From a virus: 64,000 nt of DNA. Shown one piece after another: positions 1-64,000 of this stretch. Numbering within the stretch: the stretch's first letter is position 1; the number at the start of each line of letters is the position of its first letter. The stretch spans positions 1 to 64,000 of IMG/VR virus record IMGVR_UViG_3300034061_006808; one strand, 5' to 3'. The notes beneath the pieces are model-generated. The model was given only the letters and a program-made list of their open reading frames with translations. It did no database searches and was not told the DNA's origin. The translations under genes and the position numbers were made by a program.

Positions 1-2
1 CC

Positions 3-323
3 GCCGCAAATCTCGGCCTCGAAATCCTGCTCGCAGCCCCGGCGGAATCCTTCTCGCAATGCGTGCGCTGGATCGCCGACATCGCCCACCTCGGGCACAT
101 GCCCCACTTTATCCGAAACGCTGGAGACGAAGCACTGATGCCGTGTTTCAAGCGGAGGCACTTGGATTCCAAAATGAAAACACGAAAGGGAAACGCCACA
201 CAAACTTCCCGCTCCGATCACGCCAGTGAGCCCATTTTAACGACAAAATCGAAGGCAGGTCAAGCCAAAACATTCGACAAAATTTCTCCAAAGCGTAAGG
301 TGAAAAAACAACCCGCGAAATGA
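3..323 (+). CDS. 3' end of a CDS entering from upstream, unknown function
   Basis: This frame is open from the left edge of the window to a TGA at 321-323, so the gene starts outside. About 106 codons are visible. The first part (AAPAESFSQCVRWIADIAHLGHMPHF) is mixed helical protein; the last 60 residues are basic and K/S/T-rich with no recognisable domain. The stop overlaps the next start (ATGA at 320-323), which fits translational coupling to TerS. An internal GTG at 63 could be a start but has no Shine-Dalgarno site. A copy of the start-associated sequence lies inside its 3' end. Not recognised. Confidence 0.45.
   Translation, partial: AANLGLEILLAAPAESFSQCVRWIADIAHLGHMPHFIRNAGDEALMPCFKRRHLDSKMKTRKGNATQTSRSDHASEPILTTKSKAGQAKTFDKISPKRKVKKQPAK
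263..280 (+). promoter_or_regulatory. Start-associated sequence, copy 1 (variant)
   Basis: AGCCAAAACATTCGACAA, 39 bp before the TerS start and inside the end of the preceding gene. It shares the CCAAAACATT-x-GACAA core of the copy at 3616. Most divergent plus-strand copy, so less certain than the others. Confidence 0.45.
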
Positions 324-958
324 CAACGGAAAACACCAACGCAGCCGACGAGAAAAAACCTCGCCGCCGCTCAAAAACCGAGGCCGTCGAAAACGACTCA
401 GCCACGGAAATTCCCGCGTCCGGTTTTCCCGAAAAGGAAAAAAGCGCGCCGACAAACGGACTCGACAACGCTTCCGCCGTGCCACCTCCAAAGAAAGCGG
501 GCAGGCCGTCAATTTACAGCGAGCAACTCGCCGACGAAATTTGTTTGCGCATTGCCCAAGGCCAATCGCTGCGCCGAATTTGCTTTGATGCCCACATGCC
601 CGACCAGACGACGATCTACGATTGGATCAACAAAAATGGGGGATTTTCCCACAAATACGCGCGCGCCCGAGAGGATCAGGCCGAAACTTTGTTCGACGAA
701 GCCCTCGACATCGCCAGGGAGCATGAAGACCCAGCGAAGGCCAGGGTGCAAATTGACACGCTGAAATGGGCGGCAGGAAAACTGAGGCCCAAGAAATTCG
801 GCGACAAGATCGAGCACACAGTGCAGCAGGATTTCATTCCGCTCGACGAACTGCGCCGCAGGATCGAGGAAAGCAAGGCCAGGCGGGCGGCTCTGGAGGC
901 CGGAGACACGATCACTATCGAGGCCAGCAAGGTGGTGGAGGGAGAAACAGGCGTATGA
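320..958 (+). CDS. terS: Terminase small subunit
   Basis: 212 residues. After a disordered, charged N-terminus (about 1-58), residues 59-115 form a helix-turn-helix: GRPSIYSEQLADEICLRIA, then LRRICFDAHMPDQTTIYDWI. A helical part with DTLKWAAGKLRPKKFGDK follows. This is the layout of Sf6-type terminase small subunits, which recognise phage DNA and recruit the large subunit for packaging. The ATG overlaps the previous stop. TerL lies 8.3 kb downstream, an unusually large separation filled by a cassette of small genes. Length and domain order are normal for the family. Confidence 0.85.
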   Translation: MTTENTNAADEKKPRRRSKTEAVENDSATEIPASGFPEKEKSAPTNGLDNASAVPPPKKAGRPSIYSEQLADEICLRIAQGQSLRRICFDAHMPDQTTIYDWINKNGGFSHKYARAREDQAETLFDEALDIAREHEDPAKARVQIDTLKWAAGKLRPKKFGDKIEHTVQQDFIPLDELRRRIEESKARRAALEAGDTITIEASKVVEGETGV

Positions 959-1383
959 AACTCTTTTTGACAGGCAGGCGGGAGACACGGATGAGCCGGA
1001 GACGGCCACATCGAGGTCGGGAGGCTCAAAGCGAGGCTCATGCCTCCGTAGCTGCAACCTTGGAAACCCGACGCCTGAAAAGGGATCGCGCGCCCGTTCC
1101 TGTCAAACTTTCCCCGTTCCTATGCCGGACGAAACGAGAGCCGTCGTTCCTAAATCGGCGGTATGGCTCGCAAAGCGCGATGCGGCAAGAAACGCACCTT
1201 GATGAGGGCGACATCGCGGCGGGGATCTTTTTTTCGAGCGGCGCTGTGGAGAGCAGACACAGGGCCAGCGGCAGCCAAACAGCCGCAATCCTAAATGGCC
1301 TCACCCGCCGAGCGGCAGCACCGGGGCCGCGACCGAAACCGGAAAAAGCCGAAGTAGCGACCGGCCCGCTCGAAAACTTTTAG
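955..1383 (+). CDS. Doubtful hypothetical ORF after TerS
   Basis: An open frame of 142 codons whose ATG overlaps the TerS stop (ATGA). The product is arginine-rich and low in structure, and codon use does not show the G/C-third-position bias of neighbouring genes. Short competing frames in the same stretch look equally plausible (an ATG at 1162 giving a 43-residue basic peptide, for example). The stretch is either a fast-evolving small gene, several micro-ORFs, or decayed sequence. No family recognised. Confidence 0.3.
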   Translation: MKLFLTGRRETRMSRRRPHRGREAQSEAHASVAATLETRRLKRDRAPVPVKLSPFLCRTKREPSFLNRRYGSQSAMRQETHLDEGDIAAGIFFSSGAVESRHRASGSQTAAILNGLTRRAAAPGPRPKPEKAEVATGPLENF

Positions 1384-1399
1384 AAAGGAACCGAAGACC

Positions 1400-1672
1400 A
1401 TGCCAGTAGCAGAACATTCAGGAAAAGAAGTCAAACTCAACAGCCCGCGAAAGATTGCGGGCGTCACGCCAGAGGGGAAGAAAAAGACCGTCTATGTGCG
1501 CGACCCGGAGACCGGCAAGGTGAAGATCGTCCACTATGGCGCGGAGGGATATAGCGACTACACGAAGCACAAAAACAAAAAGCGGCGCGCAAATTTCCAT
1601 TCGCGCCACAATTGTTCCGAGAAGAAAAACAAGACCAAGCCGGGATATTGGGCGTGCAAAGACCTGTGGTGA
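1400..1672 (+). CDS. Conserved small phage protein (RRxxFxxRHNC...GYWACKxLW type)
   Basis: 90 residues. It begins with a strand-rich part (KKTVYVRDPETGKVKIVHYG) and ends with RRANFHSRHNCSEKKNK and GYWACKDLW. Short proteins with the pattern RRxxFRARHNC...YWSCKxW are widespread in tailed phages; I know of no settled function. The preceding AGAAAGGAACC is a plausible Shine-Dalgarno site about 10 bp before the ATG. The two Cys and one His could bind metal. It overlaps nothing and is followed by a gene 2 bp past its stop. Confidence 0.75.
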   Translation: MPVAEHSGKEVKLNSPRKIAGVTPEGKKKTVYVRDPETGKVKIVHYGAEGYSDYTKHKNKKRRANFHSRHNCSEKKNKTKPGYWACKDLW

Positions 1673-1673
1673 G

Positions 1674-1883
1674 ATGAGCCTGCGAAACGAGCAATACCGC
1701 GCCCTGCGCAAGACGAGGGATTTTCTCTACGAGTTGTGCGACCCGAAAACGCGCCCGAGAACCGTGGCCGAGATGCGCCAGCGGGTGAGGAGTTGCACGA
1801 AGCATTTCCCCCACTTGGACGAGCACGGGAAGCCGCATTTTTCCAAGGACGGTTTTGGTCCCGACGAGCCGCCGGAAAAGTAA
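1674..1883 (+). CDS. Small conserved phage protein, BPSL0761-like
   Basis: 69 residues, starting at the ATG 2 bp after the previous stop; upstream codons in this frame lie in the previous gene. The sequence LRNEQYRALRKTRDFLYELCDP...RVRSCTKHFP resembles small proteins annotated as BPSL0761 family (KTREFLxDL...R..A...LRHYP). Function unknown. The C-terminus is short and hydrophilic. Its stop codon touches the palindrome that opens the regulatory stretch 1884-2017. Confidence 0.65.
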   Translation: MSLRNEQYRALRKTRDFLYELCDPKTRPRTVAEMRQRVRSCTKHFPHLDEHGKPHFSKDGFGPDEPPEK

Positions 1884-2017
1884 TTTGTAGCACAGGCTAC
1901 AAACCCGCCGAGGCCCATGGAATGGGAGTTTGAACGGAATAAATCTTTTTGAAATTTTTCCATTGCTTCCTTTTTTTGAATGCACTACATTCAATTCCAG
2001 ACAGCACAACTGCTGTC
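1884..2017 (+). promoter_or_regulatory. Intergenic stretch with three perfect inverted repeats
   Basis: The 179-bp gap 1884-2062 holds TTTGTAGC/GCTACAAA (1884-1903, 4-nt loop) right after a stop codon, TTGAATG/CATTCAA (1976-1994, 5-nt centre) and GACAGCA/TGCTGTC (2000-2017, 4-nt loop). The first may be a terminator or mRNA 3' hairpin; the other two look like dimeric-regulator sites or attenuators ahead of the gene at 2063. Local DNA is T-rich, unlike its surroundings. No start-associated sequence is present here. Confidence 0.5.
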
Positions 2018-2062
2018 ACGACCCGGCGCACCGGGGAACTCTGAAAAGAAAGACGAAAAAAA

Positions 2063-2251
2063 ATGAATCCTCTGTATGTGGAATATCTGAAGCCCGCCGA
2101 TGGCGAGGAAATCTTCAACCTCAACGGCACCAAGTGGCAGTTTTGCTGGTGCAAATATCCAGGCGGTAAAATCGACCTCGGCGTTTACTCATTCGCGGGC
2201 GACCTCTGCTATTCCTACGGGCACTTTCGCGCGTCCTTCAACCTCAACTGA
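2063..2251 (+). CDS. Hypothetical small protein
   Basis: 62 residues, MNPLYVEYLKPADGEEIF then a compact, aromatic and cysteine-containing body (WQFCWCKYPGG, DLCYSYGHF). It looks like a small folded beta-rich protein rather than a random frame. It is the first gene after the inverted-repeat region and is preceded by an A-rich leader with a weak AAAGAAAGA ribosome site. The next gene starts 1 bp after its stop. No family recognised. Confidence 0.6.
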   Translation: MNPLYVEYLKPADGEEIFNLNGTKWQFCWCKYPGGKIDLGVYSFAGDLCYSYGHFRASFNLN

Positions 2252-2252
2252 C

Positions 2253-2453
2253 ATGACCACGCCCAACTACACCACCGCCGCCGACCAACTGCGCTACGCG
2301 GCGCGCTTGTGCGAAGCGATTGCAGCGGGTAAACCCATCCCGAACCCGCTTCACGGAAAATACGATGGCGAGCCGGTGGACTACTGGCCCAGCCACGACA
2401 ACGCCATGCGGGCGCTCAACTACGCCATGATGCTCCTCAACCCTCCCAAGTGA
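2253..2453 (+). CDS. Hypothetical small helical protein
   Basis: 66 residues from the ATG 1 bp after the previous stop: AADQLRYAARLCEAIAAGKPIPNP then ALNYAMMLLNPPK. Two helices joined by a G/P loop are likely. Codon use matches the GC-rich phage genes. Its TGA overlaps the next ATG (TGATG), so the two are probably co-translated. Function unknown. Confidence 0.65.
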   Translation: MTTPNYTTAADQLRYAARLCEAIAAGKPIPNPLHGKYDGEPVDYWPSHDNAMRALNYAMMLLNPPK

Positions 2454-2743
2454 TGCCAGCGCCCAAGAACAACACCAACCGCCAAATCGGCCCCGAGCCG
2501 CTCGACGCCCAGGTGGTTTTGCGCGTGACGAAGGCCGAGAAGCGCGCCTGGAACGCCGCCGCGCGCCCCGGGCCGCTGGCGCAATGGGTGCGCGAGACGC
2601 TCAACCGGGCCGCAGACCCCGGTCGGGCGTGGATACTCGAAGACGACAGCGGGAAAATCATCAATCCCGCCGATCGCGCCGAGCGGGAAAGAGGCCTGCG
2701 GGTCTGCGCGGAAATCATTCCGATCCGCGAGCCGGAGCCATAA
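2453..2743 (+). CDS. Ribbon-helix-helix-like small protein
   Basis: 96 residues from the ATG at 2453; a GTG one codon upstream is also possible. Residues about 17-52 (LDAQVVLRVTKAEKRAW...LAQWVRETLNRAA) follow the strand-helix-helix pattern of MobC/CopG-type DNA-binding proteins (RVTxxEKxxWxxAA...WIRxTL). The rest is acidic. Coupled to the upstream gene by TGATG. A DNA-binding regulator is the likeliest role, but this rests on a short motif only. Confidence 0.65.
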   Translation: MPAPKNNTNRQIGPEPLDAQVVLRVTKAEKRAWNAAARPGPLAQWVRETLNRAADPGRAWILEDDSGKIINPADRAERERGLRVCAEIIPIREPEP

Positions 2744-2771
2744 GCTCCAATAACGCCGAAAGGAGATAGTG

Positions 2772-2921
2772 ATGCCTAAAATTATCCGTCTGAAAACCAA
2801 GGACTTAAAAGCTAGCTTCCGCCAGTCTCAAGAGAGCCCCCTGCTTATTGAGACTCCCCCCTCCCCCCGAACGGCCCACCGCCGAGGTGCCGGGGAACAG
2901 GGGCAGCGCCCCAGCGTGTAA
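2772..2921 (+). CDS. Short ORF with a strong ribosome binding site
   Basis: 49 codons, MPKIIRLKTKDLKASFRQSQ at the start and a basic, proline-rich tail. The reason to list it is AAAGGAGATAGTG immediately before the ATG, one of the best Shine-Dalgarno matches in a window where most genes have none. No family recognised. The stretch between its stop and the HNH gene (2922-2958) shows nothing else. Confidence 0.5.
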   Translation: MPKIIRLKTKDLKASFRQSQESPLLIETPPSPRTAHRRGAGEQGQRPSV

Positions 2922-2958
2922 TTCAAACCAAGACGAATCCTCAGGCATCGTCAGATAA

Positions 2959-3600
2959 ATGGCTTCATTTTACCACAGACAAGAATGGTTCAAATTCCGA
3001 GAGAGATGCTTGGATCGTGTCGGCAGAAAATGCGAAGCATGTGGGCGTGGGCAAGGTGAAGCATCTTTGCAAATTCACCATCCGCATTATGCCGAAGGAG
3101 TTCTGCCTTGGGATTACAAGGAGGCATTCTGCCAAGTCTTGTGCAAAGGGTGTCATGCAAAAGAGCATGGATTGATAAAACCAAGCGATGGCTGGATTTT
3201 AATTCATTCCGATTGGGAGTGGGGAGAATCATCTGGGAGCACATGCTGCGAAAACTGCGGCGCAGCAATGGATTGGCACAACGATCTATGGAATCCGGCA
3301 TGGGGCATCATTAACGTTGGATATGATTGCGCTGAAAAGCTCGGCAACCCAGAAGCTCACGCAATGAGGAAGCAGCATCTCCGGGAAAGGACTTTCCTTA
3401 ATTCTCCACGCTGGAATCGCACGCAAAAAGGATGGAAATACAAGCACGGCGACTTGGATGTGTTTGTGCTTGATCGCGGCGAATACTGCGCGCTGAACAT
3501 TTCTGGAGAATGGGGACGCTTGAAATACAAAACCTTGGAAGATGCCAAGCGCAGAGCATTTCTTTACTCCTCACACAAAAAAATTCCGCACACATTATAG
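2959..3600 (+). CDS. HNH-endonuclease-like protein with a second zinc-binding segment
   Basis: 213 residues. Residues 25-70 carry a Cys-framed HNH/beta-beta-alpha-metal site: CEAC (25-28), IHHPHY (39-44), CKGCHAKEH (62-70). A second part has CCENCGAAMDW (96-106) and WGIINVGYDCAEKLG, the pattern of a small zinc-binding fold seen attached to phage nucleases. The C-terminal 70 residues are unassigned. It is visibly more AT-rich than neighbouring genes, suggesting recent acquisition. A free-standing homing or packaging-associated nuclease are both possible; DNA cleavage is inferred from the motif only. Confidence 0.8.
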   Translation: MASFYHRQEWFKFRERCLDRVGRKCEACGRGQGEASLQIHHPHYAEGVLPWDYKEAFCQVLCKGCHAKEHGLIKPSDGWILIHSDWEWGESSGSTCCENCGAAMDWHNDLWNPAWGIINVGYDCAEKLGNPEAHAMRKQHLRERTFLNSPRWNRTQKGWKYKHGDLDVFVLDRGEYCALNISGEWGRLKYKTLEDAKRRAFLYSSHKKIPHTL

Positions 3601-3615
3601 GGGATTTTCTTTTTC

Positions 3616-3633
3616 TGCCAAAACATTTGACAA
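3616..3633 (+). promoter_or_regulatory. Start-associated sequence, copy 2
   Basis: TGCCAAAACATTTGACAA, 31 bp before the ATG at 3665. Has AA in place of the usual GAG centre. Confidence 0.65.
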
Positions 3634-3664
3634 CTCGCCGCCCCCGTGAAAAACTCTCCCCCAC

Positions 3665-3967
3665 ATGAGCCAACCCCGCTCAAAGAATTCCAGCGAACTC
3701 GCCCGCTGTCCGGCGCTCTACCGCGCCCGCCTCTCCTGCAAGGTTGGCCGCGACATTATCTCCGGCGAAACCAAGCCGCCGTGCGGCCTCTTTCCCCACG
3801 AATACGCGCTCTACAACCTCCTCGCCGCCGTGGACGACATAGCCCTGGCCCTGGCCGACATTCATTTTCCTGCCGAGACATTTGACACAAAAAGAAAAAC
3901 CACCCCGCGCAATGAACCACTACCTCGTCGAAACAACCCAAGGACGAAAATTCATCGTGACCGCTGA
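3665..3967 (+). CDS. Hypothetical protein
   Basis: 100 residues from an ATG 31 bp after a start-associated sequence. The middle (GLFPHEYALYNLLAAVDDIALALADIHF) forms an amphipathic helix; the ends are basic. The last 30 residues overlap the start-associated sequence at 3871 and the start of the next gene at 3912 in another frame, so the C-terminus may be partly accidental. No family recognised. Confidence 0.6.
   Translation: MSQPRSKNSSELARCPALYRARLSCKVGRDIISGETKPPCGLFPHEYALYNLLAAVDDIALALADIHFPAETFDTKRKTTPRNEPLPRRNNPRTKIHRDR
3871..3888 (+). promoter_or_regulatory. Start-associated sequence, copy 3
   Basis: TGCCGAGACATTTGACAC, 23 bp before the ATG at 3912. Confidence 0.75.
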
Positions 3968-4088
3968 CACCCCGCCCGAGGCCGAGGCGCAAATCTCCAA
4001 CGAGCACATCCACCGCTGCGGCTGGACCGGAGCGCCCATCCTCACCGAACCCGCGCTTGAAATCGCCAAGACCGAAAGGATTTTATGA
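3912..4088 (+). CDS. Hypothetical small protein
   Basis: 58 residues: NHYLVETTQGRKFIVTADTPPEAEAQI, a beta-beta-alpha pattern, then WTGAPILTEPALEIAKTERIL. The frame extends upstream to a TTG at 3882, but the ATG at 3912 sits at the usual distance after the start-associated sequence and is preferred. Its stop overlaps the next gene (ATGA). First gene of a tightly coupled run extending to 5983. Function unknown. Confidence 0.7.
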   Translation: MNHYLVETTQGRKFIVTADTPPEAEAQISNEHIHRCGWTGAPILTEPALEIAKTERIL

Positions 4089-4438
4089 GCAACCACGAAA
4101 GCCAAGACCCTGCTATATGGTTCAAATGCAGAAGCGTTGATGAGTATATTCAATCAAAAAAAGGTCTTACGATTGCACGAAGAGCCTTGAATGAATCAGG
4201 CAACAAAGAGCTTAATTCCGCTGTTGATGTTTTCATCTTAATGACTTTTGCAAAAAAGAAATATCTAGGAGAAAGTATTAGAATAAGGCGTTGTCGAATG
4301 AAGTTTTCAAGACGGGAGGCAGCAAAAAAACTTGGTGTCAGCACAAATTTTCTTTCCGCTATAGAAAATGGAGGAGGTGGAATTTATAGCCCGGGTGCAA
4401 AATTAACCCAAAAAATACGCGCTCTTTTACACATATGA
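4085..4438 (+). CDS. XRE-type helix-turn-helix regulator
   Basis: 117 residues. Residues about 64-117 are a lambda-repressor-like HTH: SIRIRRCRMKFSRREAAKKL, then VSTNFLSAIENG and LTQKIRALL. The N-terminal half is unassigned. The gene is clearly more AT-rich than both neighbours, so it is probably a recent insertion into the run, although it keeps ATGA overlaps at both ends. It is followed by a second XRE gene with the same C-terminal layout (EKLRSLFYT against QKIRALLHI), suggesting an old duplication. Confidence 0.8.
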   Translation: MSNHESQDPAIWFKCRSVDEYIQSKKGLTIARRALNESGNKELNSAVDVFILMTFAKKKYLGESIRIRRCRMKFSRREAAKKLGVSTNFLSAIENGGGGIYSPGAKLTQKIRALLHI

Positions 4439-4683
4439 TGAACGCCCTCGACCGCCACATCCAAGCCCGCGAAGACCTCGAAACCGCCAAGCGCGCCCTG
4501 CGAGCCGCCGCGCGCGACCTCGGGGAGGAACTCAAACTCCTGCGCAAGCGCCAAGGACTGACGCTTCGCGGAGCCGCCGCGCAACTCGGCATCAGCGCGC
4601 CATTCTACAACGACCTCGAACTTGGCAACCGCAACCCCAACGAGGAACTCACCGAAAAACTCCGCTCTCTTTTCTACACATGA
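4435..4683 (+). CDS. XRE-type helix-turn-helix protein
   Basis: 82 residues. A helical N-terminus (about 1-32) precedes a standard HTH_3 domain: LKLLRKRQGLTLRGAAAQLG, then ISAPFYNDLELGNRNP and LTEKLRSLF. Two ATGs in a row at 4435 and 4438; the first overlaps the previous stop. GC-rich like most of the genome. DNA-binding regulator; the target is unknown, and the start-associated sequences are an obvious candidate to test. Confidence 0.85.
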   Translation: MMNALDRHIQAREDLETAKRALRAAARDLGEELKLLRKRQGLTLRGAAAQLGISAPFYNDLELGNRNPNEELTEKLRSLFYT

Positions 4684-4868
4684 CCGACGACCTCAAAAGC
4701 CACGCCCGCATGCTCGGGCAAATCGGCTCCATGGTGAGCGACTTTTGCGAGAAGGAAGACGACACCACGCTCCTGGCCGTGGCCCGACTCCTCGCCCACT
4801 ACCGCGACGCGCAGGCCAAGCTCGCTTGGGACCTTGTGGAACAACTGGAACAGGAAAAAGCAGAATGA
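4680..4868 (+). CDS. Hypothetical small helical protein
   Basis: 62 residues, all-helical and acidic at the end (MVSDFCEKEDDTTLLAVARL, HYRDAQAKLAWDLVEQLEQ). ATGA overlap with the XRE gene before and the next gene after. No family recognised. Confidence 0.7.
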   Translation: MTDDLKSHARMLGQIGSMVSDFCEKEDDTTLLAVARLLAHYRDAQAKLAWDLVEQLEQEKAE

Positions 4869-5230
4869 AAACCAACACGCAAACCCTCGCCCGCGCGATG
4901 GACATTCTGGCCCGTGACATCCAGAGCCAAGACGGCATCGCCAACGCCGCGATCCGCGAAGCCGCCGAGCGCCTGCGCGAACTGGATGCGGAAATCGGAA
5001 AGAAGATCGCCAGCGAAAAGCTCGCCCGCACGCTGTTTGTTTACGCCAAAGCAGGGAAACTCAAATGCCTCTCGCCCTTGGAAGCCAGCGCCGCAGACCT
5101 CCCCCGGCACGGATGGGCGCACACCGCCACGCTGGATTCGGCAATCTGGATCGAATTCCTCGCCAACTCCTCCGCAGACCCCTCCGACGCGCTCGACGGG
5201 CTGCAATTCCAAACCGACAAAAAACCATGA
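4865..5230 (+). CDS. Hypothetical protein
   Basis: 121 residues from the ATG overlapping the previous stop; the open frame continues upstream, but those codons are antisense-like. The N-terminal half is helical (LARAMDILARDIQSQDGI, REAAERLRELDAEIGKKI) and the C-terminal half mixed, with W-rich patches. Coupled on both sides by ATGA overlaps. Function unknown. Confidence 0.7.
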   Translation: MKTNTQTLARAMDILARDIQSQDGIANAAIREAAERLRELDAEIGKKIASEKLARTLFVYAKAGKLKCLSPLEASAADLPRHGWAHTATLDSAIWIEFLANSSADPSDALDGLQFQTDKKP

Positions 5231-5472
5231 GCGAACTGAATTTGAAAATCCCGCTTGAGGAAACCGCCAACCTCGCCGTCAAACTTAAAGAGGAGCGCGA
5301 CGAGGCGCGGAAGGCATTTGTCATTGCAACGGATCAAATGGTTATCGCTCAGGGCAAGGTGCGTGAGGCAAACAAAGAGCGCGACGAGGCCCGTTCCGAA
5401 TGCGCCCGCCTGCGCGAAATCATCGCCGACATCCTCCACGAACCGTCCCTCAAAATCCCGCTGAAACCATGA
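5227..5472 (+). CDS. Small coiled-coil protein
   Basis: 81 residues, almost entirely heptad-like: ETANLAVKLKEERDEARKAF and KVREANKERDEARSECARLR. Coiled-coil dimer is the likely fold. ATGA overlap with the genes before and after. No enzymatic motif. Confidence 0.7.
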   Translation: MSELNLKIPLEETANLAVKLKEERDEARKAFVIATDQMVIAQGKVREANKERDEARSECARLREIIADILHEPSLKIPLKP

Positions 5473-5765
5473 ACCTAAAAACCATCCTAAACTCACTCCT
5501 TAAAACCCCCGTCTCCACCTCGGAAGCCTTTCTGGAATACGAGGCCGCCCTCAATACCATTGACGCCGCGAAAAAGACCATTGCCCGCTTGCGCAAGCCC
5601 ATGGGACAGGCATTGCGAGCGATCCGCGAAACCGAAAACCTCTCGATGAGAGCCGCCTCCGAGCGCATCGGAATTTCCGGCCCCTACTGGAGCGAAATGG
5701 AAAGTGGAATTCGACCCGTGACCCAACGCGTGTTGAAAAAAATGCGCAAAGTTTTCAACCCGTGA
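5469..5765 (+). CDS. XRE-like helix-turn-helix protein
   Basis: 98 residues. Residues about 46-98 form an HTH: MGQALRAIRETENLSMRAAS, then ERIGISGPYWSEMESGIRPV and VLKKMRKVF. Same arrangement as the protein at 4435 (helical N-terminus then HTH ending in a basic helix), making this the third XRE-like gene in 1.7 kb. The stop overlaps a GTG start (GTGA). Confidence 0.8.
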   Translation: MNLKTILNSLLKTPVSTSEAFLEYEAALNTIDAAKKTIARLRKPMGQALRAIRETENLSMRAASERIGISGPYWSEMESGIRPVTQRVLKKMRKVFNP

Positions 5766-5983
5766 AACCCTACCCAAGCTGGACCTGCCAGCCGTGCGGC
5801 CTCGAACACGGCGCGCGCCAGAAGGAAGTCTCCTGCTGGCACTTTGGACGCTGCGATGTGTGCGGGAAGAATGCCGAAGTGACCCAACCTCGGGACTTCG
5901 GCCATTTTCCCGAGTGGTTCGACGACACCCCGCGCTCCCAGAAAATCCCCAAGAAGAAAAAACCAACCCGCCGAGACGATTGA
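5762..5983 (+). CDS. Small zinc-ribbon protein
   Basis: 73 residues with two Cys pairs, CQPC (10-13) and CDVC (32-35), separated by an HGARQKEVSCWHF loop, followed by a basic tail ending KKKKPTRRDD. GTG start overlapping the previous TGA. Likely a four-cysteine zinc ribbon that contacts nucleic acid or protein; no family recognised. Its end overlaps the next start-associated sequence. Confidence 0.65.
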   Translation: MKPYPSWTCQPCGLEHGARQKEVSCWHFGRCDVCGKNAEVTQPRDFGHFPEWFDDTPRSQKIPKKKKPTRRDD

Positions 5984-5986
5984 CAC
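5969..5986 (+). promoter_or_regulatory. Start-associated sequence, copy 4
   Basis: CGCCGAGACGATTGACAC, only 1 bp before the ATG at 5988. This spacing argues against a conventional -35 element with a Shine-Dalgarno leader. Confidence 0.65.
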
Positions 5987-5987
5987 A

Positions 5988-6230
5988 ATGGACGCCCAGC
6001 ATTTCCTCGAACACCATGTCCCCAAGAAAACCCTCCTCGCCGCCGCCGAGGCGCTTGGCATCCTGGAAATCGCCCGCCAAGAGGAGATGCACAAAAAGCT
6101 CCTCGACCTCGGGCGGGCCGAGCGCATCGAGCAAGCGAAGCTGGAATGCGCCAAGCGCCGCGCCAAAAGAGCCGCCCTCGGACTTGATAACTCCCGCGAA
6201 GCGGGGACGAGTGAATGCCGAGACAATTGA
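5988..6230 (+). CDS. Hypothetical small helical protein
   Basis: 80 residues; helical (KTLLAAAEALGILEIARQEE, RIEQAKLECAKRRAKRAALG). Directly preceded by a start-associated sequence. The stop lies inside the next start-associated sequence, a compact arrangement repeated elsewhere in this genome. Function unknown. Confidence 0.7.
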   Translation: MDAQHFLEHHVPKKTLLAAAEALGILEIARQEEMHKKLLDLGRAERIEQAKLECAKRRAKRAALGLDNSREAGTSECRDN

Positions 6231-6233
6231 CAA
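6216..6233 (+). promoter_or_regulatory. Start-associated sequence, copy 5
   Basis: TGCCGAGACAATTGACAA, 5 bp before the ATG at 6239. Confidence 0.75.
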
Positions 6234-6238
6234 ACACT

Positions 6239-6634
6239 ATGGCCTACACCAAACCCACCCTCCGCGAAACAATCAAAAACCGCATCCTTGCCCAAGGAAA
6301 AGGCGGAGCGCCCGGGCAATGGAGCGCGCGCAAAGCCCAGATGCTCGCCCTGGAATACAAGAAATCCGGAGGCGGATATCGCGGCGAGAAGACCCAAAGC
6401 CAGAAAAGCCTCACCAAGTGGACCCGCGAAGAGTGGGGAACCAAGAGCGGCAAGCCCAGCACCCAAGGCCCGGAGGCCACCGGCGAGCGGTATTTGCCCA
6501 AGAAGGCGATTACAGCCCTCACCCCGCGCGAATACTCCTCCAGCACGCAAGCCAAGCGCGAAGCCGTGCGCTCCGGGGAGCAGTTCGCCAAGCAACCCGC
6601 CAAGATCGCCAAGAAGACCGCCCGCCACCGATGA
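6239..6634 (+). CDS. DUF5872-like small basic phage protein
   Basis: 131 residues from the ATG 5 bp after the start-associated sequence; an upstream ATG at 6215 lies inside that sequence and is rejected. The body matches what I recall of DUF5872: LRETIKNRILAQGKGGAPGQ, WSARKAQMLALEYKKSGGGY, then TQSQKSLTKWTREEWGT. The family is a common small phage/viral protein of unknown function. The C-terminus is basic (KIAKKTARHR). ATGA overlap with the next gene. Confidence 0.75.
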   Translation: MAYTKPTLRETIKNRILAQGKGGAPGQWSARKAQMLALEYKKSGGGYRGEKTQSQKSLTKWTREEWGTKSGKPSTQGPEATGERYLPKKAITALTPREYSSSTQAKREAVRSGEQFAKQPAKIAKKTARHR

Positions 6635-6888
6635 CCTGCCCGACCTGCCAAACCCCCACCCGAGTGGTGGATACCCGCCGAATCCCCGAAGGCGTGGCCC
6701 GACGCCGCCGATGCCCGAAATGCCGCCAGGCGTTCTACACCGCCGAGACCAGCGTCGAGCAATGGCTCCACAAAGACACCCGCCGTGGCCGTTACAAGTC
6801 TAGGCCGAAATACAAATTCCGCCTCCCGCCCCCTCCTGCAGAGCATTGGATCGACCGCATCCGCAAAATTTTCCAACCCAACCCATGA
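6631..6888 (+). CDS. NrdR-like zinc-ribbon protein (ribbon only)
   Basis: 85 residues. The N-terminus MTCPTCQTPTRVVDTRR...GVARRRRCPKCRQAF is a close match to the zinc ribbon of NrdR (C3-x2-C6 and C-x2-C), but the ATP-cone that completes NrdR is missing and the rest is a short basic tail. It therefore should not be called NrdR; a small DNA-binding ribbon is the safe statement. ATGA overlap at both ends. Confidence 0.7.
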   Translation: MTCPTCQTPTRVVDTRRIPEGVARRRRCPKCRQAFYTAETSVEQWLHKDTRRGRYKSRPKYKFRLPPPPAEHWIDRIRKIFQPNP

Positions 6889-7478
6889 ACCACCTCGCAG
6901 GCCCCATCCCCCACCAATATGTGCGCGTGGATGCCACGCACACCCATCACCCCGATAGCCAACCCGCCGACTGGATCGATGGCGAGTGGTTCGCCCTGCA
7001 AGGCTACCCCGGCGAAGCGTGGAGTTGCCATGTCCTGCTCGACCTCCCCGAAGGCGGAGCCGTGCGCCGTGCCATCCCCCTCCACGCCCTCGCCCAAGAA
7101 AAGGCCGAAAACCCCAAGCCCAACTGGCAACCTTGGCAAGCCGCCACATGGGACTGCTACAGCCCCGCGTTCGTCGTGCCCCGTTATTCCCTGCTGGAAG
7201 GCTTGCGCTGCAAAGCCCGCATCCGCGCCGCCGAAGGCGTGGACAAGTGGAAAGACTACTTCGGCCACATGCTCTTCGCGATCAAACCCGCAGGCGACGC
7301 CTTCAGCCGCCACCCAGGCCAAGATAAAGAGTTTTATCTGATCGCCCTCGACAATGGCCGATACACCTTGCAACCCACCAACCATGTCCTCCTCGAAGAC
7401 TTGAGCTTCACCGCCCGCCTGGGCCGCGACTGGCCGCGAGGACTGCGCCGCAGCGAGGAAACCTTCAGCGCCGAGTGA
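6885..7478 (+). CDS. Hypothetical protein
   Basis: 197 residues, W/Y/H-rich and globular: DWIDGEWFALQGYPGEAWSC, RVDATHTHHPD, then LLEGLRCKARIRAAEGVDKW. No catalytic motif or transmembrane segment is clear. The ATG overlaps the previous stop and its own stop overlaps a GTG start. Clearly coding by codon bias. No family recognised. Confidence 0.72.
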   Translation: MNHLAGPIPHQYVRVDATHTHHPDSQPADWIDGEWFALQGYPGEAWSCHVLLDLPEGGAVRRAIPLHALAQEKAENPKPNWQPWQAATWDCYSPAFVVPRYSLLEGLRCKARIRAAEGVDKWKDYFGHMLFAIKPAGDAFSRHPGQDKEFYLIALDNGRYTLQPTNHVLLEDLSFTARLGRDWPRGLRRSEETFSAE

Positions 7479-7663
7479 CCAACAGCCTCCAAGACTACCT
7501 CGCCGCCACCGGCCTCGATGAGGTGAAAGCGATGAACGAACTCCAAGACCACGGCATCATCAGCGACAACTGCATTTCCGCCGCCGAGGTCGGTGATTCC
7601 GGCAAAGCCGTGGCATGGCTCGCCCTGCAATCCGGAGAAAAAATGTCGCGCCGAAAGCGTTGA
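7475..7663 (+). CDS. Hypothetical small protein
   Basis: 62 residues, GTG start overlapping the previous stop. The sequence TNSLQDYLAATGLDEVKAMN...NCISAAEVGDSGKAVAWL suggests three helices. Basic tail MSRRKR. Last gene before the start-associated sequence at 7667. Function unknown. Confidence 0.65.
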   Translation: MTNSLQDYLAATGLDEVKAMNELQDHGIISDNCISAAEVGDSGKAVAWLALQSGEKMSRRKR

Positions 7664-7666
7664 CAT

Positions 7667-7684
7667 TGCCGAGACATTAGACAA
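7667..7684 (+). promoter_or_regulatory. Start-associated sequence, copy 6
   Basis: TGCCGAGACATTAGACAA, 9 bp before the ATG at 7694. Confidence 0.75.
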
Positions 7685-7693
7685 GTTGCGGGG

Positions 7694-9199
7694 ATGGCCA
7701 CGAAGAAATCCAAGAAAAAGTCCGCTTCAAATTTTGTTCCGTATTCCACAAAGGACAATTTCAATCCGCTTGAGGACTACAATGTTGGCCAGCAGCAGAT
7801 ATGGCGGAATAACGATCCCGACGATTCCAGTGATGGGAGAGTTTTCTCACGCCACCACAGTGACGAGAATGAACCTACTTACAACTTTAACAACAACCCA
7901 TATAACCTTCCATCAAGCTATAGTCCAATTTCAAGCAGTGAAGACCTAACAAAATGGCTTCCAAAATATAATACATACGACAGCGCCAGAATCGCGGCAA
8001 AGCACGCAGCCTCAATAACGGACGACACAGCGGGAAAAATGGGCGGCGGATTTGTGCCGAAAGCCGCCTTCCACGCGCCTGCCAATCCCAATCGACCGGC
8101 ATATCGATGGGACCAGAAAACGCTGGAAGCAAATGCCGCTAGACGAGTTCAAGATTTAATGGACAAGGGCGTATATTCAATCCCTCAAGAATTGATGGAC
8201 AGATCAATTCCTACCACCCGATACACAAAGGACGGAAATCCGATTTATACGACAGAAAGAGCGGCATTGGATGCTGCCCCCGGCGCGAACATCAGCAACG
8301 CTACCAAGGAAGGCTTGGGATTTGTCCCGCGAGCCGAAGCCGCCAACACTCCGGCAAGCAAATACACCCCACGCGAGCAGCAACTCATCAAAGACAGTGC
8401 CGCAAATGTCGCCGCCCGCGAATCCGGCAACACGCCCGCGCACAACGCCGCTTACCGCGCCCAGACTTACCAGAAGGAAGCCGACCGCAAGCGCGCCGCA
8501 GGCGACAAACAATCCGCCGACCGCTGGGCCAAATCCGCCGCCGAGGAACGCGCCAAAGCCAGCCAACTTGGCTACAAGGGAGACTTCAAAAACCTTTCAG
8601 CCACGCAAAAGCCTTCCACTCCCAAACCCTCCACCCCCACGGCTTCCTCCGCAACCCCCAAGCCGAGCGCGCCGTCAGCATCAAGCGCCAAGCCGGATTC
8701 CGTTAAAAAATGGGACGACAAGTATGTTTCCGACAAGATCAAGGCTGACATGAAAAGAATGGAAAGTTCCGAAGCCGCCCGCGATGCGAATATCAACGAA
8801 GGCAAACGCAATTCGGAGATCAAAGACCTGGACGACCAAGTCCAAGATTTCAAGGAGACAGAACAACGCTGGCGCGACAAAGCCGCCAAAGCCACAAGCC
8901 CCGAGCAGAAGGAACACGCCCTCCAGATGGCTGCCGAATATTCCGACAAGGCCAAAGACCGAGAAAAGAAAATCAGCGACAAGAAAAACGAGTCCATGAG
9001 CGACATCAAGCCCCTTTCTAAATCCGACAAAGACAAAAAGAAAGGCGATTCACTCACCGATCCCATGGAGGATTTGATCGCTGGAATCCCCGAACTCAAC
9101 AACTCCTCGGCGTATAGCCCGACCGGCGGCCCCGGCGGAAGCGGAGGAATCGCGGGCTTCTTCACCCGCGACGGCAAAGTGATCCCGATCACAGCATAG
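7694..9199 (+). CDS. Disordered, probably internal virion protein with FFT...KVIPITA tail
   Basis: 501 residues. The first 130 are polar (N/D/S/Y-rich). The middle carries A/K/R/E-rich helices (TYQKEADRKRAAGDKQSADR), a T/S/P/K linker (about 300-325) and an acidic-basic coiled coil (about 345-430). The last 13 residues are FFTRDGKVIPITA, and the same FFT...KVIPITA signature appears near the N-terminus of the giant protein (residues 93-109). Position beside TerL and the giant ejection-type protein suggests a capsid-internal protein; that is inference. More AT-rich at its 5' end. Confidence 0.75.
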   Translation: MATKKSKKKSASNFVPYSTKDNFNPLEDYNVGQQQIWRNNDPDDSSDGRVFSRHHSDENEPTYNFNNNPYNLPSSYSPISSSEDLTKWLPKYNTYDSARIAAKHAASITDDTAGKMGGGFVPKAAFHAPANPNRPAYRWDQKTLEANAARRVQDLMDKGVYSIPQELMDRSIPTTRYTKDGNPIYTTERAALDAAPGANISNATKEGLGFVPRAEAANTPASKYTPREQQLIKDSAANVAARESGNTPAHNAAYRAQTYQKEADRKRAAGDKQSADRWAKSAAEERAKASQLGYKGDFKNLSATQKPSTPKPSTPTASSATPKPSAPSASSAKPDSVKKWDDKYVSDKIKADMKRMESSEAARDANINEGKRNSEIKDLDDQVQDFKETEQRWRDKAAKATSPEQKEHALQMAAEYSDKAKDREKKISDKKNESMSDIKPLSKSDKDKKKGDSLTDPMEDLIAGIPELNNSSAYSPTGGPGGSGGIAGFFTRDGKVIPITA

Positions 9200-9217
9200 A
9201 CTTCCACCACACTCCTC

Positions 9218-10972
9218 ATGACCCCAGAGGAACAAACCGCCTACGAAATCCGCAACGACCCGCAACTCTGGTTCGAGGTCTTCGGCACGATCCTCAACCG
9301 CGCGGGCGAACTCATCCGCCCCACGGCCAACAGCTTTCAAGCCCGCGTCTTCGGCGTTTACCGCTGGTGCCGCGACCACCAAAAGCCCTGTCGGATCATC
9401 ATCCTCAAACCCCGGCGCAAAGGCTCCTCCACCGTCTCGCTCGCGCTGGCCTACACCCACCTTCGCAACCACATGGGCTACGGCGCTGTGCTCGGCGACG
9501 ACCTTGGCACCACCGCCAAGCTCATGGAGACTTGGAACCGCTATGTGGAGCACGACAAATTCAAGCATTGGGGCAACGAACCCTCGTTGAGCAAGCGGGC
9601 ATTCAGCCACGGCAGCAAGGTTTACGAGGAAACCGCCAACGATCCCCGCGCCGGTATGGGCGGCGACATCCATTTCCTGCTCGCCTCCGAGGCCGCGCAC
9701 TACCGCTCGAAAGGCAAAACCTCGGGCGAGTATGTGATGCAGTCGGTGATGAACTCGGTGCCGAACCTCCCCTCCTCCTGCGTGATCATCGAATCCACGC
9801 CCAACGGCACGCAGGGCGTGTTTTACAACACTTGGCAAAACGCCGTGGACTTGTCCGAATTCCAAGCGGGCCGCGAGGGCAACGGCTACATTCGCATCTT
9901 CGCCCCGTGGTTTGAATTTGACGACAGCCGCGCCAAGCTCGCCCAAGGCGAGGAGCAGGCGATCCTTCACGACCTCGATGCCGAAAGCCGCTACAACGGC
10001 GAGATCGCGCTTGTCGAACGCCACCGCGTCAGCGCCGACAAGATCAAGTGGCGCAGGCAGATCATCGACTCCCCGGCCTGCGGCGGCGACCCGCGAAAGT
10101 TCCAACAAGAATACCCCACCGACGATATAAGTTGTTTCCTGCAAAGCGGTTCTGGTCGCTTCGACCAAGAAGGACTGGAAATCCTCGGCGACCGCATCGC
10201 CCTCGGCGTTGATCCCAAATACGGCATCCTCGAAATGCCCGAAGGCGCGGAAGCCCCCACCTTCATCCAGACCGCCCGCCACGAAGCGTGGGTGCGCATT
10301 TGGGAAATGCCCAAGGAGGGCCGCCGCTACATTGGAGCCAACGACTTCATGACCGGCGAGCAGGCGAGCGGCTCGCGCCGGGAAAGCGATTGCCACGCCA
10401 CCCTGGTGGGCCGCGCCGCCTACATCGACGACGACAAGGAACCCCACAAAGCCGCCATCGTCGCCTCCTTCCTACCCGACGACCGCCAGAAAGACTTGGA
10501 CATCGTGGCCGAGCGCATCGGCCTCATGAGCAAATTCTACGGCGGCTGCCTCATGGCCCCCGAGGTGAACAATCTGCATGGAATCATCGAGCTTCTCCGA
10601 CGCCATGGAACCAACCTCTGGATGCGCAAGAAGCAAGGCACCGGCAAGACCGTCCTCGTCCCCGGCTTTCAAACCAACACCTCGACCAAGCGCCAGATCA
10701 TCGGCGAACTCGCCACCCTGATCCGCGAGCAGGAACTCGAAGTCCCCTGCCCGCACATCCTCGCCGAACTGCGCAACTTCATCGTCCACTCCGATGGCAC
10801 CGAAGCCGCCGCCGAAGGAGGCCACGACGATTGGGTAATGTCCCTCGCCATCCTCACCCATGTCCTCCCTGCCGCCAGCCTCTTCGAGCCGCTGGAAGCC
10901 AAGCTCGCCCGCGAAGCCCGCCGCAGCGCATTCTACCGCCCCACCCGCCAGCTTGTGGCCGAATGTCGTTGA
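9218..10972 (+). CDS. terL: Terminase large subunit
   Basis: 584 residues, typical for the family. The ATPase half shows a Walker-A-like IILKPRRKGSST (about 61-72), an acidic Walker-B-like stretch in HFLLASEAAHY and the coupling motif IIESTPNGT. The C-terminal nuclease half starts at about 350 with YIGANDFMTGE and continues through ESDCHATLVGR, CLMAPEVNN and a late HDDWVMSLAIL that supplies acidic metal ligands. It powers DNA packaging with TerS and portal, cutting the concatemer. Preceded by 18 bp without a start-associated sequence; probably read with the upstream gene. Confidence 0.93.
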   Translation: MTPEEQTAYEIRNDPQLWFEVFGTILNRAGELIRPTANSFQARVFGVYRWCRDHQKPCRIIILKPRRKGSSTVSLALAYTHLRNHMGYGAVLGDDLGTTAKLMETWNRYVEHDKFKHWGNEPSLSKRAFSHGSKVYEETANDPRAGMGGDIHFLLASEAAHYRSKGKTSGEYVMQSVMNSVPNLPSSCVIIESTPNGTQGVFYNTWQNAVDLSEFQAGREGNGYIRIFAPWFEFDDSRAKLAQGEEQAILHDLDAESRYNGEIALVERHRVSADKIKWRRQIIDSPACGGDPRKFQQEYPTDDISCFLQSGSGRFDQEGLEILGDRIALGVDPKYGILEMPEGAEAPTFIQTARHEAWVRIWEMPKEGRRYIGANDFMTGEQASGSRRESDCHATLVGRAAYIDDDKEPHKAAIVASFLPDDRQKDLDIVAERIGLMSKFYGGCLMAPEVNNLHGIIELLRRHGTNLWMRKKQGTGKTVLVPGFQTNTSTKRQIIGELATLIREQELEVPCPHILAELRNFIVHSDGTEAAAEGGHDDWVMSLAILTHVLPAASLFEPLEAKLAREARRSAFYRPTRQLVAECR

Positions 10973-11004
10973 GAGGAAAAAGGTGCAAGGATAGCATTTG
11001 ACTC

Positions 11005-11022
11005 TGCCGAGACATTCGGCAA
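11005..11022 (+). promoter_or_regulatory. Start-associated sequence, copy 7 (palindromic)
   Basis: TGCCGAGACATTCGGCAA, 10 bp before the ATG at 11033. The outer arms TGCCGA and TCGGCA are perfect inverted repeats. A 4-codon ORF (ATG at 11026) follows it and overlaps the next start. Confidence 0.75.
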
Positions 11023-11032
11023 ATCATGAAGT

Positions 11033-12799
11033 ATGACTGAATTCTACAAAGATGACAAACGCCCTAGCCCGCGCCCCCCACAACCCCGACTTCCTAAATT
11101 CGGCAGTGATGCTATTTATTTAGACGGGAAGACTCCCGAACAACTTTTGGCTACATTAAATCGTCTGCCAAGTTTTGCGGCGGAAACGAGGGGCCCTGGG
11201 ACCCCTGCAATGAGAGAATATAATATAGCACTGAAAAAAAAGCAGGTCGAGATAAGAAATAAATTATCGCAGGCAGGATATGAAGTAAGTAACAGCGGCG
11301 TATCCAGTAGCCCATGGGAAATGGCTCCAATGTCGGATGCCCAACGCAAAAGGTGGGAGTCAACCGAGGAAGCTAAACAATTCCCTGAAGAGTATAAAAA
11401 ACAAATCATAGAAGCTGACAAGCTTGCAGAACCGAAAACCTCAACCAAGCCGCCGATCCCCTCTATCTGGGGAGACCCTCCATCAAGACAAACCGCAGAC
11501 CGCGTTCAACTCCCTGATGGAACAATGGGAAGCAGCACAATGCGAAAGTGGATGGAGGAAAACATTGAGAAACATGGAACACCCAAAGAGTGGAGCGGAA
11601 CGACAATAACCAACACTTCCAATCAAGTATCTGCACCACCCCCTCCATCCTCGCCGCAAACACAGACAAGTCCAAACCAAGTCTTTTTAAGTAATTTCGC
11701 AACCGGATCAAATTTTGAAAACTCATCGGCACCGCAGGAAACCAAGGAAGAATTATTAAAGCAAATCGAAACCGACTTGCAAGCCAAGCAAAAGGAACGG
11801 CGTGAGTTTTTGAAGCTGCCCGAACCTCCAAAATCAAGACCGCCTGTAATGCCATCCCCGGACGGCTCACACCTTGGACCTGACGGATGGAAAACACCAA
11901 GACCCGTCATTGGTAAAGGCCGCCCTCCATTAGATAAATGGGTATCCGCCAATGGAAGGCCGCCAGCATTTTTCGACACACGAGGACTTGCAATTGATGA
12001 TTACCGAAAATTCGGCAAGCCAATGCCTGGCCAAAACAACAGCGGCACTAATGATCAATGGAAAGCTCCCAGCGCAAACTACCAACCCCCGCGCGGCGAT
12101 GGCAACCCTTCGGATTACATTTTCGACCCCGCAAGAAAAGTCCACGAAGGCGCTTCAGGCGAGGGCTGGAATCCCGATGGCACTCCAACTAACAAGCAAC
12201 AACAAAGAGAGGCTGATGCCCGCAACAAACCCGATAATTTCGACAGCCAAGGACGCCCGCTCCCATACGATCGATATGGTCGTCCGCAACCTGCGTATTG
12301 GGGAAATCGCCCGTATTGGGAACAACAGGCAGAAGATGCGAAAAAACTCAAAGAGCTTGCGGCGAAAAACGAAGCAAAAAAGCTCAAAGCACAGCAAGCC
12401 TCAGCCGGGTCACTCATTTCCGGCAAGCCCGGAGCTATTGCTGATGGCAAGGGCGGCTTTAGTTATCCCAAAGGCACAGCCCCCCTCGACCCCCTCGATC
12501 AAATCACCCAAGCCCGAGACATCTACGGCAACGAAATTAAGACCGCCGATATGGTGACGGGTGGCGGCGTAAAGCTCCAGAAAAATCAGCGTGCCGACAA
12601 GGGCAAGAAAGACTTCGGTGGTCTGCAATTCCGCAATGTTGGCGGGAAAATCCAAGTGGTTGGCGGACGCAAGGAAAGTGTCCCGAGCGGAGAAAAGACA
12701 AAAGTCATCAATGGATTACTCTATTCTGACTTTGGAGGTCAGCTAGGCGGGGAAATGGGTCTGGTTGCCGCGCCTAAAAAAGATTCTGGAATGCGCTAA
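11033..12799 (+). CDS. Disordered P/S/N-rich protein, probably virion-internal
   Basis: 588 residues. Extended P/S/T/N-rich segments are broken by short conserved-looking motifs (YDRYGRPQPAYWGNRPYWEQ near 420) and a K/A/E coiled coil (QAEDAKKLKELAAKNEAKKL). The C-terminal 90 residues (DIYGNEIKTADMVTGGGVKL, KDFGGLQFRNVGGKIQVVGG) look globular and beta-rich. The start codon follows a start-associated sequence. No family recognised. Lies between TerL and the giant gene with three similar disordered proteins. Confidence 0.75.
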   Translation: MTEFYKDDKRPSPRPPQPRLPKFGSDAIYLDGKTPEQLLATLNRLPSFAAETRGPGTPAMREYNIALKKKQVEIRNKLSQAGYEVSNSGVSSSPWEMAPMSDAQRKRWESTEEAKQFPEEYKKQIIEADKLAEPKTSTKPPIPSIWGDPPSRQTADRVQLPDGTMGSSTMRKWMEENIEKHGTPKEWSGTTITNTSNQVSAPPPPSSPQTQTSPNQVFLSNFATGSNFENSSAPQETKEELLKQIETDLQAKQKERREFLKLPEPPKSRPPVMPSPDGSHLGPDGWKTPRPVIGKGRPPLDKWVSANGRPPAFFDTRGLAIDDYRKFGKPMPGQNNSGTNDQWKAPSANYQPPRGDGNPSDYIFDPARKVHEGASGEGWNPDGTPTNKQQQREADARNKPDNFDSQGRPLPYDRYGRPQPAYWGNRPYWEQQAEDAKKLKELAAKNEAKKLKAQQASAGSLISGKPGAIADGKGGFSYPKGTAPLDPLDQITQARDIYGNEIKTADMVTGGGVKLQKNQRADKGKKDFGGLQFRNVGGKIQVVGGRKESVPSGEKTKVINGLLYSDFGGQLGGEMGLVAAPKKDSGMR

Positions 12800-13327
12800 A
12801 TGCCAAATCCTCCCAGCCAAATCTTCTTCCCCGATCCCGCCCAAAGCGTGGCCGCGCTCACCGCCAGCGCGGCAGGCTCCACGCCCGACTCCATTCAAGC
12901 CCGCATGATGCTGATCAAGATCGCTCACGATGGAAATATGGAGGCCCGCAACGCCCTCGTCGCGCTGACAAAGGTGATTCCCATGAATCCCGATGCCAAG
13001 CGCAAGCTCACCTTCCGCAAACCTCGCAAACTCACCAAGCGCTCCAACCGGCAAGACCGACTCACTTTGCGAGGCGAGGAAAAAGCCGTGCGATCCGTCG
13101 ATGGCCGCATGCTGGACATCAAGGATGTGCTCAACAAAGGCGGTGTCGCCGGGATGAAGAAAACCCCGCAATACATCGTCGATGCCATCCAATACCGCAT
13201 GGACAAAGCCGTCAAGCGCGTGAACCCAACCACCCCCGGCGTAAAATCCATCGGCCCAAAGCAACCCACCGAAAAACAACTTCAACGCGAAGCCGCCCGC
13301 GTCCAAGCCACCGAAGATGCGGGATAG
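12800..13327 (+). CDS. Hypothetical basic protein
   Basis: 175 residues, its ATG immediately after the previous stop. It has a helical repeat-like segment (ARMMLIKIAHDGNMEARNAL) also recognisable three times in the next protein, a strongly basic stretch (KRKLTFRKPRKLTKRSNRQD) and a C-terminal helix. The basic patch suggests contact with DNA inside the capsid, as an inference only. The non-coding gap to the next gene holds a start-associated sequence. Confidence 0.7.
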   Translation: MPNPPSQIFFPDPAQSVAALTASAAGSTPDSIQARMMLIKIAHDGNMEARNALVALTKVIPMNPDAKRKLTFRKPRKLTKRSNRQDRLTLRGEEKAVRSVDGRMLDIKDVLNKGGVAGMKKTPQYIVDAIQYRMDKAVKRVNPTTPGVKSIGPKQPTEKQLQREAARVQATEDAG

Positions 13328-13358
13328 AGAAAAAGCGGAACACATTTCCCATTGTAAT

Positions 13359-13376
13359 TGCCGAGACATTTGACAG
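13359..13376 (+). promoter_or_regulatory. Start-associated sequence, copy 8
   Basis: TGCCGAGACATTTGACAG, 23 bp before the ATG at 13400; opens the unit that includes the giant gene. Confidence 0.75.
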
Positions 13377-13399
13377 AGTAAACCATTCCTTAAAATCCT

Positions 13400-15748
13400 A
13401 TGGCAAAGAAAACCAAATCCAGCGGAACCAATTTCACGGGCTCGCCCAAGCCTCCACTTGAAAACCCTACCAACCCGCCGCCATCTACTGCTCCCCAGCC
13501 ACCAACCGGTAATCGGCCAGCCACCAGCGGCCCACTTACGGGCACTCCAGAGCCGCTCTGGGGTGGATCTACGCGCGGTCCCGAAAGCCTTCGCTGGCTA
13601 GAGTGGGCAAGGCAGAATGGAGCCACTCGACCTAGCCAAGTCGGAAGCCGCCCACCCGTGCGTCCAAGCAATACCGCCGGAGGAGGGAACAGACCTAGGA
13701 CCACCGGTCCTGAATCACTTGGAACAACTTATTGGCAAAAAGCCGGATTTCCAACTGCTATGGATTATTGGAGAGCCAATCCTAAATCCGCTCCAGCCGC
13801 AGTTCAACGACAACTTGGTTATTTGCCAGACTACCAAATGGTAGAAAATCAAACGTCTTATAGTAATAAAGGAGATTATACTATTATTCGGCAAGGCGAC
13901 ACTTTAATGAGGTATAAGAACAACCCGTTAACAGGGAAGCCTGACGGAAAAGAACCCGGCGAAGCTGTATTGCAATACGGCAAGCCAAGCTTTTCGGCAA
14001 ACAACAGCAGCCCGATGCCCACCGGCCCTGCCTCTGGATTTACTCCTGGGTCTAACATTTTCCAAGGCGGCGCGAACAATCGTGTAGAAGTTTTGCCCGC
14101 TGGCGGCCCTATAAAGCCAGGAGGACGCCCCCCTATTAACGGTGACCGGAACGATCCGTACATGGAACAACAAAGGAAGAAACCCGCCGACAATTTTACA
14201 GGCAAATCGCCTTACGCTCGAACCACGCCAGAGGAAGCATGGGCGCTAGAAAAGGCGGCAGCCAGCGGAGACAAGAAAGCGAAAGCCGAAATCAGTATTC
14301 GGCTTCAAACAAAAGACGAAACTGGAAACCACACATTGAGCATGTCACGCCCCGCGCTGGATCGGCTCCATGGAAAGACCGATTCCCCTGGTATTAGGGA
14401 AGCGGCAGAGTTGGCAAAAGCATCGGGCGTTTCCCAAGGAGGGGCGGGTATTTTTCAAGGAGGGGCTAACAATAATGTAGAACAGCGTCCATCAGGAGCG
14501 GCTGGGAAAGCGGGTTACTCCCCGGAGGACGCCAAGCGTTACGCCCAGCGTGAAGCGGATATCAGAAAAATACAGAATTCAAAATCCTACACAAACGAGC
14601 AACCTAACAATCTCACATTTCAATCTTCGCCAAAACAAATCAACGATCTGGCTGCTGATGCCATGAAAAAAGGAGCGGCAGGGGAAAAAGCTAGAGCCGC
14701 GCTAACCCAACGCGCCGCTGCCGGCGATCCTCAAGCCGCTAACACGCTTCAAACCCTGAACTCTCGTCCAGACGCTCAACCGACCCAGTCCAACGCTGGC
14801 GACCTCTACACTCGCGCCTTGCAAGCCCCCACCTTGGCCGAGCGCAACGACGCCACAAAACAACTTGCCGATATTGCAATGTCCGGCAACCCAGAAGCCC
14901 GCGCCATGGTGGATAAAATTCGCAGCGCAGGCACAAAGCAAGCCTCTTCCCGCCCCTCCAGCGGAGCAAACACTCCATCCTCCGACGCCAGCCAGCCCCG
15001 ACAGCCATCTAGGATCATTCAACCAACAAGCAGCCAGAACCAAAACATTTCTGCAAGCGGATCTGGCCCCCGCAAAGAACCCACTGCTGGAGAAATGGCA
15101 GCTGAAATCGACAAGCAAAACCGCGCAAAAGAAATGGCGGCAGCCGCAGCGAAGGCCAGAAGCCCGGAAGCAATTCGTGAACGGCAAAATCAGCACGCGC
15201 AAAATCAAATTAAACTCGCACAAGATGCCCTTCGTGCAAATCCAAATAACCCTAAGACCCAAGCTGACGCACAAAAACAAATTAGCGCCGCAATGCAAAC
15301 GCTTCAAAACAATCAGCAAGCTGGCGGCAAAAAAGGTGGCGGTGGCGGTGGCGGTGGTGGTCGTCGCGGCGGCGGGTCGAAGCAGCCGCCCCTCACTGCC
15401 AAGCAGCGCAACCAGATGGCCGATGATTTGGCATCGAAGCGCGCAGAACAAGCAGACAGAAGAGCGGAGATGGAGCAAAAAATGAAAGAAGGCCGAGGGC
15501 TGGAGACGGAAAACTCCAAAAAGTTCTGGGAAGATTACAATAAAAAGAAAGCGGAAAGAGAGAAAGAAAAAGAAAACACACCGACTCCGAAACCAGACTT
15601 AGGCCCAGATATAGGGATGCCGGATACCTCCGTTCCTGGCACATCCTGGGGGCCGACATCTTCGTCTGCCTCCCAAGGAGGCTCTGGCGGCGAAAAGTCG
15701 GGCGCGCTGCTAGGTTATTTGCGTAGAAAAAAACTGGGACTGGCTTAA
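13400..15748 (+). CDS. Large disordered protein with short helical repeats, probably virion-internal
   Basis: 782 residues, rich in P, S, G, A, Q and K. It contains two copies of IFQGGANN(R/N)VE (near residues 219 and 350) and several units of the type AxxGDxxAxxxL: AAASGDKKAKAEI, RAAAGDPQAANTL and ADIAMSGNPEARAMV. A glycine run (about 635-650) precedes a charged coiled coil (KRAEQADRRAEMEQKMKEGR). No enzyme motif. The stop is 12 bp before the giant gene, so both are probably one transcript and perhaps one ejection complex. Confidence 0.72.
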   Translation: MAKKTKSSGTNFTGSPKPPLENPTNPPPSTAPQPPTGNRPATSGPLTGTPEPLWGGSTRGPESLRWLEWARQNGATRPSQVGSRPPVRPSNTAGGGNRPRTTGPESLGTTYWQKAGFPTAMDYWRANPKSAPAAVQRQLGYLPDYQMVENQTSYSNKGDYTIIRQGDTLMRYKNNPLTGKPDGKEPGEAVLQYGKPSFSANNSSPMPTGPASGFTPGSNIFQGGANNRVEVLPAGGPIKPGGRPPINGDRNDPYMEQQRKKPADNFTGKSPYARTTPEEAWALEKAAASGDKKAKAEISIRLQTKDETGNHTLSMSRPALDRLHGKTDSPGIREAAELAKASGVSQGGAGIFQGGANNNVEQRPSGAAGKAGYSPEDAKRYAQREADIRKIQNSKSYTNEQPNNLTFQSSPKQINDLAADAMKKGAAGEKARAALTQRAAAGDPQAANTLQTLNSRPDAQPTQSNAGDLYTRALQAPTLAERNDATKQLADIAMSGNPEARAMVDKIRSAGTKQASSRPSSGANTPSSDASQPRQPSRIIQPTSSQNQNISASGSGPRKEPTAGEMAAEIDKQNRAKEMAAAAAKARSPEAIRERQNQHAQNQIKLAQDALRANPNNPKTQADAQKQISAAMQTLQNNQQAGGKKGGGGGGGGGRRGGGSKQPPLTAKQRNQMADDLASKRAEQADRRAEMEQKMKEGRGLETENSKKFWEDYNKKKAEREKEKENTPTPKPDLGPDIGMPDTSVPGTSWGPTSSSASQGGSGGEKSGALLGYLRRKKLGLA

Positions 15749-15760
15749 TTCCCGCAATCG

Positions 15761-18700
15761 ATGAATTACCTCAATCAAAAACTCCAGCGTGCCATGCAGG
15801 GTCGGGACGCCGGGGGGATGCAGGAAGTTGCCAGCCAAGCCGCCAAATTCGGTTCGCGCGACATCATGCGCCAAGCCGAGCGCGGGCTGCGCGAGATGCA
15901 GAAGGAGCAGGAGCGCGCCCAGCGAGACATGGTGCGCGCCCAGCGGGATGCCGAGCGGGCCGCCCGCCAGCAGGCGCGCGACACCGAGCGTGCCGCTCGC
16001 GAGCAAGCGGGGCAATTCAAAGGCGATGCTGTTGCATTTTTCACTCAAGGCAGCGGATCGTCCCGAAAAGTCATCCCCATCACCGCTCCTTCGGGCGGCG
16101 TGATGCGCAAGTGGGGCAAGAGCGGCGTGCTGTGGGACAGCATCACCGGCAAAGCCTACGCGATGGACCCCTCCACGCGCGGCATGACCGAGATCGATCC
16201 CGACAAGGATGGCAAGATCGTGGTGAAGGACGGCCATGTTTACAAGGTGGTCGAAGGTCTCCCGTGGAAATGGGTGGGGCTGGATTCTGATAAACTCGGC
16301 ACCGATCCCGCGCTGGCCAAGGAACTCGCCGCCAAGACCGCCGATGCCAAGCGCGAGGCCGATCAAGCCAGCGACAAGGCATCGGCCACCAGAAAACTTC
16401 TTTCCGACAACGAAAAGCGCATCAAGGCTCTGGAAAAAGAAGAACTCCGAGCCACCGGCGACGAGCGCCTGCGCATCACCAACGAAATCGCCGACCTCAA
16501 GGGCAAAAACAAGGTCTATGCCGAGCGCTTGGAACTCGAACAGATCGATGCTCACAAGAAAAACGCCTACCGCCAGCAGGTCGAAAGCGCAAACGACTCG
16601 CAGCTAGCCGCCAACCTCGCCGAGCGCCAGAAGATGGCCTACACCGGCGACATGAAGGGCGGCCTCGGCCTCCAAAGCGCGCTCGACCGCATTTCCCAAG
16701 CCCAGCAGAACGCTATCAAATACAGCGGTAATCCCGCCGACGATATATTCAATTCAATTACTGCTGGTGCAGAGAGCATGTTAAAAAACATGCAAGCGCA
16801 GGATATAGCTTTTTCAAACGCTTGGAACAAAAACATGGTCGACCGCGCGATGGACGAGGCCATCGCCATGGGCAACCAGAAAGCCCGGAACGCCTTCTGG
16901 GACGACCTCCGCGCGCTCGACGCGAAGGCCAGCATCAAGCTCACCGGCACGAACGAAAAGGGCAAACCTACCGGCATGCTCGCCGATCCGCGCCTTTCCT
17001 CCGAGGTCAAAACCAAAATCCAAGACTTCATCAACAAAACCGGTCTCACCGAGATCCCTCGCTCTTGGATGACGCCCGAGGCGCAGGAAGCCCGCGCCAA
17101 CGCCAAGCAATTCGGCTACTTCGATGTGAGCCTGCCCAAGGACTTCTCGCTCAAGAACGGCGCGATCACCACCACCCGCGACGAGCAGTCCAACCTCTGG
17201 GGCATCCCCATGCCATGGACCAAGAAGGGCGATCCCGTGGATGTCGGCACCTACAAGTTCGACAACAACGGCGTGCCCTTCATCGAACTCAACCGCGAGA
17301 ACCGCCTCTCGCCCTCGCAGTTGAGCGGCAATCCCTTCGACGGCGTGAAGGAATACCTGCCCATGCCCACCGAGTGGACCGAGCAGTTCAAGCCCACCAA
17401 GCCCAGCGACTTTTCCCTCTCCATGCTCCCAGCCGACAAGCGCAAGGAGGTGATGGATAATTACAAAAACGAACTCTCCAGCTACCAGCAGACCGCCAAG
17501 GACGCCTGGGCGGGCCAGAAGATGGATGCCGAGCGTTTCAACGATGTGCTCACCCGCTGGAGCGTGGCCTCGCCCGAGCAACGGCAAGAGATGATCGCGG
17601 AGCTTGATCCCCGCCAAGCAAAGTTGCCCGCCAGCGAGCGCCGCCTCGATACCCGCTCCATGTTCGAGGCTGGAGCCATCAGCACACAAGAAGCACGCCT
17701 GCTGGAAAAATCCTTCTACGGCACCGATCCCGCCATGCCATCGATGAACGAGGCGTTTGAGGATTGGAAGAAAACCACACCCGCTGGCAAGGAATTCACT
17801 CAAAAATACAATGCGATCGGTAGCGACAAGAGCGCTGGGCTTTTCTCATTTCTGCCACTTCCCGGAGGACTTTCAAAACTTATCGGAGCAGTCGGAGATG
17901 CCGACGCCCTTGCTCGAAAGACCACTTTTGAGGCCGATGCCAAGCAGGAGTTTTTGACCGACTTCTACAAAGAAAACTCTCGCCGCGTGGATTTCAGCGA
18001 TGCCGCGTTCACGGCAAGCCGCAACGAGATATTAAAAGATGTGCCCCTCTTTGAGTGGGCCAACAAAGGGCTTTTTGATATTTACAACAGCACGGCTGGA
18101 TCGGCCATTGGAATCCTCGGCGGAGCCGGGGCGCTTACGGGCGATTGGCTCTACAACAAAGTGACAGGCGACAACCTGCTCTCCGACCAAGCCAAGCAAC
18201 TCATCGGCAGCCAGACGATGAATTCCCTGCGCAATATGTCCGCAGCGGTATCCGATCGCATCGAGCCTTTCATTAAAACGGGCGCTCTGCTTTCCCCCGG
18301 CACAGCCATCAACTCCTTGGCGATGGGTGCCCTTGATCCCAATGCCCCCAAAGACCTCTGGACTGGCAAGACCGCAGGCCAACTCAACCGCGCTTGGGAC
18401 AGCTACATTTCCGATATCGATAACGGCACTTTGACGCAAGCCAGAGCGAGGGAGCATGAAGCAAAGATCAGCAAGCTCACCGAGCAATTTTCCTCCATGC
18501 GCGCCGCCGCCTCCGGCTGGATGGGATCAACCGGACTCGAAGACGGCGCGGGCTACCGGATGACCTACGAGAACAGCTTCAATGATCCGCGCTCGGCCAT
18601 GGCGCAATTCTCTGCCGCCTACCAACAAACCCGCGATCCACGGCTTGCCGCACAAGCTCGGAGCGCCTCCTTCAGCAGCCAATCCGAACTGGAAATCCAG

Positions 18701-21700
18701 CGCGCCGCCTCCGACTACGCCACGGCCAATGGCACCATCACCGAGTCCACGCCCTTCGGCGGGTTTACAAGCTCTATTCGCGGCGGCTTTGTCGCCCCGC
18801 TCACCGAATATGCCATCGAAATCGGAACCAACCTGGCGGGATTTGCCTCGGGCGGCGTCCTCTTCGGAGCCAAGGCGCTTGGCACAGCCACACGCGTGGG
18901 ATCGACACTCAACAAAGCCGCTGGAGCCATCTCGACTTTTGAGAAGCTTGGAGATGCCACGGCGGATGCGTTTCGCAACCTCGGCAAAATCGACCGCGCT
19001 CCCGGCACTACGCTCACCGCAGGCCAGCGCGCTTGGAACACCAGCGTGGACATGGCCAAGCAAGTGGGAGTTTCCGGCGGCGGCGAGTTTTTTGAAGAGG
19101 GCGTAGCGGCCTTCGGCGAAGCCGGGGCATCTTTTGGAGATGCGATCAACCAAGGCATCAGCGGCTTTTTTGGAGGCGTTGGAATGTCTGCCGTTCACGC
19201 AGCAGGCGGCGCGGCATTAAGCGCTGTGCAGCAAATCCGAAGCGAGCAAGCTCAAAACAAGGCGCTCACAAAGTTTGTTTCCGATTACAACAAGCAAAAC
19301 AACACAGGCACGCCACTCTCAATGGATGTCGCCAAGCAGGCTCAAGGCTACCAATCCCCGCAAATGGTCGCCATGCTCAACAGCCAGCGTAAAGACCTCA
19401 TCATCCAGCTTTCCGATGTCAACAATGCAATCCGCGCCACGCCAAACCCCCGCATCGTTCCAGGAGCGCTTGCATACACGCCCAACCCCAAGCGCGTCGG
19501 ATTACTGAAAGAAAAAGCCCGCATTGAAAATGCGCTGGCATCCAACCTTCTGGATACCGCTGCCATTGGAGAACAAAGCGTGCGCGCCGCGCAGGAAATC
19601 AACAGGCTCCCACAAGTCCAGCGTGATGTGATCGATGCCGCCCTACGCGTCGCCAATGGCGTTCCCCTCTCTGTCGATCAAGAGACAATTCTCACCAACC
19701 ACACCACGCCTTCCGGCAAGCCCGCCGTCACCAAATTCGGCGACGACTTCGTGCTCACCGACGATTTCCGCGAGGAGATCAAACAAGCCGCCCCGCAGAC
19801 CGCCAAGGCCCCCGCCCTTCGCAAGACCCAAGCCGAGCGCGATGCCGAACTCCGCGCCAAGTATGGCGGCATCTATCGCATGATCAATGGCCGCCCCGTG
19901 TTCATTGCCGATAAAAAACCCGCCACTCCCCAGCAACCCGCCCAACCCGCAGGCCAAGCACCCGCTCCGATCCAGATCGATACCTCCAACATGGTGCCGC
20001 CAAGCAACATGGCGAACCAGCAACCTACTAACAGGGAAAATCCGCAAAATTCGGAGATAGTAGGTTCCACCCCGACTCAAACCGCTCCAGCGCCGAATGT
20101 TCCTGCGCCGAATACGCCTTCCGCGCCCACCCCGCCCGTCAGCCAATCCTTCTCCACGCCAGACGGCGAGCAAGTCACCGGCACCTTTGAGAAGCAACCC
20201 GATGGCAACTGGCAGCAAACCAGCCCCGAGGCTCCCACCTTCACGGTCACGCCTTCCGACACGCAGTTCTTCCAAACCCTCGAAGACAAAGCCGCCTACG
20301 CGCTCAACCCGCAAATGCCTTCGCCAGTCCAGCCCGGTGAGTTTGGACAAGAAGGCTACACGGCCCTCACGCCGGATCAACAACCCCAAGGAGGTGACTC
20401 CACCAATGAAAACCAGTTGCAGCAGCAAACAGGCCAAAACGCCGCCGCGCCCGATGCCCAAGCAGGCACCGCGCCCGATGCCGATGCCCAGAGCGTCGGG
20501 ACGGGGCCGGTAGTTGATACACCCACCCAGCCCGCCGGATCACAGCCCGATGGAGCCTCAGACGCTCTCCCCCCTCCACTCCCCGAGCCTGATCCGGCGG
20601 ATGTCTTTTCCCAACCCGTCAACCGTGGCACGGCGCTCCTCATGCTTCAGACCGCCTCGCCTTGGGTCACGAACACGCCGCTTGTCGTGCGCAGCCAGAG
20701 GTTTTTCCTTAACGAAAAAGGCACTCGCGCCATCACCCAGGAGGAATTCACCGCGCTTCCTGCCGATCAGCGCCAAGAGTGGAGCCCTAACGACACGCCG
20801 ATGTTTGTTTCCAACGGGCGCATCCACATCGATGAAGCGGCCTTCACCGAATACATTAACTCGGTTGTCCCCGAGGCCCGACAGGAAAAAATCCAAGCCG
20901 CCCTGCGCGAGGAAGTCATCCATGTCGCCACTTTGAACGCCCGCAAATGGGACAAACTTTCCGAAGACTGGCGCAACCTCCCCGACGAAGCCAAGAAGCG
21001 CGTCATCGAGACCTACTACACCGATGCGCTGGCCGAGGCGGGCGGCGACTGGACCCAAGTCGAAGTCAACGCAGGACAAGCCGCCAGCGAATTCTGGCGT
21101 ATGTATCTCAATAGCATTTTGGATGGCCGAACCACCGAGCAGATCGACATCGACGGCGAGGTATCCCGTTACGCCGCGCAAAACCCCGGCTTTGCCGCTC
21201 GCATCAAGCAAGCCCTCGAAGACATCGCCCGCTGGCTGCGCGACGAATTTCTTGGCCAACTTGATCCCGACACCCGCGCGAAATACGAATCTGTTGCCGA
21301 GACAATTGAAAAAAAGATCGCGGAACTGGAAGCCCTCTACGGCATCACCACGCCCGCTTCAGCCGAGAACCAAGCCGCCAGCGCGATGGATGCCGCAGAG
21401 CCTGTGGCCAACGCCCCGCCCGCGCCTGTGGATACCCCCGCCGCCGAGACAGCCCCGCTTGCCCCACTTCCCGAGAAAGCCGCGCCGCAGAATCAAGCCT
21501 ACATTCCGAAACCCGCGAAAGGTTATCGCAAGTGGCGCGGAGAGGCCGTGTTTTCTTCGCTAAACAGCGCCGCAGCAGCCTTTGGCTACAAGATCGTGGA
21601 TACAGGCATCGCCTCGCCATACACGGCCTTTGGCGAAACGATCAACTACGGCACCCAGCTTTACGACAAGCTCGAACCTGGATCCGAACTCGGCCAATGG

Positions 21701-24700
21701 ATCGATGCCATGAACGCAGGGAAAAACCCCGCAGGCAACGCCATCATCCAAGCCGCCAGCGAGCCCGGCCTGCACCGCGTGTGGTATGGCCACGACGCCA
21801 TCACCAATCTTGACAATGTGGTGGCCGAATTTGGCTGGGGCGCGGTGCCGGAATTCATCGGCCAGCTTCTCAAGGATTTCACCACGAAAAGCGGGCTTCC
21901 CTTCCCCGGAGTGGAACTTCTCGTCCAAGGCGGCGCTGTTTCAGACCGCTTCGCCACGGACTGGTTGAGCACGAACATTGGCGAGGTCTTTGGAGCAGGC
22001 TTCTCTTTCCTCGGCACCTACCGCCTCGCCCGTGCCGCCAAGAGTGGTCGCTTGAGCAAACCTCAAGTGATCTTCGCCACGGTGGGCATTGGCCTCAAAC
22101 TCGTCTCCGGTGCGCTCACCGCCCAGCCGTTCCTGATCCTCTCCGGGCTGGCCGACACGGCAATCCTCCTTACGAACCTCGACCAGGTGAAAGCCGCCTT
22201 CAAGAAAGGCATCGAGGAATACAACAAAAAGCCCAAGGCCGTGCGCGACCTCTACGATCAAGTCGCCCCGCCGCAGTTCGCCTTTTCTCCCAACACCACC
22301 AACGCCCCACCCATACCGCAGGATGGACAAGAGGTTAAGTCGCTAGGCTCATATCCTGGAGACGCGGGTTCAATTCCCGCTCCTGCTACCCCCGTGGAGA
22401 CCGCCGAGGCTCTTCCACCGCCGCTTCCGCCCATCGAGGAAACGCCGGGCATCACCGAACCTATCCCCGAACCTATCCCCGAACTTTCCCCCGAAGGAAA
22501 TGTGGAAAGCGAGACCGAAGCCACGCCGCCGCCGTTACCCGACGAGCCGGTTGCCGCCGTGGAAACAAATGTTCCAACTCCGCAGGCTGCCGCCACGGTG
22601 AAGCTCAAAGACGCCGCCGAAGCCCTCGGCCTGCCCGTGAAGGAAGTGCTGCGCCTCACCAAGGCCCATGTCCCCGGCAATCCCCGCACGCTCGAAGGCG
22701 AGAAGCGCGGGAACAACTGGTTCTTCGCCCCCGAGGAGATCGCCCGCTTCCAAGCCGACCGCGACTCTCTCGCCTCGCCGAAGCTGGAGAAACTCCAAGC
22801 CGTGGCGAGCAACACGGCCACCGACGAGGACTTTGCCGAACTCGCCAAAGATGGTTTGGTGGAGACCCACCGAGGCGAGCGCGTGATTACCAATAAAGGC
22901 TACGACCTCATGGCCAAGGCTGGCACACCGCCCCGCCTTACCCGCAAGGAGCGCATCGAGGAGATTGATGCCCAACTCGGCCCCGTGGAGAAACCCCTCG
23001 ACCTCAACCCCCGCGTGAAGAAGGTCGGCAAGCTCTATGTCGTGCGCCAACCCTCCGGCGACTCCATTCCCGCCAATGTGAGCATGGCCGACGACCGCGC
23101 CGCCCGCGAGGAGGCCAACCGCATCGCTGCGGAGTTTGATCGCATCGACGCCGAGCGCGAAGCCGCCCTCGAAGCCCAGCGTGCCGAGGAAAAATCTCGC
23201 CGCGAAGCCGAAGAAGCCCTCGAAGCCGATCAGGAACTCGCCCCCAAGTTCCAAGCCCTGCTTTCCAACACCCTTTACGACTACCGCAAGGCCCGCGAGC
23301 GTGGCGCTTCCAACCCCGAGGCCGAGGAGGCATTCACCCGCCAACTCGTTGCCATCGGCAAAAAACTCGGCATGCGCAACCTGCACCCCGGCTTGCTCGC
23401 CATGCACTTGGTGCGCCCGCCAGTCGGCCCGCTCTTGGTCAAACAAGCGCAGGCGATCAGCGGCGTGCAAGAGATGTTGCAGGATGCCACCCGCGAGATC
23501 GCTCCCGGCACGCTTTCCTTGCGCGAGGGGCTTTCCAGCCCAGCCGGTTTCCTTGGCCTCGACCAGTCGCCGCTTTCATGGGGCCAGATGATCCAATTGG
23601 GCGCGCTCACCTACGAAGCGCTCCCCAATGGCAACCTGCGCATCCGCTCGGGCAAAACCCCCGAAGACATCAAGGCCGATCAATCCGATACCGCCGCGCA
23701 GGAATACTACGACCAACTCAAGACCGAAACCGAAGAAGCCGCCATCGAGATGGAGCGCCAATCCAGCCCCACCGGCTACGAGCTTCTCGACGCCGTGGTG
23801 GAAGCCGGTGGCCTCCCCTCGCCCAAGAGCCAAGCCGCAGAGTCCCATCGCGGCGAATTGAAGCTCCTTTACGAGGGCGCGGCAGCCACAGGGCGCGGAG
23901 CCTACAAAGGCAAAGCGATCACCAATTTCCAGCGCAACAAACTCTTTAGCCGGGATGCCCAAGACCTCGACAGCCTCGCCGCCCGCCTGCGCGAGCATGG
24001 GTTTGCCGTGGAGACACCCAGCGATGTGCTCGACCTCATCGATCAACGCCTCACCTCCGGTCGCCCGATGTATGGCACGGCGGTGAGTATCGACGACGGC
24101 ATGGGCGAGCGCTTCGCCGCCACCAAGCCCCGCGTGCGCCTCGCGAATGCCGAAGTCACCACCGAGCCTGGCATCCTCTTCGTCAAACGCGCCCACCACG
24201 GCACGCCGCACAAAGTGGATCGGTTCAGCCTGGAGAAGATCGGCTCCGGCGAGGGCGCGCAGGCTTATGGCTGGGGGCTGTATTTTGCGGAAAATCAAAG
24301 CGTTGCCGACGATTATAGGAATAACCTTTCAGACGGAAGACCGTTGTTGAAAGTGGACGGCCAATGGAAAGCTCCATCGGCAAGCGACCCATTAAGCATG
24401 GCCGCATTCGATGCGGCGCAAAAAAACTTTGACTACGAACAGCTTCAAAAAGAAGCCGAGGAAAATGTTGCTTACTGGACAAACAAAACTCCAAACAAGA
24501 ATTTTTCAAAAGAAGACTTGGCGGAATCCGCGAAACAAGCCCGCGAACGACTTGAAGCAATAAAAGAACTTCGCAGTAAAACCCAAGACGCTCCGTTGGA
24601 TATTTCTGTGGGAGGCAACCTCTACACCGTAGACCTCGATGTCGAACCGGAAGACATGCTCGATTGGGACAAGCCGTTGAGTGAGCAGAGTGAGAAGGTG

Positions 24701-27700
24701 CAGGCTGCACTTGCGGAGATGAATCCAGATTATCGTCCAGATAGCGATGAATACGACGCCAACGAGCAGGGGCAAATTACCTACACACGCATCACAAGCG
24801 ATCAAGCGCGATTCGGAGGGATAAATCCAGAGATGATGGCATCGGTTACTTTGAGGGATTACGGCATCAAAGGCATCCGCTACCTCGACGGCGGCAGCCG
24901 CTCTGATGGGCAAGGAACCTACAACTATGTCGTCTTCGACGAGAACCTCATCCGCATCGTCGCGGAGAACGGCCAGGAGATCGGCAACGCCACGGTGCTT
25001 TCCGCGAAGCCCACAGCCGCCCAGCGCGCCTCTGCGAAAGCCTACACCGAAGCCAACGGCAGCCAGCCAGCAGATGTCGCCGAAGATGCCGTGGCCATGC
25101 AGCTTGCCCAAGTCGCATCGCCATTCCGGCAGACTACCTACCAACTTGATCTTTTCAACCGCCCGGCGCCCGCCAATGAACCCGTTGAAGTCACCGAGGA
25201 CGAATACGACCAACTGGTCGAGCGTGGGCTGGCTGGCGACTGGAAAGCCTTGGCAAACGCCGTGGCCATGCGTGGACGCGCCTCCGCGATCCTTCCGCAA
25301 CTGGTCGATTCGACCATCCCGGCATGGAATCCGGTCGGAACAAAAATCACCGAGACAAAAGACTTCGCGGCCCTGATGATGCCGATCCGCTCGCCCTACC
25401 ATGAAATGATCAAGGTGGCCGTGCTGGACGACGATTTGAACATTGTCAGCGCGCAGATCGTCAGCGTCGGCTCGCTCAACGAAGCCATGGCTCATCCCCG
25501 CAATGTTCTTGGGTTTTTGGCAAGGGTCTCGGAGCGGTATGGCAAAAAATACGAAAACATTATCATCTCGCACAACCATCCGAGCGGCGACCCCACGCCC
25601 TCGCAGGCGGATTACAGAGTTCAAAAAAACTTCGAGGAACTCGCAAGCGCGCTGGATTTCAATCTGATCGATCATGTCATCACCAACGGAACAAAGTATT
25701 ATTCGCTCAAGGGTTTCGGATCAGGCTCGTTTGAAACCCCTACACAGGCGGAGTGGGAAAAGGTATCATTCGATACACTTGCTACGGCGGAGTTGCCTTT
25801 CCAGTTTGCAGCCATCGCCAAGGAATTAAGCCAGTCCAATCCCGACGCCGGACACATTGTCTATCTCAACACCAAGTTGCGCGTTCTGGCCGTCGAGCAG
25901 TTCAATAAGAAAAACCCGACCGCACAGGAACTCGGCCAGCAAATTTTCCAGACCGTTTCAAGGGAAGGCGCATACGCTTTCACCGTATTGCTTCCCACGC
26001 TGAAAGGCGCGGGAGTCGATCCTGGATTCGCGCAAGGCAGATTGGTTCAGCAATTGCGCGAAGTCACAGGAAGAATGCAAGTGACCTTTATCGATGCCGT
26101 GAAAGAAGACGGCAGCAACTATTTCTCCTTCAAAGAAGCCGGACTTCTTGAAGAACCGGCCACCTACTTGGCAGCCAAGCCCCGCCAAGCCCAACAACTC
26201 GACCTTTTCGCCGACTCCTACAACCAGACCGCGAAGCCGTGGACTCCAAGCTGGCAGGCCAAGGCCGACACGAAGGTGGAGAACGCGCCGGAACTCAAAC
26301 TTGAAAAGCAAACCGAGAACACCGCCCGCATCGAAGACTTCGGCGAGAAGATCGAAGGCGCTCGCAAAGATCTCTGGCAAAAATACACCGACGCCATCAT
26401 GGCCGATTTGCCCGAGGATTCCGCCGACATCACCTTGGCGAAATTCCTCCCCGAGCCGGATTACGAAGCCATGCTGGCCAGCGGCATGGAACCCCGCCGA
26501 GTCGCCGCCGTGCGTGCGTTGCGCGATTTGATCCCAAGGAAACCCTCCACCGGCTGGAAGCTGCGCCGTTGGACCGAAGGCTTGATCAGCACGCGCACGA
26601 TTATCCAGCGCCTTGTCGAACCGACCAACCCGATTTCCATCGAACGCTTCAACGCGATCCTTGCCGACTCGCCCGAGATGCGCGACCAGGTGGACCTCTA
26701 CGACGCCCTCGGCTACCCGCTCATGCTGGAGGCCAAAGGCTGGAAACTCCGCCAGAAGCAAGGCTACACCACCTTCAACGGCCAGCCCACCAAAGCCAGC
26801 GACATCGTTTCCTACATGGAGAAGGACTACCGCATGGACTGGAACCTCACCTCTGTGGTCCCCGATGGCGACTGGAGGCGCGGCTACAGCCAGACGCTTG
26901 AAAAATTCCGCGACCAGCTACAGGCCAAGGCCGCGAAGCCCGCCGAAGCCAAGAAGATCGACTTCCAATTCTACAGCGACCGCACGACTGGAGACATCTT
27001 CATTGGCAAAAAAGGCGCGAGCGGCGTGATTCGCCTCAAGCCCGGATTCAAGAGCGTGAAAGAGGCGAGCAACTGGCTCACTGACAACTACGACAACCTG
27101 CGCTTCCAATGGGAGGAAATGCGCAAGGAGCCGATCCTTCGCAAAGCCCTCAACGATCCGCGCACCGGCCCAGCCCGCCGCGAGGGCGATGTCTCGCCCG
27201 AGATGTTCACCGAGGCGTTCGGATTCCGTGGAGTCCAATTTGGCAACTATGTGGAAGGGGAGCGCCGCCAGCGTGACTTGAACAACGCCTTCGACGCCCT
27301 CATGGACTTGGCCGAGACTCTGAATGTCCCCACCAAAGCGCTCTCGCTCGATGGCGCGCTTGGCATGGCCTTCGGTGCGCGAGGCACAGGAGGCAAGCGC
27401 CCCGCCGCCGCGCATTACGAACCCGGCCAAGTTGTCATCAACCTCACAAAAAACGCAGGCCCTGGCAGCTTGGCCCACGAATGGTTCCACGCGCTCGACA
27501 ACTACTTCGCCCGCGTGGAGCGCACCGGCAGCACCGCGCCAAGGGAAGTGGATGAATACGCCACCGACTCGATCCGCAATCCCAAGAATGTGCGCCCCGC
27601 CGTGATGGACGCCTTCCGCGCCATCCGCAACGCCGTGGGCACGGGAACCTTCGCCGAGCGCAGCAAGAGGCTCGATGCCACCCGCTCCACGCCATACTAC

Positions 27701-30700
27701 GGCACCACCATCGAGAAAGCCGCCCGCGCGTTCGAGGTCTATGTGGTGGACCGCCTCGCCAAGAGCAGCGTCACGAACGACTACCTCGCCAACATCGACT
27801 TCAGCGGCGACGCCTACCCGTTCCCGCAGGAGATGGAAGGCGGCATCCGCCAAGCCTACGATGTCTTGTTCAACACGCTCGACACCCGCGAAACCGATCA
27901 AGGCGTGGCGTTGTTTGCGAAGGCCCGCCGCTTGAATCTGAATCAGGAAATCACGCCCGTGCCCATCACACGGCAGCTTGCCGGTCTTCCCAAGCGGGAA
28001 GCCTCAAACCGCATTCTTCCCGTTTTGCGCGAGTATCAAAAACTGCGCGGCGACGAACTTCCCTACAATGCCGACCTGCAACGCCGTGTTGGATTTTCAG
28101 GAAGCACAACCGGAAAATTGGCTTCATACGCCACCCATTCTTTGGACGACATGGAGCTTGCATTTGCGCTCCCGCAAATCGTCGAAAGCGCGGCACTGGT
28201 AGAAACAAATCCCGATAAGAAAAACAACCCGGATGTTTCAGCAGTCCACCGATTGGTTACGGCGGTGAATATCGATGGAGAGATATATCCCGTAAAAATC
28301 ACAGTCATTGAGCGCCGAAATGGAACCCTGCTTTATGATGCGGTCACCAAAAAAAGTGAGGTTCGTGCCAGTGCCGTTCAGGCTCCCGAAGGAACTTCCA
28401 CGGCGACCACGAACCTCAACCCAAAGTTGGCAGACCTCATTGAAGCTTTCAACTTAAATTTTGATGGATCGCAACCGCTCTTCGCTAAATCCCGCCGCTC
28501 GCTGGACACCACAAGCGAACTCTTCGGCGACGAGACGCCATTCAACCTAGTCGGCGAAACGCTCCCGCCCGCGCCGGTGAAGGCCGACACGGTGGTGGAC
28601 GCCCAAGCCCGCGAAGAAGCCTTCCGCAAAAGCGGGCGCGAGGATGTGGAGGATTTGTTTGGAGATGCATCATCCCCGGCTCCTTCGCCGACAGCCACAG
28701 AGTTTGGTTTTACAAGGGAAATCGATGCGCCGATAGAAAAAATCAAAAAAGACATGGTTCGCTTTGCCTCGGGCATGAGCGGAATAAGCGACCTCGCTAC
28801 ATCCACATTTGTTCGCGGCGGGATGCAGAACTATGGAGTCGGATTTGATGTCGGCCTTCTGTCTAAAAATGCAATAGAGGCGCTGGCCAACGCGGTGGTG
28901 AATCTCGACGCGCAAGTCTTTATCGATTCCGGTGCATTCAGTCATTTTATCAAGTCTCAAAAGGCGGAAGAAAAAGGAATTACCTTGAAGCCATTGAGTT
29001 TCGATAAAATTTTTGAAAAATACGATTCTATTTTAGATGCGATTCAAAAAGAAAACGCCGTAGAAAAAGACTATCCTTCGCCCCTTATGGTCATGCCGGA
29101 CATTATCGGCAACCAAAAGGCATCCTTGTTGTTGACAGACAAATATAAAGACAGGATCGCAGTCGAAACAGAAGCGCAGGCACTTACTCCGATTATTCCT
29201 ATTCCGCTTGGCGAACTATCTCTTGCGCAGGCTTACAATAAAATTCTTGAGATACTGAACTCCAACTCCAAAGGAATAACAATTGATCCATCCAAATTTA
29301 TTGTTGGCATTCCTTCAAACGCGCAGGCTGTCAGCAGGGAAAAACTTGCGGAGTTTTTATCCGAAGCAAAACCGCCGCGCATTCATTTCCTCGGAGCGGC
29401 GGCTGATGTCAACATCAACCCATTGCTCGCGGTTGTTGCAAAAAGCGCCCCGGACACCATGGTCACGGCAGACGCCAGCAAAGTAAGAAGCGAGATTCTC
29501 AATGGCGTGGCTGCTGGAAAGACGCGAGAACAAGCGATTACCGATGCGCTCTTCCAAGAGGACGATCCAAGCGCGGTTCTGGAAAACTTCAGCAGAGAGA
29601 TTGCGAGCGTTGAAGACAGCAGCAAACCGTCCACCCCGTCGCTTTTCACCCAGCCCGCCACCGATCAAGGCACGCTTTTCGACATCGGCCCAGTTGGTCC
29701 GCGCACGCTCACCCAGGCTGAAGCTGCCAAGACAATCAGCAAACAAAAAGCCGCCGAGGTGCTGGCGGGTTCCAACCTTTCCGACCGCCCGATTTCCACC
29801 TACGAGCAAGCCGTGGCCGCGAACAACGCCCACATGGGAACCAAGGCCAGCGAGTGGACGGCGGTGCCGATCGAGGAAGTGGTCATCACAGACCAAGGCC
29901 CGATGCCTCAATACGATGCGAAACTGACGGCGGCCTACTCGGGAGCGCCCACTTTATTCCCCGGCGACATGACATCCCCAGCTTGCCAATGGTGCGGAAA
30001 GCAGCCGGTGAGAAGGCTCTACAAGATCAAGCATGACGCGAAAAAATATACCCTCATGGCGGGGAGCGAATGCTTTACGCATTTCCAAGAGGACAGCGGA
30101 GACAAAATGCTGCAAAGCACCAAGAGCGCGCAAAACCTTGAGAAACTCAAAGTCGCGCTGGATGCCATTTCAGAACTCAATAAGGAGTTTCGCAGGAGCC
30201 GGACAGATTCCTACGGAAGGCCATCGACAAGTTGGTATAGCGAAGATGCCAGAATTCTGCGCGACAAATTGAAGGAGGCTATCGGCAAGATCGACGCCGA
30301 AAGCGGACCCGCCGCCATTACGCGCTGGGTCAATACCAAGGGCAAGGATGCCGCAGAATTGATGGAGCAGTTCGCCGTCTTCATGGCCGAACCCAAAACC
30401 AAAAACCTTCAAATCAAGGCTCGCGATCTTGATCTGCAAAGCGTCAACAACGACCTCAAATATCGCGCCCAGCAGCTTCCCGATTACAAAATCGAATCCC
30501 TCAATAGGCAAAAAGAAAAACTCGAATCCGAAATCGCCGAGCTTTCCGGCGCGACCATTCTCGGGGCCAAGCCCGTGCGCGATATCACCAAGCGCAACGA
30601 AGCCGTTCAGAAAGCCGCCAACGACTACGCCGAGCGCAAGATCACCTTGGACGACTACCTCGCCGTTGTGCGGGCCGAGATGCCGTATGCCAAGATGGAA

Positions 30701-33700
30701 AGCGTGCCGGAGCCAGCCACGCGCGCGGACATGGATGCGCTCACCGAGGACAAACGCGGGCGAATTTTTGTTCCATCAAAACTACTCAAAGGAGGCGAGC
30801 GCGTCGGCCTCCGCCTGGATATTCCCGCCTACCGCGACCACGGCACTTGGATCGTCGCCATCCACGAACCCCGCAGCACCGCAAGCGCTGGCAAATCCCT
30901 CGGCTACGAGTCCGTGGCTATGGTGCGCAACGCCTCGTTCGAGAGCAATGCCGACGCCGCACTCAACATTGCTCGCGGCCTTAAACCGAAATCCACCATT
31001 GCAACCATTGAAGGCGAGTGGGCTACAATTACTCCAGATGAAGCCAAGACCCGCGCCGAGGAAGCTATGAACGACTCCGAGTGGGTGCAAGTGGGCATGA
31101 ACCCCTTCCGCCATTCATGGTTCTACAACCGCGCCACCGGAGCGCCCGTTGTCTCCGCCAGCGAGGTTTTGCAAGTCGGCGGCTTGGTCCTCGCCAAAAA
31201 CCCAGTTTACACAACCGCCGACGACCGTCGCTTTATGGGCAATAAGTCTGGCGTCCTCTTCGCCAAATCGCGCCCCGCGCGTATCCTTGCCGAGACAAAA
31301 GGCAAAGTGGTCGCAGGCACGGCGGTGGGCACACGCAATCCGACCGGCAAGAACCCAGACGGCTCCGGCACGGATGCCTCGATGCTGGTGGGCCTCGATG
31401 CCATGCGCCAAGACCCCGCGCTGTTCCGCAAGAACGCCATGCTGTTGGCCGACTACCCGCTGGTGGCTGGCCGTGTTCCCGAGGCCGCCGCGCTTGCCCG
31501 CAAGGTGCGCGCTCCGCTTGTGAGGGCGCAGGCCCGATTGGAGATTAAGACCGACGAGCACAAGAAAGCCCGCGAGGCGCTCCAAGTCGAACTCGCCCGC
31601 CAGCAGGGCGTGCGCAAGGCGAAGGTGAAGATGGCCGCCGTGGATGCCGCCATCGAAGCCAAGCCGGACGAGAACTCCCGCAAAGTGCGCGGCTTGGTCT
31701 CACGCATCACCGCCGCCCGCACCGCCGCCGAGAAAGCCAAGACGGAGGTCGATGTCGCCAAGAAAGCCTTCGACAACGAGGTGAAGGCCATCCTCGCCAA
31801 CGAGCGCCGTTTCCCGACCTCGATGGCCGAGAGCGTTTACCAAGCCCTCACCGAGATGGCCGTGGACAACCTGGAGCGCCTCATCGAACTTTTCCCCGCC
31901 GACCTCCGCGACATCGCCCGCCTCTGGTATGATGGCGCAAACATCATCGCGCAGGATTTCGCCACCCGCTTCGGCACCACGCTCAACCGCTCCGCCGCCG
32001 TGCTGGCCGTGTTCAGCCCGCAGAAGGATTGGTTCATGAATGTGGCCCTCGCCGAGCGCATGATGAATGTCTGGCGCAACCACCAAGACACGATCTTCGA
32101 CGATGCCATGGCGGCCCAATACATCCGCCGCAGCGGCGAGCCCCAGCCGCAATGGGACAAGAAGCTAGACGACTACAAGCGCGACGCCCAAGGAAACATC
32201 CTCTACGAAAAAGGCGCGAAGCCGGTTACCAACGACGCGGGCGATATCGTGGATTGGGAGAATTGGGACAACACCAAGGCGCGGGAGAAACTGGAGGAAG
32301 CCAAGGCGGATATTGAAAAACTCAAAGGCAAAAAACTCAAAGACCTTCCGTTAAAGTGGCAAGCCCGCTTCATCCGTATGTGGAGCGAGGTTTACGACTC
32401 ACCCTCCTTCCCCGTCGTCTCGCCCGATGGGCGCTTCGGCGATCCCATGCTCACCGAGAAAGGCGAGCCGCGCAGCATCGCGTGGGGCAGCTACAACACG
32501 ATTGAAAAAGCGATCAACATCCTCTCGGCTCCGGCAGAGGCCGAGATGCAGACGATCAGCGCCGAACTCGGCGTCCAGCACAAGGTGCGCTCGTTCTACA
32601 ACAACATCGTGGACCCAGCGAACCCCGATGGCCATGTCACGATGGATACCCACGCCATCGCCGCGATCCTGTGGCAAGCCCTCTCCGGCAACAGCCCCGA
32701 GGTCAGCCAGAATTTCGGCCAAGGCGGAGCCGCTGGAAACGCCAACCTTGGCATCAGCGGTCTCTACCCCGCCTTTGCTGAAGCCTATCGCATCGTTGCG
32801 AAGGATTTCAACTTGCTTCCGCGCGAAGTCCAGAGTATCACTTGGGAGGCCGTCCGCTTGCTTTTTCCGGCGAAGTTCAAGAGCCAGAAAGCCAATGTCA
32901 ACAAGGTCCGAGCGATCTGGAAAAAGCACGAACAAGGCATCATCACCACCAAAGAAGCCCATGATCTCATATTCCGACTCACCGACGAATGGAGCAATCG
33001 CGACACCCTCCAAGGCCGACGCGGAAAAACTGCGTCTGAAGCAATTGCGGATGGTTCAGGAGTGGGCCGACCGGACTGGGCAGCGGTTGCCGGGAACCGT
33101 GTCAATAATACTGGAAGACAGGCGCAAGCCAATGACGCAGGAGAGCTACCTGCGGACGGAGGGACTCGGAGTGGAACTGGACGACCTGCTGGAGGACGAG
33201 GAGGCGCTGGCCGAGCTTCCCGAGTGGTTCCAGCAACTCCCGAGGGGGGACAGCCCAGGGCTGTATTAGGGGCCAAGGCGCGCCCGACCAAAGGTTATGG
33301 CGCGGAGCCATGGCGTTTGACAAAGAGGGAATTTTTCCACCCTCAAATCAGCCGAAAATTTATTGAAGCGGCAGATTCTCCAGATGGAACCTTGATTGGA
33401 ACCATCGGCGATGTAGTTCATGGTGCAAAAACAAGGAGGCTTTTGGATGCCGTTCTTGATGTCCCAATAATGATACTCCGATACCCCGTTCAAGGCGGGA
33501 AACGAGTGCCAACCGGCAAAGACTTCACATTTGATGGAGCTTCTGGAAACTTCAACGGCAAGCCAGCGATCTTCATTAACCCTAATGAAAAAATGGTTGG
33601 AACGCTGTGGGAAGAATCCGCTCACCAAATGCGCGCCGCAAAGGGGAGACCCATCAGGAAGACCGATATTTCAAAACTCATAAACGACGACAATTTTTTT

Positions 33701-36700
33701 GATAACGAATACCAAAACGACCCAGAAGAAGTATCCGCAAAAAAAATGCGTGAATACCTCGGGTCACTTGCATCGAAGGAAAAGAGCCATGAAGAAATCG
33801 TTGCCGATGCGGTGGCCGCAGGGTTGCCTGTTCCAGAAAATGTTTTAGCGGAATATCCCACCATTCTTTCCGCCAAACCCTCCAGCAAACGCCGCCCCGC
33901 GCTTCCTCCGATGGAGCAGCGCATCGAGGCGAGCCTCGACCAGATCGAGCAGTGGGGCAATGTGCTGCGTGCGGCGGAGGAGAAGCCTGCTGGCAGCGTG
34001 CAGAAGCTCGCCAATGCGATCCGCGAGGAGATGCCGAACGATCTCTGGAAGGGCTATCAATATCTTTTCCGTGGCCGCTTGGACCGCGCGGATGCGCTGG
34101 CTCCTGGAGTGAAAGGCATCCTGCAAGCTGCCCAGCAGGAAGAGGCACTTGCCCAGCTTGGCGTGAACGCCGTGGTGGATGGCTTGCGCCGCGAGCTGCA
34201 AAAGGCATTTGGCGATCCCTCGTTCTGGAATAAAAACCGCGCACGCTTGAAAGAGGCCACGCGCATGCTTCTGCCTGTGGCCAGCTACCTCCAGCCGGAA
34301 AGTGCGGGATTGGACGGCGGCTTTGTGTGGCGCGACTTCGAGCGTCGCAGCGGCACGATCAGCCAAAAGCAAGCCACGGAACTGCGTCTCAAAATGGGTG
34401 AGTGGTTTCAGATGGATGGGCGCACCTACCGCCTCGGCGAATACCTCCAAGACGAAAAACAATTTACGCTTCTGGAGCCGATCAGCGCGGAGCAGCAGCA
34501 GGCGATCTATGAGGAATTCTGGAAAGAATTTCCCGAGGCGCTCCCGATTCTCGACCGCTGGATCACGCCAGACCTCAAGGATGCCTACACCGTGGGCGAA
34601 GGCGCGACGATGGGTGTGGAATTCAACCGCGAGGCGCTTCTAAATTTCTACAACGCTTGGCCGGAAAATCTCCGCAACCTTTGGGGCGACATGCCGCTTG
34701 CCGAGGTGCCGCGAGTGGATGGCTACACGCCCGACATTGCGGCCCAGCGCGGCATCATCGCCATGATTGCCCGCCTGCTTGGCAAATACAAATCCCCCGG
34801 TCGCAAGTTCAAGAGCGGCGCGCTGCGCGAGGCGGGTAATGTGAAAAACCTGGTCGATGGATTTAGCACCCGCGCCATGGAGGCCCACCGCGAGAAAATC
34901 CGCATGCGGATGCGCGAGGGCATCATCGAGAAAGCCGTCGTTCTGCGCGAGGATGTGCCTGCGGAATTCCTCGCCGACTACATCGCGCTGGAGGATGTTT
35001 ACAGCAGCATCGTGAAGGCCGTGGAAGCCGCGCGCCTGCTTGATAAAAAATCCTACCCTCACCTTTCAAAGGCGCTCAACCCGAAAGATCAAGTGCAACT
35101 CATGAAGTTGGTGGGCGATGCCGCGAGGCTCAATAGCATCGAGCAAATGATCCACCGGGATGTTTACCGCGAACTCATGTTGAGCATGGCGCGGGCGCAG
35201 ACCGAAAACATGCTTTTGAAGCTCGCCAATTTCTTCCTTCGCGCGAAGAAACTCGGTGTGCTCACCGCCGGATCGGTGGGTATCAACTGGCTCGGCAATG
35301 AAATCCTCAAGCTCACCCAGGCGCTGAACCGCTTGAACTACGGCCTCGCCCTCATGCTGGTGGCCGACTCGAAAGGTGCGAAGGTCAACATCCTCGAAGC
35401 CCTCTACCTCCTGCGCGGACTCATTACCGACCGCGCTCCAAACACGCTCAACCAGCAACGCATCGCCGATATTCTGCCCCGCGAGCTTTTCGACAACACC
35501 ACCGCGCTGGCCAGCCTCGACGCAGGCGTGAACTACGGCAACTTGATCGACGACATCAAGCGCAACGGTGTGCTGCGCGGCCCCGCGCAAGGCATGGTCA
35601 ACGCCTTCAAACAAGGCGGCGTGAGCGCGAGCATCCTCTACGCAGTCCACTACTCGGGCGGTGATGCCGCCGCCAAGCAGCAGACCGCCTACGCCGCCTA
35701 CCGCGCCCGTGCCGAAGTGGCCGCCGACGAGGCAGGCATCAAGAAAGGCCGCACCGAGTGGATGCGCAATTGGATGATGAAGCAAGTGCGCGAGAACAGC
35801 GACATCCACCAAGAGGTGATGGATGCGACCCGCTTGTTCTTCATGGACTACTCGAATGTGCCGATGTGGTTAGACCCCTCTGCCAATCTGCCCGAAGAAA
35901 AAACCATCCGCTTTATGAAAGAGCACGCGCTCTGGTTCATGAAGTATCCCTACAATTTTATGCGCATGATGAAGCGCATGGGGATTGATGGCGCAATCGA
36001 ACTCGCCTCGCCCTCCTCGACCAAGCAGGAGCGCGCCCGTGGCCTTGCCAATATGCTCACGCTTGCCGCTGTGGCCTATGTTGGCGCATCCCTGCTTTCC
36101 GGAGACGACGAAGAGGATAGCGTCACAGGCTCGCGCTACGACGCCGAGGGCAACTTCCTCGACCGCGACAAAGATACCAGCAGCCGTCTCAATGTTTCCG
36201 CCGTGGCCCGCAACCTGCGGCTCGGGCGCACGATTGCCACCGCGCTTCGCATGGCGGGCATCAGCGTGAACGACGACCTCACCAACCATCGCGGCGATGA
36301 CTTTTGGATGTATTACCGCAACATCACCTGGGCACCGGAATCACTCCTAATGGGCCGTTTGGCTCGCGGGGACTTCAAGGGCTTCCTCAAAGATGTCGGT
36401 CCCTACATCACCGACATGGCGGGCTTGGGAGCGCTCTTCCAACTTGGCGGCTTTGCCATTATCGGCAGCACGGACTCGAAAAAGCCCTACTTGAGCCGAG
36501 TCACCGAGGCTTGGTATGAGACCTTGAGCGCGCCGGTGAATCCAAGCGCCATCACCCGCTATGTCACCTACATGACCGATCCGGTGGCCCGCAAACAAAA
36601 AGGGCTCTCGCCTGTGGAAGCCATCAAGAGCCAAATCCCCGGCTTGTCCAAAACCATTCCCGCCGCTGGCGATCCCGTCGAAGTGCCTCTCACCTACAAT

Positions 36701-37201
36701 ATCAACACGGATCGTGGCTACGAAACCGCCGCCCGCCGGATTCAAAACAACCCGAAACTCTCGAACGCGGAAAAAGACAAGGCGATTGAGAAACTAAACC
36801 GCGACTTCCAGACAGACAACCAAGCCTCCTCGGGCATCGACCTGCGCCAAGTGCTTTTTGGAATGGGCATTGATCCAAATAAAATGTCCACGCAGAGCCT
36901 GACGACCCGCAACTTTGTTGCCGACCTCTCGCGCCTGCAACAAGCTGGAGTCGGCCCGGAAAGCATCAAGATCAGCGAGAAAATCACTCCAAGCGGGCGC
37001 ACACAGACCTACATCGCTTATCCTGATCCAGACACCATCGCCGTGCGCGATCCGATGTTCTCGCTCTTAAAAATCGCCACCGGCATTAACATCAAACCCC
37101 TCCCCCGCCGCACCGCCCGCGAGGCCGCTCCCGAAACCCTCACTCCCGACTTCATGTTCGGCGACGACCAGCAGGCAAACTTGAATTTGCCGAGACAATA
37201 G
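15761..37201 (+). CDS. Giant polyvalent protein (7146 aa), multi-effector, probably ejected with DNA
   Basis: One uninterrupted frame. Order by residue: coiled coil (1-86), FFT...KVIPITA (93-109), more coiled coil, glycine-rich hydrophobic segments near 692, 777, 1013 and 1108-1160, an EEVIH zincin-like site (1717-1721), a hydrophobic pair (about 2102-2140), a tRNA-encoded linker (2186-2210), an HTH-like segment (2281-2335), an ADP-ribosyltransferase of the ART-PolyVal type (2811-3078, GEGAQAYGWGLYFAE), a RadC-like JAMM site (H3271, H3273, S3281, D3284), an LPD5/LPD1-like zincin HEWFH (3906-3910), an LPD3/BECR-like part (4056-4238), a TGT/DpdA-like part (DSGAF at 4389), a zinc site (C4742, C4745), a DUF7178-like part (about 5300-5830), an EESAH site (5951-5955) and an LPD38-like C-terminus (6041-7146). 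Nine L-[FSAG]-[AV]-K motifs separate the later modules. Polyvalent proteins of this kind are thought to enter the host with the DNA and counter its defences; that role is inferred here. Confidence 0.9.
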   Translation: MNYLNQKLQRAMQGRDAGGMQEVASQAAKFGSRDIMRQAERGLREMQKEQERAQRDMVRAQRDAERAARQQARDTERAAREQAGQFKGDAVAFFTQGSGSSRKVIPITAPSGGVMRKWGKSGVLWDSITGKAYAMDPSTRGMTEIDPDKDGKIVVKDGHVYKVVEGLPWKWVGLDSDKLGTDPALAKELAAKTADAKREADQASDKASATRKLLSDNEKRIKALEKEELRATGDERLRITNEIADLKGKNKVYAERLELEQIDAHKKNAYRQQVESANDSQLAANLAERQKMAYTGDMKGGLGLQSALDRISQAQQNAIKYSGNPADDIFNSITAGAESMLKNMQAQDIAFSNAWNKNMVDRAMDEAIAMGNQKARNAFWDDLRALDAKASIKLTGTNEKGKPTGMLADPRLSSEVKTKIQDFINKTGLTEIPRSWMTPEAQEARANAKQFGYFDVSLPKDFSLKNGAITTTRDEQSNLWGIPMPWTKKGDPVDVGTYKFDNNGVPFIELNRENRLSPSQLSGNPFDGVKEYLPMPTEWTEQFKPTKPSDFSLSMLPADKRKEVMDNYKNELSSYQQTAKDAWAGQKMDAERFNDVLTRWSVASPEQRQEMIAELDPRQAKLPASERRLDTRSMFEAGAISTQEARLLEKSFYGTDPAMPSMNEAFEDWKKTTPAGKEFTQKYNAIGSDKSAGLFSFLPLPGGLSKLIGAVGDADALARKTTFEADAKQEFLTDFYKENSRRVDFSDAAFTASRNEILKDVPLFEWANKGLFDIYNSTAGSAIGILGGAGALTGDWLYNKVTGDNLLSDQAKQLIGSQTMNSLRNMSAAVSDRIEPFIKTGALLSPGTAINSLAMGALDPNAPKDLWTGKTAGQLNRAWDSYISDIDNGTLTQARAREHEAKISKLTEQFSSMRAAASGWMGSTGLEDGAGYRMTYENSFNDPRSAMAQFSAAYQQTRDPRLAAQARSASFSSQSELEIQRAASDYATANGTITESTPFGGFTSSIRGGFVAPLTEYAIEIGTNLAGFASGGVLFGAKALGTATRVGSTLNKAAGAISTFEKLGDATADAFRNLGKIDRAPGTTLTAGQRAWNTSVDMAKQVGVSGGGEFFEEGVAAFGEAGASFGDAINQGISGFFGGVGMSAVHAAGGAALSAVQQIRSEQAQNKALTKFVSDYNKQNNTGTPLSMDVAKQAQGYQSPQMVAMLNSQRKDLIIQLSDVNNAIRATPNPRIVPGALAYTPNPKRVGLLKEKARIENALASNLLDTAAIGEQSVRAAQEINRLPQVQRDVIDAALRVANGVPLSVDQETILTNHTTPSGKPAVTKFGDDFVLTDDFREEIKQAAPQTAKAPALRKTQAERDAELRAKYGGIYRMINGRPVFIADKKPATPQQPAQPAGQAPAPIQIDTSNMVPPSNMANQQPTNRENPQNSEIVGSTPTQTAPAPNVPAPNTPSAPTPPVSQSFSTPDGEQVTGTFEKQPDGNWQQTSPEAPTFTVTPSDTQFFQTLEDKAAYALNPQMPSPVQPGEFGQEGYTALTPDQQPQGGDSTNENQLQQQTGQNAAAPDAQAGTAPDADAQSVGTGPVVDTPTQPAGSQPDGASDALPPPLPEPDPADVFSQPVNRGTALLMLQTASPWVTNTPLVVRSQRFFLNEKGTRAITQEEFTALPADQRQEWSPNDTPMFVSNGRIHIDEAAFTEYINSVVPEARQEKIQAALREEVIHVATLNARKWDKLSEDWRNLPDEAKKRVIETYYTDALAEAGGDWTQVEVNAGQAASEFWRMYLNSILDGRTTEQIDIDGEVSRYAAQNPGFAARIKQALEDIARWLRDEFLGQLDPDTRAKYESVAETIEKKIAELEALYGITTPASAENQAASAMDAAEPVANAPPAPVDTPAAETAPLAPLPEKAAPQNQAYIPKPAKGYRKWRGEAVFSSLNSAAAAFGYKIVDTGIASPYTAFGETINYGTQLYDKLEPGSELGQWIDAMNAGKNPAGNAIIQAASEPGLHRVWYGHDAITNLDNVVAEFGWGAVPEFIGQLLKDFTTKSGLPFPGVELLVQGGAVSDRFATDWLSTNIGEVFGAGFSFLGTYRLARAAKSGRLSKPQVIFATVGIGLKLVSGALTAQPFLILSGLADTAILLTNLDQVKAAFKKGIEEYNKKPKAVRDLYDQVAPPQFAFSPNTTNAPPIPQDGQEVKSLGSYPGDAGSIPAPATPVETAEALPPPLPPIEETPGITEPIPEPIPELSPEGNVESETEATPPPLPDEPVAAVETNVPTPQAAATVKLKDAAEALGLPVKEVLRLTKAHVPGNPRTLEGEKRGNNWFFAPEEIARFQADRDSLASPKLEKLQAVASNTATDEDFAELAKDGLVETHRGERVITNKGYDLMAKAGTPPRLTRKERIEEIDAQLGPVEKPLDLNPRVKKVGKLYVVRQPSGDSIPANVSMADDRAAREEANRIAAEFDRIDAEREAALEAQRAEEKSRREAEEALEADQELAPKFQALLSNTLYDYRKARERGASNPEAEEAFTRQLVAIGKKLGMRNLHPGLLAMHLVRPPVGPLLVKQAQAISGVQEMLQDATREIAPGTLSLREGLSSPAGFLGLDQSPLSWGQMIQLGALTYEALPNGNLRIRSGKTPEDIKADQSDTAAQEYYDQLKTETEEAAIEMERQSSPTGYELLDAVVEAGGLPSPKSQAAESHRGELKLLYEGAAATGRGAYKGKAITNFQRNKLFSRDAQDLDSLAARLREHGFAVETPSDVLDLIDQRLTSGRPMYGTAVSIDDGMGERFAATKPRVRLANAEVTTEPGILFVKRAHHGTPHKVDRFSLEKIGSGEGAQAYGWGLYFAENQSVADDYRNNLSDGRPLLKVDGQWKAPSASDPLSMAAFDAAQKNFDYEQLQKEAEENVAYWTNKTPNKNFSKEDLAESAKQARERLEAIKELRSKTQDAPLDISVGGNLYTVDLDVEPEDMLDWDKPLSEQSEKVQAALAEMNPDYRPDSDEYDANEQGQITYTRITSDQARFGGINPEMMASVTLRDYGIKGIRYLDGGSRSDGQGTYNYVVFDENLIRIVAENGQEIGNATVLSAKPTAAQRASAKAYTEANGSQPADVAEDAVAMQLAQVASPFRQTTYQLDLFNRPAPANEPVEVTEDEYDQLVERGLAGDWKALANAVAMRGRASAILPQLVDSTIPAWNPVGTKITETKDFAALMMPIRSPYHEMIKVAVLDDDLNIVSAQIVSVGSLNEAMAHPRNVLGFLARVSERYGKKYENIIISHNHPSGDPTPSQADYRVQKNFEELASALDFNLIDHVITNGTKYYSLKGFGSGSFETPTQAEWEKVSFDTLATAELPFQFAAIAKELSQSNPDAGHIVYLNTKLRVLAVEQFNKKNPTAQELGQQIFQTVSREGAYAFTVLLPTLKGAGVDPGFAQGRLVQQLREVTGRMQVTFIDAVKEDGSNYFSFKEAGLLEEPATYLAAKPRQAQQLDLFADSYNQTAKPWTPSWQAKADTKVENAPELKLEKQTENTARIEDFGEKIEGARKDLWQKYTDAIMADLPEDSADITLAKFLPEPDYEAMLASGMEPRRVAAVRALRDLIPRKPSTGWKLRRWTEGLISTRTIIQRLVEPTNPISIERFNAILADSPEMRDQVDLYDALGYPLMLEAKGWKLRQKQGYTTFNGQPTKASDIVSYMEKDYRMDWNLTSVVPDGDWRRGYSQTLEKFRDQLQAKAAKPAEAKKIDFQFYSDRTTGDIFIGKKGASGVIRLKPGFKSVKEASNWLTDNYDNLRFQWEEMRKEPILRKALNDPRTGPARREGDVSPEMFTEAFGFRGVQFGNYVEGERRQRDLNNAFDALMDLAETLNVPTKALSLDGALGMAFGARGTGGKRPAAAHYEPGQVVINLTKNAGPGSLAHEWFHALDNYFARVERTGSTAPREVDEYATDSIRNPKNVRPAVMDAFRAIRNAVGTGTFAERSKRLDATRSTPYYGTTIEKAARAFEVYVVDRLAKSSVTNDYLANIDFSGDAYPFPQEMEGGIRQAYDVLFNTLDTRETDQGVALFAKARRLNLNQEITPVPITRQLAGLPKREASNRILPVLREYQKLRGDELPYNADLQRRVGFSGSTTGKLASYATHSLDDMELAFALPQIVESAALVETNPDKKNNPDVSAVHRLVTAVNIDGEIYPVKITVIERRNGTLLYDAVTKKSEVRASAVQAPEGTSTATTNLNPKLADLIEAFNLNFDGSQPLFAKSRRSLDTTSELFGDETPFNLVGETLPPAPVKADTVVDAQAREEAFRKSGREDVEDLFGDASSPAPSPTATEFGFTREIDAPIEKIKKDMVRFASGMSGISDLATSTFVRGGMQNYGVGFDVGLLSKNAIEALANAVVNLDAQVFIDSGAFSHFIKSQKAEEKGITLKPLSFDKIFEKYDSILDAIQKENAVEKDYPSPLMVMPDIIGNQKASLLLTDKYKDRIAVETEAQALTPIIPIPLGELSLAQAYNKILEILNSNSKGITIDPSKFIVGIPSNAQAVSREKLAEFLSEAKPPRIHFLGAAADVNINPLLAVVAKSAPDTMVTADASKVRSEILNGVAAGKTREQAITDALFQEDDPSAVLENFSREIASVEDSSKPSTPSLFTQPATDQGTLFDIGPVGPRTLTQAEAAKTISKQKAAEVLAGSNLSDRPISTYEQAVAANNAHMGTKASEWTAVPIEEVVITDQGPMPQYDAKLTAAYSGAPTLFPGDMTSPACQWCGKQPVRRLYKIKHDAKKYTLMAGSECFTHFQEDSGDKMLQSTKSAQNLEKLKVALDAISELNKEFRRSRTDSYGRPSTSWYSEDARILRDKLKEAIGKIDAESGPAAITRWVNTKGKDAAELMEQFAVFMAEPKTKNLQIKARDLDLQSVNNDLKYRAQQLPDYKIESLNRQKEKLESEIAELSGATILGAKPVRDITKRNEAVQKAANDYAERKITLDDYLAVVRAEMPYAKMESVPEPATRADMDALTEDKRGRIFVPSKLLKGGERVGLRLDIPAYRDHGTWIVAIHEPRSTASAGKSLGYESVAMVRNASFESNADAALNIARGLKPKSTIATIEGEWATITPDEAKTRAEEAMNDSEWVQVGMNPFRHSWFYNRATGAPVVSASEVLQVGGLVLAKNPVYTTADDRRFMGNKSGVLFAKSRPARILAETKGKVVAGTAVGTRNPTGKNPDGSGTDASMLVGLDAMRQDPALFRKNAMLLADYPLVAGRVPEAAALARKVRAPLVRAQARLEIKTDEHKKAREALQVELARQQGVRKAKVKMAAVDAAIEAKPDENSRKVRGLVSRITAARTAAEKAKTEVDVAKKAFDNEVKAILANERRFPTSMAESVYQALTEMAVDNLERLIELFPADLRDIARLWYDGANIIAQDFATRFGTTLNRSAAVLAVFSPQKDWFMNVALAERMMNVWRNHQDTIFDDAMAAQYIRRSGEPQPQWDKKLDDYKRDAQGNILYEKGAKPVTNDAGDIVDWENWDNTKAREKLEEAKADIEKLKGKKLKDLPLKWQARFIRMWSEVYDSPSFPVVSPDGRFGDPMLTEKGEPRSIAWGSYNTIEKAINILSAPAEAEMQTISAELGVQHKVRSFYNNIVDPANPDGHVTMDTHAIAAILWQALSGNSPEVSQNFGQGGAAGNANLGISGLYPAFAEAYRIVAKDFNLLPREVQSITWEAVRLLFPAKFKSQKANVNKVRAIWKKHEQGIITTKEAHDLIFRLTDEWSNRDTLQGRRGKTASEAIADGSGVGRPDWAAVAGNRVNNTGRQAQANDAGELPADGGTRSGTGRPAGGRGGAGRASRVVPATPEGGQPRAVLGAKARPTKGYGAEPWRLTKREFFHPQISRKFIEAADSPDGTLIGTIGDVVHGAKTRRLLDAVLDVPIMILRYPVQGGKRVPTGKDFTFDGASGNFNGKPAIFINPNEKMVGTLWEESAHQMRAAKGRPIRKTDISKLINDDNFFDNEYQNDPEEVSAKKMREYLGSLASKEKSHEEIVADAVAAGLPVPENVLAEYPTILSAKPSSKRRPALPPMEQRIEASLDQIEQWGNVLRAAEEKPAGSVQKLANAIREEMPNDLWKGYQYLFRGRLDRADALAPGVKGILQAAQQEEALAQLGVNAVVDGLRRELQKAFGDPSFWNKNRARLKEATRMLLPVASYLQPESAGLDGGFVWRDFERRSGTISQKQATELRLKMGEWFQMDGRTYRLGEYLQDEKQFTLLEPISAEQQQAIYEEFWKEFPEALPILDRWITPDLKDAYTVGEGATMGVEFNREALLNFYNAWPENLRNLWGDMPLAEVPRVDGYTPDIAAQRGIIAMIARLLGKYKSPGRKFKSGALREAGNVKNLVDGFSTRAMEAHREKIRMRMREGIIEKAVVLREDVPAEFLADYIALEDVYSSIVKAVEAARLLDKKSYPHLSKALNPKDQVQLMKLVGDAARLNSIEQMIHRDVYRELMLSMARAQTENMLLKLANFFLRAKKLGVLTAGSVGINWLGNEILKLTQALNRLNYGLALMLVADSKGAKVNILEALYLLRGLITDRAPNTLNQQRIADILPRELFDNTTALASLDAGVNYGNLIDDIKRNGVLRGPAQGMVNAFKQGGVSASILYAVHYSGGDAAAKQQTAYAAYRARAEVAADEAGIKKGRTEWMRNWMMKQVRENSDIHQEVMDATRLFFMDYSNVPMWLDPSANLPEEKTIRFMKEHALWFMKYPYNFMRMMKRMGIDGAIELASPSSTKQERARGLANMLTLAAVAYVGASLLSGDDEEDSVTGSRYDAEGNFLDRDKDTSSRLNVSAVARNLRLGRTIATALRMAGISVNDDLTNHRGDDFWMYYRNITWAPESLLMGRLARGDFKGFLKDVGPYITDMAGLGALFQLGGFAIIGSTDSKKPYLSRVTEAWYETLSAPVNPSAITRYVTYMTDPVARKQKGLSPVEAIKSQIPGLSKTIPAAGDPVEVPLTYNINTDRGYETAARRIQNNPKLSNAEKDKAIEKLNRDFQTDNQASSGIDLRQVLFGMGIDPNKMSTQSLTTRNFVADLSRLQQAGVGPESIKISEKITPSGRTQTYIAYPDPDTIAVRDPMFSLLKIATGINIKPLPRRTAREAAPETLTPDFMFGDDQQANLNLPRQ
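20022..20066 (+). repeat. Two-level inverted repeat inside the giant gene
   Basis: Outer arms AACCTACTA (20022-20030) and TAGTAGGTT (20058-20066) are a perfect 9-bp inverted repeat. Inside, TCCG (20041-20044) and CGGA (20052-20055) form a second stem. It encodes a polar inter-domain linker, so it may be an RNA or DNA structure, a trace of an insertion, or chance. Confidence 0.4.
22317..22388 (+). tRNA. tRNA with anticodon CAT (Met or Ile2) embedded in the giant gene
   Basis: A full cloverleaf can be drawn by eye. Acceptor CGCAGGA (22317-22323) pairs with TCCTGCT (22381-22387) at six of seven positions (the first pair is C-T). The D arm is GAC/GTC with A14, G18-G19 and A21. The anticodon arm is CTAGG/CCTGG around loop CTCATAT (CAT at 22350-22352, U33 present). 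The variable region is AGAC. The T arm is GCGGG/CCCGC with loop TTCAATT. The discriminator is A22388 and no CCA is encoded. All usual invariant bases are present. It lies in the sense strand of the giant reading frame and is translated as residues 2186-2210. Whether it is processed and charged is unknown; decoding Met or (with lysidine) AUA cannot be told apart here. Confidence 0.8.
33004..33269 (+). other. Second coding-like frame inside the giant gene
   Basis: In a frame other than that of the giant gene, 33004-33269 reads as well-formed protein (KLRLKQLRMVQEWADRTGQR, SYLRTEGLGVELDDLLEDEE, ALAELPEWFQQL) with the G/C-third-position bias of real genes, ending at TAG 33267-33269. The giant frame through the same bases gives a low-complexity A/G/R/T linker. 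Possible explanations are an overlapping gene (ATGs at 33052 and 33131), a frameshift product, or an old coding fragment captured out of frame. Confidence 0.5.
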
Positions 37202-37205
37202 ACAA
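37188..37205 (+). promoter_or_regulatory. Start-associated sequence, copy 9
   Basis: TGCCGAGACAATAGACAA, 15 bp before the portal ATG at 37221. It overlaps the last codons and stop (TAG 37199-37201) of the giant gene. Confidence 0.75.
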
Positions 37206-37220
37206 CTATAACCCACCGCC

Positions 37221-39377
37221 ATGACCGCACTTCCCGAACTCGCCGAAAGCCTCGATCCGCCCACAGCCCCCTTGCGCGGGGCGCTCAAACTCACCGGGGC
37301 GCAGGAGCGCGAGTTGATGCGCTTGATCAAACTGCGCATGGGCAGCGCCGTGCAGAGCTACTCCAAGAGCGGGTGGCTGGAGAAGCGCAACCGCGCGATG
37401 AAGGAATACATGGGCAACATGGACGAGCGCAAAGACCCCGGCAGCATCTTCGAGCTTTCCAACATCACGCTCAATCTGCCCAAGCGCTTTGTGCGAATCA
37501 CCGCCGCGCGCATTTACGACTCCATGCTCACCAGCAACCCCATCCTCGGAGTCACCGTGGAAGGCAAGGGCGACGACTACGAAGTGGCGCGCGTGATCGA
37601 ACGCTACGCAGGCCACCAGATCGAACGCTGCGGCATCCGCACGATTCTGCGCGAGGCCGAGACGCTCGCTTGCATTCGCGGCGAGACGGTGGTGAAGACC
37701 ACTTGGGAGCGCCGGGTGCAACGCAGCAAAAAGCGTGGGGAGATTTTGATTGAAAACGGCCAGCCCGTGCGCGCCCGCGATGGCAATGTGGTGCGGCGCG
37801 ATGACATCTGGGTGGATGATGGCGACGACCTGGTGCTCTCCCGCGACAAGCGCATCCGGCTCACCAAGGATATAATTCCAAACTGGGTGGATCAGGAATA
37901 CGACCACTACCGCATCACCTTCGATGGCCTCGAAGCCTCCTGCATCGACCACCGCGATTTCATCTGCTCCACGACCGAAAAAGACATACACACTTCGGAC
38001 TTCTGCGCCGTGCGCATGGACATGGAGTTGGACAAAGTGGTCGCCATGCTCGCCCCCGTGAAGGACAGCCTCCAGACGCGCGAGGCGATCCGCAAGATGC
38101 GTGCGAGCGCCGATCCCGAGGCCCGCCAAGAGGCGATGAAGCCCGAGCTTTTCCGTGGCGAGGAAAGCCGCAGCCGCGATGCCCTGCCATTGTGCGAGCT
38201 TGCCGAAATCTATATGCGCGTCGTGTTGCAGGATGACGGCATTGCCGATGAGATCGCCCTCCTTGTCGATACGCGCAACGACCAGATTCTCGCCTACGAT
38301 TATTTGGATAATGTCTCCCCCACCGGCCAGCGCCCGCTGCGCATCATTCGCATGGAGCCTGTGCCGCACCGCTGGTATGGCACCGGCTTCTACGAACTCT
38401 TCGCCGACCGCCACAAATTTTGCGACCTCTTCATCAACCGCGTGAACCTCGCGGCGTCTCTCTCCGGCAACATCAAAATCGAAAACCCCATGGCCACCGA
38501 GGAAGGCATGGCAGGCGAGCCGATTGAATTCGGCACGAACAAGACCTACCGCCTGCGCGAGGGATTCGCCGCCGAGGATGTCTTCAAAGTCATCACCATC
38601 CCGAATGATGCCGCCGCGAGCGAAAACTTGCTCAACATGCTCATGCAGGTCACGCAACTCGAAGCGGGCATCGTCTCCGCAGGCGATCATGGCTTGGCCG
38701 GTCTCCCCGCCGCGAGCCTTGCCACCGGCATCCGTTCGCTTGATCGCGTGGCCAATGTGCTTCTCAAGAACATGCTTTTTGATGTGGTCGAAGGCTTCGA
38801 GGCGGTCTTGAAAGACTGCGTGGCCCTCACACTGCACAACTACAACCCGCTCGATGCCGAGCGCCTCATGGGCGAAGAAGCCGCCGCTGTGCTCGCCAAG
38901 CACCGCGACTTTTCGCAACTCCAATACCAAGTCAAAATGCTGCTCTCCAACAGCAAGGATTCCGATGTGGTCGAGGCCCACAAACAAGCCTTCGACATCC
39001 TGGTGGGCTACGAGCAACTCCCGCCCGAGCCAAAAATCCGCATCCGCCCGATTGTTTACCGCATCCTCCAAACCATGGGCATCGAGGATGTGGACAAAGC
39101 CCTCGGGGCCGAAGCCATGGCCGCCGAGGCTGCGATGGCCATCATGCCCACGCCCGAAGCTCTGGCCCAAATGCAGGCCGCGCAGCAACAGGCCGCGCCA
39201 CCCGAAGAGTCCACCCCACCCATGGAAGAAGAAGCCGCTCCGCCACCGCCTCCAGAGCAAAGCCCGGAGGATGCCATGCCGCGCCTCGATGCGAACTACA
39301 CCCCACCACCCAAAGACCTCCAATACGCGCCCATCGAAGATGGCCAGATGCCACCCCGCCCCGAACGCCTTGAATAA
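37221..39377 (+). CDS. Portal protein, P22-like
   Basis: 718 residues. Features typical of the podoviral portal family: an N-terminal SYSKSGWLEKRNRAMKEYMG, the RITAARIYDSMLTSNPILGV segment, an acidic-basic clip/stem region (DMELDKVVAML), then RMEPVPHRWYGTGFYELFAD and HKFCDLFINRVNLAASLSGN, a pattern conserved in portals of this type. The C-terminal 80 residues are disordered and P/E/A-rich. The portal ring docks TerL during packaging and the neck afterwards. It follows the giant gene and has its own start-associated sequence. Confidence 0.88.
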   Translation: MTALPELAESLDPPTAPLRGALKLTGAQERELMRLIKLRMGSAVQSYSKSGWLEKRNRAMKEYMGNMDERKDPGSIFELSNITLNLPKRFVRITAARIYDSMLTSNPILGVTVEGKGDDYEVARVIERYAGHQIERCGIRTILREAETLACIRGETVVKTTWERRVQRSKKRGEILIENGQPVRARDGNVVRRDDIWVDDGDDLVLSRDKRIRLTKDIIPNWVDQEYDHYRITFDGLEASCIDHRDFICSTTEKDIHTSDFCAVRMDMELDKVVAMLAPVKDSLQTREAIRKMRASADPEARQEAMKPELFRGEESRSRDALPLCELAEIYMRVVLQDDGIADEIALLVDTRNDQILAYDYLDNVSPTGQRPLRIIRMEPVPHRWYGTGFYELFADRHKFCDLFINRVNLAASLSGNIKIENPMATEEGMAGEPIEFGTNKTYRLREGFAAEDVFKVITIPNDAAASENLLNMLMQVTQLEAGIVSAGDHGLAGLPAASLATGIRSLDRVANVLLKNMLFDVVEGFEAVLKDCVALTLHNYNPLDAERLMGEEAAAVLAKHRDFSQLQYQVKMLLSNSKDSDVVEAHKQAFDILVGYEQLPPEPKIRIRPIVYRILQTMGIEDVDKALGAEAMAAEAAMAIMPTPEALAQMQAAQQQAAPPEESTPPMEEEAAPPPPPEQSPEDAMPRLDANYTPPPKDLQYAPIEDGQMPPRPERLE

Positions 39378-39380
39378 CCC

Positions 39381-39641
39381 ATGAACATCGCCGAGCAGAT
39401 CGCCACCCTCGAAAGCATCAACCGCCTGCTGGACAACGAAGATTTCCAGAGGCAACTCCTGCCCTACTTCCAACAACTCCACGACCACGCCCACGCCGCC
39501 CTGCTCAACCCGAAAAACACAGGTCCAGACCTCGAATACGCCCGCGCCCGCTACATGGCCGCCCGCGAGATTCGATTCTACCTCGCCGACCGCAAATCCT
39601 CCCTGGAGCACACCATCAAAGCAAAACAGAGCGAAAAGTGA
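39381..39641 (+). CDS. Hypothetical small helical protein
   Basis: 86 residues, helical: AEQIATLESINRLLDNEDFQ, then YARARYMAAREIRFYLADRK. It starts 3 bp after the portal stop and is probably co-transcribed. No family recognised; a small head-neck accessory protein is possible from position only. Confidence 0.7.
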   Translation: MNIAEQIATLESINRLLDNEDFQRQLLPYFQQLHDHAHAALLNPKNTGPDLEYARARYMAAREIRFYLADRKSSLEHTIKAKQSEK

Positions 39642-39662
39642 CGAACCTTTCCCTTGTGTTAT

Positions 39663-39680
39663 TGCCGAGACAATTGACAA
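39663..39680 (+). promoter_or_regulatory. Start-associated sequence, copy 10
   Basis: TGCCGAGACAATTGACAA, 18 bp before the ATG at 39699. Identical to copy 5 over all 18 bp. Confidence 0.8.
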
Positions 39681-39698
39681 GTTGAACGACGCTTTTTT

Positions 39699-39938
39699 AT
39701 GACGATCGAACACTACGCACAACGCTATCTCAATGACCGCTTCGGGATGCCCACCCCGCTGCACACGAAGGTTCGTTACCAGTATTTCCCCGGCACGCAG
39801 TTGATCAAAGTCATTCGCTTCTTCCTCAACGAGAGCGAGGTCGCTCACATTCTCCACACCTACAGCGGCGGAATCCCCACCTCAAACAGCGCCCCTCTTT
39901 TGGAACAAGAACTCAAGTCCGGTCCCTTCTCCGAATAG
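39699..39938 (+). CDS. Hypothetical small protein
   Basis: 79 residues: TIEHYAQRYLNDRFGMPTPL, then VRYQYFPGTQLIKVIRFFLN. Mixed alpha/beta. First gene of the fibre cluster, 3 bp before the next gene. No family recognised. Confidence 0.68.
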   Translation: MTIEHYAQRYLNDRFGMPTPLHTKVRYQYFPGTQLIKVIRFFLNESEVAHILHTYSGGIPTSNSAPLLEQELKSGPFSE

Positions 39939-39941
39939 CGC

Positions 39942-40817
39942 ATGTTTCAATTCAACCCATTCACCGGCACGCTGGACCTCAACTCCGGCCCCGGGAGTTA
40001 CACCGATGATGTCGTCGAGTATGCCAGCCTGGCGGCATTCCCCGTCCCCGGTGAGACCGGCAAGCTTTATGTGGACCGCTCCAACGACCGCGCTTACCGC
40101 TGGCCAGAGAATGGCACCACGCTGGAATCCTACCGGGAAATCAGCCCTACGGAACTTTCCGATCTCGCCACCAGTTTCTTTAACCGCGAAGGCGATGCCG
40201 CCACCCGACCACCCGAGCAAGGCCAAACTCGCTTTCAAGTCGTTTTAGCCAACGACTCCCGCCTCATCGACCCCCGCCGCACCGCTTGGGCCCAGCCCCC
40301 CACCAGCCCATTCATCCCCGCGCCCACTGCAGCCGCCAACCTCATTACAGGCACGCAATACATCATCGCCGTCGTCGGCGATACCGATTGGGCCGCCATC
40401 GGCTTCCCCTCCATCACGAAGACCGGCAACGCCTCCAGCGGATCCACCACCCTCGTCGTCGATTGGCCAGCGTTTGGAATTGCAAACGGCATGCTCGTCA
40501 GCGGCACCGGCATCCAACCCGGCACCACCGTCACCGGAGGTCTTAGCAACACCCTCACGATCTCGCTCCCCACCACGCAAGCCATCACCGGCAGCACGGT
40601 CACCTTTTCCAACCCCATCGTCTCTGGCTCAGGCCCATTCACAAAAAACTCCACCCCCGGCGCAGGCACCGGCTCCGCCATTCCCGCATTTGGCAACCCC
40701 GAGCCCCCCGCGATTGGCACCATGGCCTACGACGGCAGCTTTCTCTACATCGTCGTCCAGACACCCGGAGGTCAATCCGTCCGCTGGGCCAGAACCCCAC
40801 TCTCAATGACCTGGTAA
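39942..40817 (+). CDS. Virion/tail structural protein
   Basis: 291 residues. MFQFNPFTGTLDLNSGPGSY is a start commonly seen in phage tail or fibre-associated proteins. The body is T/S/G-rich and beta-like (GNASSGSTTLVVDWPAFGIA, NTLTISLPTTQAITGSTVTF), and the C-terminus is MAYDGSFLYIVVQTPGGQSV. No transmembrane segment. Upstream of two fibre proteins; a fibre-linked or adaptor role is inferred. Confidence 0.7.
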   Translation: MFQFNPFTGTLDLNSGPGSYTDDVVEYASLAAFPVPGETGKLYVDRSNDRAYRWPENGTTLESYREISPTELSDLATSFFNREGDAATRPPEQGQTRFQVVLANDSRLIDPRRTAWAQPPTSPFIPAPTAAANLITGTQYIIAVVGDTDWAAIGFPSITKTGNASSGSTTLVVDWPAFGIANGMLVSGTGIQPGTTVTGGLSNTLTISLPTTQAITGSTVTFSNPIVSGSGPFTKNSTPGAGTGSAIPAFGNPEPPAIGTMAYDGSFLYIVVQTPGGQSVRWARTPLSMTW

Positions 40818-40818
40818 A

Positions 40819-41967
40819 ATGGCAAACACCGGCGACATATTAGCACCCAAGCTCCTAGCAGACGGCACCTTCGAGGAAACCGTATTAACACCATCCGCCA
40901 TCGGCGCGGCCAGCGAGGCCGCGTTGGATGCGAAAGCCCCCCTCGCCTCCCCCATTTTCACCGGCAAGGTCGAAGTCGAAAAACTCACGGTCTTCCGCGA
41001 CGGAGAGCAGCTAAGGTTTACCCAAATTGGCGAAATTGAATCCGATTGGGGCACCACTATTTCTTTTGAGCAGGCCCAAGTAACCCAAAACATAGAAGGC
41101 ACCACTTCCCTTGCATTCCACTGGCGGGAGGGAGTCTTTGGCGTTGGGGGCCGCCCCATCAAAAATGTCGGCGCACCCACCGAGGAAACTGACGCCGTTC
41201 GCGCCACAGACCTACAATCCGAAGCCCAAGCCCGCCTCGACGCCACCGAAGCCCTCCAAGCCCAAGTCACCGCGAAGTCCCCGCTCACCCTCTTCTTCTC
41301 GCTCTTCGGTGCTACACAAGAAGGGTTTAATACTACCTACCGCTTCACAGGGAACTTCATCGGTGGACGCCCCGAATACCTCTCAGCCGGTGACGAGCGC
41401 TTATTTTTTAGCGAAGACAACGAACGCTGGGAGTTGGCTTTCGCCTCCGGAGAGTTGGGCTACTTCCACCTCGGCACCGCCCATGACCCCTCGCTCCTCA
41501 CCAGTGGTTGGAGGCGGATGGCCGGGGCCATTCAAAACACCCCTCATTCGCTTACCCTTAACGCCGTTCAAGCCGTCCCGAGCCTGCAAGGACCGGGGAA
41601 CGAAAACGATCCGGTTGCCCGCGCCGCTATTGAGCTACGCACCGAGGAAGCCCTTAACCAAGTCGCCCTCAAATACGCCGTCGAAAATGACAGTTGGCAA
41701 GTCCATGACCCCTCTAACTTCCGGCAAGCCATCGGCGCGGCCTCATCGGCGGCCCTCGCCACCCTCGAATCCTCCCTCGGCACCCTCTCCCAGCAAAACG
41801 CCGACGCCGCCTCCATCACCGGCGGCACCGCCTATTTTGACACCCTTTCCGCTGGCACCGACCACGCCGCCACAGAAGGCACCCTCACCATTTCCGCCGC
41901 CGGGGACATCCTCGGCAGCGGCGCAAACAAACTCCTCGGCTTCGTCGCCGGGGGAGCAACCTACTAA
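40819..41967 (+). CDS. Tail fibre protein
   Basis: 382 residues. The N-terminus carries the fibre phrase AASEAALDAKAPLASPIFTG, then beta and helical parts (DLQSEAQARLDATEALQAQV). The end, GSGANKLLGFVAGGATY, matches the end of the next fibre (GSGTSVLTGFVIGGQTY). Shared tips like this suggest a common trimerisation or attachment element. Receptor-binding/structural role. Confidence 0.78.
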   Translation: MANTGDILAPKLLADGTFEETVLTPSAIGAASEAALDAKAPLASPIFTGKVEVEKLTVFRDGEQLRFTQIGEIESDWGTTISFEQAQVTQNIEGTTSLAFHWREGVFGVGGRPIKNVGAPTEETDAVRATDLQSEAQARLDATEALQAQVTAKSPLTLFFSLFGATQEGFNTTYRFTGNFIGGRPEYLSAGDERLFFSEDNERWELAFASGELGYFHLGTAHDPSLLTSGWRRMAGAIQNTPHSLTLNAVQAVPSLQGPGNENDPVARAAIELRTEEALNQVALKYAVENDSWQVHDPSNFRQAIGAASSAALATLESSLGTLSQQNADAASITGGTAYFDTLSAGTDHAATEGTLTISAAGDILGSGANKLLGFVAGGATY

Positions 41968-41992
41968 ACACCACCACACCACCAATAAACAC

Positions 41993-42385
41993 ATGATCCG
42001 CAAAACACTCGGCATCCTTGCCCTCACCCTCGCCGCCCACGGCACCCTTAGCGCCCAGCAGGCACCCCTGCTCATCACCACCTCCCCCACGCTCCCCAGC
42101 ATCCGCATGGGCCAGCCCGCCAGCCTTACACTCACCGTGCGCGGCGGCACCCCGCCCTACACATGGAGCCTCGAAAGCGGCAAGCTCGGCGGTCTCACCC
42201 TCACGCCCGCAGGCCAGATCATCGGCTACCCCAGCGCCCGCGACACCTTGACGATCAAAGCCGTCGCCGCCGACACCTCCGCCCCCACCCGCATCTCCAC
42301 CGCCCGCATCTTCAAGCTCAACATCCTCCCCGCCTTGACCTCGAACTCTACCGGCAACTTCACCTCCAGTAACTCCACCAACTAA
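41993..42385 (+). CDS. Exported Ig-like (He_PIG-type) protein
   Basis: 130 residues. A clear Sec signal peptide, MIRKTLGILALTLAAHGTLS followed by AQQ, predicts export. The mature part has the putative-Ig signature GGTPPYTWSLESGKLGGLTL, TPAGQIIGYPSARDTLTIKA. A signal peptide is unusual between two phage fibre genes: the product may be a periplasmic or surface protein altering the host envelope, or an exported moron. The last 18 residues are N/S/T-rich. Confidence 0.7.
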   Translation: MIRKTLGILALTLAAHGTLSAQQAPLLITTSPTLPSIRMGQPASLTLTVRGGTPPYTWSLESGKLGGLTLTPAGQIIGYPSARDTLTIKAVAADTSAPTRISTARIFKLNILPALTSNSTGNFTSSNSTN

Positions 42386-42437
42386 TTTCCCACCAAGGAA
42401 AAACCAAACCACCACAACCATCAGCTAACACACCATT

Positions 42438-44222
42438 ATGTCACTTCCAACCGACCCAATTCGCCTCAAACAACGCCACCGCCTCAACGACGGCATCAAC
42501 CAACCCGGTGCCCCTCTTGAGAGCTTCACCGCTGAAATCACCGTCGATATGCCCGGCGACATCGTTTACCTCGGCTACGGCAACGACGGCGAAGGCAACG
42601 CCACCACACAAGTCCCCGTCGCAGGCGCAGGCCACTTCGCCACCCGCGCCTACGCCGAATCCCTCGCCGGAGGCGTCCAAGACAACCTTGATACCGAAAT
42701 CGCAGCCCGCGAATCGGCCATCGAAACCCTCACTGATCGAGTCGCCAATGTCGAATCCAACATCGACCCCGCCGCGCTCGATTCGCTGACGGAAATCGTG
42801 TCAAGTTTTCAAGCCGCAGACTCAAATTTGAACGGCGCGATCACCAGCCTCGCCGCCTCTGCCTCCAGTGCGTTGGCCGCAGAGACCACAGCGCGCGAAA
42901 ATGCCGACTCCGACCTTCAAGACGCCATAGATTCCGAGGCCGCCACGCGCGCCGCTGCCGACACCACGCTCACCCAGAACCTCGCCACCGAGGTCTCCGC
43001 TCGCCAGACAGCCGTCTCCGACGAATCCGCCGCCCGCGCCGCCGCCGACCTCATTTTGGAGACAGCCATCTCCGCCGAGTCCACCGCACGCGCCGAAGAG
43101 ATCGCCGAGGAGGCATCCACACGCGAAGCCGCCATCACCAGCCTCAGCGCCGATCTCGCCGATGAGGTCACCCGCGCCACCGCCGCCGAGGAAACCTTGG
43201 ACGCCAAGATCGACCAAGAGATCATCGCCCGCGCCGCAGCCGTCAGCGCCGAAGCCGCAGCCCGCGAAGCCGCCGATACCGCCGAAGCAACCACCCGTGC
43301 TTCCGCCATCAGCGCCGAGGCCGCCACACGCGCCTCTGCCGATACAGCCCTGCAAAATTCCATCACCAGCGAGGCCAGCACACGCGCCGCAGCCGATGTT
43401 TCTCTTCAGACGGCCCTCACAGCCGAGGTCAACCGCGCCACCGCAGCCGAAGGCGTCATTAACACCCGCATCGACAATGTGTTGAGCAATGTGGACGGCA
43501 CCGCGCTCGATTCGCTGACGGAAGTTGTAAGTGCCTTCCAAGCAGCGGATTCCAACCTCAACGGAGCCATCACCACGCTCGCTTCCAGCGCCAGCAGCGC
43601 CCTCGCCAGCGAGACAGCCGACCGCACCGCAGTAGACACGGCCCTTCAGACCGCCATCGACTCCGAAGCCAGCACCCGCTCTTCAGCCGATGCCAGCCTC
43701 GCCGCCGACATCTCCGCCGAGACCGCCGCGCGCTCCACAGCCGTAGCCGCCGTCGTCGCGGATCTCGCCACCGAGACAGCCACCCGCGCCAGCGCCATCA
43801 GCGCCGTCGAGGCCAGCATCTCTAGCGAAGCCAGCACCCGCGCCAGCGCCATTTCCGCCTTGGAATCCAGCCTCTCCAGCGAGACCTCGGCACGCGAAAA
43901 TGCCGATAGCGATCTCTCCGATCGCCTCGACACCGCCGAGAGCACCCTCACCGACCATGGCACACGGCTCACCAGCGCCGAGCAGACCATCGCCGGACTC
44001 GGCACCCTCAGCACGCAGGATGCCGATGATGTCGCGATCACTGGCGGCACAGCCGTCCTCGAATCCCTCGAAGTCGGCCAAGCCAACGCCGCTGCGAACT
44101 CCACCGCCACCATCGCAGCCGATGGCAGCGCCTCGTTCACGAACCTCACCCTCTCCGGCAACCTCACCGGCTCCGGCACCTCCGTGCTCACCGGCTTCGT
44201 CATCGGAGGACAAACCTACTGA
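42438..44222 (+). CDS. Coiled-coil tail fibre
   Basis: 594 residues. Residues 1-75 form a head domain (LPTDPIRLKQRHRLNDGINQ). A very long A/S/T/E/D heptad shaft fills most of the rest. The unit ALDSLTE(I/V)VS(S/A)FQAADSNL occurs twice (near 114 and 355), and the tail is GSGTSVLTGFVIGGQTY. The shaft repeats are coding, not a DNA repeat array. Structural receptor-binding fibre; the repeated shaft makes length variation by recombination likely. Confidence 0.82.
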   Translation: MSLPTDPIRLKQRHRLNDGINQPGAPLESFTAEITVDMPGDIVYLGYGNDGEGNATTQVPVAGAGHFATRAYAESLAGGVQDNLDTEIAARESAIETLTDRVANVESNIDPAALDSLTEIVSSFQAADSNLNGAITSLAASASSALAAETTARENADSDLQDAIDSEAATRAAADTTLTQNLATEVSARQTAVSDESAARAAADLILETAISAESTARAEEIAEEASTREAAITSLSADLADEVTRATAAEETLDAKIDQEIIARAAAVSAEAAAREAADTAEATTRASAISAEAATRASADTALQNSITSEASTRAAADVSLQTALTAEVNRATAAEGVINTRIDNVLSNVDGTALDSLTEVVSAFQAADSNLNGAITTLASSASSALASETADRTAVDTALQTAIDSEASTRSSADASLAADISAETAARSTAVAAVVADLATETATRASAISAVEASISSEASTRASAISALESSLSSETSARENADSDLSDRLDTAESTLTDHGTRLTSAEQTIAGLGTLSTQDADDVAITGGTAVLESLEVGQANAAANSTATIAADGSASFTNLTLSGNLTGSGTSVLTGFVIGGQTY

Positions 44223-44239
44223 GAAATCCAAACCGCCAC

Positions 44240-44265
44240 GGGGGATCGGAAAAACCCGGTCCCCC
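44240..44265 (+). terminator. Hairpin after the fibre gene
   Basis: GGGGGATCGG (44240-44249) pairs with CCGGTCCCCC (44256-44265, one G-U) around an A-rich loop. It ends the fibre gene region; there is no U-run, so it may stabilise an mRNA end rather than terminate. Confidence 0.5.
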
Positions 44266-44282
44266 AGGCACCACAAAAAACC

Positions 44283-44310
44283 TTAAAACTTAATACTTAA
44301 AACTTAATAC
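44283..44310 (+). repeat. Two tandem copies of a 14-bp AT-rich unit
   Basis: TTAAAACTTAATAC at 44283-44296 and again at 44297-44310, followed by the partial copy TTACT and the ATG at 44316. The AT-rich block replaces a normal leader for the lectin-like gene and could hold promoter elements. Confidence 0.6.
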
Positions 44311-44315
44311 TTACT

Positions 44316-45023
44316 ATGCCAAACTACATCAAACTCGGAAACCTCCGCATCGAAATCCCTGAACCCGCCAACAATGGAGGTGGCGGCGGCGGTGGCGGTG
44401 CGGGCCTTCTTAACGGCCTCCTCGCATTCTACAACCTCAGCGACCTTACCGACGCTTCTGGAAATGGGAACACTCTGACCAATACCAACGGAGTGACTTT
44501 CTCTTCTGGAAAGATTGGGAATGCTGCGACTTTTGGCGGAAGTAACGGGTTGACAAAATCGGTTGCCTCCATGCTCATGCCAAAAACAATATCCGCTTGG
44601 GCGAAGCTTTATTCAGATGGCGGATTTAGGGGAATTGTTTTGCCTGGAAATACTACTTCTTGGCAATTTGGTTTTCAACTTACGCCAGGCAATAATCTTC
44701 GTGCAGGCGCGGAAGGTTATTCCGGATCTCAATATGCAATCGCCTCATCTCCTATGTCCAATGACATTTGGTATCATTTGGTGATGACTAACGACAGTGA
44801 TTTAACTAAATTATACATTAACGGTGCTTTAAATTCTCAACAAGAGTCTAGTTTTCCGCAAGGAACTCAAGAAATCGCTCTATCTATTGGTTCGCACTGG
44901 TATGGAGCCGACGGAATAAACGGTCAGGTGGATGCTGTAGGTTTCTGGTCCCGCGCCATTACTGACGCCGAAATCTCCGAACTCTACAACGCCGGAGCAG
45001 GCAAAGAGCATCCGTTCGCGTAA
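44316..45023 (+). CDS. LamG/concanavalin-like lectin domain protein (fibre tip)
   Basis: 235 residues. A short N-terminal strand (NYIKLGNLRIEIPEP), a poly-glycine linker, then a laminin-G/ConA-like jelly roll: LAFYNLSDLTDASGNGNTLT, FSSGKIGNAATFGGSNGLTK, DIWYHLVMTNDSDLTKLYIN and GQVDAVGFWSRAITDAEISE. This is the usual LamG_3 layout. Likely a carbohydrate-binding tip for host recognition. The domain is more AT-rich than its flanks, as expected for a swappable tip. Confidence 0.82.
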   Translation: MPNYIKLGNLRIEIPEPANNGGGGGGGGAGLLNGLLAFYNLSDLTDASGNGNTLTNTNGVTFSSGKIGNAATFGGSNGLTKSVASMLMPKTISAWAKLYSDGGFRGIVLPGNTTSWQFGFQLTPGNNLRAGAEGYSGSQYAIASSPMSNDIWYHLVMTNDSDLTKLYINGALNSQQESSFPQGTQEIALSIGSHWYGADGINGQVDAVGFWSRAITDAEISELYNAGAGKEHPFA

Positions 45024-45250
45024 TGGACCTCGGGCACATACTGCCCCTCACCAGTGCCGTCGCCGGGAGAACCCCGGCGGCGGACGCCTGGCATGAGAAA
45101 GAAATGGCGGTAAACACCGCCGACGGCCTCATTTTCCAAAAAATCGACGGCCAACCCCTCGTCATCTCCCGCCTTATCCCCGCCCCGCCACTCATCGGCA
45201 CCCACACCCTCAAAGCCATAGAAGGAGTCATGCAATGGGTCGCCGACTAA
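45023..45250 (+). CDS. Hypothetical small protein
   Basis: 75 residues; the start overlaps the lectin stop (TAATG). MDLGHILPLTSAVAGRTPAA, WHEKEMAVNTADGLIFQKID. It overlaps the next gene by 16 bp. No family recognised; perhaps a fibre-associated or chaperone-like protein by position. Confidence 0.65.
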   Translation: MDLGHILPLTSAVAGRTPAADAWHEKEMAVNTADGLIFQKIDGQPLVISRLIPAPPLIGTHTLKAIEGVMQWVAD

Positions 45251-45621
45251 TTCTCCCACTCCTCGCCGCAGCCGCCCTCCTCGCCGCCTGCGCCCCCCGC
45301 AACCCTGAGGCATGGATGGCCTTTGAAAAGAACGCCTGCCTCCCCACCGCCATCGCCATGCAGCGGGGACTGGAGCGCCAAAACATCCAGGCCAAGGTCG
45401 TCACCTACAACTACCCGAACCCCGAGACCGGACGCCTCACCGGCCATGCCATCACCGCCTATTTGTTCCCCCAAGGACAAAACCAACTCTGGACCTACGA
45501 CTTCATGGGCAGCTACCGCACCCGCGCCTTCTGGCACGACGCCCACGGCATCGCCCAGCAAGCCGAAAACCTCCGAGGCCGACCACACCACCGCATCTTC
45601 CAAGCCCAATTCGAACAATGA
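45235..45621 (+). CDS. Lipoprotein with papain/transglutaminase-like residues
   Basis: 128 residues. A lipobox signal (LLAAAALLAAC, Cys 19) predicts a lipid-anchored membrane protein. The mature part has KNACLPTAIAMQRGLERQNI, then GHAITAYLF and LWTYDFMGSYR. Cys, His and Asp in that order match the layout of papain/transglutaminase-type cysteine peptidases, though the assignment is tentative. It opens the lysis cassette; alternatives are a spanin-like lipoprotein or an envelope-modifying enzyme. Confidence 0.68.
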   Translation: MGRRLILPLLAAAALLAACAPRNPEAWMAFEKNACLPTAIAMQRGLERQNIQAKVVTYNYPNPETGRLTGHAITAYLFPQGQNQLWTYDFMGSYRTRAFWHDAHGIAQQAENLRGRPHHRIFQAQFEQ

Positions 45622-45923
45622 CACCCGACTCCGCCCTCAACCTCGTCAACCACGCCGCCCAGCAAAGCGCCACCTGGCACCTCGTAGCTTTGGTGGTCAT
45701 TGGAATCTTCTTCGTCATCGCCATTTTCAAGTGGTTCACCCGCCGCATGGAACTCCTCGAAGGCAAAATGGACACGCAAAGCAGCGAATTCATCAGCCAC
45801 CTCAAAACCGCAAACAGGGAGATGCTCGAAGTCATCCACGCCAACCAGCAGACAACGAACCGCGCCATCGCCGTCATGGATCGCCTCGAACACAAGTTGG
45901 ACACCTACAAACACACACCATGA
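45618..45923 (+). CDS. Single-pass membrane protein with coiled coil (spanin- or holin-like)
   Basis: 101 residues. One transmembrane helix, TWHLVALVVIGIFFVIAIFK, followed by a basic stop-transfer (WFTRR) and a coiled coil (MDTQSSEFISHLKTANREML...RLEHKLDTYK). ATGA overlaps with the genes either side. The anatomy fits an inner-membrane spanin partner for the upstream lipoprotein, or a holin regulator; neither is proven. Confidence 0.65.
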   Translation: MTPDSALNLVNHAAQQSATWHLVALVVIGIFFVIAIFKWFTRRMELLEGKMDTQSSEFISHLKTANREMLEVIHANQQTTNRAIAVMDRLEHKLDTYKHTP

Positions 45924-46213
45924 AAAATACCCTTCTAAAAATCCTCATCCGTCTCACCGGAGCGAGCAAGCAACTCCTCGAACTCATCCTCCCCATCCTC
46001 CGCGACAGCGGCGCGCAACTTCTCGCCAGCCTCGCGCCCCTCGCCGTGGAAGTCGTGAAAAGCCTCGCCGACTCCCCACATTCAGGCGCACAAAAACGCG
46101 AAGCCGCCCTGGCTGAAATCCAAGCGAGAGCCGTCAGCGCAGGCATCAAGGCCAGCGCCAGCGCCGTCAACCTCGCCATCGAGTTGGCCGTCGCCAACCT
46201 CAAAAACAAATGA
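45920..46213 (+). CDS. LL-H-type holin-like protein
   Basis: 97 residues. A hydrophobic amphipathic start (LKILIRLTGASKQLLELILP), then a second half, SGAQKREAALAEIQARAVSA...NLAIELAVANLKNK, resembling the C-terminal part of holins of the LL-H (Phage_holin_6_1) group. Between a membrane coiled-coil gene and a Pam3-gp28-like holin, so part of the lysis set. Confidence 0.6.
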   Translation: MKNTLLKILIRLTGASKQLLELILPILRDSGAQLLASLAPLAVEVVKSLADSPHSGAQKREAALAEIQARAVSAGIKASASAVNLAIELAVANLKNK

Positions 46214-46437
46214 TTCTGCAAATCGTCGGCGGAATCGTGCGGACCGTGTTGGCGGCCTACGGCGGAAAACTCGTAGAGAGCGGGCTAATCACCAGCGATC
46301 AACTCTCTCAAGGCATCGGCGCGGTAGTCGTGCTCCTCACTCTCCTATGGAGCGTCTGGCAAAAACGCCGCGCAGCCACCACCCCAGGCGGAGCATTCAA
46401 CCCCCACGCCGAAGTGCGGAAAGCCAAACGCCCATGA
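46210..46437 (+). CDS. Holin, Pam3-gp28-like
   Basis: 75 residues: ILQIVGGIVRTVLAAYGGKL, then VVVLLTLLWSVWQKRR. Two hydrophobic segments with a short turn, the WS-WQK end and G-rich first helix are the pattern of Pam3-gp28 family holins, which permeabilise the inner membrane so endolysin reaches the wall. Basic cytoplasmic tail. ATGA overlaps at both ends. Confidence 0.75.
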   Translation: MILQIVGGIVRTVLAAYGGKLVESGLITSDQLSQGIGAVVVLLTLLWSVWQKRRAATTPGGAFNPHAEVRKAKRP

Positions 46438-46679
46438 CGCCCGCAAAACTCACCGCCGCGCTTTTGCTCGCCATCTACCTCGGCGCGGGCGCGTGTTTTG
46501 CCGTCGATCGTTTTGCCGACCTCAACAAAACGATCCCGCCTCCAGGCCAGCCTACCCCGCTCGCCAAATGGGCCAAACCCGTCGAACGCGACGACCCGAG
46601 GCCGTTCCTCATCCGCCTCCTCTTGAGCCTGCGATACGATTTTTATCACAAAGACATCCGAGGCGGCGCTGAATTCTAA
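46434..46679 (+). CDS. Small membrane-anchored or exported protein in the lysis cassette
   Basis: 81 residues. The N-terminus (LTAALLLAIYLGAGACFAVD) is a signal or anchor with Cys at the end of the hydrophobic core. The rest is proline-rich and basic (PPPGQPTPLAKWAKP, LLLSLRYDFYHKD). An Rz1-like outer partner is possible from its proline content, but the lipobox is poor. Confidence 0.6.
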   Translation: MTPAKLTAALLLAIYLGAGACFAVDRFADLNKTIPPPGQPTPLAKWAKPVERDDPRPFLIRLLLSLRYDFYHKDIRGGAEF

Positions 46680-46681
46680 CC

Positions 46682-46765
46682 ATGCCCAACCCCACCCACG
46701 CTCTCGCCCTCCTCGTCGCCTTGAGCGGCATTTTCCTATGGTTGGCCTTTTGGTTTAGCCCATGA
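46682..46765 (+). CDS. 27-residue single-helix membrane microprotein
   Basis: Translates as a 7-residue head then LALLVALSGIFLWLAFWF and SP, almost all transmembrane. It sits 2 bp after the previous stop and its TGA overlaps the endolysin ATG (ATGA), the same coupling as every gene in this cassette. A holin modulator or antiholin is a reasonable guess only. Confidence 0.55.
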   Translation: MPNPTHALALLVALSGIFLWLAFWFSP

Positions 46766-47340
46766 GCACCCGCACCAGCACCCCCGAAGACCGCCGCGCC
46801 ATGATGGATTTCATCATCTCCGCCGAAGCCCGCCGCGACAAAATGGGCCGCCTGCGCGTCTATCGCCTCCCCGCCGCCGATGGAGGCGGCACCTACGAAG
46901 TCGCCGGAATCAACGACCGCTACCACCCCGTCGCCGCCGCCAAACTCCGCGACCTCCTCGCCGCCAACCGCCAAGGCCACGCCGAAAATTTCATCCGCGA
47001 CTATTTATTGGACTACACCGCCATCGTTACCCGCTGGACCACGCACCCCGCCATCGAGGCGTTCTTGAGAGACAGCGCCTTCAACCGAGGCCCGAAGGGC
47101 GCATTGAGAATTTTGCAACTCGCCTTGAAAGTCCCCGACGACGGCAAATGGGGACCAAAAACCAAAGCCTCCCTCACCGCCGCCCTCAAGCACCCCGGCA
47201 CCCTCCTCCAAAATCTCCGCACCGCCCGCGAAAGCTACGAAATCCGCATCGCCCCGCCCGTCGGCGCAAGAGCCAAATTCTGGCCCGGCCTCGTCAACCG
47301 CTGGGACAAAGCCCTCTCATTTTCCGAAACACTCCTATGA
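46762..47340 (+). CDS. Endolysin, GH108-like N-acetylmuramidase
   Basis: 192 residues. MMDFIISAEARRDKMGRLRV supplies the catalytic Glu of glycoside hydrolase 108 (E22), followed by GGGTYEVAGINDRYHPVAAA, then a C-terminal PG_binding_3-like part (DDGKWGPKTKASL). It cleaves peptidoglycan glycan chains after the holins open the membrane. No signal peptide, so it depends on holin. Confidence 0.8.
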   Translation: MSTRTSTPEDRRAMMDFIISAEARRDKMGRLRVYRLPAADGGGTYEVAGINDRYHPVAAAKLRDLLAANRQGHAENFIRDYLLDYTAIVTRWTTHPAIEAFLRDSAFNRGPKGALRILQLALKVPDDGKWGPKTKASLTAALKHPGTLLQNLRTARESYEIRIAPPVGARAKFWPGLVNRWDKALSFSETLL

Positions 47341-48344
47341 AAACCACCTGGTCTCAAATCGCTCGCGATCAAAACGAGAAGGCCCACAAGGCCGAAACCG
47401 ACGCGCTCAAAGCGCAATTGGCCAAATACGCCACCGAAGTGGCCGACTTGGAAAAACAACTTGGCATCTCGCTTTCCTTGGGCCGCACAAAGATCAAGAC
47501 CCGCGCCTTGGAGATCAGCCCCGCCGAGAAGAGCGAAGCCGTGGCCATCGCCTTGGCAAGCGATTGGCATGTGGAGGAAACCGTCACCGCCGAAAGCACG
47601 AATGGCCTCAACGAATTCAACCTCGCCATTGCCAAAAACCGGATCGAGAAATTCTTCCAAGCTATCGTGCGCTTGACGGAAATCGAACGCCACGGCGCGC
47701 GAATTGATGATTTAATTCTATGGCTTGGAGGAGATTTGATGACCGGCATGATCCATGAAGAGCTTGCCGAGACAAACAGCAAAACGCCCACCGAGACGCT
47801 CCTCTGGCTTCAAGAGCGCCTGCTCGCGGGCCTCGCCCTGCTCAAGCCACACTTCAAGCGCATCTTGATTCCAACAAGTTACGGCAACCATGGCCGCACA
47901 ACAAAGCTCCCGCGCCACGCCACCGGCGCGAAGCACAGCTACGAATGGCTGCTCTACAAAATCCTCGAAGGACGCCTCGCCGGAGACCAGCAATACGAAT
48001 TCCAGATCGCCGACCAGTATTTCAATTTCATGCAAGTCTATGGCCGCACGATTCGGATGCACCACGGCGACGGATTGAAATACCAAGGAGGCATTGGCGG
48101 CCTCACCGTGCCGGTGGAAAAAGCATTGGCCAGTTGGAACAAGTCGCCCAACCGCGCAGACCTCGATCTTTTCGGCCATTGGCATCAATACCAGCAGTCA
48201 AGAACATGGCTATGCAATTCATCTTTAATAGGTTACAACGCATATGCCTTGAGCATCAAGGCGAGTTTCGAGCCGCCAGCCCAGACATTCTTTCTCCTCG
48301 ATAAAAAGCGCGGACGCACCATGACATCACCCATACTGCTATGA
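47337..48344 (+). CDS. Calcineurin-like metallophosphoesterase
   Basis: 335 residues from the ATG overlapping the endolysin stop. After an N-terminal coiled coil (about 10-46), the five metallophosphoesterase motifs appear in order: SDWHVEE, LGGDLMTG, SYGNHGR, RMHHGDG and FGHWHQ. Such enzymes in phages hydrolyse phosphodiesters (DNA repair-type or nucleotide second messengers). The position after the lysis cassette and before the scaffold is not informative. The substrate is unknown. Confidence 0.85.
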   Translation: MKTTWSQIARDQNEKAHKAETDALKAQLAKYATEVADLEKQLGISLSLGRTKIKTRALEISPAEKSEAVAIALASDWHVEETVTAESTNGLNEFNLAIAKNRIEKFFQAIVRLTEIERHGARIDDLILWLGGDLMTGMIHEELAETNSKTPTETLLWLQERLLAGLALLKPHFKRILIPTSYGNHGRTTKLPRHATGAKHSYEWLLYKILEGRLAGDQQYEFQIADQYFNFMQVYGRTIRMHHGDGLKYQGGIGGLTVPVEKALASWNKSPNRADLDLFGHWHQYQQSRTWLCNSSLIGYNAYALSIKASFEPPAQTFFLLDKKRGRTMTSPILL

Positions 48345-48751
48345 ACTGGAAAAAAACCGTAGATCACCTCAACGCCAAACACTACGCCTTCCCCTCCGGC
48401 TGGGACGACCGCGAGACCATCGCCGCCCAACTGGAATGCTCGCCCGATCGCGTGGATACGCTCCTCGCCCCGGGCCTCAAAAGCGGGGAGATCGAAAAAG
48501 CCCAGCATCCCGTGTGGGATCAGCGCCTTCAACGCAAGGTGCTGGTGTGGGGCTACCGCTCGCGTCCGCAAAACGCCCCCGCCGCCAAGCCCGCTCCCGG
48601 CAAAGCGCCCGATAGCGAGAGCGAAAGCGCCGTGCGCGCCATGGCCCGCCGCCATCCCCACCTCACGCCCAGCCGGTTGCGCGAATACCTGCCCAAGCGC
48701 CTGCGCTCCTCGCTCACCAAGGAATCCATCGCCGCCATCCTCGGCAAGTAG
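48341..48751 (+). CDS. Hypothetical DNA-binding-like protein
   Basis: 136 residues. Two helical, possibly winged-helix parts, TIAAQLECSPDRVDTLLAPG and LTPSRLREYLPKRLRSSLTK, joined by an A/P/K/E linker. Reads like two HTH units that check for a DNA or protein partner. ATGA overlap with the phosphoesterase gene. No family recognised. Confidence 0.65.
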   Translation: MNWKKTVDHLNAKHYAFPSGWDDRETIAAQLECSPDRVDTLLAPGLKSGEIEKAQHPVWDQRLQRKVLVWGYRSRPQNAPAAKPAPGKAPDSESESAVRAMARRHPHLTPSRLREYLPKRLRSSLTKESIAAILGK

Positions 48752-48755
48752 CGCC

Positions 48756-49019
48756 ATGCCGCGCCGCGCAAAAACCGGCGTCACGATCCGCTACCGCAAG
48801 CTCGGCAAAGAGCGTGCAAAGGGCCAATACATTGAGGACGAAGCGTTGATCGAAATCGACTCCCGCCTCACCGGGCGCGAGCATTTGGAAATCCTCATCC
48901 ACGAAGCCCTCCACGCCCTCCAGCCCCACCATGAGGAAGAGACCGTGGCGCGCGATGCCGCGAACCTCGCCCGCATCCTCTGGGCCGATGGCTACCGCAA
49001 GGTCGATTTTGTAAAATAG
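48756..49019 (+). CDS. Small HExxH zincin (SprT-like core)
   Basis: 87 residues. LEILIHEALHALQPHHEEET holds a perfect HExxH (HEALH) with a following H and E-E pair that could supply the third zinc ligand. Size and architecture match minimal phage zincins. It lies directly before the scaffold gene and is one of the candidates for processing virion proteins, although other roles are equally possible. Confidence 0.75.
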   Translation: MPRRAKTGVTIRYRKLGKERAKGQYIEDEALIEIDSRLTGREHLEILIHEALHALQPHHEEETVARDAANLARILWADGYRKVDFVK

Positions 49020-49040
49020 CAAATTGGAGGAAAAATGTAT

Positions 49041-49058
49041 TGCCGAAACATTAGACAA
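49041..49058 (+). promoter_or_regulatory. Start-associated sequence, copy 11
   Basis: TGCCGAAACATTAGACAA, 31 bp before the scaffold ATG at 49090. Confidence 0.7.
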
Positions 49059-49089
49059 TACTTGCGAATAGGAAAAGGTTTGCCCCGAC

Positions 49090-50268
49090 ATGCAAACCAC
49101 CACCGACTCGTTCAGCAATGTGGATACCGCCACGCTGGAAGCCGCTCTCGAAGCAGCCTCCTCCGGCGTCGCGATTGATCCCGCTCCTGCCGCCCCGCAG
49201 GCTGAGGCCGAACCCCAGCCCGCGAGTCCGGAAATTGAAACCACCGCCACCGAAGCGCCCGAAGCCTCCGAAGAGGTCGAATCCGCCGAAGAGGAATCAT
49301 CCGCCGACTCCGAAGACTCGGAGACGGAAAACCCCGAAGACTCCTACGAGGAGAGCGAAGAGGAAGTCGAGGAGCCACAGCCCTACGATCCCCGCGCCGA
49401 TTGGCAGGACTACGAGCGCCTAGCCGCCGAGATCCGCGAGCGCAATCCCGACATCCTTCTCGATACCGCGCTGGCCATGGCCAAGGTGCGCCTGGGCTAC
49501 GAAGACCCCAGCGCCTCTTACCAAGAGCCGGAGGCAGAAATGGAGGAGGGCGATCCCGAGCCCACCACCGCCGAGAAGATCGCCGCTCTGGAAGCCGCCC
49601 TTGAAGAGGAGGGAGCCAACGAAGGCCTCTTCACTCCCAAGGTGGCCGAGCTTACCAAAGAGCACGCCCGCATGCTGGCCCAGCACGCCGTCGAGCAGGC
49701 CGAGCAAAGAATTTACCAGCAGCGCGAAAACGACATCGCCGCCAACCAAGCCGCCAACCACCGCGAGCAACTCCTCACCGGCATGGCCGAAAGCCGCGCC
49801 CGCGTGTTGGAAATCTGCCCCGATGCGGGCGATGCCACCACGCCGATCGGGCGCGCGATGACTCAGGTGATCGAGAATTACCAGTCGCGCAACCATCCCG
49901 ACCTTTCGGAGCCGAATGCTCCCGAGATCATTTTCGCAAGAGCGAACATGCTTTTGCCCCCCGAGGCCCGCGTGCCCGTGACTCCATTCAAGGAGTCGCC
50001 CAAGCCGCAACCCAAACCGGCCCCCAAGGCAAAAACCCACCCAGTCCCAATGAAGAGCGAAGCGCCTCCGCTTCCGACTGCACCGCCCGTTCCCACGATG
50101 CGAGTGCTGCCGGTGGCGGCGGGCGCAGGGACCGCACAACCCGACATGTCCAACCTCAACCCGGCTCAAATGAGCCAATTGGTCCGAGAGGCTTCCCCGG
50201 AAGACCTCGATGCCATTGAGGCAGCCCTTTACGGCATGTCAGGACGCGATGTCCTGCTCCGTATCTGA
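49090..50268 (+). CDS. Head scaffold protein
   Basis: 392 residues, very acidic and low complexity at 35-100 (EEVESAEEESSADSEDSETE). A helical middle (AEKIAALEAALEEEGANEGL, ELTKEHARMLAQHAVEQAEQ), a P/K/A linker and a short C-terminal helix (PEDLDAIEAALYG) follow. An acidic, helical protein immediately before the major capsid gene is the classic scaffold arrangement. No protease motif inside. Confidence 0.78.
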   Translation: MQTTTDSFSNVDTATLEAALEAASSGVAIDPAPAAPQAEAEPQPASPEIETTATEAPEASEEVESAEEESSADSEDSETENPEDSYEESEEEVEEPQPYDPRADWQDYERLAAEIRERNPDILLDTALAMAKVRLGYEDPSASYQEPEAEMEEGDPEPTTAEKIAALEAALEEEGANEGLFTPKVAELTKEHARMLAQHAVEQAEQRIYQQRENDIAANQAANHREQLLTGMAESRARVLEICPDAGDATTPIGRAMTQVIENYQSRNHPDLSEPNAPEIIFARANMLLPPEARVPVTPFKESPKPQPKPAPKAKTHPVPMKSEAPPLPTAPPVPTMRVLPVAAGAGTAQPDMSNLNPAQMSQLVREASPEDLDAIEAALYGMSGRDVLLRI

Positions 50269-50332
50269 GTTTTCCCTTTGGCGTCGAATTCCGCCCAGCC
50301 AACCGGCCAAACACAAAACACCAACCCGGTCT

Positions 50333-50350
50333 TGCCGAGACAATCGGCAA
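50333..50350 (+). promoter_or_regulatory. Start-associated sequence, copy 12 (perfect palindrome)
   Basis: TGCCGAGACAATCGGCAA; with the preceding T the arms TTGCCGA and TCGGCAA are 7-bp perfect inverted repeats around GACAA. It is 29 bp before the capsid ATG at 50380 and could fold as an RNA hairpin. Confidence 0.8.
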
Positions 50351-50379
50351 TTTTTTGACCACAACACCACACAAACAAA

Positions 50380-51864
50380 ATGGCTAGTTACGACAAAATC
50401 AATGCACAGACAGTGGCGGAAGTTCTCGCCCGTTCCCCGGAGGCGCAGCGCGTCGCCTGGGGCGAGCTTGCAATCCGCAAATCCAACGACTACAGCGAGC
50501 TTTATCGCTACTTGGTCGGGCCTCTCGGCTCCGGCAAAGCCTTCATCGAGCACTCCGACCTCCGCGTGACTGCGGGCAACCGCGTCGTCCTCCCCCTCGT
50601 CGGTGGAGCGCGTGGCGGCGGCGTCCAAGGTAGCGGCGACCGCATCGGTAAAGAGAAGAAACTCGTCCCCAAAGACTTCGATTTCAAAATCGGACGCTGG
50701 TGGGATGGTTTCGCGATCAACTCGGTCGCCCTCAACGAGACCGTTATCGGATCGAAGTGGGACCGCGCTGCCTCGCAGTTCCTTCAACGCAACCTCGGTA
50801 TCAAAAAGACCGACGACATGCTGTTGGAGCTTCTGCTCCGCGCCAACGCCCGCAACACCGTTCGCCCGAACAATAAAGGAACCCGCGATGCCCTCCGCAC
50901 CGCCGATGTGTTCTCGACCAGCACTGTCCTCCGTGGCCAAGCCACGCTGACCTCGCTCGGCGCGAAACCCGTCAAGCTCGCCAAGAGCAACGCCGGAGCG
51001 GACATTCGCATGTTCACCTTCCTCGGCACGCAGTTTGCCTTGGAGGCGCTCAAAAATAGCTCCACCTACTTGGAGGCCGCTTACCACGCCGAGCAAAAAG
51101 GCATGAGCAACAGCCTCTTCACAGGCGACATCACTCCTTGGAATGGCAATGCCATTTACTCCTGGAGCGTCGAAGACCCTGAAGACCTCGCTCCCGCCGG
51201 TTGCCCGCTCGTCGCCCGCGCCTACCTTGGCAATGCGATTGCCAGCGGCACCAGCACCGTGGACATCAAAGGCGGCGGCTCCTCGGCCAACGCAGCGGAT
51301 ACCGATGTGCAGTTCTTCGGCTACTTCTCCAACGCACCCATCGTGGGCTGCGAAGGAAACAAGCGTGCCGCAGATGCCTCGACCGAGCGTTTCGTCGCGA
51401 TCCTCAACCACACCGGTGCCAATGCCGGAAAGGTGATGTTCGCCTCGTTCAAGGTCAACAACGGCAACAAGCTCACCATGTTCAAGCGCCTCGGCGCGGC
51501 AAACAGCGGCGACCAAGCCACCTCGGTCGGCAACATCACCTGGGGCACTGGCTCCTACGGTGGAGTCGCCTTGGCCGACAGCGCCCACGAAGGCGCACTC
51601 GTCGTGGAGGTCAACTCCTTCGGCGTGCCCTTCGGCTATGTCCTCGCCCTCGGCGAGATGGCAGGCGTGATGGGCCACGGCTCGATCGACGGCAAATCCG
51701 CCATCGCCAAGCGCACGGAAGAGCACCGCAACCACGACATGGACCACGCGATCGGCCTGGAGACCACCTTCGGCTCCCGCGCTTTCGAGCGCATCGATGG
51801 CCAGGTCGGCGGTTACGCCGTTGTGGAGGTCGCCCTCCCGCTCCCCGGCTTCCCGGTTGTTTGA
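50380..51864 (+). CDS. Major capsid protein, N4-gp56-like
   Basis: 494 residues. RVTAGNRVVLPLVGGARGGG, then KDFDFKIGRWWDGFAINSVA and DRAASQFLQRNLGIKKTDDM follow the N4-gp56 capsid family pattern, as do HRNHDMDHAIGLETTFGSRA and the beta-rich C-terminus. HK97-fold shell subunit. Strong codon bias and the perfect start-associated palindrome suggest high expression. A hairpin follows the stop. Confidence 0.85.
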   Translation: MASYDKINAQTVAEVLARSPEAQRVAWGELAIRKSNDYSELYRYLVGPLGSGKAFIEHSDLRVTAGNRVVLPLVGGARGGGVQGSGDRIGKEKKLVPKDFDFKIGRWWDGFAINSVALNETVIGSKWDRAASQFLQRNLGIKKTDDMLLELLLRANARNTVRPNNKGTRDALRTADVFSTSTVLRGQATLTSLGAKPVKLAKSNAGADIRMFTFLGTQFALEALKNSSTYLEAAYHAEQKGMSNSLFTGDITPWNGNAIYSWSVEDPEDLAPAGCPLVARAYLGNAIASGTSTVDIKGGGSSANAADTDVQFFGYFSNAPIVGCEGNKRAADASTERFVAILNHTGANAGKVMFASFKVNNGNKLTMFKRLGAANSGDQATSVGNITWGTGSYGGVALADSAHEGALVVEVNSFGVPFGYVLALGEMAGVMGHGSIDGKSAIAKRTEEHRNHDMDHAIGLETTFGSRAFERIDGQVGGYAVVEVALPLPGFPVV

Positions 51865-51892
51865 GTCGGCTAGGGGTAACTGACTCGACAGA

Positions 51893-51918
51893 GAGCAGGC
51901 GGGGAAACCCGCCTGCTC
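51893..51918 (+). terminator. Strong hairpin after the capsid gene
   Basis: GAGCAGGCGGG (51893-51903) and CCCGCCTGCTC (51908-51918) form a perfect 11-bp stem with a GAAA tetraloop. No U-run follows, so it may be an mRNA 3'-stabiliser or partial terminator that raises capsid mRNA over downstream genes. Confidence 0.7.
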
Positions 51919-51955
51919 AAGTCGGGCCAGTCGCCCCGCTCCCATTTTTACCCCT

Positions 51956-52312
51956 ATGGAAAACACCACCACCACCAAGCGCATTAAGGATGTGACCATC
52001 ATCCTTGAACTCACCGAGCAACCCACCAGCCCCGTCTTTCCGGTCCCCGGAGCAGACGGCAGCGAGATCGGTCTCATGACCTTCGACCCCGTGCGCGGGA
52101 GGCATTGTCTGCGAATGCCGCTCGAAGTCTTCCGCCGCCACAAAGAAAACCTCTTCACCGCCCGCCGCCGGTTTTTCCAGATCATTCCGGATTTTGAATA
52201 CATCTACGATGAAGAGGAAGCCTCGCGGGTCTCCGCGCTGGAGGAACGAATCGTGGAACTCGAAACCCAACTCGCCAAAGCCAAAGTCCCGCGCAAAACC
52301 AAAGCCAAATGA
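51956..52312 (+). CDS. Hypothetical virion-cluster protein
   Basis: 118 residues. A beta-rich first half (IKDVTIILELTEQPTSPVFP) and a C-terminal coiled coil (EASRVSALEERIVELETQLA). ATGA overlap with the next gene. Between capsid and connector genes; a head-decoration or joining factor is possible by position. No family recognised. Confidence 0.68.
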   Translation: MENTTTTKRIKDVTIILELTEQPTSPVFPVPGADGSEIGLMTFDPVRGRHCLRMPLEVFRRHKENLFTARRRFFQIIPDFEYIYDEEEASRVSALEERIVELETQLAKAKVPRKTKAK

Positions 52313-53604
52313 CCACCGCCGAAGCCCGCGACGACCTCCTTGCCATGATCGGGATCGAAGACCCCGCGCATGCCAGCGAGAGCGTCCTCAAACGAATCAC
52401 CAGCGACATCAACCTCGTCCTGCAAAAAATCTGGACGATGGCCTCGCCGTGGTGGAGCGCGGGCAAAAGCGGCGGCGTGCTCAAAGGGCCGCAGCCATTG
52501 AGCGGGCTCACGCTCACGAATGGCAGTCCAAACATTTTAGGAGATTACGAAACGGGCAGACTCATCATCACGAATGCGACTTTCGGAACAAAGGTCAATG
52601 GCACATACTCACGCATTGCCAACATCAATGCCGAACCTGCATGGCAAAACGCCGAAGGCACCACGCTTTCTTTTAATGCATATCGCGCACCGGCACTCCC
52701 CAGCGATCCTGGTTCGCCTGCTTATTGGGCTATTGTAGAACCCGCGACAGGTTTTTCATCGCCAACGACCAGGTATTACACGGTTAATAATAGTGCCCAA
52801 AAACCTCCTTTGAGCGGATGGCTAACTTGGGGCGGAACGAGCGGGTTGTCATTCAATGCGGGTCCAACTGGGCACACCGCCCCAACCATTGTCAAAGAAA
52901 TCGCTTCAGTTTTTTCATCGCAGTTCCTTGGACAAACATTGCGCCTCGGAAACGACCCATTCGACAACGAACTCGCCAGTTTTAACGAAACCACCCGTGT
53001 TGCCACACTGGTGCGCCCGTATGCGGGGGATACAACCACCGCAGGGACTGGAACACTATTCACCGACACAGTGATTCTTCCTGATGCAGTGATGAGCGTG
53101 ATACCGCCCGTGCTTATTCACGGAGAGCACGAACTCAAGCCTCTGCGCAGCCAGCGCGATGTGATGCTTTTCTCCGACGCCTACAATTTTCACTCTTACG
53201 CCGATACCACCGTGGGGCCTGGTAGCACCGTCATCGCCGAAAACCGCGATGTCGATGTCCCAGTGGGTTTTTACATCGAAAATTACCGCCGCGCTAGTGG
53301 CAAGACCACGCTACGCATGCGCGTCTCGCCGCTTCCCGACAAGGAATATGCGCTACGCTACGATGTGCGCCTCGGCGCGCCCGAGATCACCGCACTGAAT
53401 ACCAGCACCGAGATTCCCGTTCCTCAAAACTACGCACACAGCGTTTTTCTGCCCATCCTCCGCTACCAGTTCAGCACTTGGAGGCATGTGAACCTCGGCA
53501 ACCAAGGCAACGAGTATAAGACTCACTACGACGAAGCCTGGCAAATCCTCGCCAAGCTCAAGCCCCAGCCTGTGAGCATTGGGCGGGTTCGTATCGTTTA
53601 CTGA
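52309..53604 (+). CDS. Head-tail connector / tail adaptor-like protein
   Basis: 431 residues. A helical N-terminus (ITSDINLVLQKIWTMASPWW) and a long T/S/G-rich beta part follow. LPDAVMSVIPPVLIHGEHEL and YFLP-like repeats (HSVFLPILRYQFSTWRHVNL) end in a short helix. The mix of an adaptor-like helical start and beta body fits podoviral neck proteins; the assignment rests on position between capsid and tail genes. More AT-rich in the central third. Confidence 0.62.
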   Translation: MTTAEARDDLLAMIGIEDPAHASESVLKRITSDINLVLQKIWTMASPWWSAGKSGGVLKGPQPLSGLTLTNGSPNILGDYETGRLIITNATFGTKVNGTYSRIANINAEPAWQNAEGTTLSFNAYRAPALPSDPGSPAYWAIVEPATGFSSPTTRYYTVNNSAQKPPLSGWLTWGGTSGLSFNAGPTGHTAPTIVKEIASVFSSQFLGQTLRLGNDPFDNELASFNETTRVATLVRPYAGDTTTAGTGTLFTDTVILPDAVMSVIPPVLIHGEHELKPLRSQRDVMLFSDAYNFHSYADTTVGPGSTVIAENRDVDVPVGFYIENYRRASGKTTLRMRVSPLPDKEYALRYDVRLGAPEITALNTSTEIPVPQNYAHSVFLPILRYQFSTWRHVNLGNQGNEYKTHYDEAWQILAKLKPQPVSIGRVRIVY

Positions 53605-53614
53605 TACCTGCGCC

Positions 53615-56359
53615 ATGGAATACAAGCGCCTCAACCGGTTCAAAGGCATCGATACCTCCGAGGAGTCCACCGACTCCAGCGAGCAGACTCTCCGCTACGC
53701 GGAAAATGTCGTCCTGCGCCCGCGCGGAGCCGTGAGCCGGATGCCGCCTTACAGAAAACTTTGGAACTTACAGAATGTTGGAACGCATGCCTCCGTTTTA
53801 GGAATCAACCCGCAAGTGGATAAGACTTGCATCTTGAGCGTGACCCAACCAAGCCCCGCTTACCCAGCCCCGCCAACCAGCACGGTTTTTGTTCCGGCTG
53901 TTTTTTTAATTGCCTACGATTTCAAGAACAATAAAGGGTTGGGAATCTTCAGCGCCGTAGATGTTTCCGCCGAAGATTCAAGGCCATTCACGGAGATGGT
54001 TCCAGACTATGTTGGCTACTATCCACCGCAATTTTTTACCGTCCTCAAAAAAGGCCTGGCCGAAAACAAGCGCTGGTTCTTCTACCGCTTTTACGACTCG
54101 ATCGTGATGGGCAACGGCGTGGATGAAAATCTGATCTACCAGCACGCGAGGACGAGCCTGCGGTTGCGCACGATGGGAAGCAACGCGCAGCCAGGAATTC
54201 CGATTGTCACAAGCGGGCAGGCCACCACAACGCCCACGAAACAAGCCAGCGCGTCCATCGATTTCGCGGGAACCAAATACAACGCTCCGCCTCGTCCCCT
54301 CGCCGAAGCTGGCGTCACGGGCACGCCCGCCACAGCCTATATCAAGGTAAAATGGACGCCCGCCGACACGGCAACGGAATACGAGGCGGACCTTGCCACA
54401 ACGCCGTCTTTTACAACCCCAACCACCATCACCACCACCGACTCATCAATTCAATTCGAGTCGTTGAATTTTTCTTCGCTCTATTACTTCCGCGTGCGCG
54501 CCAAATTTGGAACCAACATTTCGGGCAATTCTTCCACAAGCTCGATCCGCACAAACGCGGCCACGCAGACATCTGTTTACAACCAAGGATCGCCCAGCGC
54601 GACCCCGTATGATGGAGAGTCCGAAACAAAAACCACGCTCATCGTTACTGCCGGGACTTCTTTCATCGGGGAAGCTGGAAACAACCTTCAGATCGAATTT
54701 GTCGCATCAGGAAATACGCTAATCAGTTCAAGGACCGGAGAGGGCACGCCAACCAGCACACTTGTTTACACGGTTCGCGGCGTGGGCACTGCATCTCTGC
54801 AAGAGGTGCTGACCTACATTGCCGCCGATGAAATCGTGCAGGACATTTTGACAGTGAGAGCAAACCCGCAGGGCGCTGTCCTTACAGACCTGGCCGCCAG
54901 ATCCCTCATCGGCGGAGTCGGGGACGGGCAGCGCACAGGCTATCCGCTCTCGGTCAACGGCCAAATCGCAACGAGCTTTTACGATCCCGGCGCGGGCGAC
55001 CAAGGTTTCAGCAGCGGCTTGAGCGTCCCCGTGCTGGTGAAGACAAATTCCTTCACAAAAATTGTCACCCCCGGCAGCAATACAACCGGCGAACTGGCGC
55101 GCTTCACCAAATTTCGCATCTGGTATCGGCAGCCAACGCCAAACACCCAAATCCAACTCCCAGCCAACACATGGCTCCTCCTCGGAGAATGCGACAACTC
55201 CCCAAGCGCGACATTTGAGGCGAAATTGCCCGCGAAGCTCGACGATAAATCTGTTTATTTCGACGGCACCGACATTCAGCGCCTCCCTCCCTGCACGATG
55301 TTTGAACTCTGCGAGGACAAACTTTTTGCAAGCGGCAACCCGGCCAACCCGACGCGCCTTTGGTATTCTGTGCGCGCCAACAAAACCGAACTCGTTCCTG
55401 AAGGTTTCAACCTCGAAAAAAACTACATCGAGATGGGCGCGCGCAAGGAGGAAGGCTCGGGCACACAGATCACCCACTTGAAAGCCATGGACCAGCGCCT
55501 CCAGGTCCACACCTCCCGAGGCATCACTCTAGTTCACGGCTCCACCTTTGTCCGCACATTCGCTCGCTCCGATTTCGGCGCGCTGAACCCATCCGCCGCC
55601 ACCGCATGGTCCCACCACATATCCCCCTACCTCGGAGCGGACGGCGTGCTCTACGAAATGAGCAACCAGCAGGCGCTCAAAAGCGGCATCGCCAGCGCGG
55701 CCTCATGGGACTACATCCGCTCCTTTGCCGACACCGCCGAGATGCAGAGGAACCCGTGGCGTGCCAATGTGGCGGGCGACCTCACCAACCAACTCGTCTG
55801 GGTGTGGCTCCCCTGCAAGATCGACGGCATCACGCGCCTCGCTGGCTTTTTATTCGACTACGAAACGAAAGGCTTCGCAGGGCCGATCACTTGGCCGGGA
55901 CTCATATCCACGACAAAATTGAGCGCCGTGGACCCGCGCATCGTCGGCCAGACCGAAGCGGGCGATCTGATCTTTATCGACTCCAGCGAGATCAACAAGG
56001 ATGAGTATCAACCCAACGAACTTCTCACCGGAAACTTCCTCGCTGTCTCGCCGAATGAATTGATCTTTCAAACGCAACTCATGGACTTCGGCGTGCCGCA
56101 TGAGCAGAAAGCCTACCTCGAACTCATGTTCAATGTCGTTCGCGGCAGTTTTGCGGAAAACATCAAGATCACGCTCGAAACCGACGAGGGCCGATCAAAG
56201 GTTTTCAACTACGGCTTGCTACGCGGCGAACGCAACAAGTGCGCTTTTATGCTTTCGGGTTACTCCGTGAGGCTCACCTTCGAGGTCACGCTGAACGCAA
56301 ACCGGCCTTTTGTTTTGCGCGACTTGGTGCTGGGCTACGACCGGCAGAAGATTCGCTGA
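53615..56359 (+). CDS. Large tail/neck protein with FN3-like and propeller-like segments
   Basis: 914 residues from the ATG at 53615; the frame opens earlier but inside the previous gene. The N-terminus ENVVLRPRGAVSRMPPYRKL is a pattern seen in podoviral tail-hub or needle-associated proteins. Residues about 225-310 resemble fibronectin III (AYIKVKWTPADTATEYEADL, SLYYFRVRAKFGTNISGNSS). Later blocks (GITLVHGSTFVRTFARSDFG, YLGADGVLYEMSNQQALKSG) look like beta-propeller blades. The last 74 bp overlap the convergent minus-strand gene. Confidence 0.7.
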   Translation: MEYKRLNRFKGIDTSEESTDSSEQTLRYAENVVLRPRGAVSRMPPYRKLWNLQNVGTHASVLGINPQVDKTCILSVTQPSPAYPAPPTSTVFVPAVFLIAYDFKNNKGLGIFSAVDVSAEDSRPFTEMVPDYVGYYPPQFFTVLKKGLAENKRWFFYRFYDSIVMGNGVDENLIYQHARTSLRLRTMGSNAQPGIPIVTSGQATTTPTKQASASIDFAGTKYNAPPRPLAEAGVTGTPATAYIKVKWTPADTATEYEADLATTPSFTTPTTITTTDSSIQFESLNFSSLYYFRVRAKFGTNISGNSSTSSIRTNAATQTSVYNQGSPSATPYDGESETKTTLIVTAGTSFIGEAGNNLQIEFVASGNTLISSRTGEGTPTSTLVYTVRGVGTASLQEVLTYIAADEIVQDILTVRANPQGAVLTDLAARSLIGGVGDGQRTGYPLSVNGQIATSFYDPGAGDQGFSSGLSVPVLVKTNSFTKIVTPGSNTTGELARFTKFRIWYRQPTPNTQIQLPANTWLLLGECDNSPSATFEAKLPAKLDDKSVYFDGTDIQRLPPCTMFELCEDKLFASGNPANPTRLWYSVRANKTELVPEGFNLEKNYIEMGARKEEGSGTQITHLKAMDQRLQVHTSRGITLVHGSTFVRTFARSDFGALNPSAATAWSHHISPYLGADGVLYEMSNQQALKSGIASAASWDYIRSFADTAEMQRNPWRANVAGDLTNQLVWVWLPCKIDGITRLAGFLFDYETKGFAGPITWPGLISTTKLSAVDPRIVGQTEAGDLIFIDSSEINKDEYQPNELLTGNFLAVSPNELIFQTQLMDFGVPHEQKAYLELMFNVVRGSFAENIKITLETDEGRSKVFNYGLLRGERNKCAFMLSGYSVRLTFEVTLNANRPFVLRDLVLGYDRQKIR

Positions 56360-56663
56360 CAATCCGCTTGGCCGCATCGCGAGCGGCCTCACGCATTTTG
56401 ATCGCCACCATCAAAATTTCCTCTTCGGAAAATCCGAGCTTGGAATTGAAATAAACTCTTCCCTCCGCGATCACATAGGATTTCGTCGCATCGGGCCGGT
56501 ATTTCGGCCCGTCCTGCTGGCGCACCTCGCGCAAGCGCGCCTTGGATTTTTCATTCAGGCGCTGGCGGTTTTCCAAATACCATTGGCGCTTGCGCGCCCG
56601 ATCGTATTCGTCGTTTTTCGCTCTCCATTCCCGATTGTATTCGCTTTGGGGTTTTGCGCTCAT
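56286..56663 (-). CDS. Small basic coiled-coil protein, only minus-strand gene
   Basis: 125 residues from the ATG at 56661-56663 (a longer frame starts at 56726 inside the control region). SEYNREWRAKNDEYDRARKR and QWYLENRQRLNEKSKARLRE are the repeated, basic, aromatic helices seen in small phage HNH-adjacent or DNA-binding proteins. It converges on and overlaps the tail gene by 74 bp. A minus-strand start-associated sequence lies 30 bp upstream of its start. Function unknown. Confidence 0.7.
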   Translation of the reverse strand: MSAKPQSEYNREWRAKNDEYDRARKRQWYLENRQRLNEKSKARLREVRQQDGPKYRPDATKSYVIAEGRVYFNSKLGFSEEEILMVAIKMREAARDAAKRIVSESSAGRSPAPSRAKQKAGLRSA

Positions 56664-56693
56664 GGAGGCACTAAAAGCGCAAAGCAAAAATTT

Positions 56694-56711
56694 GGCAATA
56701 ATGTTTCGGCA
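56694..56711 (-). promoter_or_regulatory. Start-associated sequence, copy 14 (minus strand, variant)
   Basis: Read on the minus strand TGCCGAAACATTATTGCC, matching the first 13 bases of copy 11 and diverging in the right arm. It is upstream of, and oriented with, the only minus-strand gene. Confidence 0.6.
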
Positions 56712-56781
56712 AAATAGGGTGAACACCCCGGCTAACCACCGCTATGCGCTGACATGGCTTTTTTGTCGCCTCTAGCCGCCC

Positions 56782-56804
56782 GTTGCCACTCATGTTGCCA
56801 TATA
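56782..56804 (+). repeat. Arm-type integrase site, left (paired GTTGCC)
   Basis: GTTGCCACTCATGTTGCCAT and TATA; two GTTGCC units 12 bp apart. A matching pair with the same spacing lies on the other side of the attachment core at 56945, as expected for phage integrase arm sites. Confidence 0.6.
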
Positions 56805-56850
56805 AAAATTAAATATATGATAATTAACAAATTGCATTTATTTAATTGTA

Positions 56851-56881
56851 ACCGAGGGTTCGAATCCCTCCCTCACCGCCA
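56851..56881 (+). other. Attachment-site core: 3' end of a tRNA-Ser gene
   Basis: Contains a T-arm GAGGG-TTCGAAT-CCCTC (56854-56870), the acceptor half CCTCACC (56871-56877), discriminator G and CCA (56879-56881). CCTCACC-G-CCA is the end of tRNA-Ser. No D, anticodon or variable arm precedes it (AT-rich phage DNA instead), so it is a partial tRNA copied as the crossover region. It lies between tail genes and integrase, i.e. the attP arrangement. Confidence 0.8.
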
Positions 56882-56944
56882 CCCCTTTCCCCTCTAGGAC
56901 TGGACACATAAAAACAATAAAAGCACATAAAAAACTAGGTGTGT

Positions 56945-56967
56945 GTTGCCAGTTCTGTTGCTATATT
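56945..56967 (+). repeat. Arm-type integrase site, right
   Basis: GTTGCCAGTTCTGTTGCTAT and ATT; GTTGCC and GTTGCT 12 bp apart, mirroring the left arm site. It ends 8 bp before the integrase ATG, so binding could also repress integrase expression. Confidence 0.6.
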
Positions 56968-56975
56968 TCTCCACC

Positions 56976-58133
56976 ATGGCAAGCCTAAGAAAAAAGCACG
57001 GGTCGAAGTTTTGGTTTGGTTGTTTTGTGATGCCCGATGGGCGGCGCGTGCAGCGATCCACGAAGTCGAAGGACAAAATGGAGGCGCTCCAGATCGCGCT
57101 GGCTTGGGAGAAGGCGACCCGTCAGCGGGCGACGGTGGAGCAGTCGAAAAAAGTCATCGCCAGCATTGTGAAGATTGTCCACGGCGAGGCGGTCTCCGAT
57201 GAGACGGTGGTGAGCTTTTTTGATCGCTGGGCGACCCGCAAAAGAGCAGAGGTCGGCGAGGGCACGGCGGAGAGATACAAGGGCTGCCTGAAAGTCTTTG
57301 AGGAGTTTTTGGGCGCGCGGTCCACCATGCCGCTGGCCGAGGTGACAACGAATCTGGTGGCGCTCTGGCGCGATGAGATGGCCAAGCGATTGGCTCCGGG
57401 GACGGTGAATTTCCATCTCAAAATTGTTCGCTCGGCCTTTGCTGATGCAAAATTCGAGGGTCTGATCCAAGAGACGCCTGCTGCCGGAGTAAAGATGCTG
57501 CGGCGCTCGGTGACCGAAAAACGCGAGCGCAGCAAGCGGGCGTTCACCGCTGCGGAGATTAAAAAAATCTTCGCCGTGATTCCCAAGGATACCGAGTGGC
57601 ACGGCATGACCTTGGCAGGCCTTTACACCGGCCAGCGGCTTAAAGACATCGCCCTTATGCGCTGGAGCGACATCAAGGCTGGATGGTGGAAAACCGAATC
57701 CAAAAAAACCGCGCGGCCCGTTGCCGTGCCGCTTGCCAAGCCGCTCGCAGACTGGCTCAACGAGCAGCGACCTCAAAGCAAAGCCAAAGAGGTTTTCCCG
57801 GTGGCGGCGGGTTTTATTGCGCGCACCGAGGGCAAATCCAGCACGCTCTCGAATCAATTTTATACGGTGCTAACGAAGGCGGGGCTGGTTGAAAAAAGAA
57901 GCCACACCTCGGTCGGCAAGGGCCGCTCGGCCTCGCGGGACGGCGGCAACCTTTCCTTCCATTGCCTGCGCCACACGACCAATTCGCTGCTGAAAAATGC
58001 GGGCGTGCAGGAGAGCGTGGCCATGGATTTTGTGGGACATGAATCGGAGGCCATGTCGCGTCTCTACACCCATGTGCCGGAGGCGTCGCTCCTGGCGGCG
58101 AAGCGGAAGCTGGAAAAGGCTTTTGGAAATTAA
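56976..58133 (+). CDS. int: Tyrosine-recombinase integrase
   Basis: 385 residues from the ATG at 56976; the frame opens at 56943 inside the arm site. An N-terminal SAM-like DNA-binding domain (about 60-150, AERYKGCLKVFEEFLGARST) is followed by the catalytic domain with R in LYTGQRLKDIALMRW, basic ESKKTARPVAVP, the box HCLRHT and the final GHESEAMSRLYTHV (catalytic His and nucleophile Tyr). It integrates and, with a directionality factor, excises the phage at the tRNA-Ser core next to it. Neither the integrase nor its neighbours carry the start-associated sequence. Confidence 0.93.
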   Translation: MASLRKKHGSKFWFGCFVMPDGRRVQRSTKSKDKMEALQIALAWEKATRQRATVEQSKKVIASIVKIVHGEAVSDETVVSFFDRWATRKRAEVGEGTAERYKGCLKVFEEFLGARSTMPLAEVTTNLVALWRDEMAKRLAPGTVNFHLKIVRSAFADAKFEGLIQETPAAGVKMLRRSVTEKRERSKRAFTAAEIKKIFAVIPKDTEWHGMTLAGLYTGQRLKDIALMRWSDIKAGWWKTESKKTARPVAVPLAKPLADWLNEQRPQSKAKEVFPVAAGFIARTEGKSSTLSNQFYTVLTKAGLVEKRSHTSVGKGRSASRDGGNLSFHCLRHTTNSLLKNAGVQESVAMDFVGHESEAMSRLYTHVPEASLLAAKRKLEKAFGN

Positions 58134-58210
58134 AGCCGCCTCGTTCTAAAAGTTTCAGGCGCATCAATGAAGGTGTAGCCAAAGGCGCAAGCACGCCCTA
58201 AAACGCGGCC

Positions 58211-58834
58211 ATGGCAATTCCTTCGATGAATACTCGCTATTGGATCGCTGGCTCGCTCATCGCCGCGTGGCAATTGCTCGCCTCTCCACGCTTCCCGTGG
58301 ACTCAAAATGCCGTGTGGTTTGGACTGGCGTGCTTTGTCGGGACGATCCTCTGCATCGGCTGGGCAAGCTCTCGCCTGCGCTTCGGATATGATGAAAAAA
58401 ACAACAGCCGCACGGACAGGCTTGTGATGTTGGCGCTCATTGTTTACGCGCCCGTTTACTTCCTTGCACAGCATCCCATGCAAGTGATGGAGCCGCGCTA
58501 TGTGGTGCTGGAGCTTGGAGAGTGGAAGCAGAGCCGAATTTACCGCATGGGCAGCGAGCCCGGCGATATCATCGAGACCCAGCGCAAGGACGACGGCTAC
58601 CGGAAGCTTTACCATTTCACCTTCTGGCAGACGGCCAAGGCGGAGGGTTTCCAGCCTAGCGCGCGCGACATTCCTCATGGGAAAAACTTCCCGATTTGGC
58701 TGTGCGTGGTGATCGCTTTGTTTGAGCGCGCGGTTGGGAATTTCACACATTGGATTCTCATCACGGCGGGCCTTGGTTTTTTTTTTCTGTGCAAGAATTA
58801 CTACACAAAGAAAGAAAAACAGTTTTCTTTTTGA
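58211..58834 (+). CDS. Multi-pass membrane protein (possible lysogenic moron)
   Basis: 207 residues with about four hydrophobic helices: YWIAGSLIAAWQLLASP, AVWFGLACFVGTILCIGWAS, LVMLALIVYAPVYFLAQHPM and WILITAGLGFFFLC. A hydrophilic loop of about 70 residues (EPGDIIETQRKDDGYRKLYH) lies between the third and fourth. The tail is basic. Membrane proteins beside integrase are often superinfection-exclusion or lysogenic-conversion genes; that is a positional inference. Not in a recognised family. Confidence 0.7.
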   Translation: MAIPSMNTRYWIAGSLIAAWQLLASPRFPWTQNAVWFGLACFVGTILCIGWASSRLRFGYDEKNNSRTDRLVMLALIVYAPVYFLAQHPMQVMEPRYVVLELGEWKQSRIYRMGSEPGDIIETQRKDDGYRKLYHFTFWQTAKAEGFQPSARDIPHGKNFPIWLCVVIALFERAVGNFTHWILITAGLGFFFLCKNYYTKKEKQFSF

Positions 58835-59046
58835 AAATGAAAAAGACCGCAGAGCCAGTATTTATGAGGCTTGGCAGGAGAGATTGAAATCGTGACACGC
58901 GGGACACGATAAAACCGCATTCTTGCAGAGCGTCTATTTAAGCGGGTGAAAATATTTTTTGCCCCGCAGCACAAGCATTCATGGGCTTGTCAACATTTTT
59001 CTTTATGGGGTTTTCACCCCAATTGCTTTTTTTTTAGAAAATGCAG
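58835..59046 (+). other. Non-coding stretch with hairpins and a T-run
   Basis: AT-rich gap with no gene. It contains ATCGTG/CACGAT (58889-58910), ACAAGC/GCTTGT (58971-58990) and GGGGT/ACCCC (59007-59020) followed by a 9-T run at 59027-59035. The last resembles a weak rho-independent terminator closing the integrase-membrane protein unit. Confidence 0.6.
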
Positions 59047-59074
59047 TTGACCGGTGCATTGCACCTTGTATCTT
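59047..59074 (+). promoter_or_regulatory. Promoter with embedded operator, probably leaderless
   Basis: TTGACC (59047-59052) and TATCTT (59069-59074) are spaced 16 bp. Exactly between them lies GGTGCATTGCACC (59053-59065), a palindrome with 6-bp arms. The ATG at 59081 is only 7 bp after the -10, so transcription would start about at the start codon and the mRNA would be leaderless. The inverse palindrome recurs at 59434. Confidence 0.65.
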
Positions 59075-59080
59075 ACCTCC

Positions 59081-59335
59081 ATGCCTAACAGCCCCGACAT
59101 TAATAAAACCCAACTGGTCGTCCGGTTGGAGCGGGCCTTGAAACATCAGATTGAAAAAGAGGCCACGAAACAAAAAATCACCCCAACCAACTTGGTGAAT
59201 CGGATTCTCATGGAAGAACTCTCCCATGTAGAACTCACGGCGGAGGACTACAGGTCCATTGCCGATGAAATCGAAAAAACCGCAGCAAACAAAAAACAAA
59301 AAACACATGGAAAAAAACCCAACCGTCGTGGCTAG
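59081..59335 (+). CDS. Ribbon-helix-helix-like regulator
   Basis: 84 residues. TQLVVRLERALKHQIEKEAT then ITPTNLVNRILMEEL is the beta-strand/two-helix pattern of CopG/Arc-type DNA-binding proteins, followed by a basic tail (ANKKQKTHGKKPNRRG). Its start lies directly behind the operator-containing promoter, so autoregulation is likely. A second, similar gene overlaps it by 29 bp. Candidate regulator of the lysis-lysogeny module. Confidence 0.75.
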   Translation: MPNSPDINKTQLVVRLERALKHQIEKEATKQKITPTNLVNRILMEELSHVELTAEDYRSIADEIEKTAANKKQKTHGKKPNRRG

Positions 59336-59471
59336 TTTCGCTGTAGATCGACGCTTGAAAAAGCAACTTGAAAAACTCGCAACCGCCGCTGGCAGCAACC
59401 CCAGCGCTTTGTTGCGATTTTTTTTGTCAAAGAGGTGCAATGCACCCGCTGATTTCCCAACGAAGAAATGA
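59307..59471 (+). CDS. Second small ribbon-helix-helix-like protein
   Basis: 54 residues from the ATG at 59307 (upstream codons overlap the previous gene). VVASFAVDRRLKKQLEKLAT then NPSALLRFFLSKR is again strand-helix-helix. It is shorter than the first and could be its partner. It contains the second GGTGCA palindrome in its 3' end, and its stop overlaps the next gene (ATGA). Confidence 0.68.
   Translation: MEKNPTVVASFAVDRRLKKQLEKLATAAGSNPSALLRFFLSKRCNAPADFPTKK
59434..59446 (+). promoter_or_regulatory. Second GGTGCA operator
   Basis: GGTGCAATGCACC, the exact reverse complement of the operator at 59053-59065. It lies 21 bp before the ATG of the gene at 59468 and after a TTGTCA (59424-59429). 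Two copies of one palindrome in 400 bp strongly suggest one regulator. Confidence 0.6.
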
Positions 59472-59752
59472 ACACAAATCCCTCTACTTTGCCAATCCTT
59501 CAGCTTGGTCCTTATTTGCGCTTTCCTTCCCGTGGAGCCTGCCCATGGACAGGTCTTAAAAGAAGCGTGTTGGAGCGGCTTTCTGTGAAAAGCGCGCGTA
59601 ACGATTACAACCCGCCAGTTCGAAGCATAAGCCTCAAGGGAAAAGGAATGAAAAGGGCGTGCCGGGTAATCGTCACAGAGTCCCTCCTTGCTTATTTCGC
59701 GGAGTGCGAGCGCCTTCAAAACGAAGTTACCCCGGGCGGCACGGCCCAATAA
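59468..59752 (+). CDS. Excisionase/AlpA-like small DNA-binding protein
   Basis: 94 residues. The pattern LGPYLRFPSRGACPWTGLKR, SVLERLSVKS, VRSISLKGKGMKRACRVIVT and SLLAYFAE resembles HTH_17/AlpA-type proteins (LGxxxRL...SGLSRSTLxRL...PxxVRSxxLxG...RLIxxxSLxxYL). Position near integrase supports a recombination directionality factor. A hairpin follows the stop. Tentative. Confidence 0.6.
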   Translation: MNTNPSTLPILQLGPYLRFPSRGACPWTGLKRSVLERLSVKSARNDYNPPVRSISLKGKGMKRACRVIVTESLLAYFAECERLQNEVTPGGTAQ

Positions 59753-59760
59753 AAACAAGC

Positions 59761-59784
59761 GCCCGCCGCCGTGCTGCGGCGGGC
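59761..59784 (+). terminator. GC-rich hairpin
   Basis: GCCCGCCGC (59761-59769) and GCGGCGGGC (59776-59784) pair perfectly over 9 bp with loop CGTGCT. It lies right after a stop codon; no U-run. A similar hairpin stands before RecT at 60238. Confidence 0.6.
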
Positions 59785-59811
59785 ATCCACCCCAACACCA
59801 TTACCCCGTCC

Positions 59812-59919
59812 ATGACCCACGAAGACATCCTGCGGTTGCTCGGCTACACGCTCGACACCGCTACCACATTTGGCCCCGCTTTTGCGCTCGGCTTGATCGC
59901 TTGGAGGATCGCCCGATGA
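59812..59919 (+). CDS. 35-residue membrane protein
   Basis: THEDILRLLGYTLDTATTFG then PAFALGLIAWRIAR: one hydrophobic helix. Starts 28 bp after the hairpin at 59761; its stop overlaps the next ATG. Microprotein of unknown role. Confidence 0.55.
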   Translation: MTHEDILRLLGYTLDTATTFGPAFALGLIAWRIAR

Positions 59920-60047
59920 GCGACGAATTCGACACCGATCTCTCCGGCGAGATGCAGGAAGCGCGCGAACTCGACTTTCAACACGACTGCGAGATGCGCG
60001 ACATCGAGCAGGGCATTGAACCCTATTCGGAGGAGGTCGAAGAATGA
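59916..60047 (+). CDS. Acidic 43-residue protein
   Basis: SDEFDTDLSGEMQEARELDF, highly acidic. ATGA overlaps with both neighbours. Acidic microproteins of early phage regions sometimes inhibit host DNA-binding proteins, but nothing here shows that. Confidence 0.55.
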   Translation: MSDEFDTDLSGEMQEARELDFQHDCEMRDIEQGIEPYSEEVEE

Positions 60048-60223
60048 GCGCCGAATTTGCCCTTGCATTGTTCTTCCTCGCCTTCGGCTCCATGTGGGCC
60101 TGCTGGAAGCTTGGTTTTGAAAAAGGCCAAGACGACATCCTCGAACAATTCTCCGACTACTGCGACCGGCGCAACGCCGAGCGGGAGTCAACTCAAGCCT
60201 GCCGAGACAATCGGCATAACTAA
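60044..60223 (+). CDS. 59-residue membrane-anchored protein
   Basis: FALALFFLAFGSMWACWKLG is a transmembrane start, then an acidic, soluble tail (FEKGQDDILEQFSDYCDRRN). The last six codons overlap a palindromic start-associated sequence. Coupled to the previous gene. Function unknown. Confidence 0.6.
   Translation: MSAEFALALFFLAFGSMWACWKLGFEKGQDDILEQFSDYCDRRNAERESTQACRDNRHN
60200..60217 (+). promoter_or_regulatory. Start-associated sequence, copy 13
   Basis: TGCCGAGACAATCGGCAT: inner arms TGCCGA/TCGGCA are perfect. It is 61 bp before the RecT ATG, with a hairpin in between, and is the only copy on this side of the integrase module. Confidence 0.7.
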
Positions 60224-60237
60224 AACCCAAAACAAAA

Positions 60238-60261
60238 GCCCCGCCGTTGACGCGGCGGGGC
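60238..60261 (+). other. GC-rich hairpin in the RecT leader
   Basis: GCCCCGCCG (60238-60246) and CGGCGGGGC (60253-60261), 9 bp with loop TTGACG, 17 bp before the RecT start. Without a U-run it may act on translation or RNA stability. Confidence 0.55.
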
Positions 60262-60278
60262 CTCAGTAGAAACAAACG

Positions 60279-61367
60279 ATGAACACAGAAATACAAACAC
60301 AGAACGGGGCGGTTGTCAACAGCCAGCCCAAGAAAGGCCTCCGGGCACTCCTCGAAGGCGACGCCTTCAAACAGGCCATCACCTCCGCCCTGCCGAAACA
60401 TTTGCCCGCCGAGCGGTTCATCCGCGTGGCGATCACGGCGATGACCCGCACGCCGAAGCTGGCCGACTGCGACCAAGCGACATTTTTCAATGCGCTCCTC
60501 ACGCTGTCGCAATGCGGCATCGAGCCCGATGGCCGCCGCGCCTACCTCATCCCGTTTGAGAACCGCAAGCGCGGCGTGACTGAGTGCCAACTCATCATCT
60601 CCTACATGGGCTTGCTGGAACTGGCCATGCGCACGGGCGAAATTTCCAATGTCCACGCGGACAAGGTTTGCGAAAACGACTTGTTTGAATACGACCGAGG
60701 ACAGATCGGGCGGCACGCCATTGATTTCAAGCGCCCCCGTGGCAAGGCGTATGCCTACTACGCGCTCTGCCGTTTCAAGGACGGCACCGAGAAGGCCGAG
60801 GTGATGACCGTGGACGAGGTGGACGCGATCCGCAGCCGTTCCCGCGCTGGGAACTCCGGCCCTTGGGTGACGGATTTTGACGAGATGGCAAAGAAGACGG
60901 TCTTCCGCCGCCTCTCCAAGTGGCTTCCCATTTCCAGCGAATACCGCGACGCGCTCGAAAAAGACGCCGACCAACTGCCCTCGCTGGCTGGAGCCACGCA
61001 GGAAAAGCCTGCGCAGGCCAAGCCGGTTTTTTCACGCCCCGCAGCCCCCGCGCTGGAACTGGAGATGGACGACATCCCGATGGACACGCCCGCAGCCAGC
61101 GCCGTCGCAGCGCCCGCCCGTGCCACCAAACCCGCAGCCGCAGCCGAAGAGGAGTTGCCGACCTTTGAACCCGATACGCCTCAGAAGACCCTCGCCCTCG
61201 CGCTCTCCGATGCTTCGGTGAACGAAGGCGAATTCATGCGTTCGCTCAAAAAACTCGTCCCCAGCGCGAAGAAAGCCGCAACGATCAGCGAACTCACCGA
61301 CCAAGTGGCCAGCGAGGCGCTCAAGGACATCGACTTCATCATCTCCAACATCGAGGAGGCACAATAA
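60279..61367 (+). CDS. recT: RecT-like single-strand annealing protein
   Basis: 362 residues. The RecT core is plain: ALPKHLPAERFIRVAITAMT, QATFFNALLTLSQCGIEPDG, RRAYLIPF and CQLIISYMGLLELAMRTGEI, then AYYALCRFKDG and MAKKTVFRRLSKWLP. A P/A-rich linker and a short C-terminal domain follow. It anneals complementary strands with the RecE-like exonuclease encoded immediately downstream (TAATG overlap), serving replication and packaging-linked recombination. Confidence 0.92.
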   Translation: MNTEIQTQNGAVVNSQPKKGLRALLEGDAFKQAITSALPKHLPAERFIRVAITAMTRTPKLADCDQATFFNALLTLSQCGIEPDGRRAYLIPFENRKRGVTECQLIISYMGLLELAMRTGEISNVHADKVCENDLFEYDRGQIGRHAIDFKRPRGKAYAYYALCRFKDGTEKAEVMTVDEVDAIRSRSRAGNSGPWVTDFDEMAKKTVFRRLSKWLPISSEYRDALEKDADQLPSLAGATQEKPAQAKPVFSRPAAPALELEMDDIPMDTPAASAVAAPARATKPAAAAEEELPTFEPDTPQKTLALALSDASVNEGEFMRSLKKLVPSAKKAATISELTDQVASEALKDIDFIISNIEEAQ

Positions 61368-62215
61368 TGAACGACGAACTGCCACAGCCCACCGAATTCG
61401 TGCCAAACATGGAAGGCACCCTCTACAGCCTGCCGGAGGACATCTACCGGCAGGCTCCCGGAGTGAACATTTCCAGCCTCAAGGCCATGCGCCGCAGCCC
61501 CGCGCACTACTTGGCCAAAGTCATGGCCCCCCGCTCGGAGCCAACTCCCGCCTTGGTCTTCGGAACCCTCCTGCACCGCGCGTGCCTGGAGCCGCAGAAT
61601 CTTGCGGGGAGTTTTGCGGTGAAACCCGAGGACATCGACTTCCGCACCAAAGCCGGAAAGGAATGGCGCGACGCGCAAACCGTCCCGATCATTGATGCCC
61701 AGCAGGCCGTGGCATTGGAACAAGCCAGCGCCAAGGTGCTGGCCCACCCCCACGCCAGCGCGATCCTCGCCCGCGCCGACAAGGAAGTGAGCGTCTTCAA
61801 AAAACGCAGCCTCACCAGCGACCTCCTCTTGAAAGGCCGCATGGACGCCGTGGCCGTGGACGAGCAGGGACTCACCACCATTGCGGACATCAAAACCTGC
61901 GAGGACGCATCCTCAGATGCCTTCGCCCGGTCCATTGCCACCTACGGCTACGCGGAACAAGCGGCGTTCTACATGGACCTGCTTAAGGACGACCGGAATG
62001 ACAAAAAGGCCAGTTACTTTGTTTTTATCGCCGTGGAGAAATACGCGCCCTACGAGGTTGCGATCTACTGCCTCGACGAGGACAGCATCGAGCTCGGGCG
62101 CGAGCGCAACAACCGGCACCTCGACACGCTGGAGTTGTGCTTGAGGCTTAACGAATTCGTGGGCTACTCGCCCGAAATCGAAACCATCAGCCTCCCCCGC
62201 TGGGCGAAGGCTTGA
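61367..62215 (+). CDS. RecE-like 5'-3' exonuclease (PD-(D/E)XK)
   Basis: 282 residues. VNISSLKAMRRSPAHYLAKV and LVFGTLLHRACLEP are typical of the exodeoxyribonuclease VIII/DUF3799 family. The catalytic site is in LLKGRMDAVAVDEQG and TIADIKTCEDAS, with an upstream H and E. GYAEQAAFYMDLL supplies a conserved Q/Y. It resects ends for RecT. Overlaps RecT by TAATG. Confidence 0.9.
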   Translation: MNDELPQPTEFVPNMEGTLYSLPEDIYRQAPGVNISSLKAMRRSPAHYLAKVMAPRSEPTPALVFGTLLHRACLEPQNLAGSFAVKPEDIDFRTKAGKEWRDAQTVPIIDAQQAVALEQASAKVLAHPHASAILARADKEVSVFKKRSLTSDLLLKGRMDAVAVDEQGLTTIADIKTCEDASSDAFARSIATYGYAEQAAFYMDLLKDDRNDKKASYFVFIAVEKYAPYEVAIYCLDEDSIELGRERNNRHLDTLELCLRLNEFVGYSPEIETISLPRWAKA

Positions 62216-62232
62216 GAAAGGACGCCATCACC

Positions 62233-62472
62233 ATGGAAGACCCAACGCCCTACCGCTACACCCCGCGCCCGTCGAAAGCCGTGAAAAAACCACGCCAAAA
62301 AACAACCCCCGACGCTGAGGAGATGACTATGCGCGACATTTTCGCCGCATTTGCCTTGGCCGGTATTAACGCCAATCAAAAAGCTTGGGATAATCTTAGC
62401 AACGAAGACTTAGTAGATATCTCCTACACTCAGGCAGATCACATGTTGAGATTCAGAAAGGATGCCCAATGA
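62233..62472 (+). CDS. Small conserved early phage protein
   Basis: 79 residues from the ATG at 62233 (GAGAAAGGA 11 bp upstream fits a ribosome site; a TTG at 62212 overlaps the exonuclease stop). The C-terminal half, MTMRDIFAAFALAGINANQK...SYTQADHMLRFR, matches a small family common beside phage recombination genes (MTLRDYFAAxALxG...AxxMLxAR). Function unknown. Confidence 0.7.
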   Translation: MEDPTPYRYTPRPSKAVKKPRQKTTPDAEEMTMRDIFAAFALAGINANQKAWDNLSNEDLVDISYTQADHMLRFRKDAQ

Positions 62473-62786
62473 TCGCCCAACTCGACCTCTTCCAAGGCAC
62501 CGCCGCCCGCAACCGGGCGGTGGCGAAGGTGGCCAAAACCACCCCTCCCGAGTGGAGCACCGCCCTGCGCCATGTGGTGGAAACTCTCGCCCGTCGCGGC
62601 GGCGAGTTTTCCACAGACGATGTGTGGACGCGCCTGGACGGCCAGCCGCCCGAGCCCCGCGCCCTCGGAGCCACAATGATGAGCATGGCCCGCCTCGGCC
62701 TCATCCGCCGCACGGGAAAATATGTGCCCAGCGCCCGCCCCGAGTGCCACGCACGGCCCGTCGCCGTTTGGGAAGGAGTCCAATGA
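62469..62786 (+). CDS. Winged-helix-like small protein
   Basis: 105 residues. FSTDDVWTRLDGQPPEPRAL then ATMMSMARLGLIRRTGKYVP gives a winged-helix pattern (DVWxxL...PRALGAxM...GLI), often seen in phage early regions. Preceded by AGAAAGGATGCCC, a good ribosome site. ATGA overlap with both neighbours. Confidence 0.72.
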   Translation: MIAQLDLFQGTAARNRAVAKVAKTTPPEWSTALRHVVETLARRGGEFSTDDVWTRLDGQPPEPRALGATMMSMARLGLIRRTGKYVPSARPECHARPVAVWEGVQ

Positions 62787-63088
62787 CCAGCCCCCTCATC
62801 GACAAGCCCAACGAACTGGTGCGCGGCCACGGCGAGACGATCTACATCGGCAGCATCACGGCCCCAGCAGGCACGCACTTGGCGATCACCCGCTGGCGCG
62901 ACGCCCGCCACGAACTCCCCGAGGAAAGCAAAAGCGTCCTCATGGCGCTCCTCTGTGGCGAGGAGTGGACAGGCTACCTCTCCGACGACGGACTCTGGAA
63001 ATTCATCTCCGGCGACAATGTGGGCGAACCCGTCACCCACTGGATGGAATACCCCGCCCCACCCGCAACCAAGGAGACCCAGCCATGA
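62783..63088 (+). CDS. DUF551-like protein
   Basis: 101 residues ending GEPVTHWMEYPAPPATKE. The LPEESKSVLMALLCGEEWTG, YLSDDGLWKF and VTHWMEYP elements match DUF551, a small domain common in phage early genes with unknown role. ATGA overlaps at both ends. Confidence 0.72.
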   Translation: MTSPLIDKPNELVRGHGETIYIGSITAPAGTHLAITRWRDARHELPEESKSVLMALLCGEEWTGYLSDDGLWKFISGDNVGEPVTHWMEYPAPPATKETQP

Positions 63089-63237
63089 CCCTCGAATTCG
63101 CCATCGGCCTCGGCCTCCTCACCCTCACCAGCGTGTTCGTCTCCTACAGCCTCGGGCGGTGGGAAGAGCGCACACGCTGGCAAAACATGAAGCGCCGCGA
63201 CCGCGAACGCCTGATGCGAAAGGACGAATGGGAATGA
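63085..63237 (+). CDS. 50-residue membrane protein
   Basis: LEFAIGLGLLTLTSVFVSYS is a transmembrane helix, followed by a basic tail (RWEERTRWQNMKRRDRERLM). ATGA overlaps. Unknown role. Confidence 0.6.
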   Translation: MTLEFAIGLGLLTLTSVFVSYSLGRWEERTRWQNMKRRDRERLMRKDEWE

Positions 63238-63368
63238 AATCCCCCGCCCTCATCGCCGGAATCATCCTGACGCTCCTCTACCTCGGAGCCTGCGGCCTCT
63301 ACTGGCACGAAGCCGCCCAACCCAACCTCAACCTCTGCCCGCTTTGCGGGGGAGAAACCCGCCCATGA
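63234..63368 (+). CDS. 44-residue membrane protein with CxxC tail
   Basis: ALIAGIILTLLYLGACGLYW is a transmembrane helix; the tail LNLCPLCGGETRP carries CPLC. ATGA overlaps with both neighbours. Unknown role. Confidence 0.58.
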   Translation: MKSPALIAGIILTLLYLGACGLYWHEAAQPNLNLCPLCGGETRP

Positions 63369-63610
63369 AAAATTCCAAACCCAAATCCAAATCCGAAGCA
63401 CTCCAGGACCAACTCATCGAGACGCTGGAGGCATACAGAATTGCCTTGGAGGGCACCTTGAATAAAGACGAGCAAATCCGCGCCCTTGAAGCCGAACTCG
63501 ACGCCGCCCGCCAAATCTTCGCCGCGTTATCAGCATCGCGTAACATCAATATGCACGCATACGAGGAAATGGCCGTGTGGCTTCAAAAGCGCAAGGAGGA
63601 ACAACCGTGA
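63365..63610 (+). CDS. Small coiled-coil protein
   Basis: 81 residues from the ATG at 63365. SEALQDQLIETLEAYRIALE, then EQIRALEAELDAARQIFAAL is a coiled coil. The stop overlaps a GTG start (GTGA). No family recognised. Confidence 0.65.
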   Translation: MKNSKPKSKSEALQDQLIETLEAYRIALEGTLNKDEQIRALEAELDAARQIFAALSASRNINMHAYEEMAVWLQKRKEEQP

Positions 63611-64000
63611 AATGCGATGTCCTGCCAGAAAACATCCTCCGGTGCATGAGCGCCGAGGACCGCGCGACCCACGCCAAGGCGGTCGGCCACCCGAACGCCG
63701 GGAAGACCAGCGCCGAACTCCGCGAGGCGGCGATCAAGAAAGACGAGCGAACGGCCCAGAAGGAAATCGCCAACTACCTCCGCCTGCGCGGCCTGCAATT
63801 CATCAACCCGCCGATGAACAAAAAAAGCACGCTTCCCGAGGGCTGGCCGGACTTCACCCTGGCCTTTCGCGGGCATCCCGTGGCTTTTGAAGTGAAGGTC
63901 TGGGGCCAGAAACCCCGCCCAGAGCAAGTCGAACGCCACAAAAAGATGCGCGATGACGGCTGGGTGGTGCATGTGGTCAATGGCGTCGCCGATGTGGTCG
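63607..64000 (+). CDS. VRR-NUC-like nuclease, cut by the window edge
   Basis: 131 residues visible, GTG start overlapping the previous TGA; no stop before the edge. The last 60 residues, GWPDFTLAFRGHPVAFEVKV then RPEQVERHKKMRDDGWVVHV, fit the VRR-NUC/PD-(D/E)XK layout: PD...E-x-K and a conserved Q. Likely cleaves branched DNA or joins recombination with RecT/RecE. The rest lies outside the window. Confidence 0.75.
   Translation, partial: MKCDVLPENILRCMSAEDRATHAKAVGHPNAGKTSAELREAAIKKDERTAQKEIANYLRLRGLQFINPPMNKKSTLPEGWPDFTLAFRGHPVAFEVKVWGQKPRPEQVERHKKMRDDGWVVHVVNGVADVV

Follow-up and report, generated by a model that had tools for sequence, protein, structure and literature searches.

A complete tRNA-Ser attP with 12-bp-spaced arm pairs in a closed phage genome, and a candidate code for arm recognition in its integrase family

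If the 3' end of a tRNA gene lies between repeated words and next to a phage integrase gene, is it the complete attachment site (attP) of an unintegrated phage or the edge of a prophage, and what does the integrase recognize in the repeats? The locus that raises these questions is located in a stretch of 64,000 nucleotides (the window), which represents positions 1-64000 of the 68,335-bp virus record IMGVR_UViG_3300034061_006808. The main reading, to which a probability of roughly 0.9 is assigned, is that the locus is a complete attP of a temperate phage, most likely of Verrucomicrobiota, that the phage genome is closed and unintegrated, and that its integrase is used in a lambda-like manner.

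The attP occupies positions 56782-56967 and consists of a tRNA 3' core between two 22-bp arm units (Table 1). The left arm (56782-56803) is GTTGCCActcatGTTGCCATAT and the right arm (56945-56966) is GTTGCCAgttctGTTGCTATAT; they are 82% identical across 22 nt, with a 12-bp period in both. An earlier reading of the locus, made from the sequence only, had described two GTTGCC pairs with the same spacing. The spacing is indeed the same on both sides, but the second copy of the right arm (56957) is GTTGCT, which differs at one position from the other three words. Bare GTTGCC pairs 12 bp apart, with at most one mismatch in each word, are present at 17 places on the two strands of the window, and an exact pair is present once. 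The 22-bp arm pattern with up to three mismatches is found at just two places in the window, compared to 0.01 on average across 100 shuffles. When no more than two mismatches are allowed, these two places are also the only ones in the whole 68,335-bp record, in which a reversed control of the pattern had no match. The spacer to the left of the core coincides in part with the 46 bp of the window that are richest in AT. Putative arm sites are thus present on both sides of the core, as in a lambda-type attP, and both pairs are kept in a sibling phage (locus L138, below). The gene order proposed by the sequence-only reading, with tail genes on one side and the integrase on the other, also holds: the ORF to the left is tail-like, with weak PHROG matches, and the ORF to the right matches PF00589.

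Table 1. Coordinates of features in and around the attP and elsewhere in the genome (window positions unless stated otherwise)
Feature	Position	Strand	Remarks
P (left) arm: paired words GTTGCCA...GTTGCCA, 12-bp spacing	56782..56803	+	counterpart in sibling locus L138
AT-rich spacer, probable bend region	56804..56849	.	11% G+C versus 58% in the genome
Core: tRNA-Ser 3' end (T-arm, acceptor strand, CCA)	56852..56881	+	
AT-rich P'-side stretch, 25% G+C	56905..56940	.	kept in sibling
P' (right) arm: GTTGCCA...GTTGCTA, 12-bp period	56945..56966	+	end 9 bp 5' of int start codon
Tyrosine integrase, 385 aa	56976..58133	+	covarying positions in N-domain residues 1-65
attP-int cassette	56793..58114	+	sole inverted stretch of 44 versus sibling G001
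Tail-like ORF, 926 aa, left of attP	53579-56359		weak PHROG tail matches, best 8e-6
146-aa ORF between tail-like ORF and attP	56286-56726	-	
RecT-type annealing protein and exonuclease VIII-like pair	60279-62215	+	right of cassette
SU10-type portal protein and weak terminase match	37221-39377 and 9218-10972	+	
7146-aa polyvalent protein	15761-37201	+	about a third of genome
tRNA-Met(CAT), sense strand, within the uninterrupted 7146-aa ORF frame	22317-22390	+	
The same tRNA-Met(CAT) in the sibling, also inside an open frame	L156 1938-2012	-	

The integrase ORF extends from 56943 to 58133, with a conserved start ATG at 56976. Its product matches PF00589 (E 1.4e-16; 61.2 bits against a curated cut-off of 27.1), PF13102, and a PHROG integrase family (7.3e-55). 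Tyrosine recombinases have a characteristic catalytic spacing, R...HxxR...H...Y, and in an alignment made by inspection R221, H329, R332, H355, and Y364 are invariant between the window integrase and that of the sibling. With a PF00589 score above the cut-off and the catalytic residues present, the protein belongs to the tyrosine recombinase (phage integrase) family, in which a pentad RKHRH and a tyrosine nucleophile, as well as an N-terminal arm-binding domain of three strands and one helix, have been described (PMC8138268). No match to the Pfam arm-binding domain was found in the integrase. An AlphaFold model of low confidence, built from a two-sequence alignment and used for secondary structure alone, places strands at residues 3-6, 13-18, and 24-29 and a helix at 32-48 (pLDDT approximately 45-65 there, mean 53). 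The core-binding and catalytic part is related by sequence to PDB entries 1z19, 1z1b, and 5j0n; the match to lambda Int begins at approximately residue 116, and the N-domain is without a match.

The core is present in one copy in the window. ARAGORN called no complete tRNA there, and the 5' part of the tRNA is absent. Outside the record, the core 30-mer is present in at least 120 bacterial genome stretches and 14 viral contigs. Of the 134 outside copies listed, 126 lie within a tRNA predicted by ARAGORN, in every case a tRNA-Ser (98 with anticodon GCT, 27 with GGA, and one with TGA); the remaining eight lie in no predicted tRNA, and the 12 copies for which the program returned none count four loci from the window's own record among them. 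Identity among the 134 listed copies usually reaches one base to the left of the 30-mer and stops at its right end, with a maximal common extension of five bases. Therefore, the shared core is approximately 31 bp, which is the length that had been proposed. The proposals that the core comprises the T-arm, acceptor end, and CCA of a tRNA-Ser, and that the probable target is a tRNA-Ser gene ending in the same bases, are borne out by the same copies. The core is identical to a presumptive attB-type bacterial sequence, in that the 30-mer lies mostly in tRNA-Ser genes.

Several features indicate that this site is part of a closed genome. The record ends in an exact copy of its first 127 bases, and such an end overlap typically signals that a contig from a de Bruijn assembler is circular. 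Additionally, a search with the integrase identified a sibling phage, G001 (IMGVR_UViG_3300044617_002308; 71,267 bp), which matches the record in 44 stretches of 120 bp or more when compared piecewise. The start of G001 corresponds to record position 44,453 and its end to approximately 44,315, the ends of the record meet at 43.6-43.9 kb of G001, and the two are collinear across the break points of both contigs. Because each contig spans the break point of the other, both are permutations of one circular map, and since the record closes on itself and its sibling is permuted, the attP is interior and not at a prophage edge. The sequence-only reading of a free or circular phage form therefore stands, with the qualification that an excised circle and terminally redundant virion DNA look alike in these data: circularity fits terminal redundancy equally well. 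Indeed, a closed contig derived from tandem lysogens, or from circularly permuted and terminally redundant virion DNA, is a serious contender at somewhat under even odds. Either source would likewise leave attP intact and yield a circular map, the permuted sibling is itself a linear record, and nothing found here counts decisively against them. That the contig is instead a prophage edge, with the core as attR or attL and host DNA on one side, is scarcely credible and was dropped, for although an isolated tRNA 3' end that lacks the 5' part resembles attR, int and an arm lie on the CCA side with phage genes on the other, G001 matches both sides of the core, and the 127-bp overlap of a record with a permuted sibling already refutes it.

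Comparison with G001 also shows which parts of the attP are held together. The G001 integrase is 64% identical to that of the window, and its attP has the same layout upstream of int, with left arm GACGCCAgaattGTTGCCA (two mismatches in the distal copy), right arm GTTGCCAgtgatGTTGCCA, AT-rich stretches similar to those of the window, and a different core. Copies of the G001 core with one mismatch lie in tRNA-Ser(TGA) in six of six places, found in six of 16 genomes searched. Despite the different core, the alignment between the two attP regions runs through both arms. The arms have thus been kept while the core switched from one serine tRNA to another, which is good evidence that both arms form one working unit.

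Of the 44 matching stretches, 43 share one orientation; the exception runs from within the P arm through int. Its flanks keep their order, with the tail gene and the 146-aa ORF on one side and RecT and the exonuclease on the other, and its identity to G001 is 68.7% of bases compared to 76.6% and 73.1% in the adjoining blocks. Flanking inverted repeats were considered as a mechanism for the flip, and none around the cassette was convincing. To judge from this alignment, attP and int appear to form a single cassette, which may be flipped and directed to a different serine tRNA. The P2-like Ralstonia phages phiRSY1 and phiRSA1 provide a precedent, as they are collinear siblings in which the orientation of int is inverted and the tRNA target differs (Ser GGA versus Arg CCG; PMC5694545). 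However, their integrases belong to two distinct groups, whereas the integrases compared here are 64% identical, attP and int form one cassette, and both targets are serine tRNAs.

Elsewhere, the genome of the window's phage has few database matches. The large polyvalent protein has RadC-like, LPD1, LPD3, LPD5, and ART-PolyVal domains (the latter below the cut-off). Identity to the sibling rises to 93.6-97.2% in three stretches within 24917-33276, compared to 66-88% in the other matched stretches, suggesting recent exchange. The tRNA-Met(CAT) within the open frame is nearly identical between window and sibling, with divergent adjoining linker codons and stem pairing kept.

The core alone cannot single out a host, because among the matches listed it is also found in Bacteroidota, Pelagibacter, Acinetobacter, and others; naming a host in this way was abandoned, as the 30-mer is present in many phyla with an extension of at most five bases. 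The integrase is more informative. Relatives at E <= 1e-40 were found in 19 of 288, 64 of 384, 46 of 213, and four of 28 genomes in overlapping samples of Verrucomicrobiota, and 10 of 21 picked Verrucomicrobiota genomes had relatives at E <= 1e-15. In contrast, there were none in eight genomes of other groups (E <= 1e-10), and searches at E <= 1e-20 gave 0 of 343 for the phylum of a Planctomycetota genome and 0 of 347 for the phylum of an Acidobacteriota genome, all groups being named after the titles of the records. As relatives were found only in the Verrucomicrobiota samples, this phylum is most likely that of the host. The best genomic relative is 43% identical, so these loci are not lysogens of the window's phage. 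Similarly, no attL, attR, or lysogen of this phage was found in the genomes searched. Scans of viral contigs with the integrase, two integrases, the exonuclease, the tail, and the terminase revealed no close relative other than G001 and L299, a 6.2-kb contig with a terminase 83% identical; the exonuclease scan gave seven further relatives at 38-48%. A set of 50,697 phage records contained nothing close to window positions 53000-64000.

Relatives of the integrase also allow the spacing of the arm pairs to be assessed beyond this phage. Loci were gathered from Verrucomicrobiota genomes, with the window and L138 included, and the first set, of 100 loci, was reduced to 98 non-redundant upstream regions because L204 lacked upstream sequence and L214 was a duplicate. 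A direct repeat of at least 7/8 matches with a period of exactly 12 bp is present in the last 80 bp before int at 68 of these 98 loci; repeats with periods of 11 and 13 bp are present at five and 10. Controls for the 12-bp repeat gave 1.8 in shuffles, four of 98 within the int body, and six of 95 further upstream. The arm word varies by integrase and includes GTTGCCAC, ATTCTTAC, GTTCTGAC, GTTATGCA, GTTAGCAC, and others, which share a frame of approximately RTTNNNA. Three viral contigs, L126 (core at 6427), L133 (core at 1875), and L134 (core at 5808), appear to carry an intact attP with the same tRNA-Ser core and, by eye, CCAGTGTGCCC-like pairs on both sides; the integrases adjoining those of L133 and L134 are approximately 22% identical.

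The arm word covaries with the N-terminal domain of the integrase. Covariation was assessed for the 82 integrases that have a pair at 11-13 bp (16 of the 98 lacked one). Arginine at residue 5 accompanies G at arm base 4 in 16 of 17 cases and tryptophan accompanies C in 16 of 16, while histidine goes with A in 22 of 28 and with G in six, and threonine with C in five of eight. Measured as mutual information against permutation, the links of base 4 with residue 5 (z 17.8) and residue 26 (z 16.9) are followed by base 6 with residue 7 (z 11.9), base 1 with residue 24 (z 10.7), and base 2 with residue 16 (z 10.0). Residues 1-65, which supply 61 of the 339 columns tested, account for 25 of the top 30 links, and the best column outside them reaches z 6.3. 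On or next to the three predicted strands, residues 5, 7, 14, 16, 24, and 26 follow an alternating pattern, as expected if, in the low-confidence model, they occupy one face of a sheet. These associations, which are statistical results on sequences, suggest a simple residue-to-base rule. In the proposed code, base 4 would be G with arginine at residue 5, A with histidine, and C with W, T, V, F, L, or I, with probable help from residue 26; residues 7, 16, and 24 appear to go with bases 6, 2, and 1, respectively.

The rule for residue 5 was fixed beforehand and applied to new loci. Because the genomes sampled from the two other phyla gave no integrase homologs, this blind test was moved to further Verrucomicrobiota genomes with the rule unchanged. 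L280, which is at the same place as L217, was excluded beforehand, and two of 36 new loci were dropped as duplicates; of the remaining 34, 29 have an arm pair, three of which have no rule for their residue 5, leaving 26 to be scored. The prediction was right in 21 of these, compared to a shuffle mean of 9.0 and a maximum of 18 in 10,000. Four of the five failures have histidine at residue 5; some of the five may be due to residue 26 or to an incorrect register.

Shared ancestry of the integrase and its upstream DNA, as opposed to direct reading of the arm by the protein, could produce the same association. Base 4 and the class of residue 5 do cluster on the catalytic-domain tree (29 base-4 changes compared to 40 when shuffled), and the signal thins with few representatives: at 40% identity (17 sequences) the residue-5 link is first yet near background columns, and at 36% (nine sequences) it is second. 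However, with 46 representatives at 50% identity it is still the strongest (z 12.6), and the links are concentrated in residues 1-65. Additionally, in every band of catalytic identity below 50%, base 4 is shared in 69-77% of pairs with the same residue 5 and in 16-22% of pairs that differ there; above 50%, the corresponding counts are 43 of 55 and 14 of 32. Counting against the code itself, seven of 22 sister pairs on the catalytic tree have the same residue 5 but a different base 4. The blind test counts against ancestry, though its genomes are of the same phylum. Shared ancestry in place of direct reading is considered unlikely. It is more improbable still that a repressor or some other regulator uses the 12-bp pairs as operators close to the int promoter: most relatives do have them directly before the int start codon, but in the window's phage a matching pair lies beyond the core (imperfectly so in the sibling), and the word covaries with the N-domain of the integrase and little with the remainder.

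The orientation of the core sets the window and its sibling apart from most of these relatives, in which the upstream tRNA fragment is reversed, with its CCA side away from int. Between -160 and -70 at 132 loci, the T-loop motif is reverse at 109, forward only at four, and in neither orientation at 19. The forward loci are the window, L138, L292, and doubtfully L273, and the idea that this orientation is unique to the window's phage and its sibling was accordingly dropped. L292 is a distant relative (34%) in which int directly follows an apparently intact tRNA-Gln. The distance from the T-loop to the first arm word is 83 bp in the window and L138, compared to a mode of 85 and a median of 86 bp in 71 relatives. 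As this distance is nearly unchanged, the core looks to have been turned round in place in the window's lineage, perhaps helped by its near-palindromic T-loop. For tRNA-adjacent integrases at large, the tRNA followed by int in the same direction is the commonest arrangement (736 of 1273; PMC2951348), and the orientation seen here is thus unusual only within its integrase family.

Overall, these observations are consistent with a mechanism in which the core-binding and catalytic domains of the integrase would act on the T-stem and T-loop of the tRNA-Ser-derived core, and the N-terminal domain would hold the two 12-bp-spaced pairs of arm sites, one pair on either side of the core. Crossover with a host tRNA-Ser gene would take place in the T-loop, likely at approximately 56858-56864. 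The resulting attL would consist of an intact tRNA-Ser followed by the P' arm and int, and attR of the P arm followed by the displaced tRNA 3' end. Because the P' pair ends so close to the int start codon, bound integrase should also repress its own gene, for which self-regulated tRNA-associated integrases are a precedent (PMC2951348). Among these, KplE1 IntS has the tRNA and then int in the same direction, a shape predicted here as well, and its att region overlaps the region upstream of int, as it does here (PMC2951348). In contrast to that system, repression is a prediction for the window's phage, and most relatives of its integrase have the opposite core orientation.

In lambda, whose tyrosine integrase is heterobivalent, arm-type sites on both sides of the core are bound by a small N-terminal domain (PMC4880445), and the layout here is the same. 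The differences from lambda are that the arms have a fixed 12-bp period and another word, that the core is derived from a tRNA, and that no exact IHF consensus was found in the attP spacer region. Similarly, in the Cluster K mycobacteriophages CrimD and Pixie, pairs of arm repeats flank a core from the 3' end of a tRNA or tmRNA, and arm words differ among close integrases, as they do here (PMC3203893). Those repeats are 11 bp and in CrimD are inverted between the two sides, few phages are involved, and the suspected residues are different ones: the nearest printed statement to a code is that residues 17 and 19 of a few mycobacteriophage integrases are candidates for arm specificity (PMC3203893). 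No residue-to-base code for integrase arm sites is stated in the literature searched, which mostly excluded subscription papers.

The attP alone is ordinary and complete; it shows that the contig is a whole free phage and predicts where that phage integrates. The novel part is the arm code. A joint reading, in which a residue-to-base arm code, a frozen geometry with diverging words, a movable cassette, and a turned core belong together, is considered probable. One geometry with many arm words represents a natural data set for reading and predicting arm specificity. If the code is true, the arms of attP sites, and hence the ends of prophages, would be annotatable from sequence, and arm words would diversify from phage to phage while the geometry is frozen. 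Co-resident prophages could in this way be kept off one another's sites, and the integrase family allows a direct test of why arm words diversify.
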